Assembly: GCF_001442615.1 (NCBI RefSeq)
Contig: NZ_LMXN01000004.1
Location: 1 to 64,000 of the forward strand
Origin: Algoriphagus resistens
GTDB lineage: Bacteria; Bacteroidota; Bacteroidia; Cytophagales; Cyclobacteriaceae
DNA: 64,000 bases
Direction: 5' to 3'
Shown: piece after piece, positions 1 through 64,000 of the stretch
How positions within the stretch are numbered: position 1 is the stretch's first letter
How the letters are laid out: the number at the start of each line of letters is the position of its first letter
Translations under genes and position numbers: made by a program
The notes under the pieces: model-generated
What the model was told of the DNA's origin: nothing
What the model saw: the letters and a program-made list of their open reading frames with translations, nothing else
The model's database searches: none

Positions 1-147
1 AACATCTTAACCCAAGGTATAAAGGCATGGTCTGGTTGCGGGATACAATCGGACCCAAAACAAAAACGGGATGAGGCGTTGCCATTGGGCGAGTCTATGA
101 CCCCTGAAGCCCCACCCATCGGCTCCTGCTGTGGGTGGGAAGTTCAC
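1..147 (+). mobile_element. Right end of an IS200/IS605-family element
   Basis: An 8-bp perfect stem, CCCACCCA (111-118) and TGGGTGGG (132-139), with a 13-nt loop is followed by AAGTTCAC at 140-147. This layout (GAAGCCCCACCC, hairpin, GGGTGGG, then A/GTTCAC) is the typical right end of IS200/IS605 elements, which have subterminal hairpins and no inverted terminal repeats. The exact cleavage base is inferred. The left end is outside the window. Confidence 0.7.
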
Positions 148-177
148 AGCCTTGTAACATCTTCTTTTTTGATGTAG
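1..177 (+). CDS. tnpB: TnpB-like RNA-guided nuclease, C-terminal fragment (runs off left edge)
   Basis: An open frame enters from the left edge and reads 58 residues, beginning NILTQGIKAW and later GESMTPEAPPIG, to a TAG at 175-177. Asn-Ile-Leu followed by a variable tail and a Gln/Pro-Glu-Ala-Pro stretch is how IS200/IS605 TnpB proteins end, and the frame runs into the element's terminal hairpin at 111-139. TnpB is an RNA-guided DNA nuclease whose guide RNA is made from this same 3' end. The last ~12 codons probably read out of the element into flanking DNA. The catalytic RuvC part lies outside the window, so activity cannot be judged. Confidence 0.7.
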   Translation, partial: NILTQGIKAWSGCGIQSDPKQKRDEALPLGESMTPEAPPIGSCCGWEVHSLVTSSFLM

Positions 178-869
178 GCGCTTTTATCTTTCCACTCGAC
201 TTCATACCAGATATCTTTAGAAGACTTGATCCGCACGCGGTGTCCAGGCTCCACCATATCCACTAGTTCACCACCTGCTGTAGGCTTAGTTACGATGAAA
301 GTAGGGCTACTGGTGACAAGCGCTGTAGGAGGTCCGTTCAGGAAGTTATTAGCTACAAATACCAAAAAGAGAAGTAAGATTGTTGGCCAGAATGTTTGGG
401 TCTTTCCTGATTTTCTACCCATGATCCAACTAGTGACGATAGACAGTACCAGAAAGAAGGCTAACACGCCTACGATATAGTCCTGATATTCTGTCAGGAA
501 TAGTACAAACCGTTGTCCATCGCTTACCTCATACCCTACAAGGGAACTCTGTCCAGTTAGACTTTTAATCTTGGTAATCGCTTGGGGATTGGGAGCCAGA
601 TCATAGTATTTACTCAGGTAAAGGGTAGCTCGTTCATTATCCCCTATCCCCTCCGCTATGAAGGCCATTTTCAGCAGCATTGCTGGTGAATAAATCCCAG
701 ATTGGTAGTTAGAATCGTAGATTTCCATTGCCTCTTTGTAGCTTCTGCTATTAAACAAAGAATCTGCTTTTTCAAGAGCAATTACATCTGCTTGACAATG
801 AATACTTTGTAGAGATATCGATAAAAATATCAAAAGTTTTGTAAGAAAGATTGATTTCACGTTTGGCAT
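144..869 (-). CDS. TPR/SH3-domain membrane protein (BatE-like)
   Basis: 241 residues. A signal peptide or membrane anchor (about 1-27) is followed by a TPR-like helical stretch (about 30-105; ALEKADSLFNSRSYKEAMEI). Two membrane helices follow (about 130-150 and 160-180), then a C-terminal bacterial SH3 domain (about 185-240). This order matches BatE-type proteins of Bacteroidota aerotolerance operons, but no BatA-D, MoxR or DUF58 gene is visible, so the role is open. The stop codon lies inside the TTCAC at the end of the adjacent IS200/IS605 element, so the last residues may have been changed by that insertion. It is transcribed towards the element. Confidence 0.65.
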   Translation of the reverse strand: MPNVKSIFLTKLLIFLSISLQSIHCQADVIALEKADSLFNSRSYKEAMEIYDSNYQSGIYSPAMLLKMAFIAEGIGDNERATLYLSKYYDLAPNPQAITKIKSLTGQSSLVGYEVSDGQRFVLFLTEYQDYIVGVLAFFLVLSIVTSWIMGRKSGKTQTFWPTILLLFLVFVANNFLNGPPTALVTSSPTFIVTKPTAGGELVDMVEPGHRVRIKSSKDIWYEVEWKDKSAYIKKEDVTRL

Positions 870-1013
870 TTAAAATTTGTCCCCTTATTTTTGCAGTCCA
901 ATTACGGCAATGATCTGGCAAAAAGCAAGGCTAGGAAGTCAATTTGAAAGGTTTTAAGCCACTATTTAGTGGTTAAAGTTTCTGAAATATTTCAACGTAA
1001 TTCAGTGTAATAT

Positions 1014-1086
1014 GATTCCGTAGCTCAGCTGGTAGAGCAATACACTTTTAATGTATGGGTCCTGGGTTCGAGCCCCAGCGGGATCA
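1014..1086 (+). tRNA. tRNA-Lys(TTT), copy 1
   Basis: 73 nt. Acceptor GATTCCG (1014-1020) pairs with CGGGATC (1079-1085), with one G-T pair. The anticodon stem ATACA/TGTAT encloses loop CTTTTAA with anticodon TTT at 1047-1049. The T-arm contains GGTTCGAGCC, and the discriminator is A1086. CCA is not encoded. It is identical to the copy at 1399-1471 and is first in a four-tRNA cluster. Confidence 0.97.
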
Positions 1087-1153
1087 CGAGATGACACCAA
1101 TATAATTTGGTAAATCAAAACTTTAACTTGTAAGGAGTTAAAAAAGAAAGTTT

Positions 1154-1227
1154 CGGGGTGTAGCGTAGCCCGGTATCGCGCCACATTTGGGATGTGGAGG
1201 TCGTAGGTTCGAATCCTGCCACCCCGA
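1154..1227 (+). tRNA. tRNA-Pro(TGG)
   Basis: 74 nt. Acceptor CGGGGTG pairs with CACCCCG (1220-1226). Anticodon stem CCACA/TGTGG encloses loop TTTGGGA with anticodon TGG at 1188-1190. T-loop GGTTCGAATCC is present and the discriminator is A1227. A C1-G72 type first pair is usual for bacterial tRNA-Pro. Confidence 0.97.
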
Positions 1228-1277
1228 CTTTATTATTGTTAGTTTTGGAGCAATTTCATCTTTCACTAATTTATCCA

Positions 1278-1351
1278 GGTCCTGTAGCTCAACTGGATAG
1301 AGCAACTGCCTTCTAAGCAGTAGGTTTCAGGTTCGAGTCCTGACAGGATCA
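1278..1351 (+). tRNA. tRNA-Arg(TCT)
   Basis: 74 nt. Acceptor GGTCCTG pairs with CAGGATC (1344-1350). Anticodon stem ACTGC/GCAGT encloses loop CTTCTAA with anticodon TCT, which reads AGA/AGG. The T-arm contains GGTTCGAGTCC. Confidence 0.96.
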
Positions 1352-1357
1352 CTACTC

Positions 1358-1388
1358 AAAAGCGGAATCACGTTCCGCTTTTTATTTT
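1358..1388 (+). terminator. Rho-independent terminator between tRNA-Arg and tRNA-Lys
   Basis: AAAAGCGGAA (1358-1367) pairs perfectly with TTCCGCTTTT (1373-1382) around a 5-nt loop, followed by a T-rich tail. It ends the transcript of the first three tRNAs, so the second tRNA-Lys probably has its own promoter or depends on read-through. Confidence 0.85.
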
Positions 1389-1398
1389 ACCAAGTACC

Positions 1399-1471
1399 GA
1401 TTCCGTAGCTCAGCTGGTAGAGCAATACACTTTTAATGTATGGGTCCTGGGTTCGAGCCCCAGCGGGATCA
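1399..1471 (+). tRNA. tRNA-Lys(TTT), copy 2
   Basis: 73 nt, identical base for base to the tRNA at 1014-1086. Its 3' end (from about 1460) plus the following terminator is repeated in degenerate form at 3936-3984, which suggests it served as the attachment site of an integrative element now decayed. Confidence 0.97.
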
Positions 1472-1509
1472 CAAGAAAGCAGTCCAAAACGGGCTGCTTT
1501 TCTTATTTT
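1460..1509 (+). repeat. Direct repeat, left copy (tRNA-Lys 3' end plus terminator)
   Basis: The 50 bases from the tRNA 3' strand through the terminator T-run align with 3936-3984 at about 40 of 50 positions with one gap (my hand alignment). It fits attL of a decayed island; see the finding on this region. Confidence 0.55.
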
Positions 1510-1510
1510 T
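1473..1510 (+). terminator. Rho-independent terminator of tRNA-Lys copy 2
   Basis: A stem formed by GAAAGCAGTCC and GGGCTGCTTTTC, around AAAAC, is followed by TTATTTTT. It starts only one or two bases after the tRNA. Confidence 0.85.
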
Positions 1511-1527
1511 ATACCATCTTTACTCAG

Positions 1528-1719
1528 ATGGCTACAATGTATAATTTGCAGTCTGAAAGACTTGCCAAGTATTATGTAGGTACGTGCATTGACCTTGACC
1601 GCAGATTATATGAACGTAACATCGGTCACTCCAAATTCTCCTCCACAGGAATCCCTTGGAAACTGGTTTACCTTGAGAATTTTGACGATCTGATTAATGC
1701 CAAACGTAGAGAATTCTAG
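1528..1719 (+). pseudogene. GIY-YIG endonuclease-like protein, degraded
   Basis: The 63 residues have the order of UPF0213-type GIY-YIG proteins: MYNLQSERLAKYYVG in place of VYIL..YYVG, then DLDRRLYERNIGHSKFSSTG and PWKLVY. The family continues with a Lys-rich helix after this point. Here a TAG (1717-1719) interrupts it, and the next in-frame codons (IKK, then TGA, then K) still resemble the lost helix (IKKWK), which suggests two nonsense mutations. The first GIY tyrosine is replaced by Asn. It lies at the start of the decayed tRNA-Lys island. Confidence 0.7.
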
Positions 1720-1734
1720 ATTAAAAAGTGAAAG

Positions 1735-1875
1735 ATGAAAAGCAATCAGAAACTTTCGACCCTCTTCTGACTATTCAAGGCCAAGGCAACCAAGGAAGGC
1801 AAAGCGCCGATTTTTGTCTGAATTACCATCGATGATATCGGCTGTGCACTAAGGGAATACAGGGAACGGATGAAA
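1735..1875 (+). pseudogene. Tyrosine recombinase (integrase), N-terminal remnant
   Basis: From ATG 1735 the frame reads MKSNQKLSTLF, stop, LFKAKATKEGKAPIFV, stop, ITIDD. This matches the arm-type DNA-binding domain that opens Bacteroidota tyrosine integrases, in which the first stop replaces a Trp (TGA for TGG) and the second an Arg. Both TGAs (1768-1770 and 1819-1821) are in the same frame. The catalytic domain is missing; a group II intron on the other strand begins a few bases later. This is a dead integrase and supports an integrative-element origin for the region. Confidence 0.7.
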
Positions 1876-1882
1876 GATTACA

Positions 1883-2454
1883 CACTACCTTACGTACCGT
1901 TCAGTATACGGCGGTTCCTTGCTTTTACTCCTCGAAGGGAGTGATTGGTGTTGTTTTCAGTTATCCTCTTTGGAATCACTCTTATCTATCCTTCGGATTC
2001 CATCCTATTCTTTTGATAAGAAGCCTCGGTTTCGAGCATCTGACCCTCACTTTATTTCTCGGTAACTTTCATTTACTGCCAGACCGCAAGGTTCGGGCCT
2101 TCCCAGAACAACCCGTGATCCGGTGCTTCGCCCTCTGCTGACTCCTCACGACTAGTTTTACCCCGTGTTTCTACGCGTCCATGAGGCCTCCCGTGGTAAG
2201 ACAGCCCACTTTCACTCCATGTCCCCGCCTCATTTACACTCCGATGTCCATATAATCTTTGGACTTCGACTTTTGATGCAGCCTCATCCCATAGGATATG
2301 CCTGATGAGGTTCGTGTTCCTCAGGGCAGAGTTTTGCCGCCGGCTTCCTTCAGATTCCACCCCACGATGGACACCCTTGCCTTGGGCTAGTGGTTGACGA
2401 TTAAACTCCCCACAATGGACTTTCACCACCTAGCTGTGCCATGCACGGCACACA
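1883..2454 (-). mobile_element. Group II intron remnant, no reverse transcriptase ORF
   Basis: Read on the minus strand, the sequence begins GTGTGCC at 2454 (group II introns start GTGYG) and continues through a structured, GC-rich stretch typical of domain I (GGTGGTGAAAGTCC, GGAAGCCGGCGGCAAAAC). It ends with a domain V-like hairpin at 1917-1883 (ACCGCCGTATAC, tetraloop region, GTACGTAAGGTAGT) carrying the CGC catalytic-triad type. Two bases of the 3' strand of domain V differ from what perfect pairing would need. Domain VI with its branch A is not recognisable, and the sequence stops soon after domain V. No maturase/reverse transcriptase is encoded, so it is a short, probably dead intron. 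Confidence 0.75.
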
Positions 2455-2458
2455 TCTT

Positions 2459-2496
2459 AGAGCCCGGAGCCCCTGGTTCCGGGCTCTTTTTTATTT
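2459..2496 (+). terminator. Rho-independent terminator-like hairpin
   Basis: AGAGCCCGGA and TCCGGGCTCT form a 10-bp GC-rich stem around GCCCCTGGT, followed by a run of T. It faces plus-strand transcription although no intact plus-strand gene precedes it, so it probably belonged to the lost integrase or other island gene. Confidence 0.6.
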
Positions 2497-2538
2497 CAGT
2501 CCTAATTCTACTTCATAAGGAGGCAGTCGTATTGTAGC

Positions 2539-3660
2539 TTAACTCAGCCCTACAAAATCCCTAAAATTATCTCTTGCTATAACCTGAATGTCGGCATTAT
2601 AGGCATCTACAAAGCTGGATGGAATTTTTATCTTGGCTTTAGGATTCCATTTAAATTCATACCCAACTATCTTTCCGTCCCGCTCTTCGACATAATCTAT
2701 TTCTTGTTGGCTTTTTGTGCGCCAAAAATAACGATTGACAAATTGTCGATGATAACTTTGGGTCTTTAATCGTTCAGTTATCAAAAAATTCTCCCATAAC
2801 ACTCCCACATCATTCCGGAGTTCAATCGGATTGAAGTTTTGAATGAGTGCATTACGAATCCCATTGTCATAAAAATATATTTTATGATTAGTCTTTATTT
2901 CATTGCGTAAATTTCTACTAAATGTAGTTAGGGGATAGATGATATAGGATAATTCTAATAACCGAATATAATTGGATACCGTATTCTTATCAACACCTGT
3001 CAGTTGAGCGACTTCATTAAAACTTACTTCACTACCAAGTTGAAAAGCCAATGCCCGAAGGATTTTTTCCAGTGCTTCTGGCTTTTTCAGATTACCCAAT
3101 GCCAGAATATCCCTAAACAAGTAACTTTGTGTGATTTCATTTAAACTTTCAATTTCCCCGCCCCGGTTATTGATTACATCCGGATAAAATCCAAAAACAA
3201 GACGTGCATTCAAATCACTCGATGCAGTGAGGAAGTCACGGGATTTTTCATATTCTTCGTATGATATCGGATATAAAAAATACTCTCGTTTTCTCCCGGT
3301 TAGTGACTCGCTGGTCTGACTACGTAACTCAAAGGCCGAAGAACCACTAATAATCAGTTGTACATCTTTTATTTGATCGTGAATAATTTTAGCGGTCAGT
3401 CCTATATTTTCTATTCGCTGGGCTTCATCGATAAAAACGATCTTTGCCTGACCTATAATTGTTTCCAACTGAATGGTACTAGGATTCGTTAAATTGGACC
3501 GGACTACCGGATCATCCCCATCAAGAAAAAGGAAATCATGGCCCCTTAGTACTTCTTTGACAAGCGTTGTTTTACCGACCTGCCTTGGACCGACAAGAAC
3601 AATCATCTTACCTTTAAATAGGTTTTCGGACAATGTTTTTTTGAGTATTCGGTCAATCAT
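2539..3660 (-). CDS. AAA+ ATPase, DUF4143 family
   Basis: 373 residues from ATG 3660. An alternative GTG/ATG seven codons upstream (3681) would place the first codons inside the 32-bp repeats, so I prefer 3660. N-terminal AAA+ domain: Walker A GPRQVGKTT (about 24-32), Walker B-like IVFIDEAQRI (about 78-87) and sensor ISGSSAFEL. Winged-helix-like middle (FNEVAQLTGVDKNTVSNYIRLLE). C-terminal DUF4143 nuclease-like fold with DYVEERDGKIVGYEFKWN, where the acidic and Lys residues resemble the D..ExK pattern of restriction-type folds. The family's cellular role is unknown; such genes are often mobile and occur in multiple copies. It is the only intact gene in the decayed tRNA-Lys island, with tandem repeats just upstream. 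Confidence 0.85.
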   Translation of the reverse strand: MIDRILKKTLSENLFKGKMIVLVGPRQVGKTTLVKEVLRGHDFLFLDGDDPVVRSNLTNPSTIQLETIIGQAKIVFIDEAQRIENIGLTAKIIHDQIKDVQLIISGSSAFELRSQTSESLTGRKREYFLYPISYEEYEKSRDFLTASSDLNARLVFGFYPDVINNRGGEIESLNEITQSYLFRDILALGNLKKPEALEKILRALAFQLGSEVSFNEVAQLTGVDKNTVSNYIRLLELSYIIYPLTTFSRNLRNEIKTNHKIYFYDNGIRNALIQNFNPIELRNDVGVLWENFLITERLKTQSYHRQFVNRYFWRTKSQQEIDYVEERDGKIVGYEFKWNPKAKIKIPSSFVDAYNADIQVIARDNFRDFVGLS

Positions 3661-3668
3661 AATTGCAA

Positions 3669-3764
3669 TTTTACTCACCAAATATACGTCTTTTTGGTGA
3701 TTTTACTCACCAAAAAGACTGATTTTCGGTGATCAAACTCATCAAAAAATATAAAGTGCCGTAA
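3669..3764 (-). repeat. 32-bp tandem repeats with inverted repeat upstream of the DUF4143 gene
   Basis: TTTTACTCACCAAA occurs at 3669-3682 and 3701-3714, and a weaker copy (CAAACTCATCAAAA) follows at 3734-3747, so the ACTCA.CAAA core recurs exactly every 32 bases (3673, 3705, 3737). Within the array TTTTTGGTGA (3691-3700) and TCACCAAAAA (3707-3716) form a perfect 10-bp inverted repeat with a 6-base loop; 3723-3748 is a degenerate second one. The array starts 8 bases upstream of the chosen ATG, so it is a candidate operator or an mRNA leader hairpin for autoregulation. Confidence 0.75.
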
Positions 3765-3935
3765 AAATCAGACCTACTATTGGAAAATTTTAACTGCATT
3801 TCATGCTAAATTGAACGATAGCCAGGAAGAAGCCGGATTGGTTAAGGGTCAGAATTAGGAAAGCATCAGATTTTGATAAATCGAGATTGTATGCTCATTG
3901 ATGAATTATTGAGAAAACAGGAGTTGCTTTTTGTA

Positions 3936-3984
3936 CCTGCTGATTCACAAAAAAGCAATCCAAATTGGCTGATTTTCTTATTTT
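3936..3984 (+). repeat. Direct repeat, right copy (degenerate tRNA-Lys 3' end plus terminator)
   Basis: This segment aligns with 1460-1509, the 3' end and terminator of tRNA-Lys copy 2, at about 80 percent by eye. The hairpin is weakened. The rest of 3765-4074 contains no gene I can recognise. Confidence 0.5.
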
Positions 3985-4074
3985 AACCTATTGATAATAC
4001 GCTACATCCTCTTTTCCTACCAAACTAAACAAGCTATTTCGGAGATGACCACAGTTCTTTTCTACCTGCATGGA

Positions 4075-4878
4075 TCACGGTAAACCGAGCACCTTGTATA
4101 CTTCCTTTTTGTAGGACCTCCCAATTGGAATTGAGTACTTTTCCAGTATAATCTGATTGTGTTGAATAGTTTTGATTCTGTCCAGCGCAACCAAATAAGA
4201 TTTATGAACGCGAATTAGTTTGTTTTCTCCGAGTAGGGTTTCGGTATTTTTTAAAGAACCCTTGACTATTATCTGGTCATCCTCAGTATAGATGATAGCG
4301 TAATCCTTTAGTCCCTTTATATGAGTAATAGAGTCCAGATCTGTCATTACCTTTTTGGTGCCAGTTTTCAAAAATACCTGTCTTTCTTGCCCTTCGTTCT
4401 CAAAAGCCTCAGTAGAATTACTATTGGCTCCTATTGCACGTCTTTCCTCATAGCGATCCAGACTGAGTTTGAGCCCAGTACTGAGTATCAAATACCAAAG
4501 TGTAGTAACAAAATTATAGGGAAAAGCACTCCAAAAATCCCTGCTCCTGATATCCCCTATCACAAAGCCATATAGATAAATATCATAGAGATTTTGTAGG
4601 CTCACATACATTCCAAGTGAAGCGAGAAGCAAAAGAGCGTATTTGGGATATTCCCCGTTTCTGAAAAAACGCGGAATTAGGACATTTAGGTGTAAATACA
4701 CAAGGGAAATCAGTAGAATCATCCGTACTACCACGCAGGCAACAAAATGCTCAGTAAGCTGAAACTTCAGAATAAGGTATCGTCTGTCGTAAAGGAAAAT
4801 CAGCGTGACGATTGCCCAAAACAGCAGATGGAAGGCATTGCGGGGAATAGGTTGTTTATTGGTAGGGTTCAGATACAT
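4075..4878 (-). CDS. Membrane-bound LytTR-type transcriptional regulator
   Basis: 267 residues from ATG 4878; a TTG nine codons upstream is less likely. Four membrane helices fill the N-terminal half (about residues 12-30, 45-65, 75-95 and 110-140). The C-terminal ~100 residues are a LytTR DNA-binding domain (VFLKTGTKKVMTDLDSITHI, RVHKSYLVALDRIK, IPIGRSYKKEV). It lacks a receiver or kinase domain, so it probably senses a membrane signal directly. It is divergent from the small secreted protein at 5174. LytTR-like sites lie about 60-90 bases upstream of its start, which suggests autoregulation. Confidence 0.88.
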   Translation of the reverse strand: MYLNPTNKQPIPRNAFHLLFWAIVTLIFLYDRRYLILKFQLTEHFVACVVVRMILLISLVYLHLNVLIPRFFRNGEYPKYALLLLASLGMYVSLQNLYDIYLYGFVIGDIRSRDFWSAFPYNFVTTLWYLILSTGLKLSLDRYEERRAIGANSNSTEAFENEGQERQVFLKTGTKKVMTDLDSITHIKGLKDYAIIYTEDDQIIVKGSLKNTETLLGENKLIRVHKSYLVALDRIKTIQHNQIILEKYSIPIGRSYKKEVYKVLGLP

Positions 4879-4937
4879 TCTTATAGCTGGAGCTTTTGGT
4901 ATCAATTACGAATAAATACTTTTCCCACATACAAGGA

Positions 4938-5018
4938 ATAGACCAACTGCTGATAATATAGACCAACGGAAAGGTTCCGTGGAATTCCCGAAAATCTAAA
5001 ACCCAAGCAATTGGTCTA
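4938..5018 (-). promoter_or_regulatory. Candidate LytTR operator (two direct repeats plus one inverted copy)
   Basis: ATAGACCAAC occurs at 4938-4947 and again at 4958-4967, exactly 20 bases apart. On the minus strand these read CAGTTGGTC and CCGTTGGTC, which fit the published LytTR half-site pattern (W-M-M-GTT-N-R-Y-G) except at the last base. A third copy in opposite orientation (TTGGTCTA) is at 5011-5018. Two helical turns of spacing suits a LytTR dimer. It lies between the regulator and the divergent secreted protein. Confidence 0.6.
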
Positions 5019-5173
5019 CTAATTCACAACTGTCCTTCACTTTTGGATTCCAATCCCGTAAATCTGAAAAAGGAAACTTCCCCAAAAGGATCAAGGGCAA
5101 GCATAAGGCTTTGAAAGGTCTAGTACAAGTTAAAAAATACCAATTACAATTACTCACTTAAACAAATTACAAC

Positions 5174-5632
5174 ATGAAAACAATGAAGCTAAAATCCAAC
5201 ATGAACAGCATTCTGATAATGTTGGTAGTAGGATTTTCTACTATGGCCTTTTCGCCAAAACTAGGACTGGACAGTTATGAGATTTATCTTAATGATAAGC
5301 TTATCATGAAACAGTATGTAAATCAACCTCTGAACCTTCGTACACTGCAACTGGAAAAGACAGCCATGGAAGACGACCAGCTGTGGATCCGATATACCCA
5401 TTGTACTATAAAAAAAGGGTCGGGCAGTAATAGGGTCCTTTTATTAAAAGATGACAAGGGACATTTACTCACACAATGGAAATTTGCTAACACTGGCACT
5501 GAGAACAAGCCAATGAACGTTTCCGTAGCAGCATTACTTAAGTTGGAAAAGGAGCATAAAGACCATCAAATCAGCCTCTATTACAAATCAGCTGAATTGC
5601 CAAAAGCAGAAATGCTGGCGTATCTACGTTAA
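5174..5632 (+). CDS. Small secreted protein of unknown function beside a LytTR regulator
   Basis: 152 residues. An N-terminal hydrophobic segment (about 12-27, ending MAFSPKLG) looks like a signal peptide; ATGs at codons 1, 4 and 10 are all possible starts. The mature part is mixed alpha/beta (SYEIYLNDKLIMKQYV, LWIRYTHCTIKKGSGSNRVLLLKDDKG). I do not recognise the family. It is transcribed away from the LytTR regulator, and candidate LytTR repeats lie about 160-235 bases upstream, so it is a likely target of that regulator. The lone cysteine is in the middle. Confidence 0.75.
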   Translation: MKTMKLKSNMNSILIMLVVGFSTMAFSPKLGLDSYEIYLNDKLIMKQYVNQPLNLRTLQLEKTAMEDDQLWIRYTHCTIKKGSGSNRVLLLKDDKGHLLTQWKFANTGTENKPMNVSVAALLKLEKEHKDHQISLYYKSAELPKAEMLAYLR

Positions 5633-5732
5633 CATCCCTCTTTTATTTTCAAAAAGTCAGGCCAGGCAAAATACGGCTGAAACCAGCTACTCGGAGAAAA
5701 TATAAACCATAGGTATATCCGGCAGGCTACCC

Positions 5733-5765
5733 CATCAAAAAACCGAGGAAGAAAATCTCCCTCGG
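5733..5765 (-). terminator. Rho-independent terminator of glnN
   Basis: On the minus strand CCGAGG (5765-5760) and CCTCGG (5748-5743) pair around a 12-base spacer that can extend the stem, followed by TTTTTTGATG. It is about 60 bases downstream of the glnN stop. Confidence 0.7.
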
Positions 5766-5827
5766 CCTCAGGTTTATGCTTTTAAACCTGTCAGTCTATT
5801 TGATGACCTGTCAGATGTAGAAAAAAC

Positions 5828-7990
5828 TTATCTAAGAAAAAGCATTTCTCTGTACTTCACCAATGGCCATGATTCATCATCCACCAGAAGCTCCAATTTG
5901 TCCACAGCGTAGCGGATTTTATCAAAGTAAGCTTCTTTGACATCAGTCTGGTAGCCCTTGGCCATTTTCACAATATCTTCCTCTTTGTTAAGTTTCTTAC
6001 GGGCCTCCACCATTGCAGTGATATTGGACTTCAAAGACTCTATGTGCTTAGATACTTCTTTGATCGTCTCTACTGCTGCGGTATTATCCAATCCTAGCCC
6101 TTTCAGGCCATTTGCATTTTGGATGATTTTGTTTTGGTATAGAATAGCAGTTGGGATGATATGATTCAATGCCAAATCTCCCATCACACGGCCTTCAATC
6201 TGAATTTTCTTAATAAAGCTCTCAAGCATGATCTCATGGCGGGCATGAACTTCAATGCCGTTCATTACATTATGTCTTTCGAAAAGCTCTTTTGTGGCTT
6301 TATTAGCATACACGTCCAAAGCGGACGGAGTTGATTTCAAGTTGGACAAACCTCTTTTTTGTGCTTCTGCTGCCCACTCGTCAGAGTATCCATCACCTTC
6401 AAAGCGAACCTTCTTGCTATCCTTGATATATTTTCTCAATACATTGACGATCGCAATTTTCTTCTCTTTGCCTGCGTTCATTTCCTTCTCAATGTCCTTG
6501 GTCATTTCTGCCAATACATCCGCCACGATCACGTTCAATACAGTCATTGGTCCCGCTACGTTAGCCTGCGAGCCTACTGCACGGAATTCAAATTTGTTAC
6601 CTGTGAAAGCAAACGGGGAAGTTCTGTTTCTGTCGGTGTTGTCAAGGATGATCTCAGGAATCTTGGAGATACCCAATTTCATATACATGTTGTCACCCTT
6701 CTCGATTTTGATGTTCCCGTTTTTCTCAAGCTCATTCAAAACCTCGGTAAGTGTAGCTCCCAAGAATACAGAGATAATAGCCGGAGGAGCTTCATTAGCT
6801 CCAAGGCGGTGATCATTACCCGCAGAAGCAATACTTGCTCTTAATAGATCGGAGTGATCATAGACAGCTTTAATAGTCGCTACCAAGAACGTAAGGAATT
6901 GAAGATTTTCTCTTGCGGAATTGCTTGGCTGGAAAAGGTTGACTCCTGTATCGGTGATCAAAGACCAGTTATTGTGTTTACCGCTGCCGTTTACTCCTGC
7001 AAATGGCTTTTCATGAAGAAGTACTTTCAAATCGTGTCTTTCAGCAACTTTGTCCATCACATCCATCAACAGCTGATTGTGATCAGTTGCTTTGTTGATT
7101 TCTTCAAACAAAGGAGCAACTTCAAACTGGCCTGGGGCAACTTCGTTATGTCTGGTCATAACAGGAATACCAAGCTTAAGTGCTTCGTTCTCGAAGTCGA
7201 CCATAAAATCCTTCACCCGAGTAGGAATAGAACCGAAATAGTGGTCATCCAATTGCTGACCTCTAGCTGGGCTATGTCCATAAACAGTTCTCCCTCCCAT
7301 TACCAGATCTGGTCTTGCTGCGAAAAGCGCTTTATCGATCACAAAATACTCCTGCTCTACACCTAGAGAAGGCTGTACTTTGCGTACATTTCTGTCAAAT
7401 AACTGGCAGATATTTACTGCTGCATCATTGATTGCTTCAATTGATTTCAACAATGGAGTTTTGTAATCCAATGCTTCTCCTGTATAGGAAACGAAGATAG
7501 TAGGTATACAAAGGGTGTTTTCGAAGATGAAAATCGGAGATGTAGGATCCCAAGCCGTGTATCCTCTAGCTTCAAAAGTTGAGCGGATACCGCCATTTGG
7601 GAAAGATGACGCATCCGGTTCTTGCTGTACAAGGGCGCTACCTTTGAACTTCTCCAAACCTCCCAATGCATCAAAAAACGAATCATGCTTCTCTGCCGTA
7701 GAGCCTGTAAGTGGCTGAAACCAGTGCGTATAATGTGTTACTCCTTTGGACAATGCCCAAGTTTTTACAGCTGAGGCTACTTCTTCGGCAGTTGCAGCAT
7801 CAATCTTGGTTCCTTTATCAATCGCTTCCATAACTCTTTTATAAGCTGAAGGAGCCAAAGACACTTTCATTTGAGCTGTGCCAAATGTGTTGGTACCAAA
7901 AAAGTCTGAGATTTTGTTGGATGGTGCTTTAACAGTTACTCGCTGTCTTGTTTGCACCATTGCTAAGGCTTGTTGTCTGAGTGTTGCCAT
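5828..7990 (-). CDS. glnN: Glutamine synthetase, type III (GlnN)
   Basis: ATP-dependent ligation of ammonia to glutamate. 720 residues from ATG 7990; a GTG ten codons upstream is open but MATLRQQAL is the usual family start. Type III hallmarks: the long subunit (about 700-730 residues against about 450 in type I) and family motifs PSLGVEQEYFVID (about 213-225), FAGVNGSGKHNNWS (about 330-344, substrate and metal site), GNDHRLGANEAPPA and NRTSPFAFTGNKFEFR. It is a single-gene unit with its own terminator and no glnB/amtB beside it. Divergent from mtaB. Very confident. Confidence 0.97.
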   Translation of the reverse strand: MATLRQQALAMVQTRQRVTVKAPSNKISDFFGTNTFGTAQMKVSLAPSAYKRVMEAIDKGTKIDAATAEEVASAVKTWALSKGVTHYTHWFQPLTGSTAEKHDSFFDALGGLEKFKGSALVQQEPDASSFPNGGIRSTFEARGYTAWDPTSPIFIFENTLCIPTIFVSYTGEALDYKTPLLKSIEAINDAAVNICQLFDRNVRKVQPSLGVEQEYFVIDKALFAARPDLVMGGRTVYGHSPARGQQLDDHYFGSIPTRVKDFMVDFENEALKLGIPVMTRHNEVAPGQFEVAPLFEEINKATDHNQLLMDVMDKVAERHDLKVLLHEKPFAGVNGSGKHNNWSLITDTGVNLFQPSNSARENLQFLTFLVATIKAVYDHSDLLRASIASAGNDHRLGANEAPPAIISVFLGATLTEVLNELEKNGNIKIEKGDNMYMKLGISKIPEIILDNTDRNRTSPFAFTGNKFEFRAVGSQANVAGPMTVLNVIVADVLAEMTKDIEKEMNAGKEKKIAIVNVLRKYIKDSKKVRFEGDGYSDEWAAEAQKRGLSNLKSTPSALDVYANKATKELFERHNVMNGIEVHARHEIMLESFIKKIQIEGRVMGDLALNHIIPTAILYQNKIIQNANGLKGLGLDNTAAVETIKEVSKHIESLKSNITAMVEARKKLNKEEDIVKMAKGYQTDVKEAYFDKIRYAVDKLELLVDDESWPLVKYREMLFLR

Positions 7991-8167
7991 TTCTACAATA
8001 TGTGGTTTAAAATTATACACACAAAAATAGAAAAATATGTATTCGAAAATGCTTTAGACTAATTTTTGACCTCTTTTTTCGAAAAAATTACACTTTTTTC
8101 AATAAATCATGGTAAAAAGGCACCGTTTTCAGGAAAATTTAGTGAATTCAGAGAGAAAATTGGAGAA

Positions 8168-8197
8168 TTGAAAACAAGCGAAGATTAATTACCTTTG
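8168..8197 (+). promoter_or_regulatory. Bacteroidota-type promoter of mtaB
   Basis: TTG at 8168-8170 and TACCTTTG at 8190-8197 are separated by 19 bases, a close match to the Bacteroidota sigma-A pattern TTG-N19-TAnnTTTG. Transcription would start near 8204, leaving a leader of about 20 bases before the GTG start. Confidence 0.7.
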
Positions 8198-8222
8198 CAA
8201 TCTCATTGTCAGAAGCGTAATT

Positions 8223-9542
8223 GTGAAAAAAGTAGCCTTTTATACACTAGGGTGTAAGCTAAATTTCTCTGAAACCTCCACTATCAGTCGCCAATTTGAA
8301 GAAAAGGGCTATTTGAAAGTCGATTTCCAGGAAAATCCCGACATTTTCATTATCAATACCTGCTCGGTTACCGAGAATGCGGATAAGAAGTGTAAGAAGA
8401 TTGTAAAGGAGGCCAAAAGAATATCCCCAAATTCCTATGTAACTATAATAGGATGCTATGCTCAGTTAAAACCTAAAGAAATTTCAGAAATAGTAGGTGT
8501 GGATGCTGTCCTTGGTGCTGCTGAGAAATTCCGGCTGATTGAACTTCTGGATGATTTTGCCAAAGCCCAAGAAACAAAAGTCCTGGCTTCTGAGATCCAG
8601 GAAGCAACTGTCTTCAATAATGCCTATTCTATCAATGATCGCACAAGAACATTCCTGAAAGTTCAGGATGGCTGCAATTACGGTTGTGCATTCTGTACCA
8701 TTCCCCTGGCACGTGGCAAGAGCCGAAGCAACACAATAGAAAGTGTATTGCAGTCTGCCCGCGAGATTGCCGCAACAGATGTCAAGGAGATCGTATTGAC
8801 AGGCGTAAACATCGGTGATTTTGGAATTGTAGATGGCAAGAGAAATGAGCGATTTGCGGATTTAGTTTATGCGCTTGACGAGGTAGAAGGTATAAATCGA
8901 CTGAGGATTTCTTCCATTGAGCCCAACTTGCTCACCAACGAGATCATCAGCTTCGCTGCCCAATCCAAGAGATTTGTACCGCATTTTCATGTCCCTCTTC
9001 AATCTGGCTCCAACACCATTTTAAGAAAAATGGGCAGAAGATACCTTCGTGAGCTGTATGTAGATAGAGTGACCAAAATCAAAACGCTCATGCCACATGC
9101 TTGCATAGGGGTAGATGTAATTGTGGGCTTCCCCGGCGAGACAGATGAGCTTTTTCTAGAGACTTATAATTTCTTGAATGAGCTTGATGTTTCTTACCTG
9201 CACGTATTTACTTATTCAGAAAGAGCCAATACCAGAGCGGCAGAAATGGACGGGATTGTTCCTATTAAAAAAAGAAATGAGCGCTCAAAAATGCTCCGGA
9301 TTCTCTCGGAGAAAAAGAGAAGGAAATTCTATACTGAGAACCTTGGAAAAACCTTCACCGTCCTATTCGAAGAAGATATACAAGATGGTAAAATCCATGG
9401 CTTCACAGAAAACTACATACGTGTCGCTGCCAAGTATGACCCCATGCTGATCAATGAATTAAAATCAGCAACCCTTGATCAGATCAATGATAAAGGAAAT
9501 GTAGAAGTGCTGGAACCTGAAATGGTCTACGACAAGCATTAA
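8223..9542 (+). CDS. mtaB: tRNA t6A37 methylthiotransferase MtaB
   Basis: Radical SAM enzyme adding a methylthio group to t6A at position 37 of tRNAs that read ANN codons. 439 residues from GTG 8223. N-terminal UPF0004 domain with cluster cysteines C11 (LGCKLN), C47 (NTCSVT) and C78 (GCYAQ); radical SAM motif CNYGCAFC (C151, C155, C158); C-terminal TRAM-like domain (about 375-435). The LGCKLNFSE start distinguishes MtaB from MiaB and RimO. A well-formed promoter lies just upstream. Confidence 0.95.
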   Translation: MKKVAFYTLGCKLNFSETSTISRQFEEKGYLKVDFQENPDIFIINTCSVTENADKKCKKIVKEAKRISPNSYVTIIGCYAQLKPKEISEIVGVDAVLGAAEKFRLIELLDDFAKAQETKVLASEIQEATVFNNAYSINDRTRTFLKVQDGCNYGCAFCTIPLARGKSRSNTIESVLQSAREIAATDVKEIVLTGVNIGDFGIVDGKRNERFADLVYALDEVEGINRLRISSIEPNLLTNEIISFAAQSKRFVPHFHVPLQSGSNTILRKMGRRYLRELYVDRVTKIKTLMPHACIGVDVIVGFPGETDELFLETYNFLNELDVSYLHVFTYSERANTRAAEMDGIVPIKKRNERSKMLRILSEKKRRKFYTENLGKTFTVLFEEDIQDGKIHGFTENYIRVAAKYDPMLINELKSATLDQINDKGNVEVLEPEMVYDKH

Positions 9543-9602
9543 ACAGAATAAAATTTTATCTCTGGAATTTAAACAACTTTTTAGCCGGATCGTTACTGTG
9601 TT

Positions 9603-9956
9603 ATGGGCTCTTTATTTAAACCAGAGGGAAGAATCACCAGAAGAATGTATCTGGTGATGTTTATTGTATTTTACTTTATCAATATCCTGTGCCTGATGTT
9701 GCTTTGGGATAGTTTCCAAACACAGTCATGGGCAATTTTTTACGGAGCCGGAACAGCCCTCATTGCATCCATATGCATCTTGTTAATCCAAGCAATCAAA
9801 AGACTTCACGATATAGGCATGGATTGGAAATATGCACTTTATTTGCTGATACCTCCACCTGTCAATTTTATAGGGTTTATCTGGCTGGCTGCAAAAAAAG
9901 GGCAAGAAGGAGTTAATAAATATGGCCCTGATCCAAGAAAAACCGATCTCTTTTAA
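9603..9956 (+). CDS. DUF805 family membrane protein
   Basis: 117 residues with the DUF805 pattern: GRITRRMYLVMFIV at the start, three or four membrane helices (about 16-36, 45-66, 78-98), RLHDIGMDWKYAL in the middle loop and a Gly/Asn/Tyr/Pro end (GVNKYGPDPR). The function of the family is unknown. It starts 60 bases after mtaB and may be co-transcribed with it. Confidence 0.88.
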   Translation: MGSLFKPEGRITRRMYLVMFIVFYFINILCLMLLWDSFQTQSWAIFYGAGTALIASICILLIQAIKRLHDIGMDWKYALYLLIPPPVNFIGFIWLAAKKGQEGVNKYGPDPRKTDLF

Positions 9957-10120
9957 AATTTTCAAAAATTAATTTGCCATACTATGGGCTATACCACCAA
10001 CGAAACAACTTTTTGCCTGACGCTTTTTTATTATTGACATAGGATAGACGGGAAACTCTAAAGTTTCGGGAATTATCCCCATCATTTTTCTAAATTCAAA
10101 TCGGATAAAAAAAACTACTG

Positions 10121-12133
10121 GTGGAAGATTCAAATAAAATCGCTTTAGTTCGTCAAGAACCCTGGCTTGCTCAATACGAACCCCAAATCCAGCGAAGGTT
10201 TAATCGTTATAGGGAGGCTCTAAGAGAAATCGAGGATTTCAGCGGTAATATCATCGAATATGCCTCTGTCCATACGTATTACGGGATACATTTTGAATCC
10301 TGGAGAAAAGGCTGGGTATATCGTGAATGGGCTCCGGCAGCGAAGCAACTCTATTTAGTAGGTGAATTCAATGACTGGAACAGAAGCTCTCATCCCATGA
10401 AAAAAAGTCCACGCGGAGACTGGGAGATTTTTCTGCCCTTTGAGCAATACAAAGACACCTTTATACATGCTAGCAAGGTAAAAGTTCATGTGGTGACTGA
10501 AAACAGCGCTTTGGACAGAATTCCTGCTTATATCCGGAGAGTTGTCCAAGATGAGCTAACCCATGACGTGGCGGGCCAACTTTGGTTTGTCAAAGATTTT
10601 CAATGGACAGACGGCTCCTTTACTACAGAGAATAGCCTGAAACAACCCCTCATTTATGAATGCCATATTGGAATGTCTCAGGAAAAATTCGGGGTTGGCA
10701 CCTATAAAGAATTCGAAGAACTTACACTTCCAAGAATTAAAGCTGCCGGATATAATACCATCCAGCTCATGGCCGTAATGGAACACCCGTATTATGGATC
10801 CTTCGGCTATCATGTTTCCAATTTCTTTGCACCTACCTCACGATTCGGAACTCCGGAAGAATTAAAATCCCTGATCAATAAAGCACACGAAACAGGACTT
10901 GCAGTAGTCATGGACATTGTGCATTCCCATGCGATCAAAAATATCAATGAAGGGCTGAATGAGTTTGACGGGAGTGATAATCAATACTTTCATCCGGGGG
11001 AGAAGGGTTATCATGAAGCCTGGGATTCCAAAGTTTTCGATTATGCCAAACGTGAAGTACAGCAGTTTTTACTTTCAAATATCCGCTATTGGTTGGAAGA
11101 ATTCCATTTTGACGGTTTCCGATTTGATGGGGTGACCTCTATTATGTATTCCCATCATGGTCTCTTCATGGATTTTGACTCCGTAGATTTGTATTTCGAT
11201 CAAAATGTGGATGAGGATGCGATTTTGTATCTACAACTGGCAAATACATTAATTCATCAGCTCAAACCCAAGCGCATATCCATCGCCGAAGATATGAGTG
11301 GCATGCCTGGACTGGCCAGGCCGATTGCAGAAGGGGGAGTAGGATTTGACTTCCGGATGGCAATGGGAGTACCGGACTTTTGGATCAAAACGCTGAAACA
11401 TAAACAAGATGAGGAGTGGGATATGTTTGAACTGTGGCATCAGCTGACCAACCGGCCGGCAGCCGAGCGATCCATAGGCTATGCAGAAAGTCACGACCAA
11501 GCTCTGGTAGGTGACCAGACACTAGCTTTCCGACTCATGGATAAGGAAATGTACTTTTCCATGTCTCTGCTTCAGCAAAACCTGATTGTAGATCGTGGAA
11601 TCGCTCTCCATAAACTGATCCGGTTGATCACACTTACACTAGGCGGTGAGGGCTATCTGAATTTTATTGGGAATGAGTTTGGCCACCCAGACTGGGTAGA
11701 TTTTCCCAGAGAGGGAAATGACTGGAGCTATCAGTATGCCCGGAGGCAATGGTCACTGGTCGATGACCCATTGCTAAGATACGGACACTTAGGCGCTTGG
11801 GACCATGCTATCATCAAGCTTGCAAACGACTACCAACTCCTCTCTTCCGCTCCCGCAGATCAGCTCCATCTTGATCCTGACAAAAAAATCCTTGCCTATG
11901 AGCGGGCTGGATTGGTTTTCATCTTTTCCTTCCACCCTACCGAGTCATTTTTTGGATTGCCTGTGCGCATCAAAGAAGCAGGTAAATACAAAATCTTACT
12001 GAATTCCGACCAGAAGGATTTCAGTGGTTTCGAGCGGCTTGATCAACGCATAATTTATCCTGCAGATGAGCATCATTGCGTCAACTTATATTTGCCTAAC
12101 CGAACCGCGATTGTACTTAAGAAAGTGACATGA
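10121..12133 (+). CDS. glgB: 1,4-alpha-glucan (glycogen) branching enzyme, GH13
   Basis: Transfers an alpha-1,4 glucan segment to form an alpha-1,6 branch. 670 residues from GTG 10121. CBM48-like N-terminal module (WVYREWAPAAKQLYLVGEFNDWN, about 66-88), then a GH13 barrel with nucleophile Asp in FDGFRFDGV (about 330-337), acid Glu in SIAEDMSG (about 387-394) and transition-state Asp in ESHDQ (about 457), then a C-terminal all-beta domain. The sequence is of the eukaryotic-like GH13_8 type rather than E. coli GlgB type. It is not next to glgA or glgC, so its partner genes lie outside the window. Confidence 0.93.
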   Translation: MEDSNKIALVRQEPWLAQYEPQIQRRFNRYREALREIEDFSGNIIEYASVHTYYGIHFESWRKGWVYREWAPAAKQLYLVGEFNDWNRSSHPMKKSPRGDWEIFLPFEQYKDTFIHASKVKVHVVTENSALDRIPAYIRRVVQDELTHDVAGQLWFVKDFQWTDGSFTTENSLKQPLIYECHIGMSQEKFGVGTYKEFEELTLPRIKAAGYNTIQLMAVMEHPYYGSFGYHVSNFFAPTSRFGTPEELKSLINKAHETGLAVVMDIVHSHAIKNINEGLNEFDGSDNQYFHPGEKGYHEAWDSKVFDYAKREVQQFLLSNIRYWLEEFHFDGFRFDGVTSIMYSHHGLFMDFDSVDLYFDQNVDEDAILYLQLANTLIHQLKPKRISIAEDMSGMPGLARPIAEGGVGFDFRMAMGVPDFWIKTLKHKQDEEWDMFELWHQLTNRPAAERSIGYAESHDQALVGDQTLAFRLMDKEMYFSMSLLQQNLIVDRGIALHKLIRLITLTLGGEGYLNFIGNEFGHPDWVDFPREGNDWSYQYARRQWSLVDDPLLRYGHLGAWDHAIIKLANDYQLLSSAPADQLHLDPDKKILAYERAGLVFIFSFHPTESFFGLPVRIKEAGKYKILLNSDQKDFSGFERLDQRIIYPADEHHCVNLYLPNRTAIVLKKVT

Positions 12134-12334
12134 GGCCTTAAGCCTCCAACCTCATATTGAGGAAAATTGCTCTCACTTATAAACAAAAAACTCTTTTTAG
12201 AACAAAGCACAAAATCGTTCGGCTGAATTAATCAGCGTTCACTCTTCCAAAAACGGCATTTTTTTCCATTCTGACTTTCTATTTCTCATGGTATAAAGTT
12301 TGGCTATGTCAAGTCACCCCTAACTGATATTGCC

Positions 12335-13279
12335 ATGAAAAAGAAAAGTGAAAGACTAGCGAAAGAAACCCTTACCAGGGTAATCGGTGAATACCCCGCG
12401 GAACCAAACAATCAAACCCCCGGTCCTTACCTGCTGGTAAGTGGGGGAATACATGGAAATGAGCCAAGTGGCGTCTTGGCCTTGCAGCGCGTTTTCAGAA
12501 AACTTCAAACGACGGAACCTCTACTGAAAGGTAAAATAGTAGGTGTAGCCGGGAATATTGTTGCCTTAAAAAAAGGAGTCCGTCTTATTGACAGGGATCT
12601 TAATAGAATCTGCACATTGGATAATGAAAAGCAACTGAAAGCAGGAAAGAAGATGGACTTCCATGAGGCTTCTGAGTTTAATGAATTGTTAAAAATCGTA
12701 GAAAAGCTCGAAAACGAAGAATTTAATACATCTTTCCATTTCATGGATTTGCACACCACATCCTCAACTACTGCTCCGTATATCAGTGTAAATCGTAACG
12801 AAAGCAGTTTTAAATTTGCCAAGCAGATGCCCTTGCCGGTAGTAAAGGGGATTGAGAAATACATTCCGGGACACTTCGACCATTATCAGACACTCAAAGG
12901 TCACATTGGTTTTACCATGGAAGCTGGACAGCATGACGATCCTACATCAGTAGATTACCACGAAGCCGCGATCTGGGTGATTTTGGTGGATACTGGAATG
13001 CTGGAAAAATCAGCCATACCTTATAAAGATTATTATAAGACACTGGAAAGTGCCTCACCCACTAATGACAATTTTGAGGTGATTTACAGACAGGAAATCA
13101 GTGAAGATCATTACTTCAGAATGGATCCAGGCTATGCAAATTTCACCAAAATCAACAAGGGGCAGCGATTGGCCTGCCTTGATGGAGAAACAATCAAATC
13201 AGATACTAGTGGGCGTGTGTTCCTTCCATTGTATCAGAATCAAGGCTCGGACGGTTTTTTTATAGTCAAACCTGTATGA
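12335..13279 (+). CDS. Succinylglutamate desuccinylase/aspartoacylase-family protein (M14-like)
   Basis: 314 residues with a zinc-carboxypeptidase (M14-like) fold: GGIHGNEPSG gives ligands H40 and E43, and FMDLHTTSS gives the third ligand His near 140. The catalytic Glu is probably in FTMEAGQHDD (about 190-199). The C-terminal ~60 residues form the beta domain seen in AstE/AspA proteins. The substrate is unknown; no arginine-succinyltransferase (ast) genes are nearby, so it is unlikely to be a true AstE. It converges on the GshB-like ATP-grasp gene, and QEGLA metallopeptidase plus ATP-grasp genes are frequent neighbours of such enzymes in my recollection. Confidence 0.85.
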   Translation: MKKKSERLAKETLTRVIGEYPAEPNNQTPGPYLLVSGGIHGNEPSGVLALQRVFRKLQTTEPLLKGKIVGVAGNIVALKKGVRLIDRDLNRICTLDNEKQLKAGKKMDFHEASEFNELLKIVEKLENEEFNTSFHFMDLHTTSSTTAPYISVNRNESSFKFAKQMPLPVVKGIEKYIPGHFDHYQTLKGHIGFTMEAGQHDDPTSVDYHEAAIWVILVDTGMLEKSAIPYKDYYKTLESASPTNDNFEVIYRQEISEDHYFRMDPGYANFTKINKGQRLACLDGETIKSDTSGRVFLPLYQNQGSDGFFIVKPV

Positions 13280-13328
13280 AATTTTGTATGGCTACCGGCA
13301 ATGATGCCAGTAACCTGAATTCCATATC

Positions 13329-13400
13329 AAAAAAAGGCTGTCTTCTATACTGTACCAAGAATATCTGACACTTTATGGCCCTAGTCTATGGAAGCAGCCT
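13329..13400 (-). terminator. Possible terminator of the ATP-grasp gene
   Basis: On the minus strand AGGCTG-CTTCC-ATA (13400-13387) can pair with TATAGAAGACAGCCT near 13348-13334, with a long loop, followed by a run of seven T. The pairing is imperfect and the loop long, so this is tentative. Confidence 0.35.
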
Positions 13401-13423
13401 CTATTTTGTTTTCCGACGAATGC

Positions 13424-14467
13424 TTACAGATTTAGAGTTGCCAAAAAAGCATTGGGAAGTTTTCCGTCATACTGCTTTTGATATTCTACTTTTCTTTCCA
13501 GAGCACGTATTATTTCAGCACCAAAATCCACACCTTCAAGCCTATTCATGGCATTGATAGCACCTGGGCTGTCTAGATTAAGCTCCATGATTTTGTCCCC
13601 CACAATATCAATCCCTGCCAGAAACATCCCATCCTGCACCAATTTTGGTCCGACTATATCGCATAACATCCTTACTTCATCGGTAATCTCGGCATGAATA
13701 GCTTCACCTCCTGTGTGCAGGTTACTTCTGATATCGTTATCATTTTTGCGATTGACTGCAGCTACTTTTCCCTTTATTTCCAGGATTTTACCATTCATCA
13801 TGATCACTCGTATATCTCCGTTTTTTGCCGCAGGCAAGTATTGCTGGGCGATCACAAAACCATACCGGTTGATTGTTTCCACGATTTGGTTAAGGTTCTT
13901 ATCATTGTCAACTAAAAAAACATCCTTGCCACCAGAACCCTGAAGTGGCTTCAGCACAACTTTCCTTTTTTCTTTTTTATAGAACTCCTTGATTTCTTCT
14001 GCGTCCCGGCTTATGATGGTTCTTGGCCTTACTGTTTCCGGAAAATGCTGGAAGTACATCTTATTAAAAGAAGACATCAAAGCATAAGGATCATTCACTA
14101 CAAGAACTCCATTTGCCAAAGCAATCTGACCGAAGACCATCCCCGCAGTCTGTGCCCATGCTCTCTCACCAAACTCTTCACAGGGATTGCTCCTCAGAAA
14201 AAGCACATCCAGGTCATCAGAGGAAATATGTATACGTTCAATTTCGGGACTGTGAATAGCTTCAATATATTTATCCAAATTGCGGAACTTCGTTTTAGGG
14301 GCTTTCACAGCAATAGCCCCCATTTTACCATCTTCCAGATAGCATAGTTGGCCTACACTGATGATATATACCTCATGCTCTCTGCGGAGGGCTGCTGAAG
14401 ACAGCATTGTGGTACTGTATCCTGCCGTCTCGGTTTCTATTTGATTTACTACAAATCCAATTTTCAT
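13424..14467 (-). CDS. GshB-like ATP-grasp ligase
   Basis: 347 residues. ATP-grasp enzymes join a carboxylate to an amine through an acyl phosphate. The N-terminal domain starts MKIGFVVNQIE; the ATP-grasp core has KVVLKPLQGSGGKDVF (about 168-183) and the metal site IMELNLDSPGAIN (about 291-303). Length and layout match bacterial glutathione synthetase, but no gamma-glutamylcysteine synthetase gene is nearby and Bacteroidota rarely use the GshA/GshB pair, so the substrate may differ. It lies 49 bases downstream of the QEGLA peptidase gene and is probably co-transcribed with it. Confidence 0.85.
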   Translation of the reverse strand: MKIGFVVNQIETETAGYSTTMLSSAALRREHEVYIISVGQLCYLEDGKMGAIAVKAPKTKFRNLDKYIEAIHSPEIERIHISSDDLDVLFLRSNPCEEFGERAWAQTAGMVFGQIALANGVLVVNDPYALMSSFNKMYFQHFPETVRPRTIISRDAEEIKEFYKKEKRKVVLKPLQGSGGKDVFLVDNDKNLNQIVETINRYGFVIAQQYLPAAKNGDIRVIMMNGKILEIKGKVAAVNRKNDNDIRSNLHTGGEAIHAEITDEVRMLCDIVGPKLVQDGMFLAGIDIVGDKIMELNLDSPGAINAMNRLEGVDFGAEIIRALERKVEYQKQYDGKLPNAFLATLNL

Positions 14468-14516
14468 TTTTGTGGTGATTAGTGTTAATAGCCAGCTGGC
14501 TAGTTCGGATAAATGG

Positions 14517-16352
14517 TTAATTGGCTAGTTCGGGTAAGGTGAGTCCTTCCTTTAGTTTTTTCAACCGGTCTTGGGCAAAGTCTGTTTTAAAATAGTGTGG
14601 AGTAAGAGGAGAAGGTTTTATGATGTCACGAATACGGAGTTCCTGGATCAATGGAATATGTTTGAATCCAATCTTTCCTACGTATAAGGGCTCCAGCTCC
14701 CCCCCGCTTTGTAAATAATCGATCAGCTTAATCAGTCCCCTTAAATAAATAATATCTTTAGTACATCCACCGCCTTGGTAGGCTCTGGCAGTGATCTGGA
14801 AGGCCTGTTCAGGCAGTGCGTCATAATCCGAGGTGAGTGTATGATAAGTTTCTTCAAAACTCATCCCTTCGGTCACTGCTCTACCGGCAATTACCCTTGC
14901 TGCCAGCGTGCGAAGCCTATTATTGGTCAATCCTCCTACCAGATATTCTGCTAGTACAGCCAAGCCTTCCTGCAACTCATCATAACCTGCAAAACCGCTG
15001 CTCATCTGGCCAAAAGACTGCATTTGGCCATTATAAAATGTGAGTACGTGGGTTCCTATTTCATGGTGGACAAGAGCATTGATACGCTTCTTTGGGATTT
15101 TAAAGCTTGATCCTATATAGAGCTGGCCCCTAGACACGAGCATTCCTACGATATCATTTTTTACTTCAACCTTTGCCTTTAATTGAGGATATACTGTCCT
15201 ATATTCTTTTATTTCGTCGGTACATATTTTTGCCATTTCGTAAGCCTCCACATACTCTGCATCCTCGAAATTATCCGGTGGCAGCGTTTTCAACAGGAGT
15301 TTAGCCGTCTCATGAAGCTCCACCCCAGGAGAACTATACAATCGTATACTACTGTACATGAAATTCTTGGTCCCCCGTTCCTTTAGCATCGTAATTTGCT
15401 TTTCCAGCTCCTCCCGTTTTTCAGTATAGAGAAAAGAAAGTGTAGGATCTTCAATGCTTCTAATATCAATTTGAAAAAGCTCTTCTTTCAGACGATCCGG
15501 GTCGATGGGCAAATTTCGGTAAAGGAATTTCGGGTTTTTACGGTGCCTGTTAGCTATAAATTCTTCCTTTGCCTGCATGGTATTGATCGGGGAAATAAGT
15601 AGAAGAAATTGGTATTTAGCTTCAATTTCTGAAAGTCGGCGATCTACTTCCCACACTTTTTCATCTACAGTGATGCTACCCAGGCGCTGATAATTCTGAA
15701 TATCAAAGGATGTCTGCACCCGGATAAATTCATATACTGCCTTTCTCAATAGGCTTGAAAAGGCAATCTTGAATTCTTTGAATACCATGTAATAAAATTC
15801 TTTCTTGGCCTTATTCTGGAAAAAAGGTGGAATCTCAAGCCCCATCAAAAATATACCCGCTTCTTGGCATTGCTTTAAAGTCAGGAAGTCAACGAGATGA
15901 TCGGGGTGGCGAATTATACTCTCTTTTACTTGCACATCCAGCTCCTGGTGAGTATCACAAAACTTCTGTAAACCTGATTTTAGTGCTTTTACGGTATTGG
16001 GAGCTTTATCTTTGGCAGTTTTGATTACAAATGAGTTACTCTCTTGTTTCCCTATCCAAACCTCAAGAAGCATCACCGAGCCATACTCCTCTGCAAGTTC
16101 TTTCGTTAGCTCTTTTGCTAGTAGGGCGATGTCAGAATTGAAATCCGTGCTGAATTCTGTAATCAGATAGGATGACTCCATTCTTACCAGATCTGGGACT
16201 TTGAAGTGATCTTGTTTTTCTTTCCTATAGATCAAAAGAAAAGGCAGCCTTCTTTCTATCCTCAGCCGGCTTTTTTTTCCAAGTGAAAGATCAAGCATTT
16301 TCCCTGTCTTTAGGGCCTCAGTGAGTGCTTCCTTCGTCTTTTTGTCTATCAT
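14517..16352 (-). CDS. QEGLA-motif (DUF1704, TIGR02421) metallopeptidase-like protein
   Basis: 611 residues. The family is named flavohemoglobin expression-modulating QEGLA motif protein after an early genetic observation; its biochemical role in bacteria is not established. The zinc site is visible as HHEIGTH (about 427-433) with the third ligand Glu in ELQEGLAVLAEYL (about 457-469). Eukaryotic relatives (MATCAP/KIAA0895) are carboxypeptidases that remove the C-terminal tyrosine of tubulin. Its ATG shares one base with the stop of the upstream acidic protein (TAATG), which implies translational coupling; the ATP-grasp gene follows. Confidence 0.9.
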   Translation of the reverse strand: MIDKKTKEALTEALKTGKMLDLSLGKKSRLRIERRLPFLLIYRKEKQDHFKVPDLVRMESSYLITEFSTDFNSDIALLAKELTKELAEEYGSVMLLEVWIGKQESNSFVIKTAKDKAPNTVKALKSGLQKFCDTHQELDVQVKESIIRHPDHLVDFLTLKQCQEAGIFLMGLEIPPFFQNKAKKEFYYMVFKEFKIAFSSLLRKAVYEFIRVQTSFDIQNYQRLGSITVDEKVWEVDRRLSEIEAKYQFLLLISPINTMQAKEEFIANRHRKNPKFLYRNLPIDPDRLKEELFQIDIRSIEDPTLSFLYTEKREELEKQITMLKERGTKNFMYSSIRLYSSPGVELHETAKLLLKTLPPDNFEDAEYVEAYEMAKICTDEIKEYRTVYPQLKAKVEVKNDIVGMLVSRGQLYIGSSFKIPKKRINALVHHEIGTHVLTFYNGQMQSFGQMSSGFAGYDELQEGLAVLAEYLVGGLTNNRLRTLAARVIAGRAVTEGMSFEETYHTLTSDYDALPEQAFQITARAYQGGGCTKDIIYLRGLIKLIDYLQSGGELEPLYVGKIGFKHIPLIQELRIRDIIKPSPLTPHYFKTDFAQDRLKKLKEGLTLPELAN

Positions 16353-16645
16353 TACTTTTCCTCTTCATCCGCGTTACTGTAGAAATTATTTTCCTCGTCT
16401 TCTGACCCGATTCTTTCCTGCTCATCATCCAACTCGCTCCCAGGCACATCCAAATCATCCCCGGTGAAATCTACCTTCCTTTTTCTCTCCAGAAGTTGCT
16501 CGTCATCTCCTCCATCATCGCTTAGATTGGCATCTCTTGGCCCGAGAGCTTCCAGATCTTCCTTGGTGACTTTAGCTTCACTGGCAAGGTCCTTCGTAGA
16601 TTTTTCATCGGTAGCTTTGCTATTCTGTGGCTTAGTAGTTTCCAT
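16352..16645 (-). CDS. Small, very acidic, low-complexity protein of unknown function
   Basis: 97 residues with 16 Asp and 16 Glu against about 13 Lys/Arg (counted by hand), giving a net charge near -19. There is no signal peptide or membrane helix. It is predicted disordered, with an acidic C-terminal tail (GSEDEENNFYSNADEEEK). It overlaps the QEGLA gene by one base, so it is made in step with the peptidase. I know no function for it. It could be a substrate or regulatory partner of the adjacent peptidase and ligase, which is a guess from position only. Confidence 0.75.
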   Translation of the reverse strand: METTKPQNSKATDEKSTKDLASEAKVTKEDLEALGPRDANLSDDGGDDEQLLERKRKVDFTGDDLDVPGSELDDEQERIGSEDEENNFYSNADEEEK

Positions 16646-16675
16646 GGTGTTATTCGTTTAGTTAGGCTTATTATA

Positions 16676-16696
16676 AAAGGCAATCGAAATGCCTTT
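16676..16696 (-). terminator. Small hairpin between the acidic protein and the M23 gene
   Basis: AAAGGCA (16676-16682) and TGCCTTT (16690-16696) form a 7-bp stem with a 7-base loop, followed on the minus strand by TTATAATAA. It could weakly terminate the M23 transcript, about 160 bases after its stop. The rest of 16646-16859 shows nothing I recognise. Confidence 0.35.
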
Positions 16697-16859
16697 AATT
16701 GATTTAAGCCTATTAAAAAATCTGAAACAGTCTGATAAGGCAAATAGCCGGGCTTTATTCGTATTGAAAAGATTTAAAGCAAACTTGGCAGCTGAGCCTT
16801 AGCTATAGCTGAGTAGAAATATTCCCAATCTGTGTAAGGAAATAGTATCTTCTGGTTTT

Positions 16860-18170
16860 CTAAAAATTGCCCCTCTTTAAAAACAATAAATTCTCATCCC
16901 GGTCCTGAATCATCTCATATTCTTGTGCCGAGCCAAGTTTACTAAAATTCTCCAACTGTATCAGCAATGAATCTAGGACAAATGGATTTGGAGAGGTATA
17001 AGCATACACTGTCGAGCTGGCCATCGGGCTGGCCTCAGGCTGTGAAAGTAAACTTTGGGAAAGATACCCATTTATCCCTTCTACAGTTTGTACCTGAACC
17101 CAATCAAAAGTAGCTGCTGATACATAAACCAGGGCATTTGCATCTAGCTTTGATATCACTTCTGATTTAGTCGTAGGAAGTCTTCTTAAATTTGCCTGGG
17201 ATACATTCACTTTCATTACCGGGGGGAATTCCCTCTCGGGAAGTTCTGAAACAACCTCAAATTCAGTTTGAATGGCGGGATAAGGATTGATCGCTCCATG
17301 TTGATATATACCAAAGTGCAAATGTGGGGCAGTAGTTCTGGCATTCCCCGAGTTTCCGACCAATCCCAATGTATCTCCAGGATTTACCCGCTGCAGGTTG
17401 CTCACGAGTTGACTGTCCAAATGAGCAAAATATAGATTCCAGTTACGCTCTCTATCTCTTACCCACACCTGTTTCCCTCCCAGTCCCCGATTACGAACAG
17501 CCGTAACTACACCATCCACAGGAGCCAGCACCGGGGTGCCCCTTGCTGCAAAAATATCCACTCCTTCATGCGATCTTCTTCCAGCATCCCGCGCATCCCC
17601 CCAGACACTCTGGATAGCCCTGCTGTTTTTTCCCTGGACAGGAAATACAGCATAAGTTGCAGTACCATATATTCTGACCTGAAAGTTGCCTTCTCCAAGC
17701 AGCTCAGGCTGGATTCTGAGTAGGTATCCGCCGGTTTTTTCCGCTTCGAACTTCACAGAATCATTTTGTATTGCATAGGACTTCAGCTCCTCCCATGCTG
17801 GTCCATCCAGTAGGTCAACAATTAACTCGCTACTGTCTTTTGCCTGCCATTGGACCAGAATAGTAATGGAAGCGCCCTGCTCCAGCTGGAATCTCCAGGC
17901 TTTGGCCTCTATACTTTTAGACTTAAAACTCCCCTGAATAGCTATGGGAATCTCCAGATCAGCAGCGTTAAGTATCGCCTTACCTGCAGCGCTATGCCAT
18001 TCTTCACCGATTTTGGTTGCCGCAATTCCCGAATTCTCCAAGGTGCTTAGGTACTGAGTTCTGGCAGAACTGGATTTAAAAATTCTAAGAGTCTGATTGT
18101 TGCAGGAAGAAACCAACAGCACTAGGACGGATAAAACAACCAGAGGAAATGCTGATGGGTTTCTTTTCAT
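16860..18170 (-). CDS. M23-family peptidoglycan endopeptidase lipoprotein with SH3 domain
   Basis: 436 residues. Lipoprotein signal with lipobox LVSSC (Cys23). A beta-rich middle domain (about 70-175) precedes the LytM/M23 domain: HEGVDIFAARGTPVLAPVDG (about 199-218, zinc His and Asp) and PHLHFGIYQHG (about 281-291, HxH). It ends with an SH3b domain (about 315-375) likely to bind cell wall. It should cut peptide cross-links of peptidoglycan from the periplasmic face. It lies 90 bases after the catalase gene on the same strand. Confidence 0.9.
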   Translation of the reverse strand: MKRNPSAFPLVVLSVLVLLVSSCNNQTLRIFKSSSARTQYLSTLENSGIAATKIGEEWHSAAGKAILNAADLEIPIAIQGSFKSKSIEAKAWRFQLEQGASITILVQWQAKDSSELIVDLLDGPAWEELKSYAIQNDSVKFEAEKTGGYLLRIQPELLGEGNFQVRIYGTATYAVFPVQGKNSRAIQSVWGDARDAGRRSHEGVDIFAARGTPVLAPVDGVVTAVRNRGLGGKQVWVRDRERNWNLYFAHLDSQLVSNLQRVNPGDTLGLVGNSGNARTTAPHLHFGIYQHGAINPYPAIQTEFEVVSELPEREFPPVMKVNVSQANLRRLPTTKSEVISKLDANALVYVSAATFDWVQVQTVEGINGYLSQSLLSQPEASPMASSTVYAYTSPNPFVLDSLLIQLENFSKLGSAQEYEMIQDRDENLLFLKRGNF

Positions 18171-18260
18171 TGTTTCGAATGGGATTGTGTTCCTTGCTGC
18201 TAGCTTAATTTTAAGTAAAATATGCAGGCAAAATCAACGTGTGAAATTGCCTGCCAGTAG

Positions 18261-20402
18261 TTAAACAGGAATTCTCGTGGCATCCTCTCTCTCCCAAATC
18301 CTATGCTGGGCAACCCCCTCAATAAACGCTGCTGCATTCTGATCAAAAAGAACCCCTTTCGGATTGGCGTTCTTAGAAGCATAGGTCATATCCCAAAGTT
18401 GCTCTCCACCTCCGTTGACAGCGATATACTTGTAATGCTTATAGGCTTCATCCACGAAGCGGATTGCATCAGGATTTTTATGCAATGTCTCCATACTCTT
18501 AGCTCCACCGGGTATAAACACTGCATCAAACAGCACAGATGAAGTGGTCAACAGACTATGATCGACTTTAATTGCTGAGCCATTGGAATCTGCGATAGAT
18601 CCTGCGTGTGCGCTGATGATTTTCACCTGGCCCCCTTCCTTTTCTATGGCATTTTTAAAGCCTTCAAATGACTCGGCATCCACACCGTCATTCGCCAGGG
18701 CAGCAATCATCCTGCCTTTGATTCCTTTGCCGGGTCTTGCCATAAGGCTTAGTGCTGGAGATTTTTCTACAGATGGGCTGACATCAATAGGCTGATAATC
18801 TTTAGGGTCAGCATCTGCAGGAAAACTATGATTCAAAGGCTCTTTTGGTGTATTTATCGGATTGATTCCGAGTCCTTCAGCGACAGCTTTCGCCAACTCA
18901 TTGTTGATATACATAAGCATACCTACCATTCGCTCCCTGATTTCCTCACTCTTCACCTTTCCCAGCTCGAACCGAAGGGCGGAGATAATATGATCTTGTT
19001 CCATTTCAGTCTGGCTTTCAAAGAAGAGTTTAGCCTGGCTAAAGTGATCCATAAAGCTTCTGCTTCTCTTCCTTATCTTATGCCCTTCGATTTTTTCATG
19101 ATGCGAGACAAAACCCCCTTCAGACATTTTTGCCTGAAATGGACATCCTCCACCTATATTATTCGGATGGTAGCTACTTTGTCCAGTATTGATCGTCTGC
19201 CGCATGTGTCCTCCCCGTTGATTGTTATGAACTGGAGCGATTGGTCTATTGATCGGAATTTCCGCAAAATTGGGACCTCCCAATCGGGAAAGTTGCGTAT
19301 CAGTATAGGAAAATAATCTTCCCTGAAGAAGCGGATCATTAGTAAAGTCTATTCCAGGAACCAGATGTCCAGGATGAAATGCGATCTGCTCCGTCTCTGC
19401 GAAGAAGTTGGTGGGGTTTCTATCAAGGACCAGCTTACCGACCAGCTTCACAGGTACAAGTTCCTCGGGGATGATTTTGGTTGCATCCAGTAGATCAAAG
19501 TCAAATTTATGTTCATCCTGTTCAGGCACTAGCTGCACACCCAGCTCCCACTCCGGAAAGTTTCCGCTTTCAATTGCATTCCAAAGATCCCTTCTGTGGA
19601 AATCGGGATCCTGCCCAGAGATTTTTTGGGCTTCATCCCAGGTGACAGAATGGGTTCCTGCCACAGGCTTCCAGTGAAACTTCACGAAAAATGATTCATT
19701 CTTTTTATTGATAAAGCGGAATGTATGCACGCCAAAGCCTTCCATCATACTGAAACTGCGGGGCAATGCGCGATCACTCATCACCCACATAATCATATGC
19801 ATGCTTTCTGGCATCAGGGATATAAAATCCCAAAACGTATCGTGTGCAGAAGCTGCCTGAGGAATTTCGTTGTGCTGCTCTGGTTTTACCGCATGGATCA
19901 GGTCGGGAAATTTCATTGCGTCCTGGATGAAAAAGACCGGAATGTTGTTACCTACCAAATCGTAATTCCCCTCCTCTGTATAGAATTTCACAGCAAATCC
20001 TCTTACATCCCGCGCTAGGTCAGTTGATCCTTTGAATCCAGCCACAGTACTGAATCTGGTGAATACAGGGGTTTTCTTCCCCTTTTCACTAAGAAAGCCA
20101 GCTTGGGTGAATTCTGAAAAGTCTCCGTATGATTCAAAATACCCATGCGCTCCAGCACCCCGGGCATGGACTATTCTCTCTGGGATTCGCTCATGGTCGA
20201 AATGTGTCATTTTCTCGCGAAAATGAAAATCTTCCATCAATGTCGGCCCCCGCTCCCCGGCAAGAAGGGAATTTTGATCATCGTTGATTCTCATCCCCTG
20301 GTTGGTGGTCATAGCTTCCCCGCTACCATCCTCAGTATTCATGTAGAGGTCATCGGTTTTTGGGTTTTCAGCGTTCCTTTCAGCTTTTTCTTTTTCAGTC
20401 AT
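18261..20402 (-). CDS. katE: Large-subunit catalase, HPII (KatE) type
   Basis: Converts hydrogen peroxide to water and oxygen. 713 residues, the length of clade II large-subunit catalases. Catalytic His in RIVHARGAGAHG (about 76-87), Asn in YDLVGNN (about 150-156), haem-ligand Tyr in LFSYTDTQLSRLG (about 362-374). The extra C-terminal domain (about 570-713; KGRMIAALANDGVDAESF, DAVFIPGGAKSM) is the class I glutamine amidotransferase/DJ-1-like fold typical of this clade. The N-terminus is rich in charged residues. It is probably transcribed together with the M23 gene. Confidence 0.96.
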   Translation of the reverse strand: MTEKEKAERNAENPKTDDLYMNTEDGSGEAMTTNQGMRINDDQNSLLAGERGPTLMEDFHFREKMTHFDHERIPERIVHARGAGAHGYFESYGDFSEFTQAGFLSEKGKKTPVFTRFSTVAGFKGSTDLARDVRGFAVKFYTEEGNYDLVGNNIPVFFIQDAMKFPDLIHAVKPEQHNEIPQAASAHDTFWDFISLMPESMHMIMWVMSDRALPRSFSMMEGFGVHTFRFINKKNESFFVKFHWKPVAGTHSVTWDEAQKISGQDPDFHRRDLWNAIESGNFPEWELGVQLVPEQDEHKFDFDLLDATKIIPEELVPVKLVGKLVLDRNPTNFFAETEQIAFHPGHLVPGIDFTNDPLLQGRLFSYTDTQLSRLGGPNFAEIPINRPIAPVHNNQRGGHMRQTINTGQSSYHPNNIGGGCPFQAKMSEGGFVSHHEKIEGHKIRKRSRSFMDHFSQAKLFFESQTEMEQDHIISALRFELGKVKSEEIRERMVGMLMYINNELAKAVAEGLGINPINTPKEPLNHSFPADADPKDYQPIDVSPSVEKSPALSLMARPGKGIKGRMIAALANDGVDAESFEGFKNAIEKEGGQVKIISAHAGSIADSNGSAIKVDHSLLTTSSVLFDAVFIPGGAKSMETLHKNPDAIRFVDEAYKHYKYIAVNGGGEQLWDMTYASKNANPKGVLFDQNAAAFIEGVAQHRIWEREDATRIPV

Positions 20403-20808
20403 GATACAGTGGTTTTAGTGGTTGTGTTACCAAAAGCAACTAAAAACATTCCAAGCCTCAGTTTGTACGGATTAAATCCTTGACAGAACACAAATCGAAG
20501 AAATGCATAGCAGTTGAAAAAAATAAATGGCTGACAAGGACCTGCCACATAGGTCGCCATAACAGCGATTCAGGACAATCAGGGCACAAGAAGATTTCGA
20601 CAAACAGTCCAGCAAATACTTCCTTCCGATTACCAGATAGGATAACCCTTATGAAAAATCAGTTGCCGAAGTCGGTAAATCTTATCATCATGATTCACTA
20701 AACTGTCTCGCAAATTCCTCATAATGAGGTCAAAAATTCAATAGACTATCCGATTGATTTGCAAAAAAAGGATGGCACAAGGATCTCCCTCCCCCATCCT
20801 TTCCTATA
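20403..20808. other. Intergenic region, no gene recognised
   Basis: This stretch upstream of katE holds a 73-codon plus-strand open frame (20480-20701) with no family resemblance, no ribosome-binding site I can see and no signal sequence, so I do not call it. The only structured element is the minus-strand terminator at 20762-20802. katE promoter elements are expected here but I cannot place them. Confidence 0.5.
20762..20802 (-). terminator. Rho-independent terminator of the small lipoprotein gene
   Basis: On the minus strand AAAGGATGG (20802-20794) pairs with CCATCCTTT (20775-20767) and is followed by a T-run to about 20763. It lies six bases after the stop of the gene at 20809-21210. Confidence 0.75.
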
Positions 20809-21210
20809 TTAATTCTCAGATTTGCGTTTACCTTCTTCATCATAAGTAAAGGTCTGGTTTGGACTTCCCGGTATTCTGAATTCAAGTTCGTAATACGTGA
20901 TATTATTTTCCACAAATCTTCTTTTGACAACTATACTATCCGGATGAATATCACTGGTCTTTTCGATTACAGTAACCAATTCCTGTGGCAAATTAATAGA
21001 ATCTGTAGGACTGATAATCACCGGTATCCTTGAACCATCCGTCAATCTCATACTTGTGTCCGTGCCCGCCTTCATCTTTTCCTCTATAGAGGTAGACTCT
21101 TCAACTTCCATTGTACCCTCATCGGTGATGCTTCCATATTCCTTTTTTTCGTTACAGGCTATTATCACCGAGGACAAGGCCAATGCAATTAAAATTAGTT
21201 GATTTTTCAT
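20809..21210 (-). CDS. Small putative lipoprotein
   Basis: 133 residues with an N-terminal lipoprotein signal (MKNQLILIALALSSVIIAC; Cys19). The mature part opens with an acidic linker, then a folded ~65-residue region (PQELVTVIEKTSDIHPDSIVVKRRFVENNITYYELEF) resembling small PepSY/DUF-like beta proteins, in which a following residue pattern ends with FTYDEEGK. I cannot assign a family with confidence. It has its own terminator. Confidence 0.7.
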   Translation of the reverse strand: MKNQLILIALALSSVIIACNEKKEYGSITDEGTMEVEESTSIEEKMKAGTDTSMRLTDGSRIPVIISPTDSINLPQELVTVIEKTSDIHPDSIVVKRRFVENNITYYELEFRIPGSPNQTFTYDEEGKRKSEN

Positions 21211-21406
21211 AATTGGTTGATTTAATTGAATAGGTTGATATTCATTTGATAAACAAAATCCAACCCAAATCTCTTCAACCCCTGCCTTATCAGGCCGCTG
21301 AGCGGATCAGGGTTCTTTTTCAGTTGGTTTTTCAAAGAAACCTTAACTGACCCCTTACAAATCTCCCCGGTTTGAGGAATTTCCCCCGCTGTTTATTGCT
21401 GATAAT

Positions 21407-22621
21407 TTACCTATTACTGATTTTATCCCATAGTCTCTCACCCCATTTGCTAAGGAAGTTTTGTTCATCTGCGCCCTTTATATCCTCCTCGCCTAGGGCA
21501 TAGCCCAGTGGGTGAAGTGCCGGAGTTGCGTCAAAAACAATCTTGGAAATACCTGCAATCGGGATACTCAAGATCATTCCGGCTACACCCCAAATCGAGC
21601 CACCTACAACTACTACCATAATGGTAACCAGTGGATTGAGCTCTACCTTACTTCCTACTACATAGGGTTCCAGAATATAACTTTCCACGAACTGGGCTAC
21701 TCCAAAAGTCAGGGTGACTCCTACAAGCCCCCATAATTCAGCACCTGCAAATACAGCCATAATCAATGAAAGTCCGTAACCAATTATATTTCCTACATAG
21801 GGGATAAGGGAAAGAACAGCAGCAATTAAGCTAATGAGAATGGCATTTTCTATCCCGGAAATGGACAGACCAATGCTATAAATGATTGCCAAAAAAGCTA
21901 TCAATGTCAATCTTCCTACAATGAAATTCAGAGCCAGATCGATGGAATGGTTCATGACCTCTTCGGCTTCTTTTCTATTGCCAATACTAAAGAACTTTAA
22001 AATAGAACGCTTCACCTTGTTCCTGTACAGCAGCATGAAAAAAAGATAAATCAATGTAAGCGCAGCATTGCCAAGAAAGCCAAAGAAGTTCTTTAAGATC
22101 ATGCCTATTTCTTGCGAGGCATTAGAAACCAGTTTTTTAGGCGAAGATCCTTGGGATGTAAAATTTCCAGTTGTATCGGACTTTTTATTTGACGCTTCCG
22201 TACTCCCACTTTCTTCAGAATTGTCAGAGCTGTTGGCTGCTTGAGGATAAAGCATCATAAATTGCTGCTGAAAATCCAGCCCTGTTTTATCTGAAATCAC
22301 TTGCTGCATCTCTTCCAGTTTCGGCTTCATTTTTTCTTTAATTTCCGGCCAGCGCCCGGAAATATTCGAAACCTGTGCAGATAGGATCACAAAAAAAGAT
22401 GCAAAAACCAGTAAACTTAATAGCACACTTAAAAAAGCAGCTCCCCCCCGGGATAGCTTCCAACTTTCTAATTTCCTGCAAAGTGGTATGCAAATTAGAG
22501 TCAAAAGAATTGCAACTGCGACAGGTTTTAAAAAGCCAGCTGCTTGCATGGCACCTAAAACAAAAAAATAAGTGCCTAAAACCAGAAGCGTTATAAGTAT
22601 AAGAATTTCTTTTGACTTCAT
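21407..22621 (-). CDS. AI-2E (PerM/TqsA/UPF0118) family transporter
   Basis: 404 residues with the AI-2E transporter layout. Two N-terminal membrane helices (about 6-50) and a third (about 60-85) are followed by a long soluble insertion (about 90-175) rich in Ser/Asn. A second group of helices follows (about 180-370), with the family motifs ALTLIYLFFMLLYRNKVKR, SLIPYVGNIIGYGLSL and GSKVELNPLVTIMVVVVGGSIWGVAGMIL. Members export autoinducer-2 or ions such as sodium; the substrate cannot be told from sequence. The soluble insertion looks longer than usual. Confidence 0.9.
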   Translation of the reverse strand: MKSKEILILITLLVLGTYFFVLGAMQAAGFLKPVAVAILLTLICIPLCRKLESWKLSRGGAAFLSVLLSLLVFASFFVILSAQVSNISGRWPEIKEKMKPKLEEMQQVISDKTGLDFQQQFMMLYPQAANSSDNSEESGSTEASNKKSDTTGNFTSQGSSPKKLVSNASQEIGMILKNFFGFLGNAALTLIYLFFMLLYRNKVKRSILKFFSIGNRKEAEEVMNHSIDLALNFIVGRLTLIAFLAIIYSIGLSISGIENAILISLIAAVLSLIPYVGNIIGYGLSLIMAVFAGAELWGLVGVTLTFGVAQFVESYILEPYVVGSKVELNPLVTIMVVVVGGSIWGVAGMILSIPIAGISKIVFDATPALHPLGYALGEEDIKGADEQNFLSKWGERLWDKISNR

Positions 22622-22683
22622 TTCTTAGTTATAAATCCAATACAGCTCTCTTTTCCAGTAATCTTCAAGTAATACAGGTTTTT

Positions 22684-23964
22684 CTAATTGCCCGCATAAG
22701 CAATTTTCCATAGCGTGTTTCCGCTGTCATCATTGACCAAAAGTGAGCCATCAGGCAAAACCGAGACGTCCACTGGTCGTCCATATACTTCCGAACTTTC
22801 CGCATCAGATACAAATCCCGTAAGAAAGTCCTGTGGTTCACCGGCAGGTTTCCCATTCTCAAATGGCACAAAAAGCACCTTATAACCAGAAAGCTTTCTA
22901 CGGTTCCATGAGCCATGTTGTCCCACAAAAGCGCCGTTTTTATATTCCTCAGGAAAGGTAGATCCATCGTAGAATGTCAGCCCCAATGAAGCGGTATGAC
23001 TTCCAACCGGGACATCGGGAACAATCGCTTTTTCTACCAGTTCAGGAGCTTCCCCTTCCATCCTTGGATCTTCGATCTGTCCAAAATAGGAATAGGGCCA
23101 GCCATAAAAACCACTCTTTTTCACACTGGTAATGTAATCAGGTACCAGATCATCTCCCAATTCGTCACGTTCATTGACAGCAGTCCAAAGCTCCTTAGTA
23201 GTGGGATTCCAGGACATCCCTACTGGATTTCTGAGGCCATTTGCATAGATAACTTCACCAGACCCGTCAGGATTGACTTCCAATATTCCAGCTCTTCTAT
23301 GCTCTTCTTCCATGCCATACTCCGCATTGTTGCTCGCTGATCCTACAGAAATATAAATCTTGGTTCCGTCTTCATTGGCGATCAGATTTCTTGTCCAGTG
23401 ATTATTATATCCACCAGCAGGCAGATCAACTATCTTCTCCCCTTCCCCATCAAGCTTCAACTGTCCTTCCTGATAGGAAAACCTATATAATCCATCTGTA
23501 TTCGCTATATAGAAATAGTCGTCCAATATGAGCATACCATAAGGACTGTTTAAACCTTCTTTGAAAACTTCACGGGATTCATATTCCCCGTTTTTATCCT
23601 CGTCCCTGAACATGGTGATTCGATCCGCACTTCCTTTTGTGTCGCTTTCGACTACGAAAATATCCCCATTGGGTCCCACATAGGTATTTCGGGGATTATC
23701 CAGATTCTCTGCAAATTTGGTAACTGTAAACCCAGCAGGGGCAGTAGGCATTTTACCTTCTGGCCAGTCCACGATTTTGCTATGGTTCTTCACTGATTCC
23801 GAAGAATATGGTGCAGGCAAGATTAGTTCACCGATTGCCGTCTGCACAGTATCGGCACTGGTTTGGGAAATCTCTTCTTTCTCTTCCTTAGATACTTTTT
23901 GCTGACAGGAAGCTATACTTATTGTTGCCATCAACAGAAACGGCAGTGTAATTTTAGTATTCAT
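22684..23964 (-). CDS. PQQ-dependent sugar/sorbosone dehydrogenase-like lipoprotein
   Basis: 426 residues from ATG 23964; an upstream start at 24006 would bury the signal, so I reject it. Lipobox SIASC near residue 20. The remainder is a six-bladed beta-propeller of the glucose/sorbosone dehydrogenase family: PRNTYVGPNGDIFVVES, NNHWTRNLIANEDGTKIYISVGSASN, ANGLRNPVGMSWNP, GSWNRRKLSGYKV and GRPVDVSVLPDGSLLVNDD. These usually oxidise sugars with PQQ and Ca. No PQQ synthesis genes are in the window, so the cofactor would be scavenged or the enzyme used differently. Confidence 0.85.
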   Translation of the reverse strand: MNTKITLPFLLMATISIASCQQKVSKEEKEEISQTSADTVQTAIGELILPAPYSSESVKNHSKIVDWPEGKMPTAPAGFTVTKFAENLDNPRNTYVGPNGDIFVVESDTKGSADRITMFRDEDKNGEYESREVFKEGLNSPYGMLILDDYFYIANTDGLYRFSYQEGQLKLDGEGEKIVDLPAGGYNNHWTRNLIANEDGTKIYISVGSASNNAEYGMEEEHRRAGILEVNPDGSGEVIYANGLRNPVGMSWNPTTKELWTAVNERDELGDDLVPDYITSVKKSGFYGWPYSYFGQIEDPRMEGEAPELVEKAIVPDVPVGSHTASLGLTFYDGSTFPEEYKNGAFVGQHGSWNRRKLSGYKVLFVPFENGKPAGEPQDFLTGFVSDAESSEVYGRPVDVSVLPDGSLLVNDDSGNTLWKIAYAGN

Positions 23965-24144
23965 GGTGGGTTTGGTTTGATTTTCGGAGTCAAAAAGATC
24001 AATCATGCAGCCAAAAAGGGTACCGGCGAATAGTGCGCTTTAAAGACGTGCAAAAGCACCTTTAATCATTAAGAAAATCACCCCCTTTTTTGCACATGTG
24101 AAAATTTATTCCCAATTCGGGTTGTGAATCCTACGGCCCAGAAA

Positions 24145-26571
24145 CTAGCTATCCAACCTTTCAACTGCTTTTTCAATTGAAATTCCTCTGCCGAGAATCT
24201 CTGTAAAAAGATCAGGGTACTTTTTAATTCTATCCTTGACCGTAAATATGGTGAAGTCATTCTTATCGAGTTTGCCATTCACTTCCTTCCATAACAACGG
24301 AGTGGAAACAGTGGCTCCCGGCTTAGGACGTACGCAATAGACAGCAGCAAGTGTCTGTCCTGGACGATTTTGCAGATAATCCAGATAGATTCTTCCTTTT
24401 CTGGCTTTGAGCGGTCTTTCCATCGTGGTGAGCTTTGGCAACCGCTCCTGGATGATTGTGCACAAAAGCCTACAAAAATCCCTCCCTTCCCCAAATGTAT
24501 AATTTGCTCCCAACGGAATGTATATGTGAAGCCCGCTTGAACCTGAGGTTTTGCAGTACCCCTCCACCCTGATATCACTTAGGAGTTGATGGAAAGCCTG
24601 AGCAACTTCTATCACTTCTTTAAAATTGTTCTTGTCTGAAGGATCCAGATCCACAACGATGTAATCGGGCCTATCCAATGAACTGATTCTCGCGTTCCAC
24701 GGGTTTAGTTCTATGCAACCAAGATTTGCCATATAAATCAGTGTGGCCTCATTTTGACAAAGCATGTAATCAATGTCCTTCTCAGAAGATTCTGAGAAGA
24801 TGCCAGTAGTCTCAATCCAATCAGGGTAACCTTCAGGTGTATCTTTTTGGTAGAACCCATCTTTGTCGATGCCATTGGGGTGACGGTGGAGATTTTGCGG
24901 ACGGTCTTTCAGGAAGGGCAAAATGTATTCGGAGATCGAAATATAATAGTCGATCAAATCGTATTTGGTGATCCCTTCCTTCGGCCAAAGTGGCTTCTCC
25001 AGATTACTTACTGGAACATTGATTCCATCAATTTCGAGGGAATTAGCTGAACTTCGGCTGGATTCTCCCAGGGTTTCAGGGCTTTCGATTTTTAAATCCT
25101 GAGGAAACTTATCATTTCGCAGACTCTTGAAAACGGGCTGACGAAGTCGTTTGTTTTCAGTCCATTCCGCAAAGGCCACTTCTGCTACCAGCACTGGATG
25201 TAGCCACACAGCCTTCCTTCCATTGAGGTTGATTTTGTCAGTAAAAGGTGAGTTTGTCTTCCTAATTTTATCAAACTGAGAAATTAATTCCCGTTGGTTT
25301 TTAATAGAAAAACCTGTACCACAATTCCCCACATAAATCAATTCTCCCTTTTGATGCAATCCCAAAATCAAAGACCCAAAAGGCCGGTTCTCTGATTTGG
25401 TGTAGCCGCAGATGATTGTTTCTATACTTTCCTGTGTCTTGAATTTCATCCAAACTTCCGTCCGAGCGCCTGGGTAATAGAAAGAATCAGCTTTCTTTCC
25501 GATGATTCCTTCCAGCCCTTTCTGTTTCACTTCTTCGAAAAAAGCTTTTCCCCCTCCCACTATATGCTCACTATAACGTATGTGGGGCAACCCCTTGACC
25601 AAGGTTTGGAGTAACTCTTTTCGTTCTTCCAGCTTGAAATGAACAGTACTATGGCCATCCAAATAGAGTAAATCAAAAACCACATAAACCAGCTCCCCTT
25701 TGGGGTCATCTGAATAATGCTGTAGCCATTGGAAATTTGAAATACCGTTCTCATCCAAACTCACCACTTCCCCATCGAGAATAGCACTTTTGGGAAGTTG
25801 CTTTAAGCTTTCAATAAGCGTAGGATACGTATCAGAATAATCCACCCCTGTACGGGAATAGAGTGCAGTGGAACTGGAGGAGTGGTTACAAATCATCCTA
25901 TAGCCATCCCATTTGATCTCATAAAGCCAGTTTTTGGAAGGACTGAACTTCAAATCTTTACTCGAGGAAGCCAGCATAGGCGACACTTGATGTTTCAACG
26001 TAACTGCCCTTCCAGGTTTGGTTCTCTCCTCTGCTTTGGTCTCACCCAGATGAAGATTTGCATCATATTCCATGTCTGTGGCAAACTCATCCTTCTTTTT
26101 GATCAAAAGCCACTGGGGCTGCTTGCCTTCAAACCGGGTTCTGACCAAAGCAAAATCCCCCCTTAACTTGGTTCCGAAGAACGTTATCTTCAGGTCTCCT
26201 TCTTCAAACATCTTAAGGGCAGCGTCCTTGCTGTCCGACATGGGTTCATAAGTTCCCGAATCCCAAATGGCCATTTCCCCTGCTCCATAATTTCCCTTGG
26301 GAATGGTTCCCTGGAAGTCCAGGTATTTGAGAGGATGATCTTCTGTCTGCACTGCCAGTCGTTTATCTCCCGCGTTCAGTGAAGGTCCTTTGGGTACGGC
26401 CCAGCTTTTCAGCACCCCGTCCATTTCCAGTCTTAAATCGAAATGGAGGCGGCTTGCATCATGGCGTTGCACTACAAACCGAAGTTTACCTACTTGCTGA
26501 CCAAGGTCACCTCTGGGTTCATTTGTTTTCTTGAAATCACGTTTCTTATTGTATTCTTCCAATGCCATCAC
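24145..26571 (-). CDS. ligD: DNA ligase D (LigD), multi-domain NHEJ ligase
   Basis: 808 residues. The start is GTG 26571 (four-base overlap with ku, GTGA) or ATG 26568. Domain order is phosphoesterase, ligase, polymerase. The PE domain (about 1-165) has RHDASRLHFDLRLEMDG. The ATP-dependent ligase (about 200-500) has the adenylation Lys in YEIKWDGYRMI (about 223) and DGEVVSLDENG. The primase-like polymerase (about 520-800) has DYIVVDLDPSD and HIYIPLG. It repairs double-strand breaks with Ku. It is last in the DAG kinase-ku-ligD operon. Confidence 0.97.
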   Translation of the reverse strand: MMALEEYNKKRDFKKTNEPRGDLGQQVGKLRFVVQRHDASRLHFDLRLEMDGVLKSWAVPKGPSLNAGDKRLAVQTEDHPLKYLDFQGTIPKGNYGAGEMAIWDSGTYEPMSDSKDAALKMFEEGDLKITFFGTKLRGDFALVRTRFEGKQPQWLLIKKKDEFATDMEYDANLHLGETKAEERTKPGRAVTLKHQVSPMLASSSKDLKFSPSKNWLYEIKWDGYRMICNHSSSSTALYSRTGVDYSDTYPTLIESLKQLPKSAILDGEVVSLDENGISNFQWLQHYSDDPKGELVYVVFDLLYLDGHSTVHFKLEERKELLQTLVKGLPHIRYSEHIVGGGKAFFEEVKQKGLEGIIGKKADSFYYPGARTEVWMKFKTQESIETIICGYTKSENRPFGSLILGLHQKGELIYVGNCGTGFSIKNQRELISQFDKIRKTNSPFTDKINLNGRKAVWLHPVLVAEVAFAEWTENKRLRQPVFKSLRNDKFPQDLKIESPETLGESSRSSANSLEIDGINVPVSNLEKPLWPKEGITKYDLIDYYISISEYILPFLKDRPQNLHRHPNGIDKDGFYQKDTPEGYPDWIETTGIFSESSEKDIDYMLCQNEATLIYMANLGCIELNPWNARISSLDRPDYIVVDLDPSDKNNFKEVIEVAQAFHQLLSDIRVEGYCKTSGSSGLHIYIPLGANYTFGEGRDFCRLLCTIIQERLPKLTTMERPLKARKGRIYLDYLQNRPGQTLAAVYCVRPKPGATVSTPLLWKEVNGKLDKNDFTIFTVKDRIKKYPDLFTEILGRGISIEKAVERLDS

Positions 26572-27338
26572 GATGCTTTTTTACGTTTTTCCAAACTTGC
26601 CTTTAACTGGGCCATCAGATCTTTGGCAGGCGTATCCTTGGGCTCAAACTTCTTGACAACAGCCTTCTTTCCTTTTGATTTTGCCTTTATCACTTTCATT
26701 AGTTGCTTAGTATACTGGTCTTTATACTTCGAGGGGTCAAATTTTTCGCTGTATTGGCTGATGAGGGACTGCGCCATTTCCACTTCTTTTTTAGTGGCTT
26801 TGGAACTGGAAATTTTTAGCTCTGAAGGACTCCGGATTTCATCCGAAAACCTGATGACATGTAGAACCAATGCATTTTCATACACCCCGATCAGACTGAG
26901 GTTTTCTTTTTGGCGCATCACAAAGGTGGCCAGCCCCAGTTTATTTGTCTTTTTCAATGCATCGCGCAAAAGATTATAAGCCTTGCCACCTCCCTTCTGG
27001 GGTTCAAGGAAATAGGGTTTTTTAAACAACATATCTGCAACATCTGCTTCATCCACAAAAGCTTCGATTTCCACGACCTTGCTTTTTTTGGCATTTGCCT
27101 GGTCAAAATCCTCGTCATCCAGAATAATGTATCTGTCGTCAATTCTATAGCCTTTGACTATGTCCTTCCATTCCACCTCCTTGCCGGATTTCTCATTTAT
27201 GCGCTGATACCGGATCCTGGCATGATCTTTCGAATCGAGCATATCCAGATCTATCCTTCTGCTTTGGGAAGCTGAATACATTTTGATCGGGATATTGACC
27301 AATCCAAAACCTAAGGAGCCATTCCATATTGATTTCAT
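26568..27338 (-). CDS. ku: Ku protein, non-homologous end joining
   Basis: 256 residues, the usual size of bacterial Ku. It starts MKSIWNGSLGFGLVNIPIKMYSA, the family hallmark, and contains the beta-barrel ring (RIDLDMLDSKDHARIRYQRINEKSGKEV). A Lys-rich C-terminal tail ends KASLEKRKKAS. Ku homodimers hold broken ends and recruit LigD. It overlaps the upstream DAG kinase-like gene by four bases and ligD by four, so the three are tightly coupled. Confidence 0.97.
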   Translation of the reverse strand: MKSIWNGSLGFGLVNIPIKMYSASQSRRIDLDMLDSKDHARIRYQRINEKSGKEVEWKDIVKGYRIDDRYIILDDEDFDQANAKKSKVVEIEAFVDEADVADMLFKKPYFLEPQKGGGKAYNLLRDALKKTNKLGLATFVMRQKENLSLIGVYENALVLHVIRFSDEIRSPSELKISSSKATKKEVEMAQSLISQYSEKFDPSKYKDQYTKQLMKVIKAKSKGKKAVVKKFEPKDTPAKDLMAQLKASLEKRKKAS

Positions 27339-28243
27339 GATTTGTTGGATTTAGAGTTATTGTTTTTCAAAATCTTCAACTGATGCTCTGCCAATGAAAT
27401 CTTCACTGTTGGAATTTCTTCATAGAGCGTCTGATGTTCAAACAATTCATCATCCACGTGAAAAGGCAGATGGGTCGAGATCTCGATTTTTTTGGCTTTG
27501 ATAGTTTTAAAAGGACTAGGTATCTGGCTCTTTTTTTGAGCCTTCAGAAATTCTTTCAATACTTTCTTTTGATCTTCCTTGATCAGCATCACGTCCAGGA
27601 AATCATCACTATGATCAGCAGTTGGCGCCAATTCAAGCTGAGGCCCCAACTGTTTTGTATTCATGATTTCTATCCAGATGTATTCACCTGAATAGTCTTT
27701 TTTGTCCAGCTCTATTCTGTAAGAATGTACAGGAAGTTCATTTTCAAGCTTGATCAGGTTTTTGATTCCAAAATCGACCTTTTTATCTTCATTGCCTTTC
27801 ATTTTCTTGTTCCTGTCCTTCCGAAGCAGCAATGCTGTGAATATCCCCCAGCCTATGCCTTCCACAAACCACCCCTTTCCTTCTTTGGTTTTATATTCAC
27901 CTATGCTGAGGTATCGATATTCTTTTTTCCGGTACTGGTCCACTATGTTCTTGTAATAATCTGTCAGATCCAGACTTCCTGCGATATTATTGGCATTACC
28001 AAAAGGAAGAATTGCTATGGGACATTTGGTATCATGCAGCTGTAACAACGTCTTTTCCACCGTGCCATCGCCTCCTGCGACCATAATCAGGTCGTAACTT
28101 AGTTCCAGCACTTTTTCATACCCATCTTCCTTACAATTTTGGGCAAGCACACTCGCGCCTTGCTTTTCAAGTGATTTTGTAATCCTGGTTAGCGGAAATT
28201 CTTCATTTCCGGCTTTTGGGTTATAGAGCAATATGATCTTCAT
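27335..28243 (-). CDS. Diacylglycerol/lipid kinase-family protein
   Basis: 302 residues with the DAGK catalytic fold: nucleotide loop YNPKAGNEEF (about 7-16), GGDGTVEKTLLQL (about 57-69) and LPFGNANNIAGSL (about 80-92). The C-terminal domain has HVDDE (about 262-266). Such enzymes phosphorylate lipid alcohols or related substrates at the membrane. It is the first gene of the ku-ligD operon, overlapping ku by four bases (ATGA). A lipid kinase with NHEJ genes is unexpected; the link could be simple co-regulation in stress. Confidence 0.88.
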   Translation of the reverse strand: MKIILLYNPKAGNEEFPLTRITKSLEKQGASVLAQNCKEDGYEKVLELSYDLIMVAGGDGTVEKTLLQLHDTKCPIAILPFGNANNIAGSLDLTDYYKNIVDQYRKKEYRYLSIGEYKTKEGKGWFVEGIGWGIFTALLLRKDRNKKMKGNEDKKVDFGIKNLIKLENELPVHSYRIELDKKDYSGEYIWIEIMNTKQLGPQLELAPTADHSDDFLDVMLIKEDQKKVLKEFLKAQKKSQIPSPFKTIKAKKIEISTHLPFHVDDELFEHQTLYEEIPTVKISLAEHQLKILKNNNSKSNKS

Positions 28244-28308
28244 GAGGTATATGGTATAAAAGTCCTGCCTGCTATTTGCATGCTAAAAGGAAACCAAACT
28301 GACTAATT

Positions 28309-29046
28309 ATGAATATTTTGATCACAAATGACGACGGGGTCTATAGTCCGGGGATTTTAGAGTTGGCCGAAGTTGCTGCTGAATTTGGTGATGTGCGTAT
28401 CGTAGCTCCGGACGTAGAACAATCTTCCATGGGACATGCCGTGACTGCCACCCGACCCCTATCTTACCGTAAAACTAAGATTGGAGATTTCAATGCCTAT
28501 CGCGTAAATGGAACTCCGGCTGATTGTGTCTCCTTGGGGAGCTTTCATTGGGAGAAAGTAGATGCAGTACTTTCCGGTATCAACTTAGGGCCAAATCTTG
28601 GCAACTCTATGTGGCACTCCGGGACTCTGGCTGGCGCAAAACAAGCTGCTTTGCTGGGAATAAAGGGTATTGCACTAAGCACTCCCACCCAAAAGGAGGA
28701 ATATAATTTTTCCCATATCAGGCCTTATGCAAGAGAAGTGGTCTCCTACTTACTTGGTCAAGAAGGCCCTAAACTAGTGAATGTGAATTTCCCTTTTAAG
28801 CCTAAAGGAATCACTTGGACACGGCAGTCTGTCCGTCAATACGATGGGCTTGTAAAGCCTTCAGAAGATCCAATGGGCAGAAAGCATTTTTGGTTTACGG
28901 TTGTACCTCTGGAACCTGCTGAAGAAGGCACTGATCGATATGCGATAGAAAATAATCTGGTCTCCCTTACACCTTTACGATTGGATCTGACAGATGAATC
29001 CCAGCTCGTCAAACTTTCTGGGATGAATATTTTTAAGGGAAAATGA
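28309..29046 (+). CDS. surE: 5'/3'-nucleotidase SurE
   Basis: Dephosphorylates nucleoside monophosphates and aids stationary-phase survival. 245 residues. Metal ligands D8 and D9 in ILITNDDGVYSPG; APDVEQSSMGHAVT (about 36-49, metal-ligand Ser in this stretch); and SGINLGPNLGNSMWHSGTLAGA (about 87-108, Asn ligand). Divergent from the DAG kinase gene with a 65-base gap. Confidence 0.95.
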   Translation: MNILITNDDGVYSPGILELAEVAAEFGDVRIVAPDVEQSSMGHAVTATRPLSYRKTKIGDFNAYRVNGTPADCVSLGSFHWEKVDAVLSGINLGPNLGNSMWHSGTLAGAKQAALLGIKGIALSTPTQKEEYNFSHIRPYAREVVSYLLGQEGPKLVNVNFPFKPKGITWTRQSVRQYDGLVKPSEDPMGRKHFWFTVVPLEPAEEGTDRYAIENNLVSLTPLRLDLTDESQLVKLSGMNIFKGK

Positions 29047-29375
29047 CACACAATGGGTGGGGTGAATTTTTCCTAGATGTTGTACAGAATTCTACAATTA
29101 GCAGGAAGCCTTCTCGCCCTCACTTCCATTTAAGCTCTTTCCCAAAGAAATACGAAAATTCCGGAACATATCAGGAGAAAGCCTTCAAAATCCGCAGTAA
29201 AAATCTATCCCGATGAATTTTCAGCCGTAAGTAAGAAAAACCAGGTCCCTCATCAAGCCTTGATTTTGCCACTTGAAAAAATGAAAACTGCAAGCAAATG
29301 ACCTGACCACGGAAGGGGGAAAGATTGCAGGTTCGGTTTTAGTACTCACAGGCAGAACAGTCAACCAATTCTTAT
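29047..29375. other. Intergenic region, no gene recognised
   Basis: 329 bases between surE and the SbnA-like gene. Short open stretches are present but I recognise no protein. It shares AGCAGGAAGCC (29099-29109) and AATACGAAAA (about 29148-29157) with the gap after 61903, in the same order, which may mark a common degraded repeat; the resemblance is weak. Confidence 0.3.
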
Positions 29376-30359
29376 ATGACCAATACACATCAGCCTTGGT
29401 ATTCCAGAATTTTGGATACAGTAGGACATACTCCATTAGTTAGATTAAACAGGTTATTTTCAGAAAGCCATCAGCGGATTTTTGCAAAAATGGAATCCTT
29501 TAATCCGGGAGGAAGTATCAAAGACCGCACGGCCTTACAGCTTATTACCCATGCGATGGAAAACGGAAAACTGAAGGAAGGTGATACTGTCGTAGAGTCC
29601 AGCTCTGGGAATATGGCTATTGGACTGGCACAAACCTGCAAGTATTTCGGCCTAAAGCTCGAAGTAGTAGTTGATCCAATGATCAATAACCAGAATATAA
29701 AAATCATAAAGGCTTATGGCGGGAGAATCAATTTCGTAGATTCTCCGGCACAGAAAGGAGGTTACCTGCAAGCCAGACTTGACAGAGTTCAAGAAATACT
29801 GGCCTCAAACCCTAGAAGCTTCTGGACAAACCAATATGGCAATAATCAAAATCCTGCCACCCATAGGCAAACCATGCATGAAATAGTAAAAGACTTAGGC
29901 GAAGCCCCTGATTATCTTTTTGCTGCCACCAGCACCTGCGGAACACTGATGGGATGCGCTGAATACATTAAGAAACATGGCCTGAAAACCAAGGTAATCG
30001 CAGTAGATGCTGAAGGAAGCGTGATTTTCGGAACGTCCGCCGGTGATCGCAAAATCCCAGGTCATGGAGCAGGCAGAGCATCCCAATTCCTCGACAAAGA
30101 GCTAATTCATTCCTATGTCAAAATAGATGACCAGGAATGCATAAAGGGATGCCATAAACTACTTGATTCTGAAGCGATTCTATGTGGCGGATCTTCAGGG
30201 GCAGTTGTTTATGCCTGTCAAAAGCTGATTTCCTCCATTCCCTATGGTGCAACCATTGCTATGATATTATGCGACCGTGGGGAAAGATACCTCGATACGA
30301 TATACAATGAGGACTGGGTAAAAAAAAATATCACTACCTGTGAGACAGTTCTGATTTAA
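29376..30359 (+). CDS. SbnA-like PLP-dependent synthase (cysteine synthase superfamily)
   Basis: 327 residues. Fold-type II PLP enzyme: cofactor Lys49 in NPGGSIKDRTALQ, substrate-binding SSSGNMAIGLA (about 72-82), phosphate loop GGSSGAVVY near the C-terminus. It is closest by eye to SbnA, which makes N-(2-amino-2-carboxyethyl)-L-glutamate from O-phosphoserine and glutamate on the way to diaminopropionate; ordinary CysK has TSGNTG here. No sbnB-type dehydrogenase follows; an FAD/NAD(P) protein does. It starts a four-gene operon with a PLP decarboxylase-like gene and DUF3891. The product is unknown. Confidence 0.8.
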   Translation: MTNTHQPWYSRILDTVGHTPLVRLNRLFSESHQRIFAKMESFNPGGSIKDRTALQLITHAMENGKLKEGDTVVESSSGNMAIGLAQTCKYFGLKLEVVVDPMINNQNIKIIKAYGGRINFVDSPAQKGGYLQARLDRVQEILASNPRSFWTNQYGNNQNPATHRQTMHEIVKDLGEAPDYLFAATSTCGTLMGCAEYIKKHGLKTKVIAVDAEGSVIFGTSAGDRKIPGHGAGRASQFLDKELIHSYVKIDDQECIKGCHKLLDSEAILCGGSSGAVVYACQKLISSIPYGATIAMILCDRGERYLDTIYNEDWVKKNITTCETVLI

Positions 30360-30392
30360 ACTCGGACTGACGCTGGAATAAAATACATCAAA

Positions 30393-32204
30393 ATGACCGA
30401 AAAGACTGTATTAGATAAAATCGCATTCATTGGCCTTGGCCCTAAAGGGTTATATGGATTGGAACGATTGCTTGCAAATTTAGCTATGCTTAAAGATGCT
30501 TATCCGGTCGAGATCCATTTGTTTAATAAATCAGATTCTTTTGGCGCGGGAGATATTTATAATCCAGACCAGCCTTCTTACCTATTAATGAACTATGCGA
30601 ATGGATTCATAAATATGTGGCCTGAAGAAGAGCCAAAACCCATAGTTTCACAACCCCAATCTTTTGTAGACTGGTTAAAAACCCATTCCGAAGAATTCCC
30701 GGAAGCAAATACCAGTACTTATTCTTCCCGCGCCACAGTGGGCAGGTATCTTTCTGAAGGATTTGAAGATCTTCTCAGAAGATGCCCCAGTGAAGTATCT
30801 ATCCTAACGCATGTAGGTGAGGTGACTGCTATTCAGAAACATGGGGACACATATAATCTTCTATTCCGAAATTCTGCCGCAGCATTAAAAAGTGAAATCC
30901 AGGGCTTCCGAACTATTCTGATCGCCACTGGCCATCCTTGTGTCAATGATCCGGAATCACTTTTCCGCCGCAATCATGTGGATTTCATATATCCTGTAAA
31001 TCGGAGACTTAAAAATATTCCACCGGGCGTAAAAGTAGCCATCAAAGGAATGGGACTGACTTTCATTGATGCCGTTTTGGCGTTGACAGAAGGTAGAAAA
31101 GGCAAATTCGATGTAGATGAAAACGGAAGTATATCCTATACCAAATCGGGTTTTGAACCTGGCAGAATCTATCCATTTTCAAAATCGGGTTTGTCTATGA
31201 TCCCCCGCGGAAATACCGGAGACATCCTCCCTTACAAGCCATTTTATTTTCGGGAAGAATCCTTAGAGTCTATAGCTCCCTTAGATGGCAAATACGATTT
31301 TGAGAAACAGCTTTTGCCGCTAATCGAAAAGGAATTTACGACAGTATATTACAGCAAAAAGTTCAGTGAAAATGGTCAGAAGCTTTTCCTATACAAAGAT
31401 TTCATGCTAGTAGAATCACAGATTAAACGCTTCCATAAACTTTTCCCAAAAACTGAACGATTTGATTTCCACAGTTTTCTGGAAAAACCATTTTCACAGA
31501 CAAACCTACATTCTGACACACTTGGATTTATTCAGAAAGGTATTCACGAAGCGGAGATCGGTGTGAATCAAAGTGCTTTTGCTGCAGTAGCAGATCTATG
31601 GAGACATCTCAGTGTTTTTTTTAATGAACTCTACAAATTCGGGGGACTAACGCCCCAATCCCAACAGGTCTTTCTCGAAAAATATGCAGGTCATTTGAAT
31701 AGAACCTCCTATGGTCCACCGATTCTAACCATGAAAAAAATACTCGCTCTGGCAGAAGCTGGAATAATTGATTTCTCCTTCTCTAAAAACCCTCAGATTT
31801 CCACAGCTGACACCTTCTCTCTGAAAATAAATGGACAGAAAACTATGTCAGTTGAGTATATGGTGGATGCCAGAATACCTAAGGTTCAACTGCATCCTTG
31901 TGCGGGGGAATTATATAAAAACATGCTGGCAGAACAGCTCATATTTCCCTATGTAAACAAACAGGAAGGGCATTTGGATTTTAGACCTGGGTGCCCTGCA
32001 ATCAATGAAAAAGGACATCCAGTAGACGAAACCGGGATGGCAAATGAAGCAATCACCTTTGCAGGCACGCCTACTGAAGGACTCACCTACGATAATGATA
32101 CCCTGTCCAGAAAAAGGAATGATTTCGTCAGTAACTGGGCGAAAGAGCTGATGCAGCCTATGATATCCTTACAGTCAGAACCCCGATTCAACCCTACCTA
32201 TTGA
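30393..32204 (+). CDS. FAD/NAD(P)-binding protein (COG4529-like)
   Basis: 603 residues. The N-terminal dinucleotide-binding loop (IAFIGLGPKGLYGLERL, about 11-27) is Gly-rich but its first motif is GLGPKG rather than the classic GxGxxG. YNPDQPSYLLMNYANGFINMW (about 57-77) and a second Rossmann part (ILIATGHPCVNDPESLF and VAIKGMGLTFIDAVLALTEG, about 170-230) match the FAD-NAD(P)-binding family related to ornithine/lysine N-hydroxylases. Such proteins appear in siderophore-like clusters. It sits 33 bases after the SbnA-like gene and its stop overlaps the next start, so it is co-translated. The reaction is not known. Confidence 0.8.
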   Translation: MTEKTVLDKIAFIGLGPKGLYGLERLLANLAMLKDAYPVEIHLFNKSDSFGAGDIYNPDQPSYLLMNYANGFINMWPEEEPKPIVSQPQSFVDWLKTHSEEFPEANTSTYSSRATVGRYLSEGFEDLLRRCPSEVSILTHVGEVTAIQKHGDTYNLLFRNSAAALKSEIQGFRTILIATGHPCVNDPESLFRRNHVDFIYPVNRRLKNIPPGVKVAIKGMGLTFIDAVLALTEGRKGKFDVDENGSISYTKSGFEPGRIYPFSKSGLSMIPRGNTGDILPYKPFYFREESLESIAPLDGKYDFEKQLLPLIEKEFTTVYYSKKFSENGQKLFLYKDFMLVESQIKRFHKLFPKTERFDFHSFLEKPFSQTNLHSDTLGFIQKGIHEAEIGVNQSAFAAVADLWRHLSVFFNELYKFGGLTPQSQQVFLEKYAGHLNRTSYGPPILTMKKILALAEAGIIDFSFSKNPQISTADTFSLKINGQKTMSVEYMVDARIPKVQLHPCAGELYKNMLAEQLIFPYVNKQEGHLDFRPGCPAINEKGHPVDETGMANEAITFAGTPTEGLTYDNDTLSRKRNDFVSNWAKELMQPMISLQSEPRFNPTY

Positions 32205-33643
32205 TGATGACCAACCTACCTACACTGACCCCAATTACATCGCTATGGATGCATCAACTCATGGGGGATAAGAGCATTTTGAATGCACTGGTACACAAGT
32301 ATGGCTCTCCAGTGAACATTCACCATACCGACTCGATGGAGGAAAACTACAATTCTTACTATAACGTTTTTGCAGAACTTGAGCTCAAACACAAGATTTT
32401 CTTTGCCAGAAAAGCCAACAAGACCAAAGTCGTGACCCAAAAGGCTTACGCCTTAGGAATGGGGATAGATACAGCCAGCCTGCAAGAATACACCCAGTGC
32501 CTGGATATGGGGATTCCCGCTTCAGCGTTGATCGTAACAGCCGCCGTAAAAAACAGGAGGCTCGTAGAAAAGGCAGTGCACCATGGCAGCTTACTCATTT
32601 TGGACAATAAAGATGAGTGCGAATTGGTGCAGGCAGTTGCGCAAGAGCAACATAAGAAGGCAATAGTCGGCTTTCGGATAAGCGGGTTCTTTCTGAATGA
32701 AAAAAGACTGTATAGCAGATTCGGATTTGATTTGTTGGCTATTACTGAATTCATCACTGCCAATTTAATAGAATCAGATAACTATAAGCTATTGGAATAT
32801 CACGGACTCCACTTCCACTTGAACGGATATTCCATTGAAGAGCGGAAATTTGCTTTAACGCAGTGCCTGGCATTTGCACAGCTTCTCTCCAAAAAGGGTT
32901 TAAGAACAGATTTCATAGACATCGGAGGCGGAATCCTGATGAATTATTTGAAAAATAAAGCTGAATGGGACCATTTCAACCTGCAGCTCCGCAAAGCAAT
33001 CGGCGAAAAAACCACAGAGATAACATTCGAAAACCAAGGTCTGGGGCTGGAAGTAGTGAACGGAGTCCTACAGGGAGAATTGAAAACATATCCATTCTGG
33101 AGCCCTGTTACCAAAGGGAATTTCGTACGCAAAATCCTCAGCCATCAAACTCACACTGGAGAAACGCTAGGGGATATTTCCAAAAAACTTGGCATAGAAA
33201 TCCGTATAGAGCCCGGCAGATCCCTACTGGACCAAGTAGGGCTAACGATAGCCAAAGTAGCCTTCCGCAAGCTGGACTCCAGAGATAACTGGCTGGTAGG
33301 GTTGGAAATGAATATGACGCAGCTGCTGAGTGGAAGCGCCGATTTTCTGGTGGATCCGGTTGTTCTATACCAGGAACAGGATTTTGAAGGAGAACCTGTA
33401 GCTGTATTCTTTACCGGGGCATACTGTCTGGAACGGGATATCATTTTGAAACGAAAAATCGCATTGCCAAAGCTTCCCAAAATCGGAGACTTAGTGATAT
33501 TCATCAATACAGCCGGGTACATGATGCATTTTTTCGAGTCAAGTGCCCACCTTTTTCCACTGGCTACCAACCTGGTCTGGAATCGAACTGTAGAAAACGG
33601 AAAAATAGATTTAGCTCATTTTCAGAATGACGAAAACCTCTAA
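32204..33643 (+). CDS. Y4yA-family PLP-dependent decarboxylase-like protein
   Basis: About 480 residues. TTG 32201, ATG 32204 and ATG 32207 are all possible starts; ATG 32204 overlaps the previous stop by one base (TGATG). Fold-type III decarboxylase (alanine racemase/ODC-DapDC fold): cofactor Lys in KIFFARKANKTKVV (about 63-76), HGLHFHLNG (about 200-208), DIGGGILMNYL (about 237-247) and VFFTGAYCLERD (about 404-415). It resembles the rhizobial Y4yA proteins and SbnH more than lysine or arginine decarboxylases. The substrate is probably the product of the SbnA-like enzyme, by position. Confidence 0.8.
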   Translation: MMTNLPTLTPITSLWMHQLMGDKSILNALVHKYGSPVNIHHTDSMEENYNSYYNVFAELELKHKIFFARKANKTKVVTQKAYALGMGIDTASLQEYTQCLDMGIPASALIVTAAVKNRRLVEKAVHHGSLLILDNKDECELVQAVAQEQHKKAIVGFRISGFFLNEKRLYSRFGFDLLAITEFITANLIESDNYKLLEYHGLHFHLNGYSIEERKFALTQCLAFAQLLSKKGLRTDFIDIGGGILMNYLKNKAEWDHFNLQLRKAIGEKTTEITFENQGLGLEVVNGVLQGELKTYPFWSPVTKGNFVRKILSHQTHTGETLGDISKKLGIEIRIEPGRSLLDQVGLTIAKVAFRKLDSRDNWLVGLEMNMTQLLSGSADFLVDPVVLYQEQDFEGEPVAVFFTGAYCLERDIILKRKIALPKLPKIGDLVIFINTAGYMMHFFESSAHLFPLATNLVWNRTVENGKIDLAHFQNDENL

Positions 33644-33654
33644 ATGGCTCCAAA

Positions 33655-34417
33655 ATGATAGTTAGTCCAATTGACAAAGGCTGGAAAATATACTTTCATA
33701 AAGCACATGCGCTACTGGCTATGAATATAGGACTTGCCTTAGACCGCAGCCTGTGGCCACTCCCAAAATATTGGGCTGCAGGAATTGAGAGCATCGGAGA
33801 GCATGACAACAACCAGCCAAAATGGAATGCCCGGGATAATCTCACTGAATCGGGAGCCCCGCTTGATTATCGCGAAAGGCAAAAAGTAAACTTAGACCAA
33901 GCCAATTCGGTACTTGAAAGTGTCAAATACAAATCGAGTTTTATGGTGTTAATGGTTTCGGCTCATTTCCAGAAACTATATGGTGATTCCAAGGAGCTGA
34001 AAGTCCAGAAGTTTTTGGAGCAACTGAATACCTCTTGCAATAAAATCATACAAAATCATGGATTTCAAAAAAAAAGTAGCACAGTGCTATCAATTTCTTA
34101 GATTCTGTGATGATCTCTCGCTTGCTTTATGTCAAAATGATTTCGAAAATCACAAAGAATCTTTGCAAATCGACCCCGTTTGTGGACAGCAAAAGATTTG
34201 CCTAACCCAATTGCCCAATGGGGAATTTGAGCTTGATCCTTGGCTTTTTGATGAAGAGAAGAAAGAATTTTATGCTGAATATTATGCCACCGATACGGAT
34301 TTTTATAGTGAAGATGAAGAGCTTAGAAATGATCTTGATTTACTTCAACCAATGGAAAAAAAATTCGTGTTTACCAAAAAAGGGCATAGCGCTATGCCCT
34401 TTTTTCCTGAAAACTGA
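33655..34417 (+). pseudogene. DUF3891 family protein, frameshifted at a nine-A run
   Basis: Two overlapping frames, 33655-34101 and 34058-34417, are the halves of one DUF3891 protein. The first holds the start MIVSPIDKGWKIYFHKAHALLA and the GEHDNNQPKWN stretch; the second holds QCYQFLRFCDDLSLALC, a continuation expected of this family. The shift is at A34067-34075: eight A's would join NHGFQKK to VAQCYQFL. It could be a real mutation, a phase-variable site, slippage or an assembly error. It lies 11 bases after the Y4yA-like gene and its 3' end overlaps a perfect terminator hairpin. The function of DUF3891 is unknown. Confidence 0.8.
34376..34405. terminator. Bidirectional terminator between the DUF3891 gene and susD
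   Basis: AAAAAAGGGCATAGC (34376-34390) and GCTATGCCCTTTTTT (34391-34405) form a perfect 15-bp palindrome with T-runs on both strands. It lies inside the last codons of DUF3891 (stop 34415-34417) and 16 bases after the susD stop at 34421, so it serves both convergent operons. Confidence 0.9.
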
Positions 34418-34420
34418 CAC

Positions 34421-35884
34421 TCAATAGCCTGGGTTCTGGTCACTTGGACTCATCGCTTCATTGAAATTGAGCTCTTCCAATGGTATAGGCCATAAATAAT
34501 GTTTTTCAGAAATCGTAATTCCTTTATTTCGCATTACAAATTCTTCTGCTCTTCCCGTTCTTTTCAAATCCAGCCAACGCTTGCCTTCAAATTGGGTTTC
34601 GTAGGCTTTTTCCTGTAGAATCAAATCTAGAAAATCATCTATAGTCAGCTCTCCCATTTCAAAGTCCATTTCTGATTCCATCATCGGGTCCAGCCCAAAT
34701 GCTCGGCGATGAACCTGGTTGACCGCTTCCAGATTATCTACAGTCAGCCCATCTACACGGGCGGAGGCTTCTGCATAGATGAGCAACAGTTCTGGATATC
34801 GGTAAACAGGAAGGTCATTTCCTGCACCAGTATTATCTACTGCTTGGGATTCAGCATATTTTCCATTAACAATAGTTGAATCTCCCAAACCAAAATCGAC
34901 AATTTGCCAAAGTCCTTTTCTTAAATCGCCATCCTCCCATTCTTTGTGAAAAGGATTAGTAGCATCTCCGTAGTGGGCATAAGCTCCCCCAAAATTGTAA
35001 AGCCCGGTGCTCGGATGGTTTAGAATCCACGGAAGACCATTCCCTTGACCTGTCTGTCTGGCAAATTTGAATGAAAATATTTCCTCGCTGGAAGAGATCA
35101 AAGCAGCTCCGAAAATCTTTTCCCGTATGTCATCCGCGGAAGAAATTTCCACCAATTGAAATTCCCCACCATCCATGACTTCCTGAGCTTTCATTTTTGC
35201 CATTTCATAGTCTTCTAGCTGAAGATAAACATCCGCCAACAGGGTTTTCGCTGACCATTGAGTAGGTCTACCAGATTCTGCAGCAGAAGAAGGAAGATAC
35301 ATTTCTGCATCTGCCAGATCAGCTAAGATTAAACCATAGACTTCAACTGGACTACTTTTAGGCACATCCTTTTCCTCTATATTTAGCTCAGTACGAAGAG
35401 GCACCCCACCCCAGTTTCTCACCAGATCAAAGTAAGTGAGCGCTCTAAGAAATTTAGCCTCCGCAGCATAACTGTTTATTTCCTCTTCTGTCAGTATTTC
35501 ACTAAGTGGTGCCTTTTGAATGACAATATTGGCATTTCGGATACCTTGGTAGAAGCTATTCCACCTTTCGGCAGCAGTATTTATATTCGTGGGATTGAAC
35601 CCATCAAAGTCATTATACTGAGCGCGGCTTCCCCTTCCATATCCCCAGTCTGTGTGTGCACTTAGAACTGCTACCTGTTCTGATCTCACCATCCGCAATG
35701 GGAAATAAATGGCGTTTGTAGCTGCATCAAAATCGGATTTGCTTTGGTAGAAATTCTCTGTAACAATTGTTTTAGGCTCTTCTTCCAACAGATCGCTACA
35801 AGAACTCACTAAACCCCCAACAGCTAAAACACCGGCTATCAGAAGTTTTGAATTTAGTAATCTATAGTTTTTTAACGTTTTCAT
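34421..35884 (-). CDS. SusD/RagB-family nutrient-binding lipoprotein
   Basis: 487 residues. Signal with lipobox LVSSC (Cys29); SusD-like N-terminal domain (about 40-200, TPR helices), then RagB/SusD C-terminal region (YRYPELLLIYAEASARV, about 313-330; LDLILQEKAYETQFEGKRWLDLKRTGRAEEFV). It forms the lid over the SusC-like porin and binds the ligand at the cell surface. It starts 19 bases after the SusC gene. The substrate cannot be read from the window, since no glycoside hydrolase or sulfatase is adjacent. Confidence 0.95.
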   Translation of the reverse strand: MKTLKNYRLLNSKLLIAGVLAVGGLVSSCSDLLEEEPKTIVTENFYQSKSDFDAATNAIYFPLRMVRSEQVAVLSAHTDWGYGRGSRAQYNDFDGFNPTNINTAAERWNSFYQGIRNANIVIQKAPLSEILTEEEINSYAAEAKFLRALTYFDLVRNWGGVPLRTELNIEEKDVPKSSPVEVYGLILADLADAEMYLPSSAAESGRPTQWSAKTLLADVYLQLEDYEMAKMKAQEVMDGGEFQLVEISSADDIREKIFGAALISSSEEIFSFKFARQTGQGNGLPWILNHPSTGLYNFGGAYAHYGDATNPFHKEWEDGDLRKGLWQIVDFGLGDSTIVNGKYAESQAVDNTGAGNDLPVYRYPELLLIYAEASARVDGLTVDNLEAVNQVHRRAFGLDPMMESEMDFEMGELTIDDFLDLILQEKAYETQFEGKRWLDLKRTGRAEEFVMRNKGITISEKHYLWPIPLEELNFNEAMSPSDQNPGY

Positions 35885-35902
35885 GGCTTAGTTCTTTGAG
35901 GG

Positions 35903-38900
35903 TTAAAAAGTCGCGTTTAGACCTATGGTATAAGACTTCGGAATCGGATAGCTGAAGTGGTCAATTCCCATCCTATTATCCGCCCCTTTGCTGTTTACTT
36001 CAGGATCCCACCAGGAGTAATTGGTGAAAGTCAGCAGATTCTGACCACTGGCATAGACTCTGAGACTTTGAAGAAATTTACCCTGGGAGTTTTTTAGAGG
36101 GAAATTATAGGCCAATAGCACGTTTTTTAGTCTTAAGTAAGAGCCATCTTCAACAAATCTATCAGACACACGGGCAGTAGCACTTCTACTGATCCTTGGG
36201 TATTTTGCATCTGTATTTTGTGGAGTCCAGTGATCAAGTAGCACGTCTTCTGGCATATTCAACCCCTGTCCATAATCCATTGTGCTTGAGATCGCGCTTA
36301 CATTCATGATATCGTTCCCTTTGCTTCCCTGAAAGAAAAGATCCAGTTGGAATCCTTTGAAACTCATGTTGGAATTGAAGCCATAGATAAAGTCCGGATT
36401 AGGATTACCGATGTAAGTTTTGTCATCCTCTGAGATTTCCCCATCGTTGTTCAGATCTTTGTATTTAATAGCCCCGGTTTCGGTATAACCATCTTCCTGA
36501 TATCCCCAAAACTGTCCCAAAGGTCTTCCTTCTTCCATTATTGAAAAATTATCAGCAACTGTGATCACATTGATGAAATTGGTAAGGATAGGTTGTCCTT
36601 CATTCAGGCTCAATACCCTATTTCGGTTGAAAGAGATATTCCCATCCACGCTCCACCGGAAATCTGAGTTTAGAACTTGGGCAAATAGACTTAACTCTAC
36701 CCCTTTATTTTCTATGGAACCCACATTATCTATTGTCGTCGTGTAGCCAAAAGAACTAGGTAGACGGACTGTACTTAGTAAATCATCGGTGGTTTTAATA
36801 TAATAATCCGCTCCTAACACAACACGGTCCTGCCAAAGTCCCAAATCCAAACCGAGATCAAATTGCTCGGTAGTCTCCCACTTCAAATCCCCTGGAAGTG
36901 TGGAGCCTGGTGCAAGAAAATTATATAACTCATCTCCGAAGACAGTATATCCCGGAAATAGCCTGTTTAACGTAGCATATGGATCAATCGCCTGTGATCC
37001 CGTAAGCCCCCAACTTGAGCGGATTTTCAACGTGGAAACAACTTCCTGGCTTTTCATAAATTCCTCTTCAGATACTTTCCAGGCGATGGCTCCAGATGGA
37101 AAATAACCCCACTTATTTCCTTCACTATATCTAGAAGATCCATCAGCCCGGAAAGATGCTGTCAGGAGGTATTTATTGGCAAAACCATAATTCACTCTTC
37201 CCAAATATGAAAACAAAACTGAATTTGAATAGCCAGAGGTAGGGATGCCTGGTGTCTCCGCAGCACCAAGATTGTCTGTCTGGTAAAGATCACTCAGGAA
37301 TCCTGCACCACTTCCCGCCAGAAACTTAGTGGTAAAATCCTGGTATGTCAGCCCTGCCAATACATTTAAATCATGCTTTTCATTGAAGACCTTTGCATAG
37401 GTAATTGTATTCTCATTCAGCCGACTAACATACTGACTGGTGGTAATACTTGCGTTCCCATTACTATTGATGAAGTTTCTGCTCCTGTAGTTATCTGTTC
37501 TGTCATCACGGTTTTCAATACCACCAGATACTTTGATCGTGAGCTCTGGTATTGGATTGTAGCTAATAGCAGCATTGGCCAAAACCACATTTGCCGTGAC
37601 CACTGATGATTGTTCATTGATAAAATAAAGTGGGTTAACCAAATCCGGTGAGATGAAAGGAAAATCATCTGTTAGATTATTTATAGTACCATCAGAAGTA
37701 TAGGGGGCTGAAAGCGGGGAAGCTACTAATGCAGCACCGATCATGCTCGCACCTCTTGAGCCACCTTCGCTATCCCTTCTTGCTGTGACTAATTTGCTTA
37801 GTGTACTGTTAAAATCGACACTGAATTTGTCACTGATTTTGTGGTTAACATTGGATCTGATCGAGTATCTGTCATAATCAGAGCCCTTGATAATACCATC
37901 TTGCTGAAAGATACTTCCCCCAACCAAAAATTGGGTATTCTCACCTCCCCCAGAGATACTAAGTGATGTATTTTTGATCGGAGCTTGTTGGAAAACTTCA
38001 TCCTGCCAATCCGTCCCTTCTCCAAAACCACTGACTTCAGCATCTGTAAAATAAGGTTCCAGCCCATCATTTTCAGCTTGAATATTCATCAGCTGAGCAT
38101 ATTGGCTTCCATTCATCAGGTCCAGTTTTTCTCTCAATGTCTGCACACTATACGCAGCATCAAACTCCACTACTGTTCCAGCCCCGCTACCACTTTTGGT
38201 TGTGATTAATACTACACCATTTGCACCTCTGGAGCCGTAAATTGCTGTAGCCGACGCATCTTTAAGAATTTCAATACTTGCTATATCTGAGTTATTCAGG
38301 TTGGTAGGATTTCCGGAGAAAGGGAAACCATCAATCACATAAAGTGGATCATTATCTCCCTGAATAGAATTTGCTCCCCGGATTCTGACCGAGACACCAC
38401 CTCCCGGAGAACCATTATTCTGGATTACCTGAACACCGGGGGCACGCCCATTTAGCGATTGGAGCACATTGGAGGTGGGAAAAGCATTCAATTCACCTGA
38501 ATTTACCTGGGCCACAGAACCGGTAAGATCTGCTCTGCGGGCAGAGCCATACCCAATCACTACCACCTCATCCAATTCTTGATCATCGCTGGACAGTATC
38601 ACATCTAGAGTAGTCTGGTTTCCAAGCTCTACTTCTTTGGACTGAAAGCCCAAAAATGAAAATACCAGCACGACTCCGTCCTGGTCTGCTGGTATTGGTA
38701 TGCTATAGTTTCCCGAATCGTCAGAGATAGCTCCTGTATCTGTTCCTTTAATCTGTACTGTTGCTCCAGGTAAAGGGCTTCCATCTGAATCTTTAATTGT
38801 ACCTGTAACAACTCCCTCTGAGGACTCGGCAGAAGGAGGGGGGATTGTATCTCGCGTAGGCACAGTGTCTTGGAGATAACGTGGCGGATTGCTTTCTGCT

Positions 38901-38971
38901 AGCGTTTCAAGGGAAAGTCCTATTCCCAACGAAATACTAACCAGGATAATGAAGGTTGGAATCTTTTTCAT
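35903..38971 (-). CDS. SusC/RagA-family TonB-linked outer membrane transporter
   Basis: 1022 residues from ATG 38971; the eight-codon upstream extension is outside the signal peptide. Signal peptide (about 1-25), carboxypeptidase-regulatory-like domain (VVTGTIKDSDGSPLPGATVQIKGT, about 53-130), TonB box-like EVVVIGYGSARRADLTG, plug domain (NVLQSLNGRAPGVQV, about 165-260) and a long beta-barrel to the C-terminal SKGADNR..TIGLNATF. It lacks the STN domain of FecI-regulated transporters, and no anti-sigma/ECF sigma pair is nearby. It imports a TonB-dependent substrate with the SusD lipoprotein downstream. Confidence 0.95.
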   Translation of the reverse strand: MKKIPTFIILVSISLGIGLSLETLAESNPPRYLQDTVPTRDTIPPPSAESSEGVVTGTIKDSDGSPLPGATVQIKGTDTGAISDDSGNYSIPIPADQDGVVLVFSFLGFQSKEVELGNQTTLDVILSSDDQELDEVVVIGYGSARRADLTGSVAQVNSGELNAFPTSNVLQSLNGRAPGVQVIQNNGSPGGGVSVRIRGANSIQGDNDPLYVIDGFPFSGNPTNLNNSDIASIEILKDASATAIYGSRGANGVVLITTKSGSGAGTVVEFDAAYSVQTLREKLDLMNGSQYAQLMNIQAENDGLEPYFTDAEVSGFGEGTDWQDEVFQQAPIKNTSLSISGGGENTQFLVGGSIFQQDGIIKGSDYDRYSIRSNVNHKISDKFSVDFNSTLSKLVTARRDSEGGSRGASMIGAALVASPLSAPYTSDGTINNLTDDFPFISPDLVNPLYFINEQSSVVTANVVLANAAISYNPIPELTIKVSGGIENRDDRTDNYRSRNFINSNGNASITTSQYVSRLNENTITYAKVFNEKHDLNVLAGLTYQDFTTKFLAGSGAGFLSDLYQTDNLGAAETPGIPTSGYSNSVLFSYLGRVNYGFANKYLLTASFRADGSSRYSEGNKWGYFPSGAIAWKVSEEEFMKSQEVVSTLKIRSSWGLTGSQAIDPYATLNRLFPGYTVFGDELYNFLAPGSTLPGDLKWETTEQFDLGLDLGLWQDRVVLGADYYIKTTDDLLSTVRLPSSFGYTTTIDNVGSIENKGVELSLFAQVLNSDFRWSVDGNISFNRNRVLSLNEGQPILTNFINVITVADNFSIMEEGRPLGQFWGYQEDGYTETGAIKYKDLNNDGEISEDDKTYIGNPNPDFIYGFNSNMSFKGFQLDLFFQGSKGNDIMNVSAISSTMDYGQGLNMPEDVLLDHWTPQNTDAKYPRISRSATARVSDRFVEDGSYLRLKNVLLAYNFPLKNSQGKFLQSLRVYASGQNLLTFTNYSWWDPEVNSKGADNRMGIDHFSYPIPKSYTIGLNATF

Positions 38972-39225
38972 AGTTGGTTGGTCAAAATGAAACAATTGTG
39001 GGGTATTGTGCCATTTTTAAGATCAACTACTATTCCAGTATTACGCCTAAACTATAGGTGCCCCTGATTCCTTCAATTAACAGTTTTTACCGTAGAGCAG
39101 GATTAAAATCTGATAATTGCCAACTTACCCAGTTCCCGTCAAATCATCAGTATGTGGATTATTGACCTCATACTGTCCTTATCAAAGCCTGGAACACACG
39201 AAGGATCACCCCAGGGATTTTTCCA

Positions 39226-40074
39226 CTATCCTCCGATTATTTCTCCACCATTTACATGGATAAACTGACCAGTGATATAAGAACTGTCTTCACCCGCCAA
39301 GAAAACATAGGCAGGAGCTACCTCACTGGGTTGACCCGCTCTCTGCAAAGCAGTGTCTTGGCCAAACTTGGTAACATCATCAAACGTGGCAGGAATCAAG
39401 GGAGTCCATATAGGCCCGGGCGCCACTCCATTTACGCGTATTTTATCCTTGGCTAACATCAACGCTAAGGAGCGGGTAAAACCTACAATTGCTCCTTTGG
39501 TACTGGCATAATCCACCAAATGCTCACTGCCCCGATAGGTGGTCACCGAACTGGTATTGATTATAGTATCTCCTTCTTTGAAATGTGGAACAGCCAATTT
39601 TGCCATATGGAAATATGCGAAAATATTTGTCTCGAAAGTCTCGTGAAGCTGCTTTGTAGTGATGGATGCCAGCTCATTTTTGGGAAACTGAACAGCTGCA
39701 TTGTTTACCAAAATATTTATCCCGCCCAATTCCTTCACACACTGGTTTAGTGCCTTTTTGCAAAAGCTCTCCGACTTGAGGTCACCTTCGATAAGCAAGC
39801 ATTTTCTCCCTTCCTGTACTACCATCTTTTTTGTGTCCTCTGCATCCTTATCTTCACTGAGGTAAATTATAGCCACATCCGCTCCCTCACGGGCAAAATG
39901 GACTGCGACACTTCTACCGATACCGCTATCTCCTCCCGTAATAAGTGCTACTTTATTTTTCAGTTTTCCGCTGCCCTTATATCCCTTTCGGATCACTTCC
40001 GGAACTGGTTTCATTTTACTTTGCCTACCGGGCAGGGACTGCTTCTGGTCTTCAAATTCAGTTGGTCGTTTCAT
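39226..40074 (-). CDS. SDR-family oxidoreductase (general stress, YghA/YhxC-like)
   Basis: 282 residues. An N-terminal arm rich in Gln/Lys/Pro (about 1-37) is typical of YhxC/YghA-type SDRs. Then the NAD(P) loop TGGDSGIGRS (about 47-56), NNAA (about 126-129), catalytic Ser in NTSSVTTYRGS (about 170-180), Tyr and Lys in YASTKGA (about 188-194), and a C-terminal GQFIHVNGGEIIGG. The substrate is unknown. The related B. subtilis and E. coli enzymes are stress-induced. It precedes the Rho_N gene on the same strand. Confidence 0.9.
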   Translation of the reverse strand: MKRPTEFEDQKQSLPGRQSKMKPVPEVIRKGYKGSGKLKNKVALITGGDSGIGRSVAVHFAREGADVAIIYLSEDKDAEDTKKMVVQEGRKCLLIEGDLKSESFCKKALNQCVKELGGINILVNNAAVQFPKNELASITTKQLHETFETNIFAYFHMAKLAVPHFKEGDTIINTSSVTTYRGSEHLVDYASTKGAIVGFTRSLALMLAKDKIRVNGVAPGPIWTPLIPATFDDVTKFGQDTALQRAGQPSEVAPAYVFLAGEDSSYITGQFIHVNGGEIIGG

Positions 40075-40106
40075 GGTGTAAGTGGTTTAGTCAGGTAAGA
40101 TTTAAC

Positions 40107-40355
40107 TCAGGAATTTCTCAAAGCAGAGATCAGCTCTTTCTTCGTCATTTTGCTACGTCCCCCGATTCCTACTTCTTTGGCTTTGTCATATAATTCCTGT
40201 TTTGATCTGTCTTCGTAGTCTTCCGCTTTGCCGCCTTTTTTGCCCGAATCGGGAGTATTTGCAATACGGGCAGCCTTGGTTTTACTCATTCCATCTTTGC
40301 GTAGTGCCTCGTATTTTTCATCATTTTTGATCTGTGGGCCATGGTCTTTTGTCAT
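40107..40355 (-). CDS. Small Rho_N/SAP-domain protein (DUF7218-like)
   Basis: 82 residues. The opening TKDHGPQIKNDEKYEALRKDGMSKTKAARIANTP is a conserved N-terminal block of this small family. The C-terminal ~35 residues (KQELYDKAKEVGIGGRSKMTKKELISALR) form a helix-extended-loop-helix Rho_N or SAP-like nucleic-acid-binding domain. The family is often found with stress proteins. It starts upstream of the SDR gene on the minus strand and may share its transcript. Confidence 0.8.
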   Translation of the reverse strand: MTKDHGPQIKNDEKYEALRKDGMSKTKAARIANTPDSGKKGGKAEDYEDRSKQELYDKAKEVGIGGRSKMTKKELISALRNS

Positions 40356-40562
40356 GATTTCTACAGTTTAAAGTTATATAATGTGTTTTTTTGGATGTCT
40401 CAAAGCCACTTTGCAAATTGGCTTTTGCTCTGGCATTCAAGTATCCATCCTATTTTAACTCATAAAAAATGCCGAAATCAGCAAGTCGCTTTCGCGGAAT
40501 CAAACTGATTTTGGCAGCTCAATTGATCAAAGGTTAAGTTCTGGCTTATAGTATAAACAGGT

Positions 40563-41021
40563 ATGAAAATCAAATTGATTCAGGAATTCAAGGAGTTCGC
40601 AGTAAAGGGAAACATGATCGATATCGCGATCGGTGTAATAATAGGGGCAGCATTTAACAAAGTAGTTGATGTATTGGTAAAGGAAATTTTCCTACCCCCA
40701 CTTTCATTCCTTACAAATGGAATCAATTGGGAAAATAAAAAAATCGTTTTGCGCGAGTCGGTGACAGTTGAAGGTGTTACCCATCCTGAGGAAATAGCTA
40801 TTGGCTATGGAAAATTGCTTGAGGCAAGTGTGGATTTTCTGATCATTGGATTCACCGTTTTCCTTGTCGTAAAGCTGATGAACTCCATACGAAAGAAAGC
40901 TGAAGACCCAAAAAATCAAACTGTCACGACTCCAAAAAATATTGAATTGCTCAGTAAAATAACTGAGTTGTTGGAAAAGCAAGTTCAGCTTTTAGAAAGA
41001 AAAAACAGAAAGCCAGATTAG
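40563..41021 (+). CDS. mscL: Large-conductance mechanosensitive channel MscL
   Basis: 152 residues. N-terminal amphipathic helix FKEFAVKGNMIDIAIGVIIGAAFNKVVDVLV (about 9-39) is the first pore helix region with the family's GxxxG packing. The periplasmic loop spans about 50-90, the second membrane helix about 92-112, and the C-terminal cytoplasmic coil about 120-150. It opens on hypo-osmotic shock to release solutes. Transcribed alone, next to a putative stress set. Confidence 0.95.
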   Translation: MKIKLIQEFKEFAVKGNMIDIAIGVIIGAAFNKVVDVLVKEIFLPPLSFLTNGINWENKKIVLRESVTVEGVTHPEEIAIGYGKLLEASVDFLIIGFTVFLVVKLMNSIRKKAEDPKNQTVTTPKNIELLSKITELLEKQVQLLERKNRKPD

Positions 41022-41106
41022 AAGTAAGGAATAATAAGGATCGATGGGAAAGAGAAAAGCCCCCCAACTGTTTAATCAGTGGTCTTCACGCTGGCTATTC
41101 CGGATG

Positions 41107-42351
41107 TTACTCGTATCGCAACGATTCAATAGGATCCAATTTGGAAGCTTTGAATGCTGGAAAATAACCCGACATCAATCCTACTACAATACAAATCCCG
41201 AAGGCCACTATCATCCAGAGCCAAGGAATAAGGAAACCTCCTACTCCAATCACCAAAGCGATAATATTGCCTATGGAAATCCCTAAAATTACGCCCATAG
41301 CCCCTCCCAAGATACAGATCATAATTGCCTCAAGAAGGAATTGCTGCCTGATTCTAAGCGGTGTAGCGCCTAATGCCTTTCTGATACCAATCTCTCTGGT
41401 ACGCTCAGTCACCGATACAAGCATGATATTCATCAAACCTATTGAAGCGCCTAACAAGGTAATAAAACCAATACCAAAACCACCCATTCTCAGATATCCG
41501 GCGACTTCTTCCAGGCTTTCTGCCACAGACTCACTTTTGGTCAAGTCAAATGAATTCTCTTGTGCAACCCGATCTTGTCGGATTTCTCTCATCATGCCGA
41601 TTGCTTGTCCCATTTCATAATCTATCCGCTCAGGGCCAGATGCAACTCCTGTTACATTGTAATTAAAATTGCCCATTTGATCCAAACGGCTGGCGTTTTG
41701 TATAGGAAGCAAAATCTGTCTATCAGCTCCAGAATCTTGTCCCACACCTCCCTGCTTTTCCAAAACTCCTACTATCGTATATGGGCGTCCTAATACTGTG
41801 ATTTTTTGGTTTAACGGATCTTCATTTCCTTCAAAAAGTGTAGTAGCCAATTCTTCCCCAATTATACAAACATTGTAGCCGTTCTGAACTTCCATTGATG
41901 TGAAATTTCTGCCTGACCCCAGCTTCATGGCTTTAATACTCAAATAGTTTTCATCACCGCCGCGAATACGCACATTCGGATTGGTGGTTTTAGATCCTCG
42001 CTTAATCTCTGCAGCTCCTGTGACCGATACAAATACCGTGGAAATTCCCACACTACTATACTTTTCTTTGAAATCCATCACCTCTCTAAAGGTAAGCTTT
42101 GGATATGTTTTCTCTGTTTTACCGTCCTGAATCGCTCTTCCTCCACTAAATCCTTTGTTCCTGATATCAAATGAGTTTGCCCCAAGACCAGAAAAACTGT
42201 CTGCGATCTGGGTTTTTATCCCATCTATAGCGGTCAACATCCCGACCAGAGATGAGATACCGATAGCAATGATAGCTCCTGTAAGAATCGTTCTTAAAAG
42301 ATTTACTTTTATTGAGCGTATCGCTTCACGTACATTTTCGATCAAATTCAT
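41107..42351 (-). CDS. MacB/FtsX-like ABC transporter permease
   Basis: 414 residues. N-terminal membrane helix (about 18-45), periplasmic MacB_PCD domain (about 50-270), three C-terminal membrane helices (about 285-400) forming the FtsX domain with [49 protein letters not shown]. Such permeases act in lipoprotein release, antibiotic export or cell wall signalling. The ATP-binding subunit is not adjacent, so it must pair with an ATPase encoded elsewhere. Confidence 0.9.
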
Positions 42352-42457
42352 AGTGTGTTCATAATGGAACGGATTTATTGCGCAATTGCGCCAAGCTATC
42401 TCAATTATAAATAATTACCGGGGAAATGACTATTCGACTAGAAAATTTAAGATAAAC

Positions 42458-43069
42458 TCAGTGAATTCTGTCGCCCCTAATCTCAAGACTGTTCATCACT
42501 TCAGCTTCAAAACTTAACCATTCCTGCCATCGCTTATTCACGCGCTTCGGATCTTCATACTTTCTGGCCAGCTCGATAAATGTAACATAGTGCCCCGCTT
42601 CGGATATCATCAGTTCATAATAGAATTTCTGCAATTCCTGATCTTCCAAATGAGCAGAAAGTAATTTAAACCGCTCACAACTTCTTGCTTCTATCAATGC
42701 ATTCATCAGCAATTGCTCCGTGAGTTGCTGCATTCTGCTGCCTCCTTTTTTTACAAAATTGGCTAGTTGAATAACATATTCGTCCTTTCTGGGAAAACCG
42801 AATTTCAGCTTTCTCCTGCGGATCTGTTCAAGTACACGCTCAAAATGCCCCCATTCTTCCGCTACAATAGGTGTCAGCGTATCAACTAATTCCTCCAAAT
42901 CGTTGAAGCGTAAAATCAGGCTGATACAAGAAGATGCAGCTTTTTGCTCACAGTAGGCGTGATCAGTAAGCACATCTTCCAGCTGCATCTCTGCGATACC
43001 CGCCCACCGGGGATCTGTCGGAAGCTTCAGGTGCAGCATTTTCTGTCTGGTACTTTCTTCCCAACTCAT
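42458..43069 (-). CDS. miaE: tRNA-(ms2io6A)-hydroxylase MiaE-like
   Basis: 203 residues. Ferritin-like di-iron enzyme: DHAYCEQKAASSCISL (about 34-49), EEWGHFERVLEQI (about 70-82, EExxH type ligands), NALIEARSCERFKLL (about 123-137) and SEAGHYVTFIELA (about 156-168). The four helices and Glu/His spacing match MiaE, which hydroxylates ms2i6A at tRNA position 37. Last gene of the lpxK-porin-miaE operon; it starts two bases before the porin stop gap. Interesting beside mtaB, another position-37 modification enzyme, 33 kb away. Confidence 0.88.
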   Translation of the reverse strand: MSWEESTRQKMLHLKLPTDPRWAGIAEMQLEDVLTDHAYCEQKAASSCISLILRFNDLEELVDTLTPIVAEEWGHFERVLEQIRRRKLKFGFPRKDEYVIQLANFVKKGGSRMQQLTEQLLMNALIEARSCERFKLLSAHLEDQELQKFYYELMISEAGHYVTFIELARKYEDPKRVNKRWQEWLSFEAEVMNSLEIRGDRIH

Positions 43070-43071
43070 AA

Positions 43072-45015
43072 TTAATCAAATAAAAACCAGGTGATCCCAA
43101 GATCAATAAATGATTTATACCCTGTGTAATCCGGAGTGACGAAATATCCCTCTTCCTTCATCAAGCCACTATTGAGGTGATTGTATTTCAGCAAAACCCG
43201 TGTTCGGTTGATACGGAAATCCAAGAAGATATCCGCCACCGGATAGGCATACACATTGAAATCATTCTGAAGATAAAATTGCTGTGTCCCCGGAAAATAT
43301 GCTTCTGCATAATAATCTGAATGATAGCGGATATCTATACCCATTTGGACATAGACATTTTCATTAAACATCGGACTATCAAAGTAAAATTTGGTGTTCC
43401 CGTAGAATTTCGGAATCCTGAAATTATCACTTGATTCTCCAGTGATCTGAGTGAAGATCACCTCTGTATCCCATTGGAATTTTTGCCCTATGCGCACATT
43501 AGCCTTCACTCCAGGAATCAGCATAAAAGCCTCTCCACTGGCTTGTTCGACCAGTTGCTCCTCATTAAAAAACACATAATTATTAATGCGGTTGATCGTC
43601 AGTGAAGGCCTAAGCTTTATAGTAGCAAAGTCAAACTTGAAAACACCCCGTACCTGATCTACACCGATATTATCAAACTCATTGTCCCATCTGTAGAAAT
43701 TGCCATAGTACATCTGCTGCATGGAGGTAGGTTTGTAAACTGCCTTGGTATAATCCACTTCCAGCCAAGGTGAAATAAACAAGCCGTGAAGCCTGAAAGC
43801 TCCGGGAATCAGGTATTCCCCATCAGCACTGATGGACCATTTCTCAGAAATCTTCCCAATCAACTCTCCACCCAGATAAACCTCGTTAAAATTATTCTTT
43901 CCTGCCCCTGGATAAAACGTGCTTTTCATTCTTCCTGCCCGAAACTTTGCGTGGGCATTGTAATAAAACCCTTTAAAGCTCCCTTTGAATCCGACTTCAT
44001 TCCCCCATACTTTGAAGTCATTGTAATTCCTCATCGTATCCAACTGCCCGTTAAGACGGGTCTTCGGAAAATAAAGGGAATCACTGCTATTCAACCCTGC
44101 AGATAAAGTGAAGTGATTATTCTTCTGATCAAAAACATGGTAGACCTGTAACTCATCACGAATGCTGTATTCGTGGTAAAAACGATATTCCTGGCGCAAA
44201 TCACTCGCCTGGGTATTGCTCAGCCATACTTTGGCATCTTCATAGGTGAAATAAACTGAGGTACTATCCACCTCTGGCGGAATAATTCCGCCAATTTCAT
44301 TCACTTTATGCAGCATTCGGGAGAAATTTCCCAAAAACCAATACTTCCCATTTTCTGATCGGTAGTTGGTATGGAGAGAATAGGAATTGTGAACGGTCAT
44401 ATTATCATCGCGGGCATTAGGATTCAGCGTCTTGCGAGCCCGGATAGTATGAAAGCCAAATCCCACATTCCACCTTGGGTTGATATTTCTGGCAAAACCA
44501 ATGTCCAACATATTCCGCTGACCTCCGCCAAAAAAAGCAGACATCTCTGTAAATGGAGACTTCGTATCGAAATATTTGTTGTTTTCAGGAGCGTGGTAAT
44601 ATAAATCGTAAGCGGAAAAGCCTGACCGGGTTCCGATCACATCCGGAACCTCGTAGAAAACCGATTTGGCAGCACTGCCTATATTCCCTAAATCCTGGTA
44701 CTTCCAATTGCTTTTGGCTACAGGATCATAATTGTGGAAATTATTCAATGCAGTATCCTGCGGATAAAGAATCAGGTTATTTCTTTTAATATCCTTTTCA
44801 AAAAAGTAAAGACTGGTTTTTGGCCCGTAAACCATCCTGGTGCTATCGTCAAGCAGGGATCTTCTACCGACCGTCTCCTCATCCTCATCTGGGTCACTTA
44901 ATTCTCCTTGTTGATTGGTATTTTGGCGTGGTGGCGGAACAGTACGCTGCGCAAAAGCAAAGTGAACACCCGTGATGCTGAGCAATAATATGAAACAGAG
45001 TAACCGTTTTTTCAC
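43072..45015 (-). CDS. Putative outer membrane porin (Bacteroidota putative porin family)
   Basis: 647 residues. Signal peptide (about 1-22, ending FAFAQRT), Pro/Gln/Asp-rich linker (about 23-60; PPPRQNTNQQGELSDPDEDEE), then a beta-barrel of alternating hydrophobic strands (YWFLGNFSRML, FKGFYYNAHAKFRAG, WDTEVIFTQITG) ending in an aromatic strand KSFIDLGITWFLFD, the usual outer-membrane C-terminal signature. It fits the putative porin family common in Bacteroidota. Its ATG directly follows the lpxK stop (adjacent base), so the two genes are co-transcribed. Confidence 0.8.
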   Translation of the reverse strand: MKKRLLCFILLLSITGVHFAFAQRTVPPPRQNTNQQGELSDPDEDEETVGRRSLLDDSTRMVYGPKTSLYFFEKDIKRNNLILYPQDTALNNFHNYDPVAKSNWKYQDLGNIGSAAKSVFYEVPDVIGTRSGFSAYDLYYHAPENNKYFDTKSPFTEMSAFFGGGQRNMLDIGFARNINPRWNVGFGFHTIRARKTLNPNARDDNMTVHNSYSLHTNYRSENGKYWFLGNFSRMLHKVNEIGGIIPPEVDSTSVYFTYEDAKVWLSNTQASDLRQEYRFYHEYSIRDELQVYHVFDQKNNHFTLSAGLNSSDSLYFPKTRLNGQLDTMRNYNDFKVWGNEVGFKGSFKGFYYNAHAKFRAGRMKSTFYPGAGKNNFNEVYLGGELIGKISEKWSISADGEYLIPGAFRLHGLFISPWLEVDYTKAVYKPTSMQQMYYGNFYRWDNEFDNIGVDQVRGVFKFDFATIKLRPSLTINRINNYVFFNEEQLVEQASGEAFMLIPGVKANVRIGQKFQWDTEVIFTQITGESSDNFRIPKFYGNTKFYFDSPMFNENVYVQMGIDIRYHSDYYAEAYFPGTQQFYLQNDFNVYAYPVADIFLDFRINRTRVLLKYNHLNSGLMKEEGYFVTPDYTGYKSFIDLGITWFLFD

Positions 45016-46071
45016 TTAGATATTGTCCTTTTTGAAGACCTTTTGTTGGATTAGTTGTGCCAAAGTTCGTTCATCAGCAGATGGAAATTTCACTTCAATA
45101 GGCAGGACAAAAATCGGAATTTCTTCCAGAAATCCCTTGGGTGCGTTGGATTTAACTTTCACTACATCTTTTTCGGTTGTTAGCACAACGGGATTTTGCG
45201 TGGCATGTTGCTTAAACCCGGCCCTGATTTTTTCAAAATCAGCAGCAGTATAATCATGGTGATCTGGATAGCTAAGAACTTCTAGAAGCTCATATTTTTT
45301 CATTACATAATCCACCAGCGGCTGATTGTTTGCCAAACCTGTCAGCAATATAATTTTATGTGAAAATGTTTCCGAACCAAGCAAAGAGAGCGGTATTCCA
45401 TAAGAAATTGAAGAAAAAAGCACCGAAACATTTGATCTGCCATAACCAGAAGCAAGGTTTTCAAATTTGTTCTTCTCAGCGCTATCCATATCTTCCGGAC
45501 ACTTGGTGATTACGATCACATCTGCCCTTTTTGCACCGGACCTACGTTCTCTCAGTCTCCCCATCGGTAATAGAAAATCCGAGAAAAAAGGGTTCTGATA
45601 GGTGGTTAGAAGGATTTTCAGATCACCATTCACATAGCGATGCTGGAAGGCATCATCTAAAATTACTACTTCAGGAGAATCAGGGCTTTTGGCTATTTTC
45701 TCAAGGGATTCCACACGGTCCTCCCCTACAAACACATTTATTTGCCTGCCAAATTTCTGATAAATCTGGAATGGTTCATCCCCGATCTCTTTTGGGGAAA
45801 TTTGTGTATTAGCTTTCAGAAAGCCTCTGGTTTTACGTCCATAGCCCCTGCTTAAGGTTGCCAGCTTCCTTTCTTTACTAAGCATTCGAACCAAAAATTC
45901 CACCATAGGGGTTTTGCCGGTGCCCCCTACACTCAGATTCCCCACTACTATACTTGGAATCGGAGATGAGGCACTTTTCAGCCAGCCCAGCTCAAAAAAC
46001 CAATTACGAAGTCTGGTGACCAAATCGTAGAATATGGCAAAAGGATAAAGCAAAAAAGCGTACCAGCGCAT
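45016..46071 (-). CDS. lpxK: Tetraacyldisaccharide 4'-kinase LpxK
   Basis: 351 residues from ATG 46071 (MRWYAFLLYPFAIFYD). The 34-codon upstream extension has no family resemblance and would overlap the divergent Nif3 gene. Membrane-associated N-terminal helix; Walker A NLSVGGTGKTPMVEFLVRML (about 44-63); LDDAFQHR (about 144-151), which holds the catalytic Asp/His pair. Phosphorylates the 4' position of the lipid A disaccharide at the inner membrane. First gene of the lpxK-porin-miaE operon. Confidence 0.93.
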   Translation of the reverse strand: MRWYAFLLYPFAIFYDLVTRLRNWFFELGWLKSASSPIPSIVVGNLSVGGTGKTPMVEFLVRMLSKERKLATLSRGYGRKTRGFLKANTQISPKEIGDEPFQIYQKFGRQINVFVGEDRVESLEKIAKSPDSPEVVILDDAFQHRYVNGDLKILLTTYQNPFFSDFLLPMGRLRERRSGAKRADVIVITKCPEDMDSAEKNKFENLASGYGRSNVSVLFSSISYGIPLSLLGSETFSHKIILLTGLANNQPLVDYVMKKYELLEVLSYPDHHDYTAADFEKIRAGFKQHATQNPVVLTTEKDVVKVKSNAPKGFLEEIPIFVLPIEVKFPSADERTLAQLIQQKVFKKDNI

Positions 46072-46110
46072 TCGAGAATTACTAATTTTGATCAAATAAA
46101 CAGAAAAATT

Positions 46111-47211
46111 ATGGGATACAAGATTGGCAATGTGATTTCCTATCTGGAACAGATAGCCCCTCCAGCCTATCAAGAGTCATACGATAACGCTGCTTTGATC
46201 ACTGGAGACAGGAATTCCGAAGTGACAGGCATTGTATGCTCCTTGGACTGCATAGAATCTACCGTAGATGAAGCTATAGAACTGGGAGCCAACATGATTG
46301 TAGCCCATCACCCAATAGTTTTCAAAGGACTAAAAAGTCTCACTGGGAGAAATTATGTGGAGCGAACTATCATTAAGGCAATCAAAAATGATATCGCAAT
46401 TTATGCTATTCACACTAATCTGGATCATGTTGCTCAAGGAGTAAATAAGAGGATATCTGATCGACTGGGTCTTCTGAATACAAAAATATTGAGGCCTAAA
46501 AAGCAATTACTGAGCAAACTTGTTTTTTATGTCCCTGAGCCTGAGAAAGACAAAGTCCTTCAGGCAGTTTATTCAGCGGGAGCCGGTAAAATCGGCGAAT
46601 ATTCAGGTTGTTCATTTCAGATGAAGGGCACAGGTACTTTCACGCCTTCGGCAAAAGCGAATCCGACTTTGGGCGAACGGGGCGAAGCCCAAGAAGTAGA
46701 GGAAATCAGAGTGGAAGTCTTAGTTTCCAGTCATATTCTACAGAAAGTCTTACAAAAAATGCACGAAGCGCATTCCTACGAGGAAGTAGCATATTATGTG
46801 CTATCCCTTGAAAATGGAAACCAAGAGGTAGGGGCCGGAATGATAGGAAACCTATCCCGGGAAATGGAAGGAGAAGAATTTTTGGATTACCTGAAAGCCA
46901 ACATGAAATTGGAGGTGATAAAACATACCTCACTGATTCCCCGAAAAATCAAGAAAGTTGCTGTTTGCGGTGGAGCGGGAATTTTCCTTCTCGAAGATGC
47001 AAAGCGGGCTGGGGCAGATGTCTTTGTTACAGCAGACATAAAATACCACGAGTTTTTTGATGCAGACGGAGCATTAATTCTCTGTGACATCGGACATTAT
47101 GAGAGTGAAATTTTCACAAAAGAATTACTGCGGGAGTTTTTGTCACAAAATTTTCCTAATATTGCACTCTATTTGACAAAAGTAGTTACAAATCCCTCAT
47201 CCTACCGATAG
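46111..47211 (+). CDS. Nif3-like dinuclear metal-centre protein
   Basis: 366 residues. Nif3/DUF34 fold with metal ligands in IVAHHPIVFKGLKSL (about 67-81), IHTNLDHV (about 103-110) and DIGHYESE (about 323-331). A PII/CutA-like domain is inserted in the middle (about 130-235), as in YqfO of Bacillus. The function of the family is not established (GTP cyclohydrolase I-type or moonlighting roles have been proposed). It starts 40 bases from the lpxK start on the opposite strand and precedes the zinc-ribbon gene by three bases. Confidence 0.92.
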   Translation: MGYKIGNVISYLEQIAPPAYQESYDNAALITGDRNSEVTGIVCSLDCIESTVDEAIELGANMIVAHHPIVFKGLKSLTGRNYVERTIIKAIKNDIAIYAIHTNLDHVAQGVNKRISDRLGLLNTKILRPKKQLLSKLVFYVPEPEKDKVLQAVYSAGAGKIGEYSGCSFQMKGTGTFTPSAKANPTLGERGEAQEVEEIRVEVLVSSHILQKVLQKMHEAHSYEEVAYYVLSLENGNQEVGAGMIGNLSREMEGEEFLDYLKANMKLEVIKHTSLIPRKIKKVAVCGGAGIFLLEDAKRAGADVFVTADIKYHEFFDADGALILCDIGHYESEIFTKELLREFLSQNFPNIALYLTKVVTNPSSYR

Positions 47212-47214
47212 TAC

Positions 47215-47991
47215 ATGGAAAGTACAGTAGCACAGAAACTCGAAGCTATTCACAACCTTCAACTTTTAGATTCAAAACTAGATGCCATCATTAAGGTCCG
47301 CGGGGCTCTCCCAGAAGAGGTTCAGGACTTAGAAGATGAAATAGCTGGATATGAAACTCGATTGGAGAAATTTCAAAGTGAAATAGATTCTTTTGAAAAT
47401 GAAATAAAGGCGCTTAAAGAAAGCATCAAGGACTCCGAGAAACTGATCAAAAAGTACCAGGAGCAGCAGATGAACGTTCGCAATAACCGCGAATATGATG
47501 CGATCACCAAAGAGCTTGAACTTCAGGATCTAGAGATTCAGGTTGCAAAGAAAAAGATTACAGAAGCTGGCTATAGAATTGATACCAAAAAGGTGGACTT
47601 GGAGGAATTAAGCGCAGTGAAAAAGGACCGCCAAAAAGATTTGGATCAGAAAAACAACGAATTAACTTCGATTGTATCTGAAAGTGAATCTGAAGAAGCG
47701 AAACTAAATACTGACCGTGAAAAAGCTACCAAAAAAGTCGACGAAAGGCTGCTGAAGGCATACAACAAAATCAGAGCTAACGCCAAAAATGGTCTCGCTG
47801 TAGTATTGGTAAAGAGAGGTGCTTGCGGTGGTTGTTTCAACACTGTGCCTCCACAAAGACAGGCTGACATCCGTGAAAAGAAAAAACTAATTGTTTGCGA
47901 ACATTGCGGCAGAATCCTTGCCGGTGTAGAAGATGAAATCATCGAAGAACCAACACCAAAGAAGAAAAGAGCCACTAAAGCTAAGGTTTAA
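47215..47991 (+). CDS. Coiled-coil zinc-ribbon protein (C4-type, DUF164/CdsZ-like)
   Basis: 258 residues. A long coiled coil (about 20-185, heptads of Glu/Lys/Leu) precedes a four-Cys zinc ribbon: GACGGCF (about 202-208) and CEHCGRI (about 226-232). A basic tail ends KKKRATKAKV. It starts three bases after the Nif3 stop, a linkage conserved in many bacteria. The function is unknown; the coiled-coil ribbon looks like a nucleic-acid or ribosome-binding tool. A perfect 21-bp terminator follows. Confidence 0.92.
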   Translation: MESTVAQKLEAIHNLQLLDSKLDAIIKVRGALPEEVQDLEDEIAGYETRLEKFQSEIDSFENEIKALKESIKDSEKLIKKYQEQQMNVRNNREYDAITKELELQDLEIQVAKKKITEAGYRIDTKKVDLEELSAVKKDRQKDLDQKNNELTSIVSESESEEAKLNTDREKATKKVDERLLKAYNKIRANAKNGLAVVLVKRGACGGCFNTVPPQRQADIREKKKLIVCEHCGRILAGVEDEIIEEPTPKKKRATKAKV

Positions 47992-48011
47992 TTAAAACCG
48001 TTTAGATCTTA

Positions 48012-48068
48012 TATCCAAAAAGAAACCCTGAATTTAAAGTTCAGGGTTTCTTTTTGGATATTTTTTTT
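48012..48068 (+). terminator. Rho-independent terminator, 21-bp perfect stem
   Basis: The 21-base arms at 48012-48032 and 48040-48060 (from TATCCAAAAAG and ending TTTTTGGATA) are exact reverse complements around the loop TTTAAAG, followed by TTTTTTTT. It ends the Nif3-zinc-ribbon operon and insulates the next gene. Confidence 0.95.
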
Positions 48069-48103
48069 GCTTTCAACGCATTAAATTTTCTATATTGAGA
48101 GCT

Positions 48104-48520
48104 ATGAAAAGTATTGGAACTCTAGTTATTGCCCTATTTCTGTCTCTTTCTATATTTGCCAAAGAAACAGAATCCAAAACTTTTTTGGTATTATTTAAAT
48201 CAAAGGAATTAAAATCGCTGAATACCTCGCTAAAAGAAATTCAGTCCCAATTTTCTTCGGCTTTCAAAACCAGAACCTACTCAGGAAATTCGGAATTGGC
48301 ATTGGTCATTGACATTCCAAAATGCGAATTTGATGCCTGCTTTCTAGGACAGTTTCTAGTTTCACTGGACAATGGTGAAGATATGAAGCTTCAGGAAATT
48401 GCTTTCCGCCTGATCGATATGACAGCCAACAAAAAGTCTTTGGACACTTTCATCACTGCTTTTGAGGAAGGTCAGAAAAAGATGAAAAATGACAAGCGAA
48501 ATACTACACCAGCTCCTTAA
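48104..48520 (+). CDS. Small secreted hypothetical protein
   Basis: 138 residues from ATG 48104 (TTG 48095 is weaker). Signal peptide MKSIGTLVIALFLSLSIFAKE (about 1-19). The remainder is a small mixed fold (KTFLVLFKSKELKSLNTSLKEIQSQF) with two nearby cysteines (CEFDACF). I do not recognise the family. The 3' end overlaps the convergent phosphatase gene by 17 bases. Confidence 0.65.
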   Translation: MKSIGTLVIALFLSLSIFAKETESKTFLVLFKSKELKSLNTSLKEIQSQFSSAFKTRTYSGNSELALVIDIPKCEFDACFLGQFLVSLDNGEDMKLQEIAFRLIDMTANKKSLDTFITAFEEGQKKMKNDKRNTTPAP

Positions 48521-49127
48521 GATGAGTAGTATCATTCCTTATCAGCAATTCAAAAGACCCATCTTCTTTCTCTTCAAGTAAATACAGGCAAAGGTTGCTG
48601 TGTTCAAACATGTCCATGTGACACAAATCCTGCTTCATAATCAAGCTCAAAAAGATACGCATCGCACGACCGTGCATACATACCAGAATAGTTTCTCCTG
48701 GTCCATCAATAATAGTGTCTATTCCCCGCTGCATCCTCTTGGCCACAATATTGGGACTTTCCCCCCCGGCAATACAATAATCTAGATTCCCCTGCTGCCA
48801 TTGATCAAGCATATGCCGATAATACTGGCTTTCTTCGGGTGACATGGGCAGTCCTTCATAATCTCCCCAAGAGATTTCATTGAGATCCACGGTAGAAATT
48901 GCAGGAATCCCCAAATCCAAAAATGACTGGATTGATTGTCTGGTACGTTGTAGTCCTGTATAGTATGCTTGATCAAAAGGAACATCCTTATAAGCCTCAA
49001 AAAATGCAGCTGCCTGCTTCTTGCCATTCTCATTGATCGGTGCATCTATCCCGCTTCCCTGCACTACTCCTTTAAGATTGAAATCAGTTTGTCCGTGCCT
49101 AACTAAGTAAATTTTTTTTCGATTCAA
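48504..49127 (-). CDS. Histidine phosphatase family protein
   Basis: 207 residues with the phosphoglycerate-mutase-like core: IYLVRHGQTDFNLKG (catalytic His near 11, Arg-His-Gly), GLQRTRQSI (about 58-66), SWGDYEGL and LVCMHGRAMR (second His near 157). Dephosphorylates small phosphate esters; the substrate cannot be told. Divergent from the men genes across a shared promoter region. Confidence 0.9.
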   Translation of the reverse strand: MNRKKIYLVRHGQTDFNLKGVVQGSGIDAPINENGKKQAAAFFEAYKDVPFDQAYYTGLQRTRQSIQSFLDLGIPAISTVDLNEISWGDYEGLPMSPEESQYYRHMLDQWQQGNLDYCIAGGESPNIVAKRMQRGIDTIIDGPGETILVCMHGRAMRIFLSLIMKQDLCHMDMFEHSNLCLYLLEEKEDGSFELLIRNDTTHLKELV

Positions 49128-49142
49128 TATTCTCTAATTTTG
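49113..49142 (+). promoter_or_regulatory. Candidate promoter of the menaquinone operon
   Basis: TAATTTTG at 49135-49142 is a good Bacteroidota -7 element. A T-rich TTTTTTTC stretch lies about 20 bases upstream where TTTG is expected, so the -33 half is weak. It falls between the phosphatase start (49127) and the thioesterase start (49180). Confidence 0.45.
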
Positions 49143-49179
49143 TCTACGCCCCAAAGAAAACTCATTTACTTTAATTTTC

Positions 49180-49602
49180 ATGGTATTCATTAAAAAGCCT
49201 TCCCTTGATCAGCTCAATAAGCAAAGTCAAAATACCATGATTTCCCATTTGGGTATAACTTTCACTGAAATTTTAAATGACAGGCTGTCGGCAACAATGC
49301 CGGTCGATGAACGAACAAAACAGCCCATGGGATTGTTGCACGGAGGAGCGAATGTGGTACTCGCCGAGACACTTGGCAGTGTAGCAGCATCTCTGACGAT
49401 AGATCTGTCAAAGCAGGTTTGTGTTGGCCTCGAAATCAACGCAAATCACCTTAAAGGCGTTAAATCTGGATTGGTTACCGGAACTACCAAACCAATCCAT
49501 ATAGGGAAAAGCACACAAGTCTGGGAAGTTAAAATCAAAAATAGCCAAGGTACGCTCTGCTGCATCAGCCGAATCACGCTGGCGATTTTAGACAAAAAAT
49601 AA
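49180..49602 (+). CDS. Hotdog-fold thioesterase, PaaI/MenI-like
   Basis: 140 residues with a 4HBT hotdog fold: MGLLHGGANVVLAETLGSVAAS (about 47-68; HGG plus catalytic Glu in the helix) and a Ser/Thr-rich strand. Located directly in front of menF and menD, so it is probably the 1,4-dihydroxy-2-naphthoyl-CoA thioesterase (MenI) of menaquinone synthesis; by sequence alone it could be another acyl-CoA thioesterase. It overlaps the next start by one base. Confidence 0.8.
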   Translation: MVFIKKPSLDQLNKQSQNTMISHLGITFTEILNDRLSATMPVDERTKQPMGLLHGGANVVLAETLGSVAASLTIDLSKQVCVGLEINANHLKGVKSGLVTGTTKPIHIGKSTQVWEVKIKNSQGTLCCISRITLAILDKK

Positions 49603-50819
49603 TGCTTACAAACGTAGTCACTACCAATACCAACACCGCCATCCTGGAACTCCTGCTTCAACTGGGGCTGACTTCCGGTGGTTCCTTTGCCATCTGGCGG
49701 AAACCCAAATCCAATACTGTAGAAATTGCCTTAAATGACACACCTGAACCGGTAAAAGTCACCCTGTCCATAGAAAGTCTTGAGCCAGGATTTATAGTTC
49801 ATCCTTTCGCCGATCAGGAAGATAAAAAAGCCTATTTCATCAAAGCCAATAAGTATTTTTCCTTTGAACTGGATAAACCGCTGGCAACAGATGAATTGCC
49901 TGAATGGGCTAAAGTCCAATTGTACAACCAGGAAAGGCTTTCGCCTGAAGAAATCCGGGAACTGCTCATTAACCAAACCTTAATCAGCAAAACACAAACC
50001 TCAAAACTTAGCGAAGATAGAGATCATTTCTTCCAGTTGGTGAATGGAGGGATTAAGGCGATTCAGGAAAATCAACTTGAGAAAGTTGTTCCAGCACGTA
50101 CCAAAACTATTTTAATCCCTGCTGATTTCAATCTGGGTTGTACCCTTTTGAGCATGATGGAAGCTTATCCGAATGCATTCATCAACTTTTTTCATTTACC
50201 GCATGTGGGCACGTGGATCGGAGCTTCTCCTGAGACCTTAATAGAAACCAGGGGGGAGATCTTCACGACCATGTCATTGGCCGGCACGCAAAAAGCCACG
50301 GGTGACAATCCTCTCAAATCTGTGGCCTGGACCCAAAAAGAAATTGAGGAGCAGGCACTGGTAAGTAGATACATCGTTTCCTGCTTCAAAAAAATACGAT
50401 TAAGGGAATACGAAGAGCACGGACCTAAAACGGTTGTAGCCGGAAATCTTTTACACCTACGCTCTGACTTCAGAATCAACATGCAGGAAACAGGATTTCC
50501 AGAGCTTGGATCCATTATGCTGGATCTCCTCCATCCTACTTCTGCAGTCTGTGGCATGCCAAGGCGCGAGGCCCATGATTTCCTTCAGGAATTTGAAGGA
50601 TTTGACCGCTCATTCTTTTCCGGATTTATCGGGCCGGTGAATATTCAGGGAAGCACTTCTATATATGTCAATTTAAGGACAGCAAGTCTTCACGACAACA
50701 AAGCAACGCTTTATGCCGGTGCAGGGGTGACAGAAGATTCCGATCCTGAGAAAGAGTGGGAAGAAACAGAACTCAAATGTCAGATCATAGGTAAATTCAT
50801 TCAAAAACCAAGCGCTTGA
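49602..50819 (+). CDS. menF: Isochorismate synthase MenF
   Basis: 405 residues, chorismate-utilising enzyme fold: LEKVVPARTKTI (about 155-166), ASPETLIETRGEIFTTMSLAGTQKA (about 208-232), SAVCGMPRREA (about 310-320), GFIGPVNIQGSTSIYVNLRTA (about 341-361) and the metal/chorismate-site Glu residues in WEETELKCQIIG (about 388-399). Converts chorismate to isochorismate with Mg. It overlaps the previous and the next gene by one and four bases, indicating translational coupling. Confidence 0.93.
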   Translation: MLTNVVTTNTNTAILELLLQLGLTSGGSFAIWRKPKSNTVEIALNDTPEPVKVTLSIESLEPGFIVHPFADQEDKKAYFIKANKYFSFELDKPLATDELPEWAKVQLYNQERLSPEEIRELLINQTLISKTQTSKLSEDRDHFFQLVNGGIKAIQENQLEKVVPARTKTILIPADFNLGCTLLSMMEAYPNAFINFFHLPHVGTWIGASPETLIETRGEIFTTMSLAGTQKATGDNPLKSVAWTQKEIEEQALVSRYIVSCFKKIRLREYEEHGPKTVVAGNLLHLRSDFRINMQETGFPELGSIMLDLLHPTSAVCGMPRREAHDFLQEFEGFDRSFFSGFIGPVNIQGSTSIYVNLRTASLHDNKATLYAGAGVTEDSDPEKEWEETELKCQIIGKFIQKPSA

Positions 50820-52498
50820 TTCTCTCCCAGATCACTGATTTAGTAGCTATCTGTGCCGGGAAAGGCATTGAAAACGCAATCCTTTCTCCCGGTTCCCGCT
50901 GTGCTCCGCTAACGCTTGCTTTTGCCCGGCATCCTACTATCCACACGCGTACTATCTCTGACGAGCGGTCAGCTGCTTTCATCGCACTGGGAATGGCCCA
51001 GCAACTGGATCAGCCGGTAGCACTTGTCTGCACCAGCGGATCAGCAGCTTTGAATTATTATCCAGCTGTTGCAGAAGCCTTTTTCCAGCAAATTCCTTTA
51101 TTGCTTTTGACCGCAGACAGACCTGCAGAATGGATAGACCAGTACGATGGACAGACAATTTTCCAGCCGGATGTATATGGCAAGCACGTGAAAGCAAGCT
51201 TCCAATTACCGGACTCTACTACATTCTCCGACCAAACGTGGCACGTTTCCCGCATAGTAAATGAAGCGATCAATCTCGCAAATCAATTTCCTGCAGGCCC
51301 CGTCCATATCAATATCCCTCTGCGGGAGCCCTTTTATCCCGAAAAAGGAGAGGTGGTATTTCCGGAAAAGCCAAGGGGTTTCAGTTTATTGAAAAGCAAA
51401 ACCCAGCCTACCGACGAATCTCTTATTAAGCTCAAAAACAGGCTGGAGGTTGTTCAGAAAATACTGATAATCCCAGGCCAGCAACGTCCTGACACTCAAC
51501 TTCAAAGCCTATTAGATAAGCTGGCAAAAAATCAAAAAGCTGTGATCGTTACTGATACAATCAGCAACATGCAGTCCGATCAGACCATAACCTTGCATGA
51601 TCATTGGCTTGGAAGCCCAACAATTTCGGATGAACTTAAACCGGATCTAATCCTCAGTTTCGGCAAATCTATCATCTCAAAATCACTCAAACTTTTCCTT
51701 CGAAAGGCCCAGGCATCCCATTGGCATATTCAGGAAGATGGAAATGCAAAGGATACATTTCAGAGGCTGACCAGAACGATTGCAGCTAATCCCATCCATT
51801 TTCTCAACTGGCTTACCCAGAATTTGGGAACCCAAAGCGCTGAATATTATCAGGCCTGGCATAGTTTCGAAAAATCTGTTTCAGCGAATCTGGGCTGGGT
51901 ATTGGAAAAAGTGGCATTCGGTGAGTATAGCGCCTTATCCTATTGCCTTAGTAAAACACCGGCAGTTTCAAAAATCCACGTAGCCAACAGCATGGCCGTT
52001 CGTTACCTCAACTTGCTTGGAAAAAGGAGTCAGGAAGTGATCTGTAACCGCGGTACAAGTGGAATCGATGGGAGTAATTCCGCTGCGGTCGGGTGCACAT
52101 TTACCACCAAAGAAATCGTGACCTTAATCACCGGAGATATGGCTTTCTTCTACGACCGGAATGCTTTTTGGCATAATTATGCAATGCCAAACCTTCGGAT
52201 AATCTTACTTAATAATCATGCAGGAGGCATCTTTCGGCTGATAGATGGGCCATCAAATCAGCCGGAATTGGAAGAGTATTTTGAGACCATGCAGAATTTA
52301 TCTGCCCATCATCTGGCGACAGAATTCGGATTTTTCTACTCAAAAGTCATAGATCAAGAAGAACTGGAAGCATCCCTAGAAGACTTCTACGGAGACTCGC
52401 TGCATCCAAAAATCCTGGAGATCGAGACTTCAAGTCCAAAAAACGCAGAAACCTTTAAGTTGGTGAAGGGAAAAATCAAGCAGATACTTGAGCGCTAA
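50816..52498 (+). CDS. menD: SEPHCHC synthase MenD
   Basis: 560 residues from TTG 50816, which overlaps the menF stop by four bases (TTGA). ThDP-dependent enzyme: SPGSRCAPLTLAFARHP (about 24-40), SDERSAAFIALGMAQQ (about 48-63), the C-terminal ThDP site ITGDMAFFYDRNAFWHN (about 440-456) and LNNHAGGIFRL (about 468-478). Adds 2-oxoglutarate-derived succinic semialdehyde to isochorismate, committing flux to menaquinone. The later men genes are outside the window. A strong terminator follows. Confidence 0.95.
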   Translation: MILSQITDLVAICAGKGIENAILSPGSRCAPLTLAFARHPTIHTRTISDERSAAFIALGMAQQLDQPVALVCTSGSAALNYYPAVAEAFFQQIPLLLLTADRPAEWIDQYDGQTIFQPDVYGKHVKASFQLPDSTTFSDQTWHVSRIVNEAINLANQFPAGPVHINIPLREPFYPEKGEVVFPEKPRGFSLLKSKTQPTDESLIKLKNRLEVVQKILIIPGQQRPDTQLQSLLDKLAKNQKAVIVTDTISNMQSDQTITLHDHWLGSPTISDELKPDLILSFGKSIISKSLKLFLRKAQASHWHIQEDGNAKDTFQRLTRTIAANPIHFLNWLTQNLGTQSAEYYQAWHSFEKSVSANLGWVLEKVAFGEYSALSYCLSKTPAVSKIHVANSMAVRYLNLLGKRSQEVICNRGTSGIDGSNSAAVGCTFTTKEIVTLITGDMAFFYDRNAFWHNYAMPNLRIILLNNHAGGIFRLIDGPSNQPELEEYFETMQNLSAHHLATEFGFFYSKVIDQEELEASLEDFYGDSLHPKILEIETSSPKNAETFKLVKGKIKQILER

Positions 52499-53285
52499 AA
52501 GTAGAATCGGGAGAAGAACTTCTCCCGATTTTATTTATAGTCCAAAGTAGAAATCCAAGTTCACCGATCTCAAACATCGTCAGAGGAATCAATCCAAAAA
52601 GAGCTCCAACCACTGAGAAAATCAATATTCCAGATACTATGCCTAAGGCACCAAGAATTTGAGGTACGTTAGACCATAGCCCTTTATAGCATAAAAATCC
52701 AGCCCCCATAAATCCATAGCCTAAACCAAAAGTACCCAGCTTAATGATGTAGTAATCTTCAATCGTGAAACTGGAAGTTGCTAGAGAAATCAGGTCAATT
52801 GAATACCACACTCCATTTGCAATCAGCATCACCCAAAGTGCGATCTTAAGGATCTTATTAGGAAATGCTGAAGTCATTTTAATCAATCCAAAAAGGAATA
52901 GAGAAAAGGTGATCAGAACACTTACTTTCACCAGCCCAAAATTCATCGTATTGGTTAAATTTCCCTCCATCCACTCGATCTCCATACTTATATCAAAATA
53001 GCTCAGCAGGAAATAAATCAATCCCGCAAAAAAGCCAGTGTAAAGCCAGGGAACTACAGACTTAAAGTGATTATCAGGGATCACCCCCATTTCCATATTT
53101 TCCACCTTTGCTCCCAATGCTTCAAACAACGCTTTGACCGTATAACTCCTGGGAGTCACCTCCCCTGCTTCGATGCGCTGGATAGTCCGCACATTCAGAT
53201 TACATAGTTCGACCAACTCCTCTTGGGTCAGTCCCTTTGCTTTTCTCATTTCAGAGATTTTTTTGCCTAGTTCCGGTTGCTTCAT
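52476..53285 (-). CDS. XRE-family regulator with membrane domain
   Basis: 269 residues from ATG 53285 (MKQPELGKKISEMRKAKGL); the 28-codon upstream extension has no features. N-terminal XRE helix-turn-helix (about 5-60; TQEELVELCNLNVRTIQRIEAGEVTPRS), then five membrane helices (about 80-250). Such proteins link a membrane signal to transcription; the signal is unknown. The last 23 bases overlap menD and the terminator of menD lies inside its 3' end. Transcribed towards the men operon. Confidence 0.82.
   Translation of the reverse strand: MKQPELGKKISEMRKAKGLTQEELVELCNLNVRTIQRIEAGEVTPRSYTVKALFEALGAKVENMEMGVIPDNHFKSVVPWLYTGFFAGLIYFLLSYFDISMEIEWMEGNLTNTMNFGLVKVSVLITFSLFLFGLIKMTSAFPNKILKIALWVMLIANGVWYSIDLISLATSSFTIEDYYIIKLGTFGLGYGFMGAGFLCYKGLWSNVPQILGALGIVSGILIFSVVGALFGLIPLTMFEIGELGFLLWTINKIGRSSSPDSTFSAQVSA
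52505..52530 (+). terminator. Terminator of the menaquinone operon
   Basis: AATCGGGAGAAG (52505-52516) and CTTCTCCCGATT (52519-52530) are exact complements; with a 4-base loop the stem is 11 bp, followed by TTATTTATAG. It lies within the 3' coding end of the convergent XRE gene. Confidence 0.85.
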
Positions 53286-53456
53286 TGTGTGTATCGTTTG
53301 ATTAACCATGGCAATTTCTGTGATTGAATTGTGATTCAGGGCGAAATAAGCTCGGTTTTCACCCGGCATTTACCCGACATTTACATTTAGGACTTAAAAT
53401 AAGGATTGGGAAGAATAACCAAAATGTTATTTGTAAGTATGTGGCCAAATTTAACT

Positions 53457-53999
53457 CTATTGATATCTGACAGGCAACATATTCAGTTTCAGTAAAACCA
53501 GAAGCGACACAATTAAAATTGTACCTAGAGCAGCGATGGTATTGAGGAATTTTTGAGCTTTATTCGGCGATTTAAATAACTTTTTAAAAGCCGAATAAAG
53601 CAAATAGCCGACTATTCCCCCGGATGTATTGGTAAGCAAATCGGTGATATCAAATGTTCCCAATTTAAATGCATACTGAAGCCCCTCTAACATCAAACTG
53701 ACCAGAAAAAAGAAAAGCAGATTAAAAACAAAAGCTTTATTTCGAAATAACATTCCAGCATATATTCCCAATGGAATAAAAATTACCACATTCAAGAAGG
53801 TTTCCATCTTGTCGTAATAGCCATTGGCAAACGGAATCAGGTTGATATTTCTCTCGTCCATATAAGAAAATTTCACTCCAAACTTTAACAATATGATCCA
53901 GCCCATGACAATCAGATAAACCACTAATAAAGTTTTTGTAAGCTTGTCAGCATTGTTTTCAGCCTTTCCCATTTCAGTTGTTTGGATTATCCTTATCAT
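53457..53999 (-). CDS. VanZ-family membrane protein
   Basis: 180 residues; ATG 53972 (codon 10) is an equally possible start. Four membrane helices (about 25-45, 65-85, 90-110, 150-175) with the VanZ pattern: FGVKFSYMDERNINLIPFANG, NVVIFIPLGIYAGML, EGLQYAFKLGTFDITDLLTNTSGGIVGYLL. The function is not established outside teicoplanin resistance in Enterococcus. It lies downstream of the LysR gene on the same strand, 47 bases apart. Confidence 0.85.
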   Translation of the reverse strand: MIRIIQTTEMGKAENNADKLTKTLLVVYLIVMGWIILLKFGVKFSYMDERNINLIPFANGYYDKMETFLNVVIFIPLGIYAGMLFRNKAFVFNLLFFFLVSLMLEGLQYAFKLGTFDITDLLTNTSGGIVGYLLYSAFKKLFKSPNKAQKFLNTIAALGTILIVSLLVLLKLNMLPVRYQ

Positions 54000-54046
54000 C
54001 GAATGTGCTAAAATTAGTACTCAGAAAATCAATAATTACTTTTTTT

Positions 54047-54913
54047 CTACAGCAGAGGCAAAACTCGCTTCAAGGCCGGGTTGCGATTTTCGGCTTTCCA
54101 GATAGCTGACAGCTCTGTGAATTGGGGTATATTCGGAATCTGCATAAAGCGCACATTAAGCTCATACCCTTCCTTCAGAGATGTCGGAACTATCGCCACT
54201 CCCATCCCATTTTCTACTAATTTGAAAATCGTCAGTGCATGAACAGATTTGTGCCTAATCCTGGGAGAAAATCCCGCATCTCTGCAGATTCCAATAATCT
54301 GCTCATAATATAAATTGCTATAATCTGAGGAAAAAAGAACAAAAGATTCATCCCTGAACTGATTCACCCCAATGAATTCCTGCTCTTGAATCGGATGATC
54401 TTTTGGTACTACCAACGAAAAACTATCCCTTAGTACAACCTTCATCTCTAGATCGCTTGGCACAGAGGCAAGTCTGACAAAGCCTAAATCCAGTTTATCC
54501 TTTTCGATCATTTCCACCTGTACTGAATTACTCAGCTCCTCCAGGCTTGTGCTTACCAAAGGCTGATTCGCATTGAGTTTGGCAAGAAGATCCGGCAAAA
54601 TCTGATTGGATGCCGAACCCAAAAACCCGATTCTCAATTCCCCTATTTTTCCAGAGGCAATCAACTTTAATTGATTCCGGGTAAGCTCCAGGTGATTGAG
54701 GACAAAATCCACTTCGTCTTTCAAATATGCACCGGCAGCCGTCAATTCCACATGCTTCTGATCCCGCTCAAAAAGCTGCACTTCCAATATACCCTCCAAC
54801 TGCTTGATCTGTCTACTCAGTCCCGGTTGTGAAATAAATAGGCGCTCAGCGGCCTTCCGAAAATTCAATTCCTCCGCAACAGCTTTGAAATAACTTAAAT
54901 GCCTTAGCTCCAT
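54047..54913 (-). CDS. LysR-family regulator, probable hut regulator
   Basis: 288 residues. N-terminal winged helix (ELRHLSYFKAVAEELNFRKAAERLFISQPGLSRQIKQLE, about 2-40), then a type 2 periplasmic-binding-like effector domain (ELRIGFLGSASNQILPDLL, about 90-108). Divergent from hutH, with inverted and direct TTATCAT repeats between them, so it is the likely regulator of histidine utilisation. Many other bacteria use HutC for this; LysR control is an inference from position. Confidence 0.9.
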   Translation of the reverse strand: MELRHLSYFKAVAEELNFRKAAERLFISQPGLSRQIKQLEGILEVQLFERDQKHVELTAAGAYLKDEVDFVLNHLELTRNQLKLIASGKIGELRIGFLGSASNQILPDLLAKLNANQPLVSTSLEELSNSVQVEMIEKDKLDLGFVRLASVPSDLEMKVVLRDSFSLVVPKDHPIQEQEFIGVNQFRDESFVLFSSDYSNLYYEQIIGICRDAGFSPRIRHKSVHALTIFKLVENGMGVAIVPTSLKEGYELNVRFMQIPNIPQFTELSAIWKAENRNPALKRVLPLL

Positions 54914-54925
54914 GATGCCTTAAAG

Positions 54926-54964
54926 TTATCATATATTGACAAAAATGATATCAAAAATTATCAT
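54926..54964. promoter_or_regulatory. Candidate LysR operator between lysR and hutH
   Basis: TTATCAT at 54926-54932 and 54958-54964, with the inverted ATGATA at 54945-54950, gives two dyads around the lysR start. The spacing (TTATCAT-N12-ATGATA) is near the T-N11-A dyad of LysR regulators. It lies about 50-90 bases upstream of the preferred hutH ATG. Confidence 0.5.
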
Positions 54965-54974
54965 TGAGGATGAA

Positions 54975-54982
54975 TATCTTTG
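54975..54982 (+). promoter_or_regulatory. -7 element of the hutH promoter
   Basis: TATCTTTG matches the Bacteroidota -7 consensus TAnnTTTG. It lies 32 bases upstream of ATG 55014, which argues against a hutH start at 54936 or 54945. I see no good -33 TTG, as would fit an activated promoter. Confidence 0.5.
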
Positions 54983-55013
54983 TAAAGACCCTGGAACATT
55001 TACCCAAATAGTA

Positions 55014-56579
55014 ATGGAAACTTTCAACTACGGATTAGACCGACTTACAGCTCGGAAAGCTTTAAAGCTGGCCGGCAAAGAGATAAAAGGTGTTTTAAGC
55101 CCTAACACGCGGGAAAAAGTTCAAGCCTCTGCTCAGGATGTAGCTTCTATCGCCAAAGGTGAAAAAGCAGTCTATGGAATAAATACCGGATTCGGCCCCC
55201 TTTGCACCAGTAAAATCTCTGCTGCAGACACACAGACTTTGCAGGAAAACCTGCTCAAGAGTCACGCTGTAGGCTTGGGTGAACCAGTGCCTCTTGAGAT
55301 TTCCAAATTGATGCTCGTACTGAAACTTCAGGCTTTGGCTCAGGGGTTTTCAGGGATTCGATTGGACACGCTGGAAAGGATGCTGTGGATGCTTGAAAAC
55401 GAAGTAATTCCAGTTGTACCTATTCAAGGTTCAGTTGGAGCATCTGGAGACCTGGCTCCACTTTCCCATTTATTTTTGCCGTTGTTAGGTTTGGGAAAAG
55501 TCCACTTTGAAGGTACTGTTCAACCTACTTCCTCTGTCTATGAGAAGTTGGAAATGACAGCACTTTCTCTTGGTCCAAAGGAAGGCCTGGCATTAATCAA
55601 CGGCACCCAGTTTATGGCTGCGTATGGGGTGAAAGTTGTGGATCGCCTGCATAATCTCCTTGTTCATGCCGATATCACCGGAGCTATGATGCTTGAAGGG
55701 CTGATGGGGTCTATCAAGCCTTTTTCTGCAGAACTGCATCAATTAAGGCCTTTTATTGGCAATAAACATGTCGCCCAGACTATCTTAAACTTACTTCATA
55801 AATCCGAAATAGTCAGTTCTCACCTGGACTGTGCGCGGGTTCAGGATCCCTATTCGCTGCGCTGCATGCCTCAGGTACATGGAGCTTCGAGAAATGCCTG
55901 GCTTCACCTGAAAGACACCATAGAGACTGAGATCAATTCCGTCACAGATAATCCAATCGTTTTCAGCGAGGATCATACCATTTCCGGAGGTAGTTTTCAT
56001 GGTCAACCCATTGCGTTGCCATTGGACTATGCTTGTCTTGCTGCCTCCGAATTGGGAAATATCTCTGATAGAAGAATTTACCTCTCGCTGGCTGGCGATA
56101 CCCCGGGAGTGCCAAAATTACTCTTAAAGGAGACTGGTCTAAACTCCGGTTTAATGATTCCTCAGTACACTACTGCGGCTTTGGCCTCTGAGAACAAAGG
56201 ACTTTGCTTTCCTTCATCTGCAGACAGTATCCCAACTTCCCTAGGGCAGGAAGATCATGTAAGCATGGGGTCGATTGGGGCGCGAAAAGCCTTGCAGGTC
56301 ATAGGGAATGTGGAGAAAATCCTGGGTATAGAGTTGTTTTATGCCGCTCAGGCCATGGATTTTCATGCTCCTCTGAAATCAGGAAAGGTAATGACAGCTA
56401 TCCATGAACATCTGCGCGCTAGAATCTCTTCAGTGATAAACGACCGGGTGATGACCGAAGATTTGGAGGCTGCTATCGAAATGATCCAAAGCGGAGAATT
56501 GGTAGCTATAGCAAATCAAACCGCGAAAGCAGAAGGATTGCCTTATGAAACTGAGTGGAGTGAAATGTTTAATTATTGA
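55014..56579 (+). CDS. hutH: Histidine ammonia-lyase HutH
   Basis: Converts histidine to urocanate and ammonia. 521 residues from ATG 55014 (METFNYGLDRLTA), the usual family start; TTG 54936 and ATG 54945 would add a tail and run through the promoter -7 box. MIO prosthetic group forms from Ala-Ser-Gly in GSVGASGDLAPLSHLF (about 139-154). Also YGINTGFGPLCTSKI (about 52-66), the conserved Tyr loop at the active site. First of the hutH-hutI-hutU genes. Confidence 0.95.
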   Translation: METFNYGLDRLTARKALKLAGKEIKGVLSPNTREKVQASAQDVASIAKGEKAVYGINTGFGPLCTSKISAADTQTLQENLLKSHAVGLGEPVPLEISKLMLVLKLQALAQGFSGIRLDTLERMLWMLENEVIPVVPIQGSVGASGDLAPLSHLFLPLLGLGKVHFEGTVQPTSSVYEKLEMTALSLGPKEGLALINGTQFMAAYGVKVVDRLHNLLVHADITGAMMLEGLMGSIKPFSAELHQLRPFIGNKHVAQTILNLLHKSEIVSSHLDCARVQDPYSLRCMPQVHGASRNAWLHLKDTIETEINSVTDNPIVFSEDHTISGGSFHGQPIALPLDYACLAASELGNISDRRIYLSLAGDTPGVPKLLLKETGLNSGLMIPQYTTAALASENKGLCFPSSADSIPTSLGQEDHVSMGSIGARKALQVIGNVEKILGIELFYAAQAMDFHAPLKSGKVMTAIHEHLRARISSVINDRVMTEDLEAAIEMIQSGELVAIANQTAKAEGLPYETEWSEMFNY

Positions 56580-56611
56580 AAAATCTGTGATAATCTGCGG
56601 GATACACAACT

Positions 56612-57862
56612 ATGAAAAACCTAAAACTAATAGGTCCGATAACCCAGCTTCTTACGCTCGATAAACTTCCAAAAAAGGGAGCTTTGAAGGATGAGCAATT
56701 GGAAATTCTGGAAGATGCAGGGATTTTGGTGGAAGATGAAAAGATATTGGAAGTTGGAAGTTTTCATGATCTTTTGAAGAAAGCTAAATCACTCAATGCT
56801 GAAACAATTGAACTGAAAGGGGATCTTGTTGCACTGCCGGGGTGGATAGATTGTCATACACATATTTGTTTTGGGGGAAATAGGGCAAATGATTTTGCCA
56901 TGCGAATCTCCGGTAAATCCTACCTTGAAATCGCTGAGGCAGGAGGAGGAATCTGGGATACCGTCACCCAGACCAGAAAACTCAATCGGGTGGAGCTTGC
57001 AGAAAGAACGATCATCAACGCTAACACACATTTAAGTGATGGTGTAACGACGATTGAGGTAAAAAGCGGCTATGGATTAACTGTCGCCGAAGAACTTAAA
57101 ATGCTTCGTGCAATTCAGCAGGCCAATTCCAAAACCTCTGCAGACCTGATTCCAACCTGCCTGGCAGCTCATATGAAACCCAGAGACTTTGAAGGAACAA
57201 ATCAGGAATATCTAGAAATGATATCTACTGAACTGTTCCCTATTCTGAAATCAGAAAATCTTGCCGACCGAATCGATTCCTTTATTGAGAAAAGTGCTTT
57301 TTCACCCGAGGAAATCGAGAGCTATTTCCAAAAAGCGAAAAATTTAGGCTTTGATCTTACTGTTCATGCAGATCAATTTACTACGGGTGGATCAGCAGTT
57401 GCGGTGAAGTTCAATGCAAAATCAGCAGATCATCTGGAGGCCTCTACTGAAACAGAAATAGCTCTTTTGGCGAAATCCGAAACAGTTGCAGTTGCGCTTC
57501 CTGGAGCCTCAATTGGCTTGGGTTGTGCCTTCACTCCTGCACGAAAAATCCTGGATCAAGGCGGTTCCCTGGCCATTGGTAGCGACTGGAATCCCGGTTC
57601 GGCACCCATGGGAGACTTGCTCACCCAGGCTTCCATTTTGGCAACATTCGAAAAACTGAGTACTGCTGAGGTCTTTTCCGCATTGACTTTCCGGGCAGCC
57701 TTAGCATTAGGAGTAGAAGATAGAGGGGTATTAAAAGCCGGCCTTAGGGCTGATTTCATCTTTTTCCCTGCCGCTGACTATAGAGAAATTCTTTATCAAC
57801 AAGGGAAACTGAAACCATCGCAAGTATGGAAGCAGGGCGAATTAGTAAGTGATAAACAGTAA
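56612..57862 (+). CDS. hutI: Imidazolonepropionase HutI
   Basis: Hydrolyses imidazolone propionate to formiminoglutamate. 416 residues, amidohydrolase fold: metal ligands in PGWIDCHTHICFGGNR (HxH, about 75-90), TVHADQFTTGGSA (about 246-258), LPGASIGLG (about 299-307) and catalytic/metal Asp in SDWNPGSAPMGDL (about 324-336). It starts 32 bases after hutH, so it is the second gene of the operon. Confidence 0.95.
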   Translation: MKNLKLIGPITQLLTLDKLPKKGALKDEQLEILEDAGILVEDEKILEVGSFHDLLKKAKSLNAETIELKGDLVALPGWIDCHTHICFGGNRANDFAMRISGKSYLEIAEAGGGIWDTVTQTRKLNRVELAERTIINANTHLSDGVTTIEVKSGYGLTVAEELKMLRAIQQANSKTSADLIPTCLAAHMKPRDFEGTNQEYLEMISTELFPILKSENLADRIDSFIEKSAFSPEEIESYFQKAKNLGFDLTVHADQFTTGGSAVAVKFNAKSADHLEASTETEIALLAKSETVAVALPGASIGLGCAFTPARKILDQGGSLAIGSDWNPGSAPMGDLLTQASILATFEKLSTAEVFSALTFRAALALGVEDRGVLKAGLRADFIFFPAADYREILYQQGKLKPSQVWKQGELVSDKQ

Positions 57863-57927
57863 GTAGTATTCGGAATAAATGAGGTACCAAAGACCTAGTA
57901 AATCGTAATTAAAAAAACGTAAATCCA

Positions 57928-59931
57928 ATGACTTTTCAAGAGCAGATACAACAAGGCATCCCTAGTACTCTTCCAACAAAAAAGGGAAGAACCCCTTCCC
58001 TGAGCCATGCTCCCAAAAGAAAAGACATCCTTTCATCAGAAGAAAAAAAGCTTGCATTGCGGAATGCCTTACGCTATTTCCCACAAGATTGGCACGTGGA
58101 GTTGGCCAACGAATTTTTAGCGGAACTACAGGCATTTGGCAGGATCTATATGTATCGGTTTATGCCTGATTACGAGATGCGGGCAAAGCCAATAGAGGAA
58201 TATCCGGCAAAGTGTCAGCAAGCAGCAGCCATCATGTTGATGATCCAAAACAACCTGGATCCTGCCGTGGCCCAACATCCTGAAGAATTGATCACCTATG
58301 GGGGAAATGGAGCAGTTTTCCAAAACTGGGCGCAATACCTTCTGGTGATGAAGTATCTGTCTGAAATGACAAATGAGCAGACACTCCACTTATATTCCGG
58401 TCATCCCATGGGGCTTTTTCCTTCTTCCAAAGAGGCTCCCCGTGTAGTAGTGACTAATGGAATGATGATCCCAAGCTACTCCAAACCGGATGACTGGGAG
58501 AAATTCAATGCACTTGGGGTGACGCAATACGGTCAGATGACTGCGGGTTCATTTATGTACATAGGCCCTCAGGGAATCGTACATGGCACTACGATTACAG
58601 TGATAAATGCCTTCAGGAAAAAACTTAAAGCAGGAGAAACACCCGCCGGGAAAATCTTTCTGACCGCAGGACTTGGAGGCATGAGCGGAGCACAGCCTAA
58701 GGCCGGAAATATCGCGGGGTGCATTACGGTTTGCGCAGAGGTGAATCCGGCAGCGGCCCGAAAAAGATATGAGCAAGGATGGGTGGATGAATTGATCGAG
58801 AATCTGGACGAGTTGGTTCTACGGACTCAGCTTGCCAAACGAAATGAGGAAGTGGTTTCTCTGGCCTTCATCGGCAATGTGGTCGATGTGTGGGAGAGAT
58901 TTGATGAAGAAAATATATTCATAGAACTCGGATCAGATCAGACCTCACTTCACAACCCTTGGGCTGGAGGATATTATCCTGTTGAACTTTCTTTTGAAGA
59001 GTCAAACCGGCTGATGGCTGATAATCCTGAAGTATTCAAAGAAAAAGTTCAGGAAACCCTGAGAAGACATGCCACCTCGATTAATAAACATACTGCTAAA
59101 GGAACCTACTTTTTCGATTATGGAAATGCCTTTCTGTTAGAAGCGTCCAGAGCAGGAGCTCAAGTAATGGCAGAAAATGGTATTGACTTCCGGTACCCAT
59201 CGTATGTTCAGGATATTTTGGGACCTATGTGCTTTGACTATGGGTTTGGCCCTTTCCGATGGGTTTGTGCTTCCGGAAAAGCTGAGGATTTAAGGAAATC
59301 CGACCAGCTGGCTGCTCAAATCTTGAAGGAAATCATGCAGTATTCTCCCCCTTCCATTCAGCAGCAGATGCAGGACAATATCACATGGATTGAAGAGGCG
59401 GAAAAGAATCAACTGGTAGTTGGCTCCCAAGCCCGTATTCTTTATGCCGATGCAGAAGGCCGGGCAAAGATTGCCCAAGCATTTAATGATGCCATTGCGA
59501 CAGGAATAATTTCAGCACCCATTGTACTAGGCAGAGATCATCATGACGTCAGCGGTACAGATTCACCTTTCCGCGAAACGAGCAATATCTACGATGGCAG
59601 TAAGTTCACCGCAGATATGGCTATACATAATGTAATCGGTGACAGTTTCAGGGGCGCTACCTGGGTTTCCATCCACAATGGAGGTGGTGTAGGATGGGGA
59701 GAAGTGATGAATGGTGGCTTCGGGATGGTATTGGACGGATCAGCAGATTCTGAAAGAAAGCTAAAAGCTATGCTTTTCTATGATGTAAATAACGGTGTAG
59801 CGCGAAGAGCCTGGGCGAGAAATTTTGGGTCTTTGGAAGCCATTCAGCGTGAAATGGATCGCAGTCCAGGATTAAAAGTAACCTTGCCAAACCTGGTGGA
59901 TGAAGCTGTTTTTGAGCTGGTTAATCAATAG
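57928..59931 (+). CDS. hutU: Urocanate hydratase HutU
   Basis: Adds water to urocanate using tightly bound NAD. 667 residues, longer than the ~555-residue proteobacterial form but normal for Bacteroidota. Motifs: YGGNGAVFQNWAQYLLVM (about 121-138), TAGLGGMSGAQPKAG (NAD loop, about 250-264), GNAFLLEASRAG (about 404-415) and GRDHHDVSGTDSPFRET (about 534-550). It starts 65 bases after hutI. The 583-base gap that follows holds no operon continuation. Confidence 0.95.
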   Translation: MTFQEQIQQGIPSTLPTKKGRTPSLSHAPKRKDILSSEEKKLALRNALRYFPQDWHVELANEFLAELQAFGRIYMYRFMPDYEMRAKPIEEYPAKCQQAAAIMLMIQNNLDPAVAQHPEELITYGGNGAVFQNWAQYLLVMKYLSEMTNEQTLHLYSGHPMGLFPSSKEAPRVVVTNGMMIPSYSKPDDWEKFNALGVTQYGQMTAGSFMYIGPQGIVHGTTITVINAFRKKLKAGETPAGKIFLTAGLGGMSGAQPKAGNIAGCITVCAEVNPAAARKRYEQGWVDELIENLDELVLRTQLAKRNEEVVSLAFIGNVVDVWERFDEENIFIELGSDQTSLHNPWAGGYYPVELSFEESNRLMADNPEVFKEKVQETLRRHATSINKHTAKGTYFFDYGNAFLLEASRAGAQVMAENGIDFRYPSYVQDILGPMCFDYGFGPFRWVCASGKAEDLRKSDQLAAQILKEIMQYSPPSIQQQMQDNITWIEEAEKNQLVVGSQARILYADAEGRAKIAQAFNDAIATGIISAPIVLGRDHHDVSGTDSPFRETSNIYDGSKFTADMAIHNVIGDSFRGATWVSIHNGGGVGWGEVMNGGFGMVLDGSADSERKLKAMLFYDVNNGVARRAWARNFGSLEAIQREMDRSPGLKVTLPNLVDEAVFELVNQ

Positions 59932-60024
59932 GATATATAGGTAATAGCTTTTCTGGATTTTTCTGAAATACGAAAGATAAAATGCTTTCCTAACCTGTAT
60001 CTCCAGCAGTTTAAAGATCAGCTT

Positions 60025-60258
60025 TTAGCCGGACTCACAGACTTTCCTGCCCGAGACCAGCTGGGTGTTTGCCAAACTTCCAATTCCTTCAACTTGGTAC
60101 CGCACTCCGATAATCGGATTTTCAGCATTTTCATATACCAAGCTCCCGTTGACAAAAAATTGGAGGCGGTCATATATACAACTTACCCCTGCTAAAACCC
60201 ACTCGCTTGGATTACATCCAAACCCACTTAAAATTTCCGTTTGGCTACTTGCTCTGCA
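60025..60258 (-). pseudogene. Degraded concanavalin-like protein fragment
   Basis: The minus strand between stops at 60259-60261 and 60025-60027 reads 77 codons without an ATG, including RLQFFVNGSLVYENAE and IIGVRYQVEGIGSLANT. Part of this is very similar in layout to the LamG/DUF1080-like segment QMKVFVNDTPVLYI of the neighbouring gene at 60515, and to family proteins that read FVNGKLVYE..GVRYQVEG. It is probably the tail of a lost gene. The rest of 59932-60514 has no recognised content apart from a 15-base repeat (GCTCGATTTCAT). Confidence 0.4.
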
Positions 60259-60514
60259 CTAAAAGCCGTCAAAAACAAATCCGCTGCATATTCTGGTTTG
60301 GAAAGGGAGACGCTCAAGCCGTGCTCGATTTCATGTGATTGTGATTTGATTTTAAAGACCATATGGAATCTCGGACAAGCTCGATTTCATCAGGGATAAA
60401 GTGCAATATCCAGAAATGAATGCAATTGAACCAAAATGAACACCATTTGAACAAAGCACAAAAGCTTTTTTAGGTCAATTTGTAAGCATCGATTTAAAAA
60501 ACAAATAACAACAA

Positions 60515-61903
60515 ATGAAAAAGACCATAAAGCTTGTCTTACTTATGCTCAGCATATCTACTTCTGCTTTCTCCCAATCGGGCAATATGCTTGAAACGAA
60601 AGCAGAAAATTTTGATTTCCCTGAAGGGAAAGTTGACTTTCTAACTTATAAAGGGCGCAAAAGCATGAAAATCTCCAATTCTGGCCAAGTGATCATCAAA
60701 GACTTAAACTTTAAGGATGGCACAATTGAATTCGATGCAGAAACCATCCTTCCGGGCTTTGCCCAAGGGGTCTATTTTCATCGAAAAGATAACAATGAGC
60801 AAGAAATGGTCTATTTACGCGTCACGAAGATTGGCGATACGCTTGCAAATGAGGCCATTCAATATACGCCTTATTTTGATGGGGTGAACATGTGGGATAT
60901 GTACCCGCAATATCAAGCTCCGGCTCCCCTAAAAAAGGAGGATTGGAACCATATCAAATTGGTAATTTCTGGCAAACAAATGAAAGTATTCGTGAACGAT
61001 ACCCCTGTATTGTACATTCCCAAACTGGAAGGACGTGAAACCGAAGGAAGTATCGCCTTCGAGGGAGCTTCTTACATTAGCAATATTGAAATAAAACCAG
61101 GTGAAACGGAGGGTCTTTCTCCATTGGAAGGAGCCGATTTAACGCAGCACGAATCGAATTATATACGCAATTGGGCTATGACAGCAAGCTCCCTTTTACC
61201 ACAGGGGACAGAACCCACAACATTGTTAAGTGTCCCCAAAAATGACGCCTTCATAGAAAAGATCCAAGCGGAGCGTTACGGTTTAGTTAACCTCACCCGT
61301 CGTTTTGGCCGTAATGAGCAGAGAAAAATAGCTTGGCTTAAAACCACGATCACAGCCAAGGAACGCATAAAAACTAACTTACAACTGGGTTTTAGTGACG
61401 AAATCTGGGTTTATCTAAACGATCAAATCACCTATACGGATAAAAATATTTTTAGGCAGAACATGAAAAAATATCCTAATGGCCGAATTTCCGTGCAAAA
61501 TGGGATAACGGAGCTTGAGCTAAAACAAGGAGTTAACGAATTGATGATCGGCATATCCAACGATTTTTATGGCTGGGGATTAATAGCACGTTTGGAAAAT
61601 ATGGAAGGCATTTCTGGCATTGAAGCTTATAGTGCTCCAAAGACGATGAATGTCGAAAATGCAGATCAATTTGTAGGTGAATATGTGCTGGAAGGCTACG
61701 ATTCCTACAAACTTATGGTAGCTCAGAATGCCGGAGAACTAACCGTGCAGCTTCCCAACCAGCAGGAAATCATCCCCCTAAGCTATCTGGGCAATAATTC
61801 CTTTAATGTAGGGCTGGGCATTGTACTTGAATTTAGTCCAGATAGGAAAAAAGTGATGATCAAGGAAAATGGGTTCGAGAATGAATTTGTGAAGATAAAT
61901 TAA
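60515..61903 (+). CDS. Secreted concanavalin A-like (LamG/DUF1080-like) protein
   Basis: 462 residues. Signal peptide MKKTIKLVLLMLSISTSAFSQ (about 1-20). The N-terminal ~200 residues form a jelly-roll domain (FKDGTIEFDAETILPGFAQGVYFHRKD, WNHIKLVISGKQMKVFVNDTP), followed by a second beta-rich region with a central WLKTTITAKERIKTNLQLGFSDEIWVYLN (about 280-310) resembling carbohydrate-binding domains. No catalytic residues can be named. It may bind a glycan. It separates hutU from hutG, on the same strand, and could be a later insertion. Confidence 0.75.
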   Translation: MKKTIKLVLLMLSISTSAFSQSGNMLETKAENFDFPEGKVDFLTYKGRKSMKISNSGQVIIKDLNFKDGTIEFDAETILPGFAQGVYFHRKDNNEQEMVYLRVTKIGDTLANEAIQYTPYFDGVNMWDMYPQYQAPAPLKKEDWNHIKLVISGKQMKVFVNDTPVLYIPKLEGRETEGSIAFEGASYISNIEIKPGETEGLSPLEGADLTQHESNYIRNWAMTASSLLPQGTEPTTLLSVPKNDAFIEKIQAERYGLVNLTRRFGRNEQRKIAWLKTTITAKERIKTNLQLGFSDEIWVYLNDQITYTDKNIFRQNMKKYPNGRISVQNGITELELKQGVNELMIGISNDFYGWGLIARLENMEGISGIEAYSAPKTMNVENADQFVGEYVLEGYDSYKLMVAQNAGELTVQLPNQQEIIPLSYLGNNSFNVGLGIVLEFSPDRKKVMIKENGFENEFVKIN

Positions 61904-62169
61904 GTCTTGGTCATAGATTTTCAACGCTCTTTTGGCCTAAATCATAAAACCCAACCAACAGCAGGAAGCCCAAAGCTTCATCTCCCGCTTACGGAAAAGG
62001 AATACGAAAACCCACTATCAAGCTATCAAAAGTATCAGTGGAGCATTTAAGCTTCTACAAACTGGTTAATCTCAGCTGTATTCTCAGAAATGGCACTTCT
62101 TAAGTGGTATTTCTGAGAATACACAGATTAGTCTTAACTGGGTAATAATCCAGATCTATCTTTCAACTA
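61904..62169. other. Intergenic gap with a short in-frame extension
   Basis: After the TAA of the preceding gene the same frame stays open for 48 codons to about 62050, with a protein-like stretch near 61961-62040. It has no start or family resemblance. It may be a degraded tail or chance. It also shares AGCAGGAAGCC and AATACGAAAA with the gap at 29099-29157. Confidence 0.25.
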
Positions 62170-62784
62170 TCAAAAAATCTCTTCCAAATCCAATTCAAAG
62201 CCAGGAATACCACTGGACTGAATTTTATCTCCTGAGGTAAATAGTTTCGAAGGTTGAAATTTACCTTCAACCAAAGTATAGATCAAAAGGGTGCATTCAG
62301 AAGGGTGAATCACCCAATATTCTTTCACACCGTATTCTTGATACAATTCGAATTTATTCTGAAGTTCCACCCGGCTATTTCCCGGAGAGAGAATCTCCAC
62401 GATCAAATCCGGAGCACCCCAACAGCCCTTATCATCCAATTTGGAAAGGTCGCAAATCACAGAAATATCCGGCTGGACTACGGAATCTGTTTTGGCAAAA
62501 TCAGGATCTTTGGAAAATCTCACATCAAAGGGGGCAGAATAGACTTTGCAAGCGTGATTTTTCAAATAACTGAAAATTTTATAAAAGACATTTCCTGAAA
62601 CCTCCTGATGCCTCCGATCGGGAGCCGCTGCTTTTGCAAAGATTTTTCCTTTGATCAATTCTACTATTTCCTCATAATCCCATTTGAGATAATCGGCATA
62701 AGAATACCCTGCAAAGGAATCACTTGGCTCCTCAAAAGCATCTAGATTAACATTCTCTTTTTGCGGAATCCTATATTCTTTCAT
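62170..62784 (-). CDS. Uma2 family endonuclease-like protein
   Basis: 204 residues. PD-(D/E)XK fold: VQPDISVICDL (about 106-116), PDLIVEILSPGNS (about 125-137, catalytic acidic residues and Ser), ELYQEYGVKEYWVIHP (about 146-161, Lys). The family is abundant and mobile in cyanobacteria and Bacteroidota with no established role. It stands alone on the minus strand between the concanavalin-like gene and hutG. Confidence 0.88.
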   Translation of the reverse strand: MKEYRIPQKENVNLDAFEEPSDSFAGYSYADYLKWDYEEIVELIKGKIFAKAAAPDRRHQEVSGNVFYKIFSYLKNHACKVYSAPFDVRFSKDPDFAKTDSVVQPDISVICDLSKLDDKGCWGAPDLIVEILSPGNSRVELQNKFELYQEYGVKEYWVIHPSECTLLIYTLVEGKFQPSKLFTSGDKIQSSGIPGFELDLEEIF

Positions 62785-62907
62785 AGCCAGACAGATAGGA
62801 TTTTGAATTGCATCTTTTGAATATACCTAAAAACGGAATACATTGTTTTTGTTATTTAAAGTATCAATCGGCACTTTTTAAGTTAGTGTAAAAAATCGAA
62901 AATCCAT

Positions 62908-63870
62908 ATGCTTCATCAAAACCCAAACCCAGCCAACTGGACAGGTAGAAAATCTGAAAAAATCGAATACTGGCATCAAGCGGCTATTTCCGTGAAAGAC
63001 CTAAAGCTGGACACAAATCAAGAATCTCTAAAAGTGGGTATTCTTGGGTACGCAGGTGAAGAAGGCGTCAAAAGAAACCATGGCCGGACGGGGACAATAC
63101 TGGCACCGAAATCCATCCGAAACATGATGGGAAGTTTGGCTTACCACTTGCCAGACACGGCAAAAATATTCGATTATGGAGATATTGCGACTATGGATGG
63201 AGATATGGAATCCAGCCATCAGCTTATTTCGCAAACCATACAACGGCTTTTAGAGACAAATCATTTTCCAGTAATGCTGGGCGGCGGACATGATTTGGCT
63301 TATGCTCATGCATCGGGTATCTATAATTATCTTAAGCCCAAAGGCCAAAAACTCGGAATTATCAATATGGACGCTCATTTTGATTTACGTCCCACAACGG
63401 ATGGAAAAGGTCATTCAGGTTCCCCATTTCTCCAACTGGCCCAAGAAAATAAAGATGATTTCCATTACTTATGCCTGGGAGTACAGCGCTCCGTCAATCC
63501 CAAATCTCTTTTTAAGACTGCCGATGAGCTAAATGCAAAATGGATGGTAATGGAAGATTTCAGGATGAACAACTGGGAAGTGATCCAGGAGAAAATTCTC
63601 TGGTTCCTTGACTCCATGGACAAAATCTACCTCAGTGTGGACATGGATGGGTTTTCTTCAGCTTTTGCTCCTGGTGTGTCAGCTCCGTCTCCAATGGGTT
63701 TCAGACCGGAATTTGCTTTTAAAGTTTTTGAATTGATCAGCAAGAGCAAAAAGGTTATTTCTATGGATGTCGTCGAACTCAATCCTAATTTTGACCAAGA
63801 CAACTGTACTGCCAGATTAGCGGCGAGATGTGCTGAATATGTAGTCAGGAAAGTTTTGGGAAATACCTAA
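62908..63870 (+). CDS. hutG: Formimidoylglutamase HutG (arginase family)
   Basis: 320 residues. Ureohydrolase fold with binuclear Mn ligands in MLGGGHDLAYAHA (about 124-136), INMDAHFDLRP (about 153-163; DxHxD-like) and LSVDMDGFSSAFAPGVSAP (about 245-263). Hydrolyses formiminoglutamate to glutamate and formamide, the last hut step. The context of hutH, hutI and hutU makes this more likely than agmatinase or arginase. It is separated from hutU by about 3 kb containing two other genes. Confidence 0.88.
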   Translation: MLHQNPNPANWTGRKSEKIEYWHQAAISVKDLKLDTNQESLKVGILGYAGEEGVKRNHGRTGTILAPKSIRNMMGSLAYHLPDTAKIFDYGDIATMDGDMESSHQLISQTIQRLLETNHFPVMLGGGHDLAYAHASGIYNYLKPKGQKLGIINMDAHFDLRPTTDGKGHSGSPFLQLAQENKDDFHYLCLGVQRSVNPKSLFKTADELNAKWMVMEDFRMNNWEVIQEKILWFLDSMDKIYLSVDMDGFSSAFAPGVSAPSPMGFRPEFAFKVFELISKSKKVISMDVVELNPNFDQDNCTARLAARCAEYVVRKVLGNT

Positions 63871-63905
63871 TCCCTGACAAATCATTAAGCTTAAACACAG
63901 TCTAT

Positions 63906-64000
63906 ATGTGGATTTCAAAAAGTGGTTTAATAGCCCTTTTACTTGTCTCTATCTCAAATTTCAGTTGCCGTCAAAGCGAAGAAAAAGTGGGACTTCCCAC
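63906..64000 (+). CDS. N-terminal part of a putative lipoprotein (runs off right edge)
   Basis: From ATG 63906 the 31 complete codons read a membrane signal (SGLIALLLVSISNFSC) with a Cys in lipobox-like position, then RQSEEKVGLPT. It starts 35 bases after hutG. Nothing more can be said. Confidence 0.55.
   Translation, partial: MWISKSGLIALLLVSISNFSCRQSEEKVGLP

Follow-up and report, generated by a model that had tools for sequence, protein, structure and literature searches.

A bacterial QEGLA peptidase kept together with a GshB-like ligase and an FGase- or AstE-type amidohydrolase: a candidate module for a small acidic peptide

Genes at the locus

The window analyzed here, a 64,000-nucleotide stretch of DNA from Algoriphagus resistens, carries four open reading frames (ORFs) where an initial annotation had placed them. 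Gene calls were made with a simple ORF caller rather than a trained gene finder. Checks of the ORF and its translation confirm a 97-residue protein with 32 aspartate or glutamate (D/E) residues, and the TAA stop codon of its gene does overlap the ATG of a 611-residue QEGLA metallopeptidase gene (TAATG), as had been claimed. The gap of 49 bases reported between this gene and that of a 347-residue ligase was likewise recovered, and a convergent gene for a 314-residue protein ends 144 bases from the end of the ligase gene. The features, in order of position, are as follows.

12335 to 13279, plus strand: AstE/AspA-family (M14-fold) amidohydrolase, 314 residues, convergent, PF24827 match, in place of N-formylglutamate amidohydrolase (FGase)
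13424 to 14467, minus strand: GshB-like ATP-grasp ligase (LIG-A), 347 residues, GSH-S_ATP match
14517 to 16352, minus strand: QEGLA metallopeptidase, long form, 611 residues, predicted to consist of a degenerate FGase-like N-terminal domain and a MATCAP-type zinc carboxypeptidase domain
14964 to 14972, minus strand: QEG motif at QEGLA residues 461-463, which by analogy presumably supplies the third metal ligand
15048 to 15065, minus strand: HEIGTH (HExxxH) zinc-binding motif, QEGLA residues 430-435
15711 to 16280, minus strand: QEGLA N-terminal domain, residues 25-214, putative FGase fold without metal ligands
16352 to 16645, minus strand: acidic protein of 97 residues whose gene overlaps the start of QEGLA, probably a neighbor by linkage and no constant part
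16860 to 18170, minus strand: M23 peptidase protein, upstream context
18261 to 20402, minus strand: long catalase with a C-terminal domain, upstream context
24145 to 27338, minus strand: non-homologous end joining genes for LigD and Ku, upstream context on the same strand

Stress-type genes, the catalase and LigD/Ku genes among them, lie near the module in the window; this stress context partly reflects local gene order, and only one expression datum was found. Scans for promoters and terminators at the locus gave matches at chance level only.

Conservation of the gene neighborhood

The ligase gene lies directly downstream of QEGLA, on the same strand, in all 48 loci that carry the long-form peptidase, and the same is true of four out of four further alphaproteobacterial plasmid loci. 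Within the window's genus, QEGLA and LIG-A occur in an identical set of 11 genomes out of 72, and in the family sample LIG-A is strongly matched in 24 genomes, all of them among the 44 with QEGLA. QEGLA and ligase distances correlate with r = 0.92 over 46 loci. Ten of the 11 genus genomes that carry both genes also have an AstE match above 400 bits, and the eleventh (G353) has FGase. Because this arrangement recurs in the genus and the family, and on Pseudomonadota plasmids with FGase substituting for AstE, it is not a product of chance. Specifically, FGase, QEGLA and ligase genes lie together on pSymB of Sinorhizobium meliloti 2011, and a Photobacterium sp. plasmid carries the ligase with a fused FGase-QEGLA protein. 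Judged from these neighborhoods, QEGLA, the ligase and an FGase or AstE enzyme are kept together. Of the four-gene unit proposed in the initial annotation, then, the ligase, QEGLA and M14-fold hydrolase stand as conserved, despite the location of the hydrolase gene on the other strand here, whereas the acidic protein does not. No ligase is present within 4 kb at the 11 short QEGLA loci or at three of the 11 loci (among 74) in which FGase is fused to QEGLA, so QEGLA can function without it.

These counts leave out two duplicate loci (L027 and L028, of L050 and L049), three loci that were retrieved via the acidic protein and lack QEGLA (L046 through L048), and, in L095, the latter of the two parts into which an ORF is split. 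Both S. meliloti loci (L100 and L101) were counted, as were the two loci of G388, and the source record of L102 is flagged as an unverified organism. The fragment G418 is the sole genome of the 44 QEGLA-positive family members whose locus was not taken in. The family samples for QEGLA, the acidic protein and LIG-A, of 196 genomes each, were taken as one draw, and their listed handles agree. A contig scan with a single window protein as the query returned only two near relatives. Among the titles and abstracts listed in a literature search that covered few subscription journals, we found no description of the trio.

The convergent gene had been called M14-type. It does match the catalytic domain AstE_AspA_cat (PF24827; 80.4 bits against a cut-off of 25), but its product is related to succinylglutamate desuccinylase (AstE) and aspartoacylase (AspA) and is no cytosolic carboxypeptidase. 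The protein resembles AstE and AspA in this domain and in the zinc motif HGNE...DLH; among its homologues HGNE is found in 16 of 16 and DLH in 14, whereas a stricter RDLNR pattern is found in only four of the 16. Unlike AstE and AspA proper, it scores far below the equivalog cut-offs for AstE (43.4 versus 305.65) and aspartoacylase (48.7 versus 180), and it is partnered with QEGLA and the ligase. The long-form loci contain a separate FGase (PF05013) gene in 26 cases and AstE in 16, never both, and the remaining six have neither within 4 kb, with one of these located at a contig end. At the whole-genome level, FGase is present in none of the 16 AstE-type genomes versus seven of nine others, and is missing entirely from G444 and G524. 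These distributions show FGase to be replaced by the AstE-type gene. AstE loci come mostly from one clade, so the mutual exclusivity rests on few independent events. Moreover, AstE has the opposite orientation at 15 of its 16 loci, where it is hence not co-transcribed.

The acidic protein has a computed pI of 4.1, and no other non-overlapping ORF with 50 or more residues that the simple caller picks in the whole window exceeds 22% D/E. It had been put forward as the possible substrate of the neighboring enzymes, yet it is encoded beside QEGLA in only 10 of the 48 long-form loci and thus fails as a constant substrate. Among the other 38, L074 has it several kilobases away and L055 has a 62-residue ORF with a weak match, perhaps a relic; the trio-bearing genome G373 has at most a weak relic. 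Across the 196 family genomes, the acidic protein and QEGLA have eight genomes in common, which is no significant association (Fisher p = 0.11), and 14 of the 22 that carry the acidic protein lack QEGLA. Two members of the window's genus (G309 and G312) keep the acidic protein although QEGLA, the ligase and AstE are all missing, and in G309 the M23 peptidase gene adjoins the acidic gene as well. The acidic protein is therefore probably a separate, locally linked neighbor, and not a constant part of the module.

A lineage-specific recruitment, in which the acidic protein is a real substrate or regulatory carrier in the window's genus only, could account for the tight spacing at nine genus loci where its gene lies beside QEGLA (a stop/start overlap in seven, 3 bases apart in two) and for the divergent copy in G405, which is separated from QEGLA by 287 bases. 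This explanation is opposed by the genomes noted above that keep either partner without the other, and the fact that conservation resides in an internal block (DxPGxELDDxxE...GxEDEENNxYS) rather than in the acidic C-terminus, which varies. We consider such a recruitment highly improbable.

Identity of the peptidase and the ligase

The QEGLA assignment is borne out by a match to the MATCAP family (PF08014; 285.2 bits, cut-off 27). The cut-off of the QEGLA model TIGR02421 is missed (316.2 versus 338.65 bits), and so we class the protein as a long-form variant that belongs to PF08014 alone. Residues H430, E431 and H435 of the HEIGTH motif and the QEG at 461-463 show no variation across an alignment of 41 long-form proteins. 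A phmmer search of the PDB with QEGLA did not reach MATCAP, from which the sequence is too distant. However, the AlphaFold2 model (pLDDT 91.4) aligns with human MATCAP (7z5g) over 291 residues with a Z score of 24.5 and an rmsd of 3.0. To our knowledge, the only tested role of peptidases with the MATCAP fold is that of tubulin-tail carboxypeptidases in eukaryotes, and we know of no annotation of their bacterial relatives other than 'flavohemoglobin expression-modulating QEGLA motif protein'. The MATCAP/TMCP enzymes (KIAA0895L/KIAA0895) resemble QEGLA in fold, in HExxxH, and in a later EG motif with a presumed third metal ligand. Unlike them, QEGLA is bacterial, is fused to a degenerate FGase-like domain and has an adjoining ATP-grasp ligase gene. 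The metal-ligand analogy is based on the EEG motif of TMCP1/MATCAP (PMC10499314).

The N-terminal domain of QEGLA, about 235 residues long, is unannotated and had gone unmentioned. Its best VIA-align match is N-formylglutamate amidohydrolase 2q7s (Z 13.1, rmsd 3.1, 176 aligned residues), followed by a row at Z 10.7, whereas a Foldseek search with just this domain puts nucleoside phosphorylases at the top, at TM-scores of only about 0.3-0.4. A longer N-terminal profile matched fused proteins into the linker towards the peptidase, and therefore the search was repeated with a profile restricted to residues ~1-205. The E-values became weaker, but FGases alone were still matched, both as fused domains (best 1.3e-8) and as separate proteins (best 2.3e-5), with nothing unrelated to FGase at E up to 1. 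Counting against certainty, a profile-profile comparison based on small alignments gave a probability of 3.9% (E 0.011), and a search in the reverse direction, with an FGase profile run on the N-terminal domains, produced no match. The FGase motifs H[DN]G, [DE]LNR and DxH[ST] are found in 0, 0 and 1 of 47 N-terminal domains, respectively. As far as sequence and modeled fold can tell, the first ~235 residues of long-form QEGLA are a degenerate FGase that has the FGase fold and has lost the metal-ligand motifs. Probably this domain is a fossil left by a fusion of FGase with QEGLA, of the kind extant in other lineages.

The description of the ligase as a GshB-like ATP-grasp enzyme also holds (GSH-S_ATP, 167 bits, cut-off 23). 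Among solved structures it is closest to E. coli GshB (8e-32), with homology over the whole length (28%). Ten positions that we take to be in the active site (K125, K160, D208, R210, R225, R233, N235, D273, E281 and N283 in E. coli GshB numbering) are identical in a six-sequence alignment including GshB and RimK. Although it has these ATP-grasp positions in common with E. coli GshB and PRK12458, the ligase has diverged in its N-terminal half and is extended at the C-terminus, and it misses the cut-offs of all three NCBIfam glutathione synthetase models (403 versus 408 for PRK12458, 215.8 versus 272, and 201.2 versus 299.05). It also occurs, unlike GshB, where the tested gamma-glutamylcysteine ligases are missing. 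The families PF04107 and PF04262 are both missing from the window's genome; overall, PF04107 is missing from 10 of 31 LIG-A genomes and PF04262 from 19 of 19 tested. Since ten ligase-bearing genomes have neither of the two tested families, a plain glutathione synthetase, the alternative raised in the initial annotation, is unlikely.

A related proposal is that the ligase serves as a second glutathione synthetase that makes glutathione or a close analogue, with the hydrolases recycling the thiol. The kinship with GshB, the 5-bit shortfall against PRK12458, and plasmid records that name the ligase glutathione synthetase or synthase all speak for it. Nevertheless, the failed cut-offs and missing gamma-glutamylcysteine ligases apply here as well, and the FGase and AstE partners are left without a reason. 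We judge this proposal very unlikely.

Two minor candidates were rejected in the course of this analysis. An apparent ligase fusion in L037 (a 914-residue ORF) was judged by eye to come from reading through a different frame of high-GC DNA. A role in a defense system was also considered, and no PADLOC model matched any of six proteins, the sole match being a weak one of 14.7 bits to the ligase.

Candidate functions of the module

We give about an even chance to the explanation that QEGLA, the GshB-like ligase and the amidohydrolase, mostly FGase and here of the AstE/AspA type, form a cytosolic module for making and recycling a small acidic peptide. The ligase would attach an amino acid to this peptide at its carboxyl end at the cost of ATP, QEGLA would take off carboxy-terminal residues, and the FGase or AstE enzyme would take off an N-acyl or end-capping acidic group. 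The dead FGase-like domain could still bind an acidic group and so hold the substrate. The peptide might be gamma-glutamyl or N-acyl-glutamyl, and perhaps an osmolyte or a stress and nitrogen store. Relatives of FGase and AstE act on N-acyl acidic amino acids, and the explanation is also favored by the constant grouping of the three genes, the FGase-QEGLA fusions, the ligase genomes lacking gamma-glutamylcysteine ligases, the nearby stress-type genes and a sodium:dicarboxylate symporter-family gene at six loci of family f7. Weighing against it are the six loci with neither amidohydrolase gene, the opposite strand of AstE, the few independent events behind the exclusivity and the QEGLA loci that have no ligase. 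Iyer, Aravind and colleagues reportedly predicted amidoligase-peptidase gene neighborhoods in 2009, in which peptide ligases are coupled to unrelated peptidases as in the trio. PghL, a fold neighbor, acts on gamma-polyglutamate (PMC6506827).

The tight pairing with an ATP-grasp peptide ligase and an FGase/AstE-type amidohydrolase provides a pathway context for one bacterial branch of the MATCAP fold. The same context casts doubt on the 'glutathione synthetase' annotation, and the pSymB locus makes the function testable in S. meliloti 2011, an organism that is tractable in the laboratory.

The trio might instead serve catabolic salvage, such that FGase or AstE and QEGLA degrade N-acylated or acidic peptides from uptake or osmolyte leftovers, while a fragment is regained by the ligase. 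In favor of this, hydrolases make up two of the three enzymes, a sodium:dicarboxylate symporter-family gene precedes the ligase and FGase-QEGLA genes in six loci of family f7, and the Photobacterium sp. plasmid described above carries a fused FGase-QEGLA. Moreover, one study (PMC10308900) has a QEGLA gene of Photobacterium damselae up 27.5-fold, apparently at low salt. However, the long-form peptidase is strictly paired with a ligase that consumes ATP, which speaks for a cycle over plain breakdown, and we regard salvage as distinctly unlikely.

Tail modification is an alternative with a parallel in the tubulin tyrosine ligase/MATCAP cycle, and RimK adds residues to the tail of ribosomal protein S6. 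By this account, some protein whose gene lies elsewhere would have its acidic C-terminus extended by the ligase and trimmed by QEGLA and the M14-fold enzyme. The MATCAP fold of QEGLA, the conserved positions that the ligase has in common with RimK and the tightness of the QEGLA-ligase pair are all consistent with such a cycle, and eukaryotic QEGLA relatives trim tubulin tails (PMC10499314). However, the ligase, despite having the ATP-grasp carboxyl-amine ligase chemistry in common with RimK and tubulin tyrosine ligase, belongs to neither family: it reaches 94 of the 143 bits required by rimK_fam and 12.6 of the 20.1 bits required by TTL (PF03133). Furthermore, we found no small or tail-bearing protein that accompanies the module from lineage to lineage, the acidic protein being sporadic with a variable C-terminus, and the FGase and AstE partners suggest small N-acyl amino acids as substrates. 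Tail modification is therefore unlikely.

Finally, the module might be the bacterial precursor of the cycle in which tubulin is tyrosinated and glutamylated, a speculative extension that we consider quite unlikely. An ATP-grasp ligase and a MATCAP-type carboxypeptidase, paired in two phyla, would edit an acidic tail, the FGase or AstE enzyme would clear its end group and the dead FGase domain would bind the tail. The acidic tail in such a system could be carried either by a protein or by a small carrier peptide.

A conserved unit of ligase, QEGLA and FGase or AstE

Re-derivation of the open reading frames bears out the positions that the initial annotation gave for four genes, as well as the TAATG overlap between the acidic gene stop and the QEGLA start, the 49-base gap between QEGLA and the ligase, the convergent orientation of AstE relative to the others, and the 32 aspartate or glutamate residues among the 97 of the acidic protein. 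The genes and their family matches are as follows.

12335-13279, plus strand: AstE, a 314-residue AstE/AspA-family protein of M14 fold (Pfam PF24827, AstE_AspA_cat)
13424-14467, minus strand: LIG-A, a GshB-like ATP-grasp ligase (Pfam GSH-S_ATP; best NCBIfam model PRK12458)
14517-16352, minus strand: QEGLA, a 611-residue peptidase (Pfam PF08014, MATCAP)
16352-16645, minus strand: acidic protein, below every Pfam and NCBIfam family cut-off

Relatives of this locus that carry names are Algoriphagus chordae and A. antarcticus. QEGLA (PF08014) is present in 16 of 296 genomes in a phylum sample, 44 of 196 in a family sample (loci fetched for 43, window included) and 11 of 72 in a genus sample. Plasmid loci were added to these, and ORFs were classed with profiles built in this analysis. 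The resulting 74 distinct loci comprise 48 long forms, which carry an N-terminal domain in addition to the peptidase, 11 fusions of the peptidase to an N-formylglutamate amidohydrolase (FGase, PF05013), and 15 short forms.

A same-strand ligase lies directly 3′ of QEGLA in all 48 long-form loci. A more distant ligase type, LIG-B, is found upstream of the FGase-QEGLA fusion in 8 of 11 fused loci and upstream of QEGLA in all four short loci of family f7, and two long-form loci (L031 and L032) bear both ligase types; in the remaining 11 short loci, no ligase gene lies closer than 4 kb to QEGLA. The order FGase-QEGLA-ligase recurs in four more alphaproteobacterial plasmid loci (L129-L132), a Photobacterium sp. 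plasmid carries a ligase with a fused FGase-QEGLA, and an Aeromonas record carries QEGLA alone. Solo short QEGLA genes, with neither ligase nor FGase nearby (L043, L057-L065, L104 and L133, the last outside the tree), form a separate clade with HEAYVH/HELFVH-type motifs.

In the genus, the 11 genomes with LIG-A are identical to the 11 with QEGLA. Among the 196 family genomes, all 24 with a strong LIG-A match (a count from two listings) are QEGLA-positive (Fisher 5e-19, with genomes treated as independent despite their relatedness), and G544, a genome outside the QEGLA-positive set, holds only a LIG-A fragment with stops. Distances for QEGLA and ligase correlate across 46 loci (r=0.92), as expected for genes inherited together. 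One locus (L093, genome G399) has a tandem pair of LIG-A genes 3′ of QEGLA, with 49% and 47% identity to the window ligase. A GshB-like ligase that is less closely related (27-32% identity) occurs in six genomes (G076, G194, G311, G318, G349, G353), and five of these lack QEGLA.

Ten positions are identical in an alignment of E. coli GshB, RimK and four module ligases; we take these to be active-site residues of E. coli GshB. The window ligase falls below the cut-offs of three glutathione synthetase models, missing PRK12458 narrowly. PF04107 is absent from 10 of 31 LIG-A genomes, the window's genome among them, and PF04262 from all 19 LIG-A genomes tested, including those ten. The sole other ligase match in the window's genome at E up to 1e-10 is weak (31%, 45.7 bits, residues 169-328) and reads as RimK-like.

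An FGase gene, which is PF05013 in the members scanned, lies upstream of QEGLA in 26 of the 48 long-form loci, mostly overlapping it or a few bases away. AstE is found in 16 others, neither gene in six, and both in none; specifically, window-type loci have the AstE-type gene and lack FGase. PF05013 is found nowhere in any of the 16 AstE-type genomes and is present in 7 of 9 other genomes tested. In L030, from a different family, AstE follows QEGLA and ligase on the same strand. The AstE label changes three times on the QEGLA tree, which could reflect one replacement plus losses, or a few events. This alternation of AstE with FGase makes the fourth gene of the initial annotation a real module member. 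These data show that ligase, QEGLA, and FGase or AstE form a conserved three-enzyme unit.

In six genomes (G388, G399, G439, G462, G503, G517), an FGase gene lies ~1 kb or less from a GCS2-type carboxylate-amine ligase, a parallel pairing of ligase with amidohydrolase. Seven genus genomes without QEGLA (G111, G338, G342, G346, G347, G355, G356) encode an AstE-type paralogue (35-38%, frames of 408-423 residues).

The degenerate N-terminal domain of QEGLA

Metal and ATP-grasp motifs are conserved in QEGLA, AstE and the ligase, and one FGase-like domain is degenerate. This domain comprises the first ~235 residues of QEGLA, which have no Pfam match. The AlphaFold2 model is confident, with a pLDDT of 91.4 for the whole protein and 86.8 for the domain alone. 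Its peptidase part resembles human MATCAP (Z 24.5), and the best VIA-align match of the N-terminal part is the N-formylglutamate amidohydrolase 2q7s (Z 13.1, rmsd 3.1, 176 residues).

At E up to 1, a profile of 47 N-terminal domains recovered every one of the 10 FGase fusions (best 3.5e-17), along with eight separate FGases (best 1.6e-7). Because matches to the fused proteins extended into the linker, the search was rerun with residues ~1-205, again at E up to 1; it recovered 10 of 10 fused FGases (best 1.3e-8), seven separate FGases (best 2.3e-5) and no other ORF besides left-out duplicate loci. The kinship is less clear by Foldseek ranking, by reverse profile and by a small profile-profile comparison. 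The motifs H[DN]G, [DE]LNR and DxH[ST], known to hold the metal in the FGase fold, are present in 24, 21 and 30, respectively, of 30 separate FGases; the corresponding counts among the 47 N-terminal domains are 0, 0 and 1. In the simplest history, FGase and QEGLA fused, the FGase part died, and a separate FGase or AstE gene now supplies its activity, a direction that we infer.

The acidic protein

The initial annotation had proposed the acidic protein as a possible tail substrate, but it is no constant partner of QEGLA and ligase, given that its gene lies beside QEGLA in just 10 of 48 long-form loci. Acidic gene stop and QEGLA start overlap in seven of nine genus loci and are separated by 3 bases in two; the gene is adjacent and divergent in G405 and several kb away in L074. 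In L055, a 62-residue acidic ORF 92 bases before QEGLA matches the protein weakly (E 0.04) and is perhaps a relic. Across the family, 22 of 196 genomes have the acidic protein, eight together with QEGLA versus 4.9 expected (p=0.11), and QEGLA is within 1.5 kb of it in only one of 21 other family loci fetched.

G309 and G312 have the acidic protein and lack QEGLA, ligase and AstE. In G312, genes beyond AstE are collinear with the window, the trio is absent as one block, and the catalase and M23 genes are absent too; G309 retains the pairing of the acidic gene with the M23 gene. Conservation falls on internal residues, and the final residues vary. We favor the view that it is a small acidic protein in its own right, encoded at a site of trio entry or exit. 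Three AstE-type loci without it (L029:6362-6691, L087:6491-6787, L088:5066-5341) encode, just beyond AstE, a conserved acidic protein of another kind, which has 91-109 residues and ends near ...PSDERDRYxxD.

Candidate substrates and gene surroundings

The ligase would extend the carboxyl end of a substrate, QEGLA would trim it, and FGase or AstE would remove an end group. Relatives of FGase and AstE act on N-acyl-glutamate or -aspartate. PghL, a fold neighbor, cleaves gamma-polyglutamate (PMC6506827). Together, these two points suggest that the substrate is most likely a small peptide of gamma-glutamyl or N-acyl-glutamyl type; the main rival is that the module modifies the tail of some protein whose gene lies elsewhere. 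No description of the trio appeared among the titles and abstracts that literature searches listed. Work from 2009 on amidoligase neighborhoods may mention parts of it. The module is a variant on the known theme of a peptide ligase paired with peptidases.

Genes upstream of the trio on the minus strand form a stress-type run, in which the long catalase has a DJ-1-like C-terminal domain and the transporter is assigned by its L027 homologue.

16352-27338, minus strand: Ku, LigD, 440-residue protein, AI-2E-type transporter, catalase, M23 protein, acidic protein, module

DUF892 and DUF2383 genes precede QEGLA in L092, and one plasmid locus has DUF2934, glycogen synthase and mechanosensitive channel genes near the module. 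PMC10308900 gives a 27.5-fold change with salinity for a Photobacterium damselae QEGLA gene and lists it alongside a gene described as raised at 1% NaCl, on which basis we read it as low-salt-induced. These observations are compatible with a possible stress or osmotic role of the module.

In L031, L032 and L039-L042, a sodium:dicarboxylate symporter-family gene (Pfam assignment from the L041 member alone) precedes LIG-B and FGase-QEGLA, in most cases after a gene that by eye is chorismate-synthase-like. One further row of genes might, as a guess, encode a pathway for small molecules of opine or siderophore-like type.

29376-33643, plus strand: PLP-dependent enzyme (PF00291), FAD-NAD(P)-binding protein (PF13454), Orn/Arg-decarboxylase-like protein
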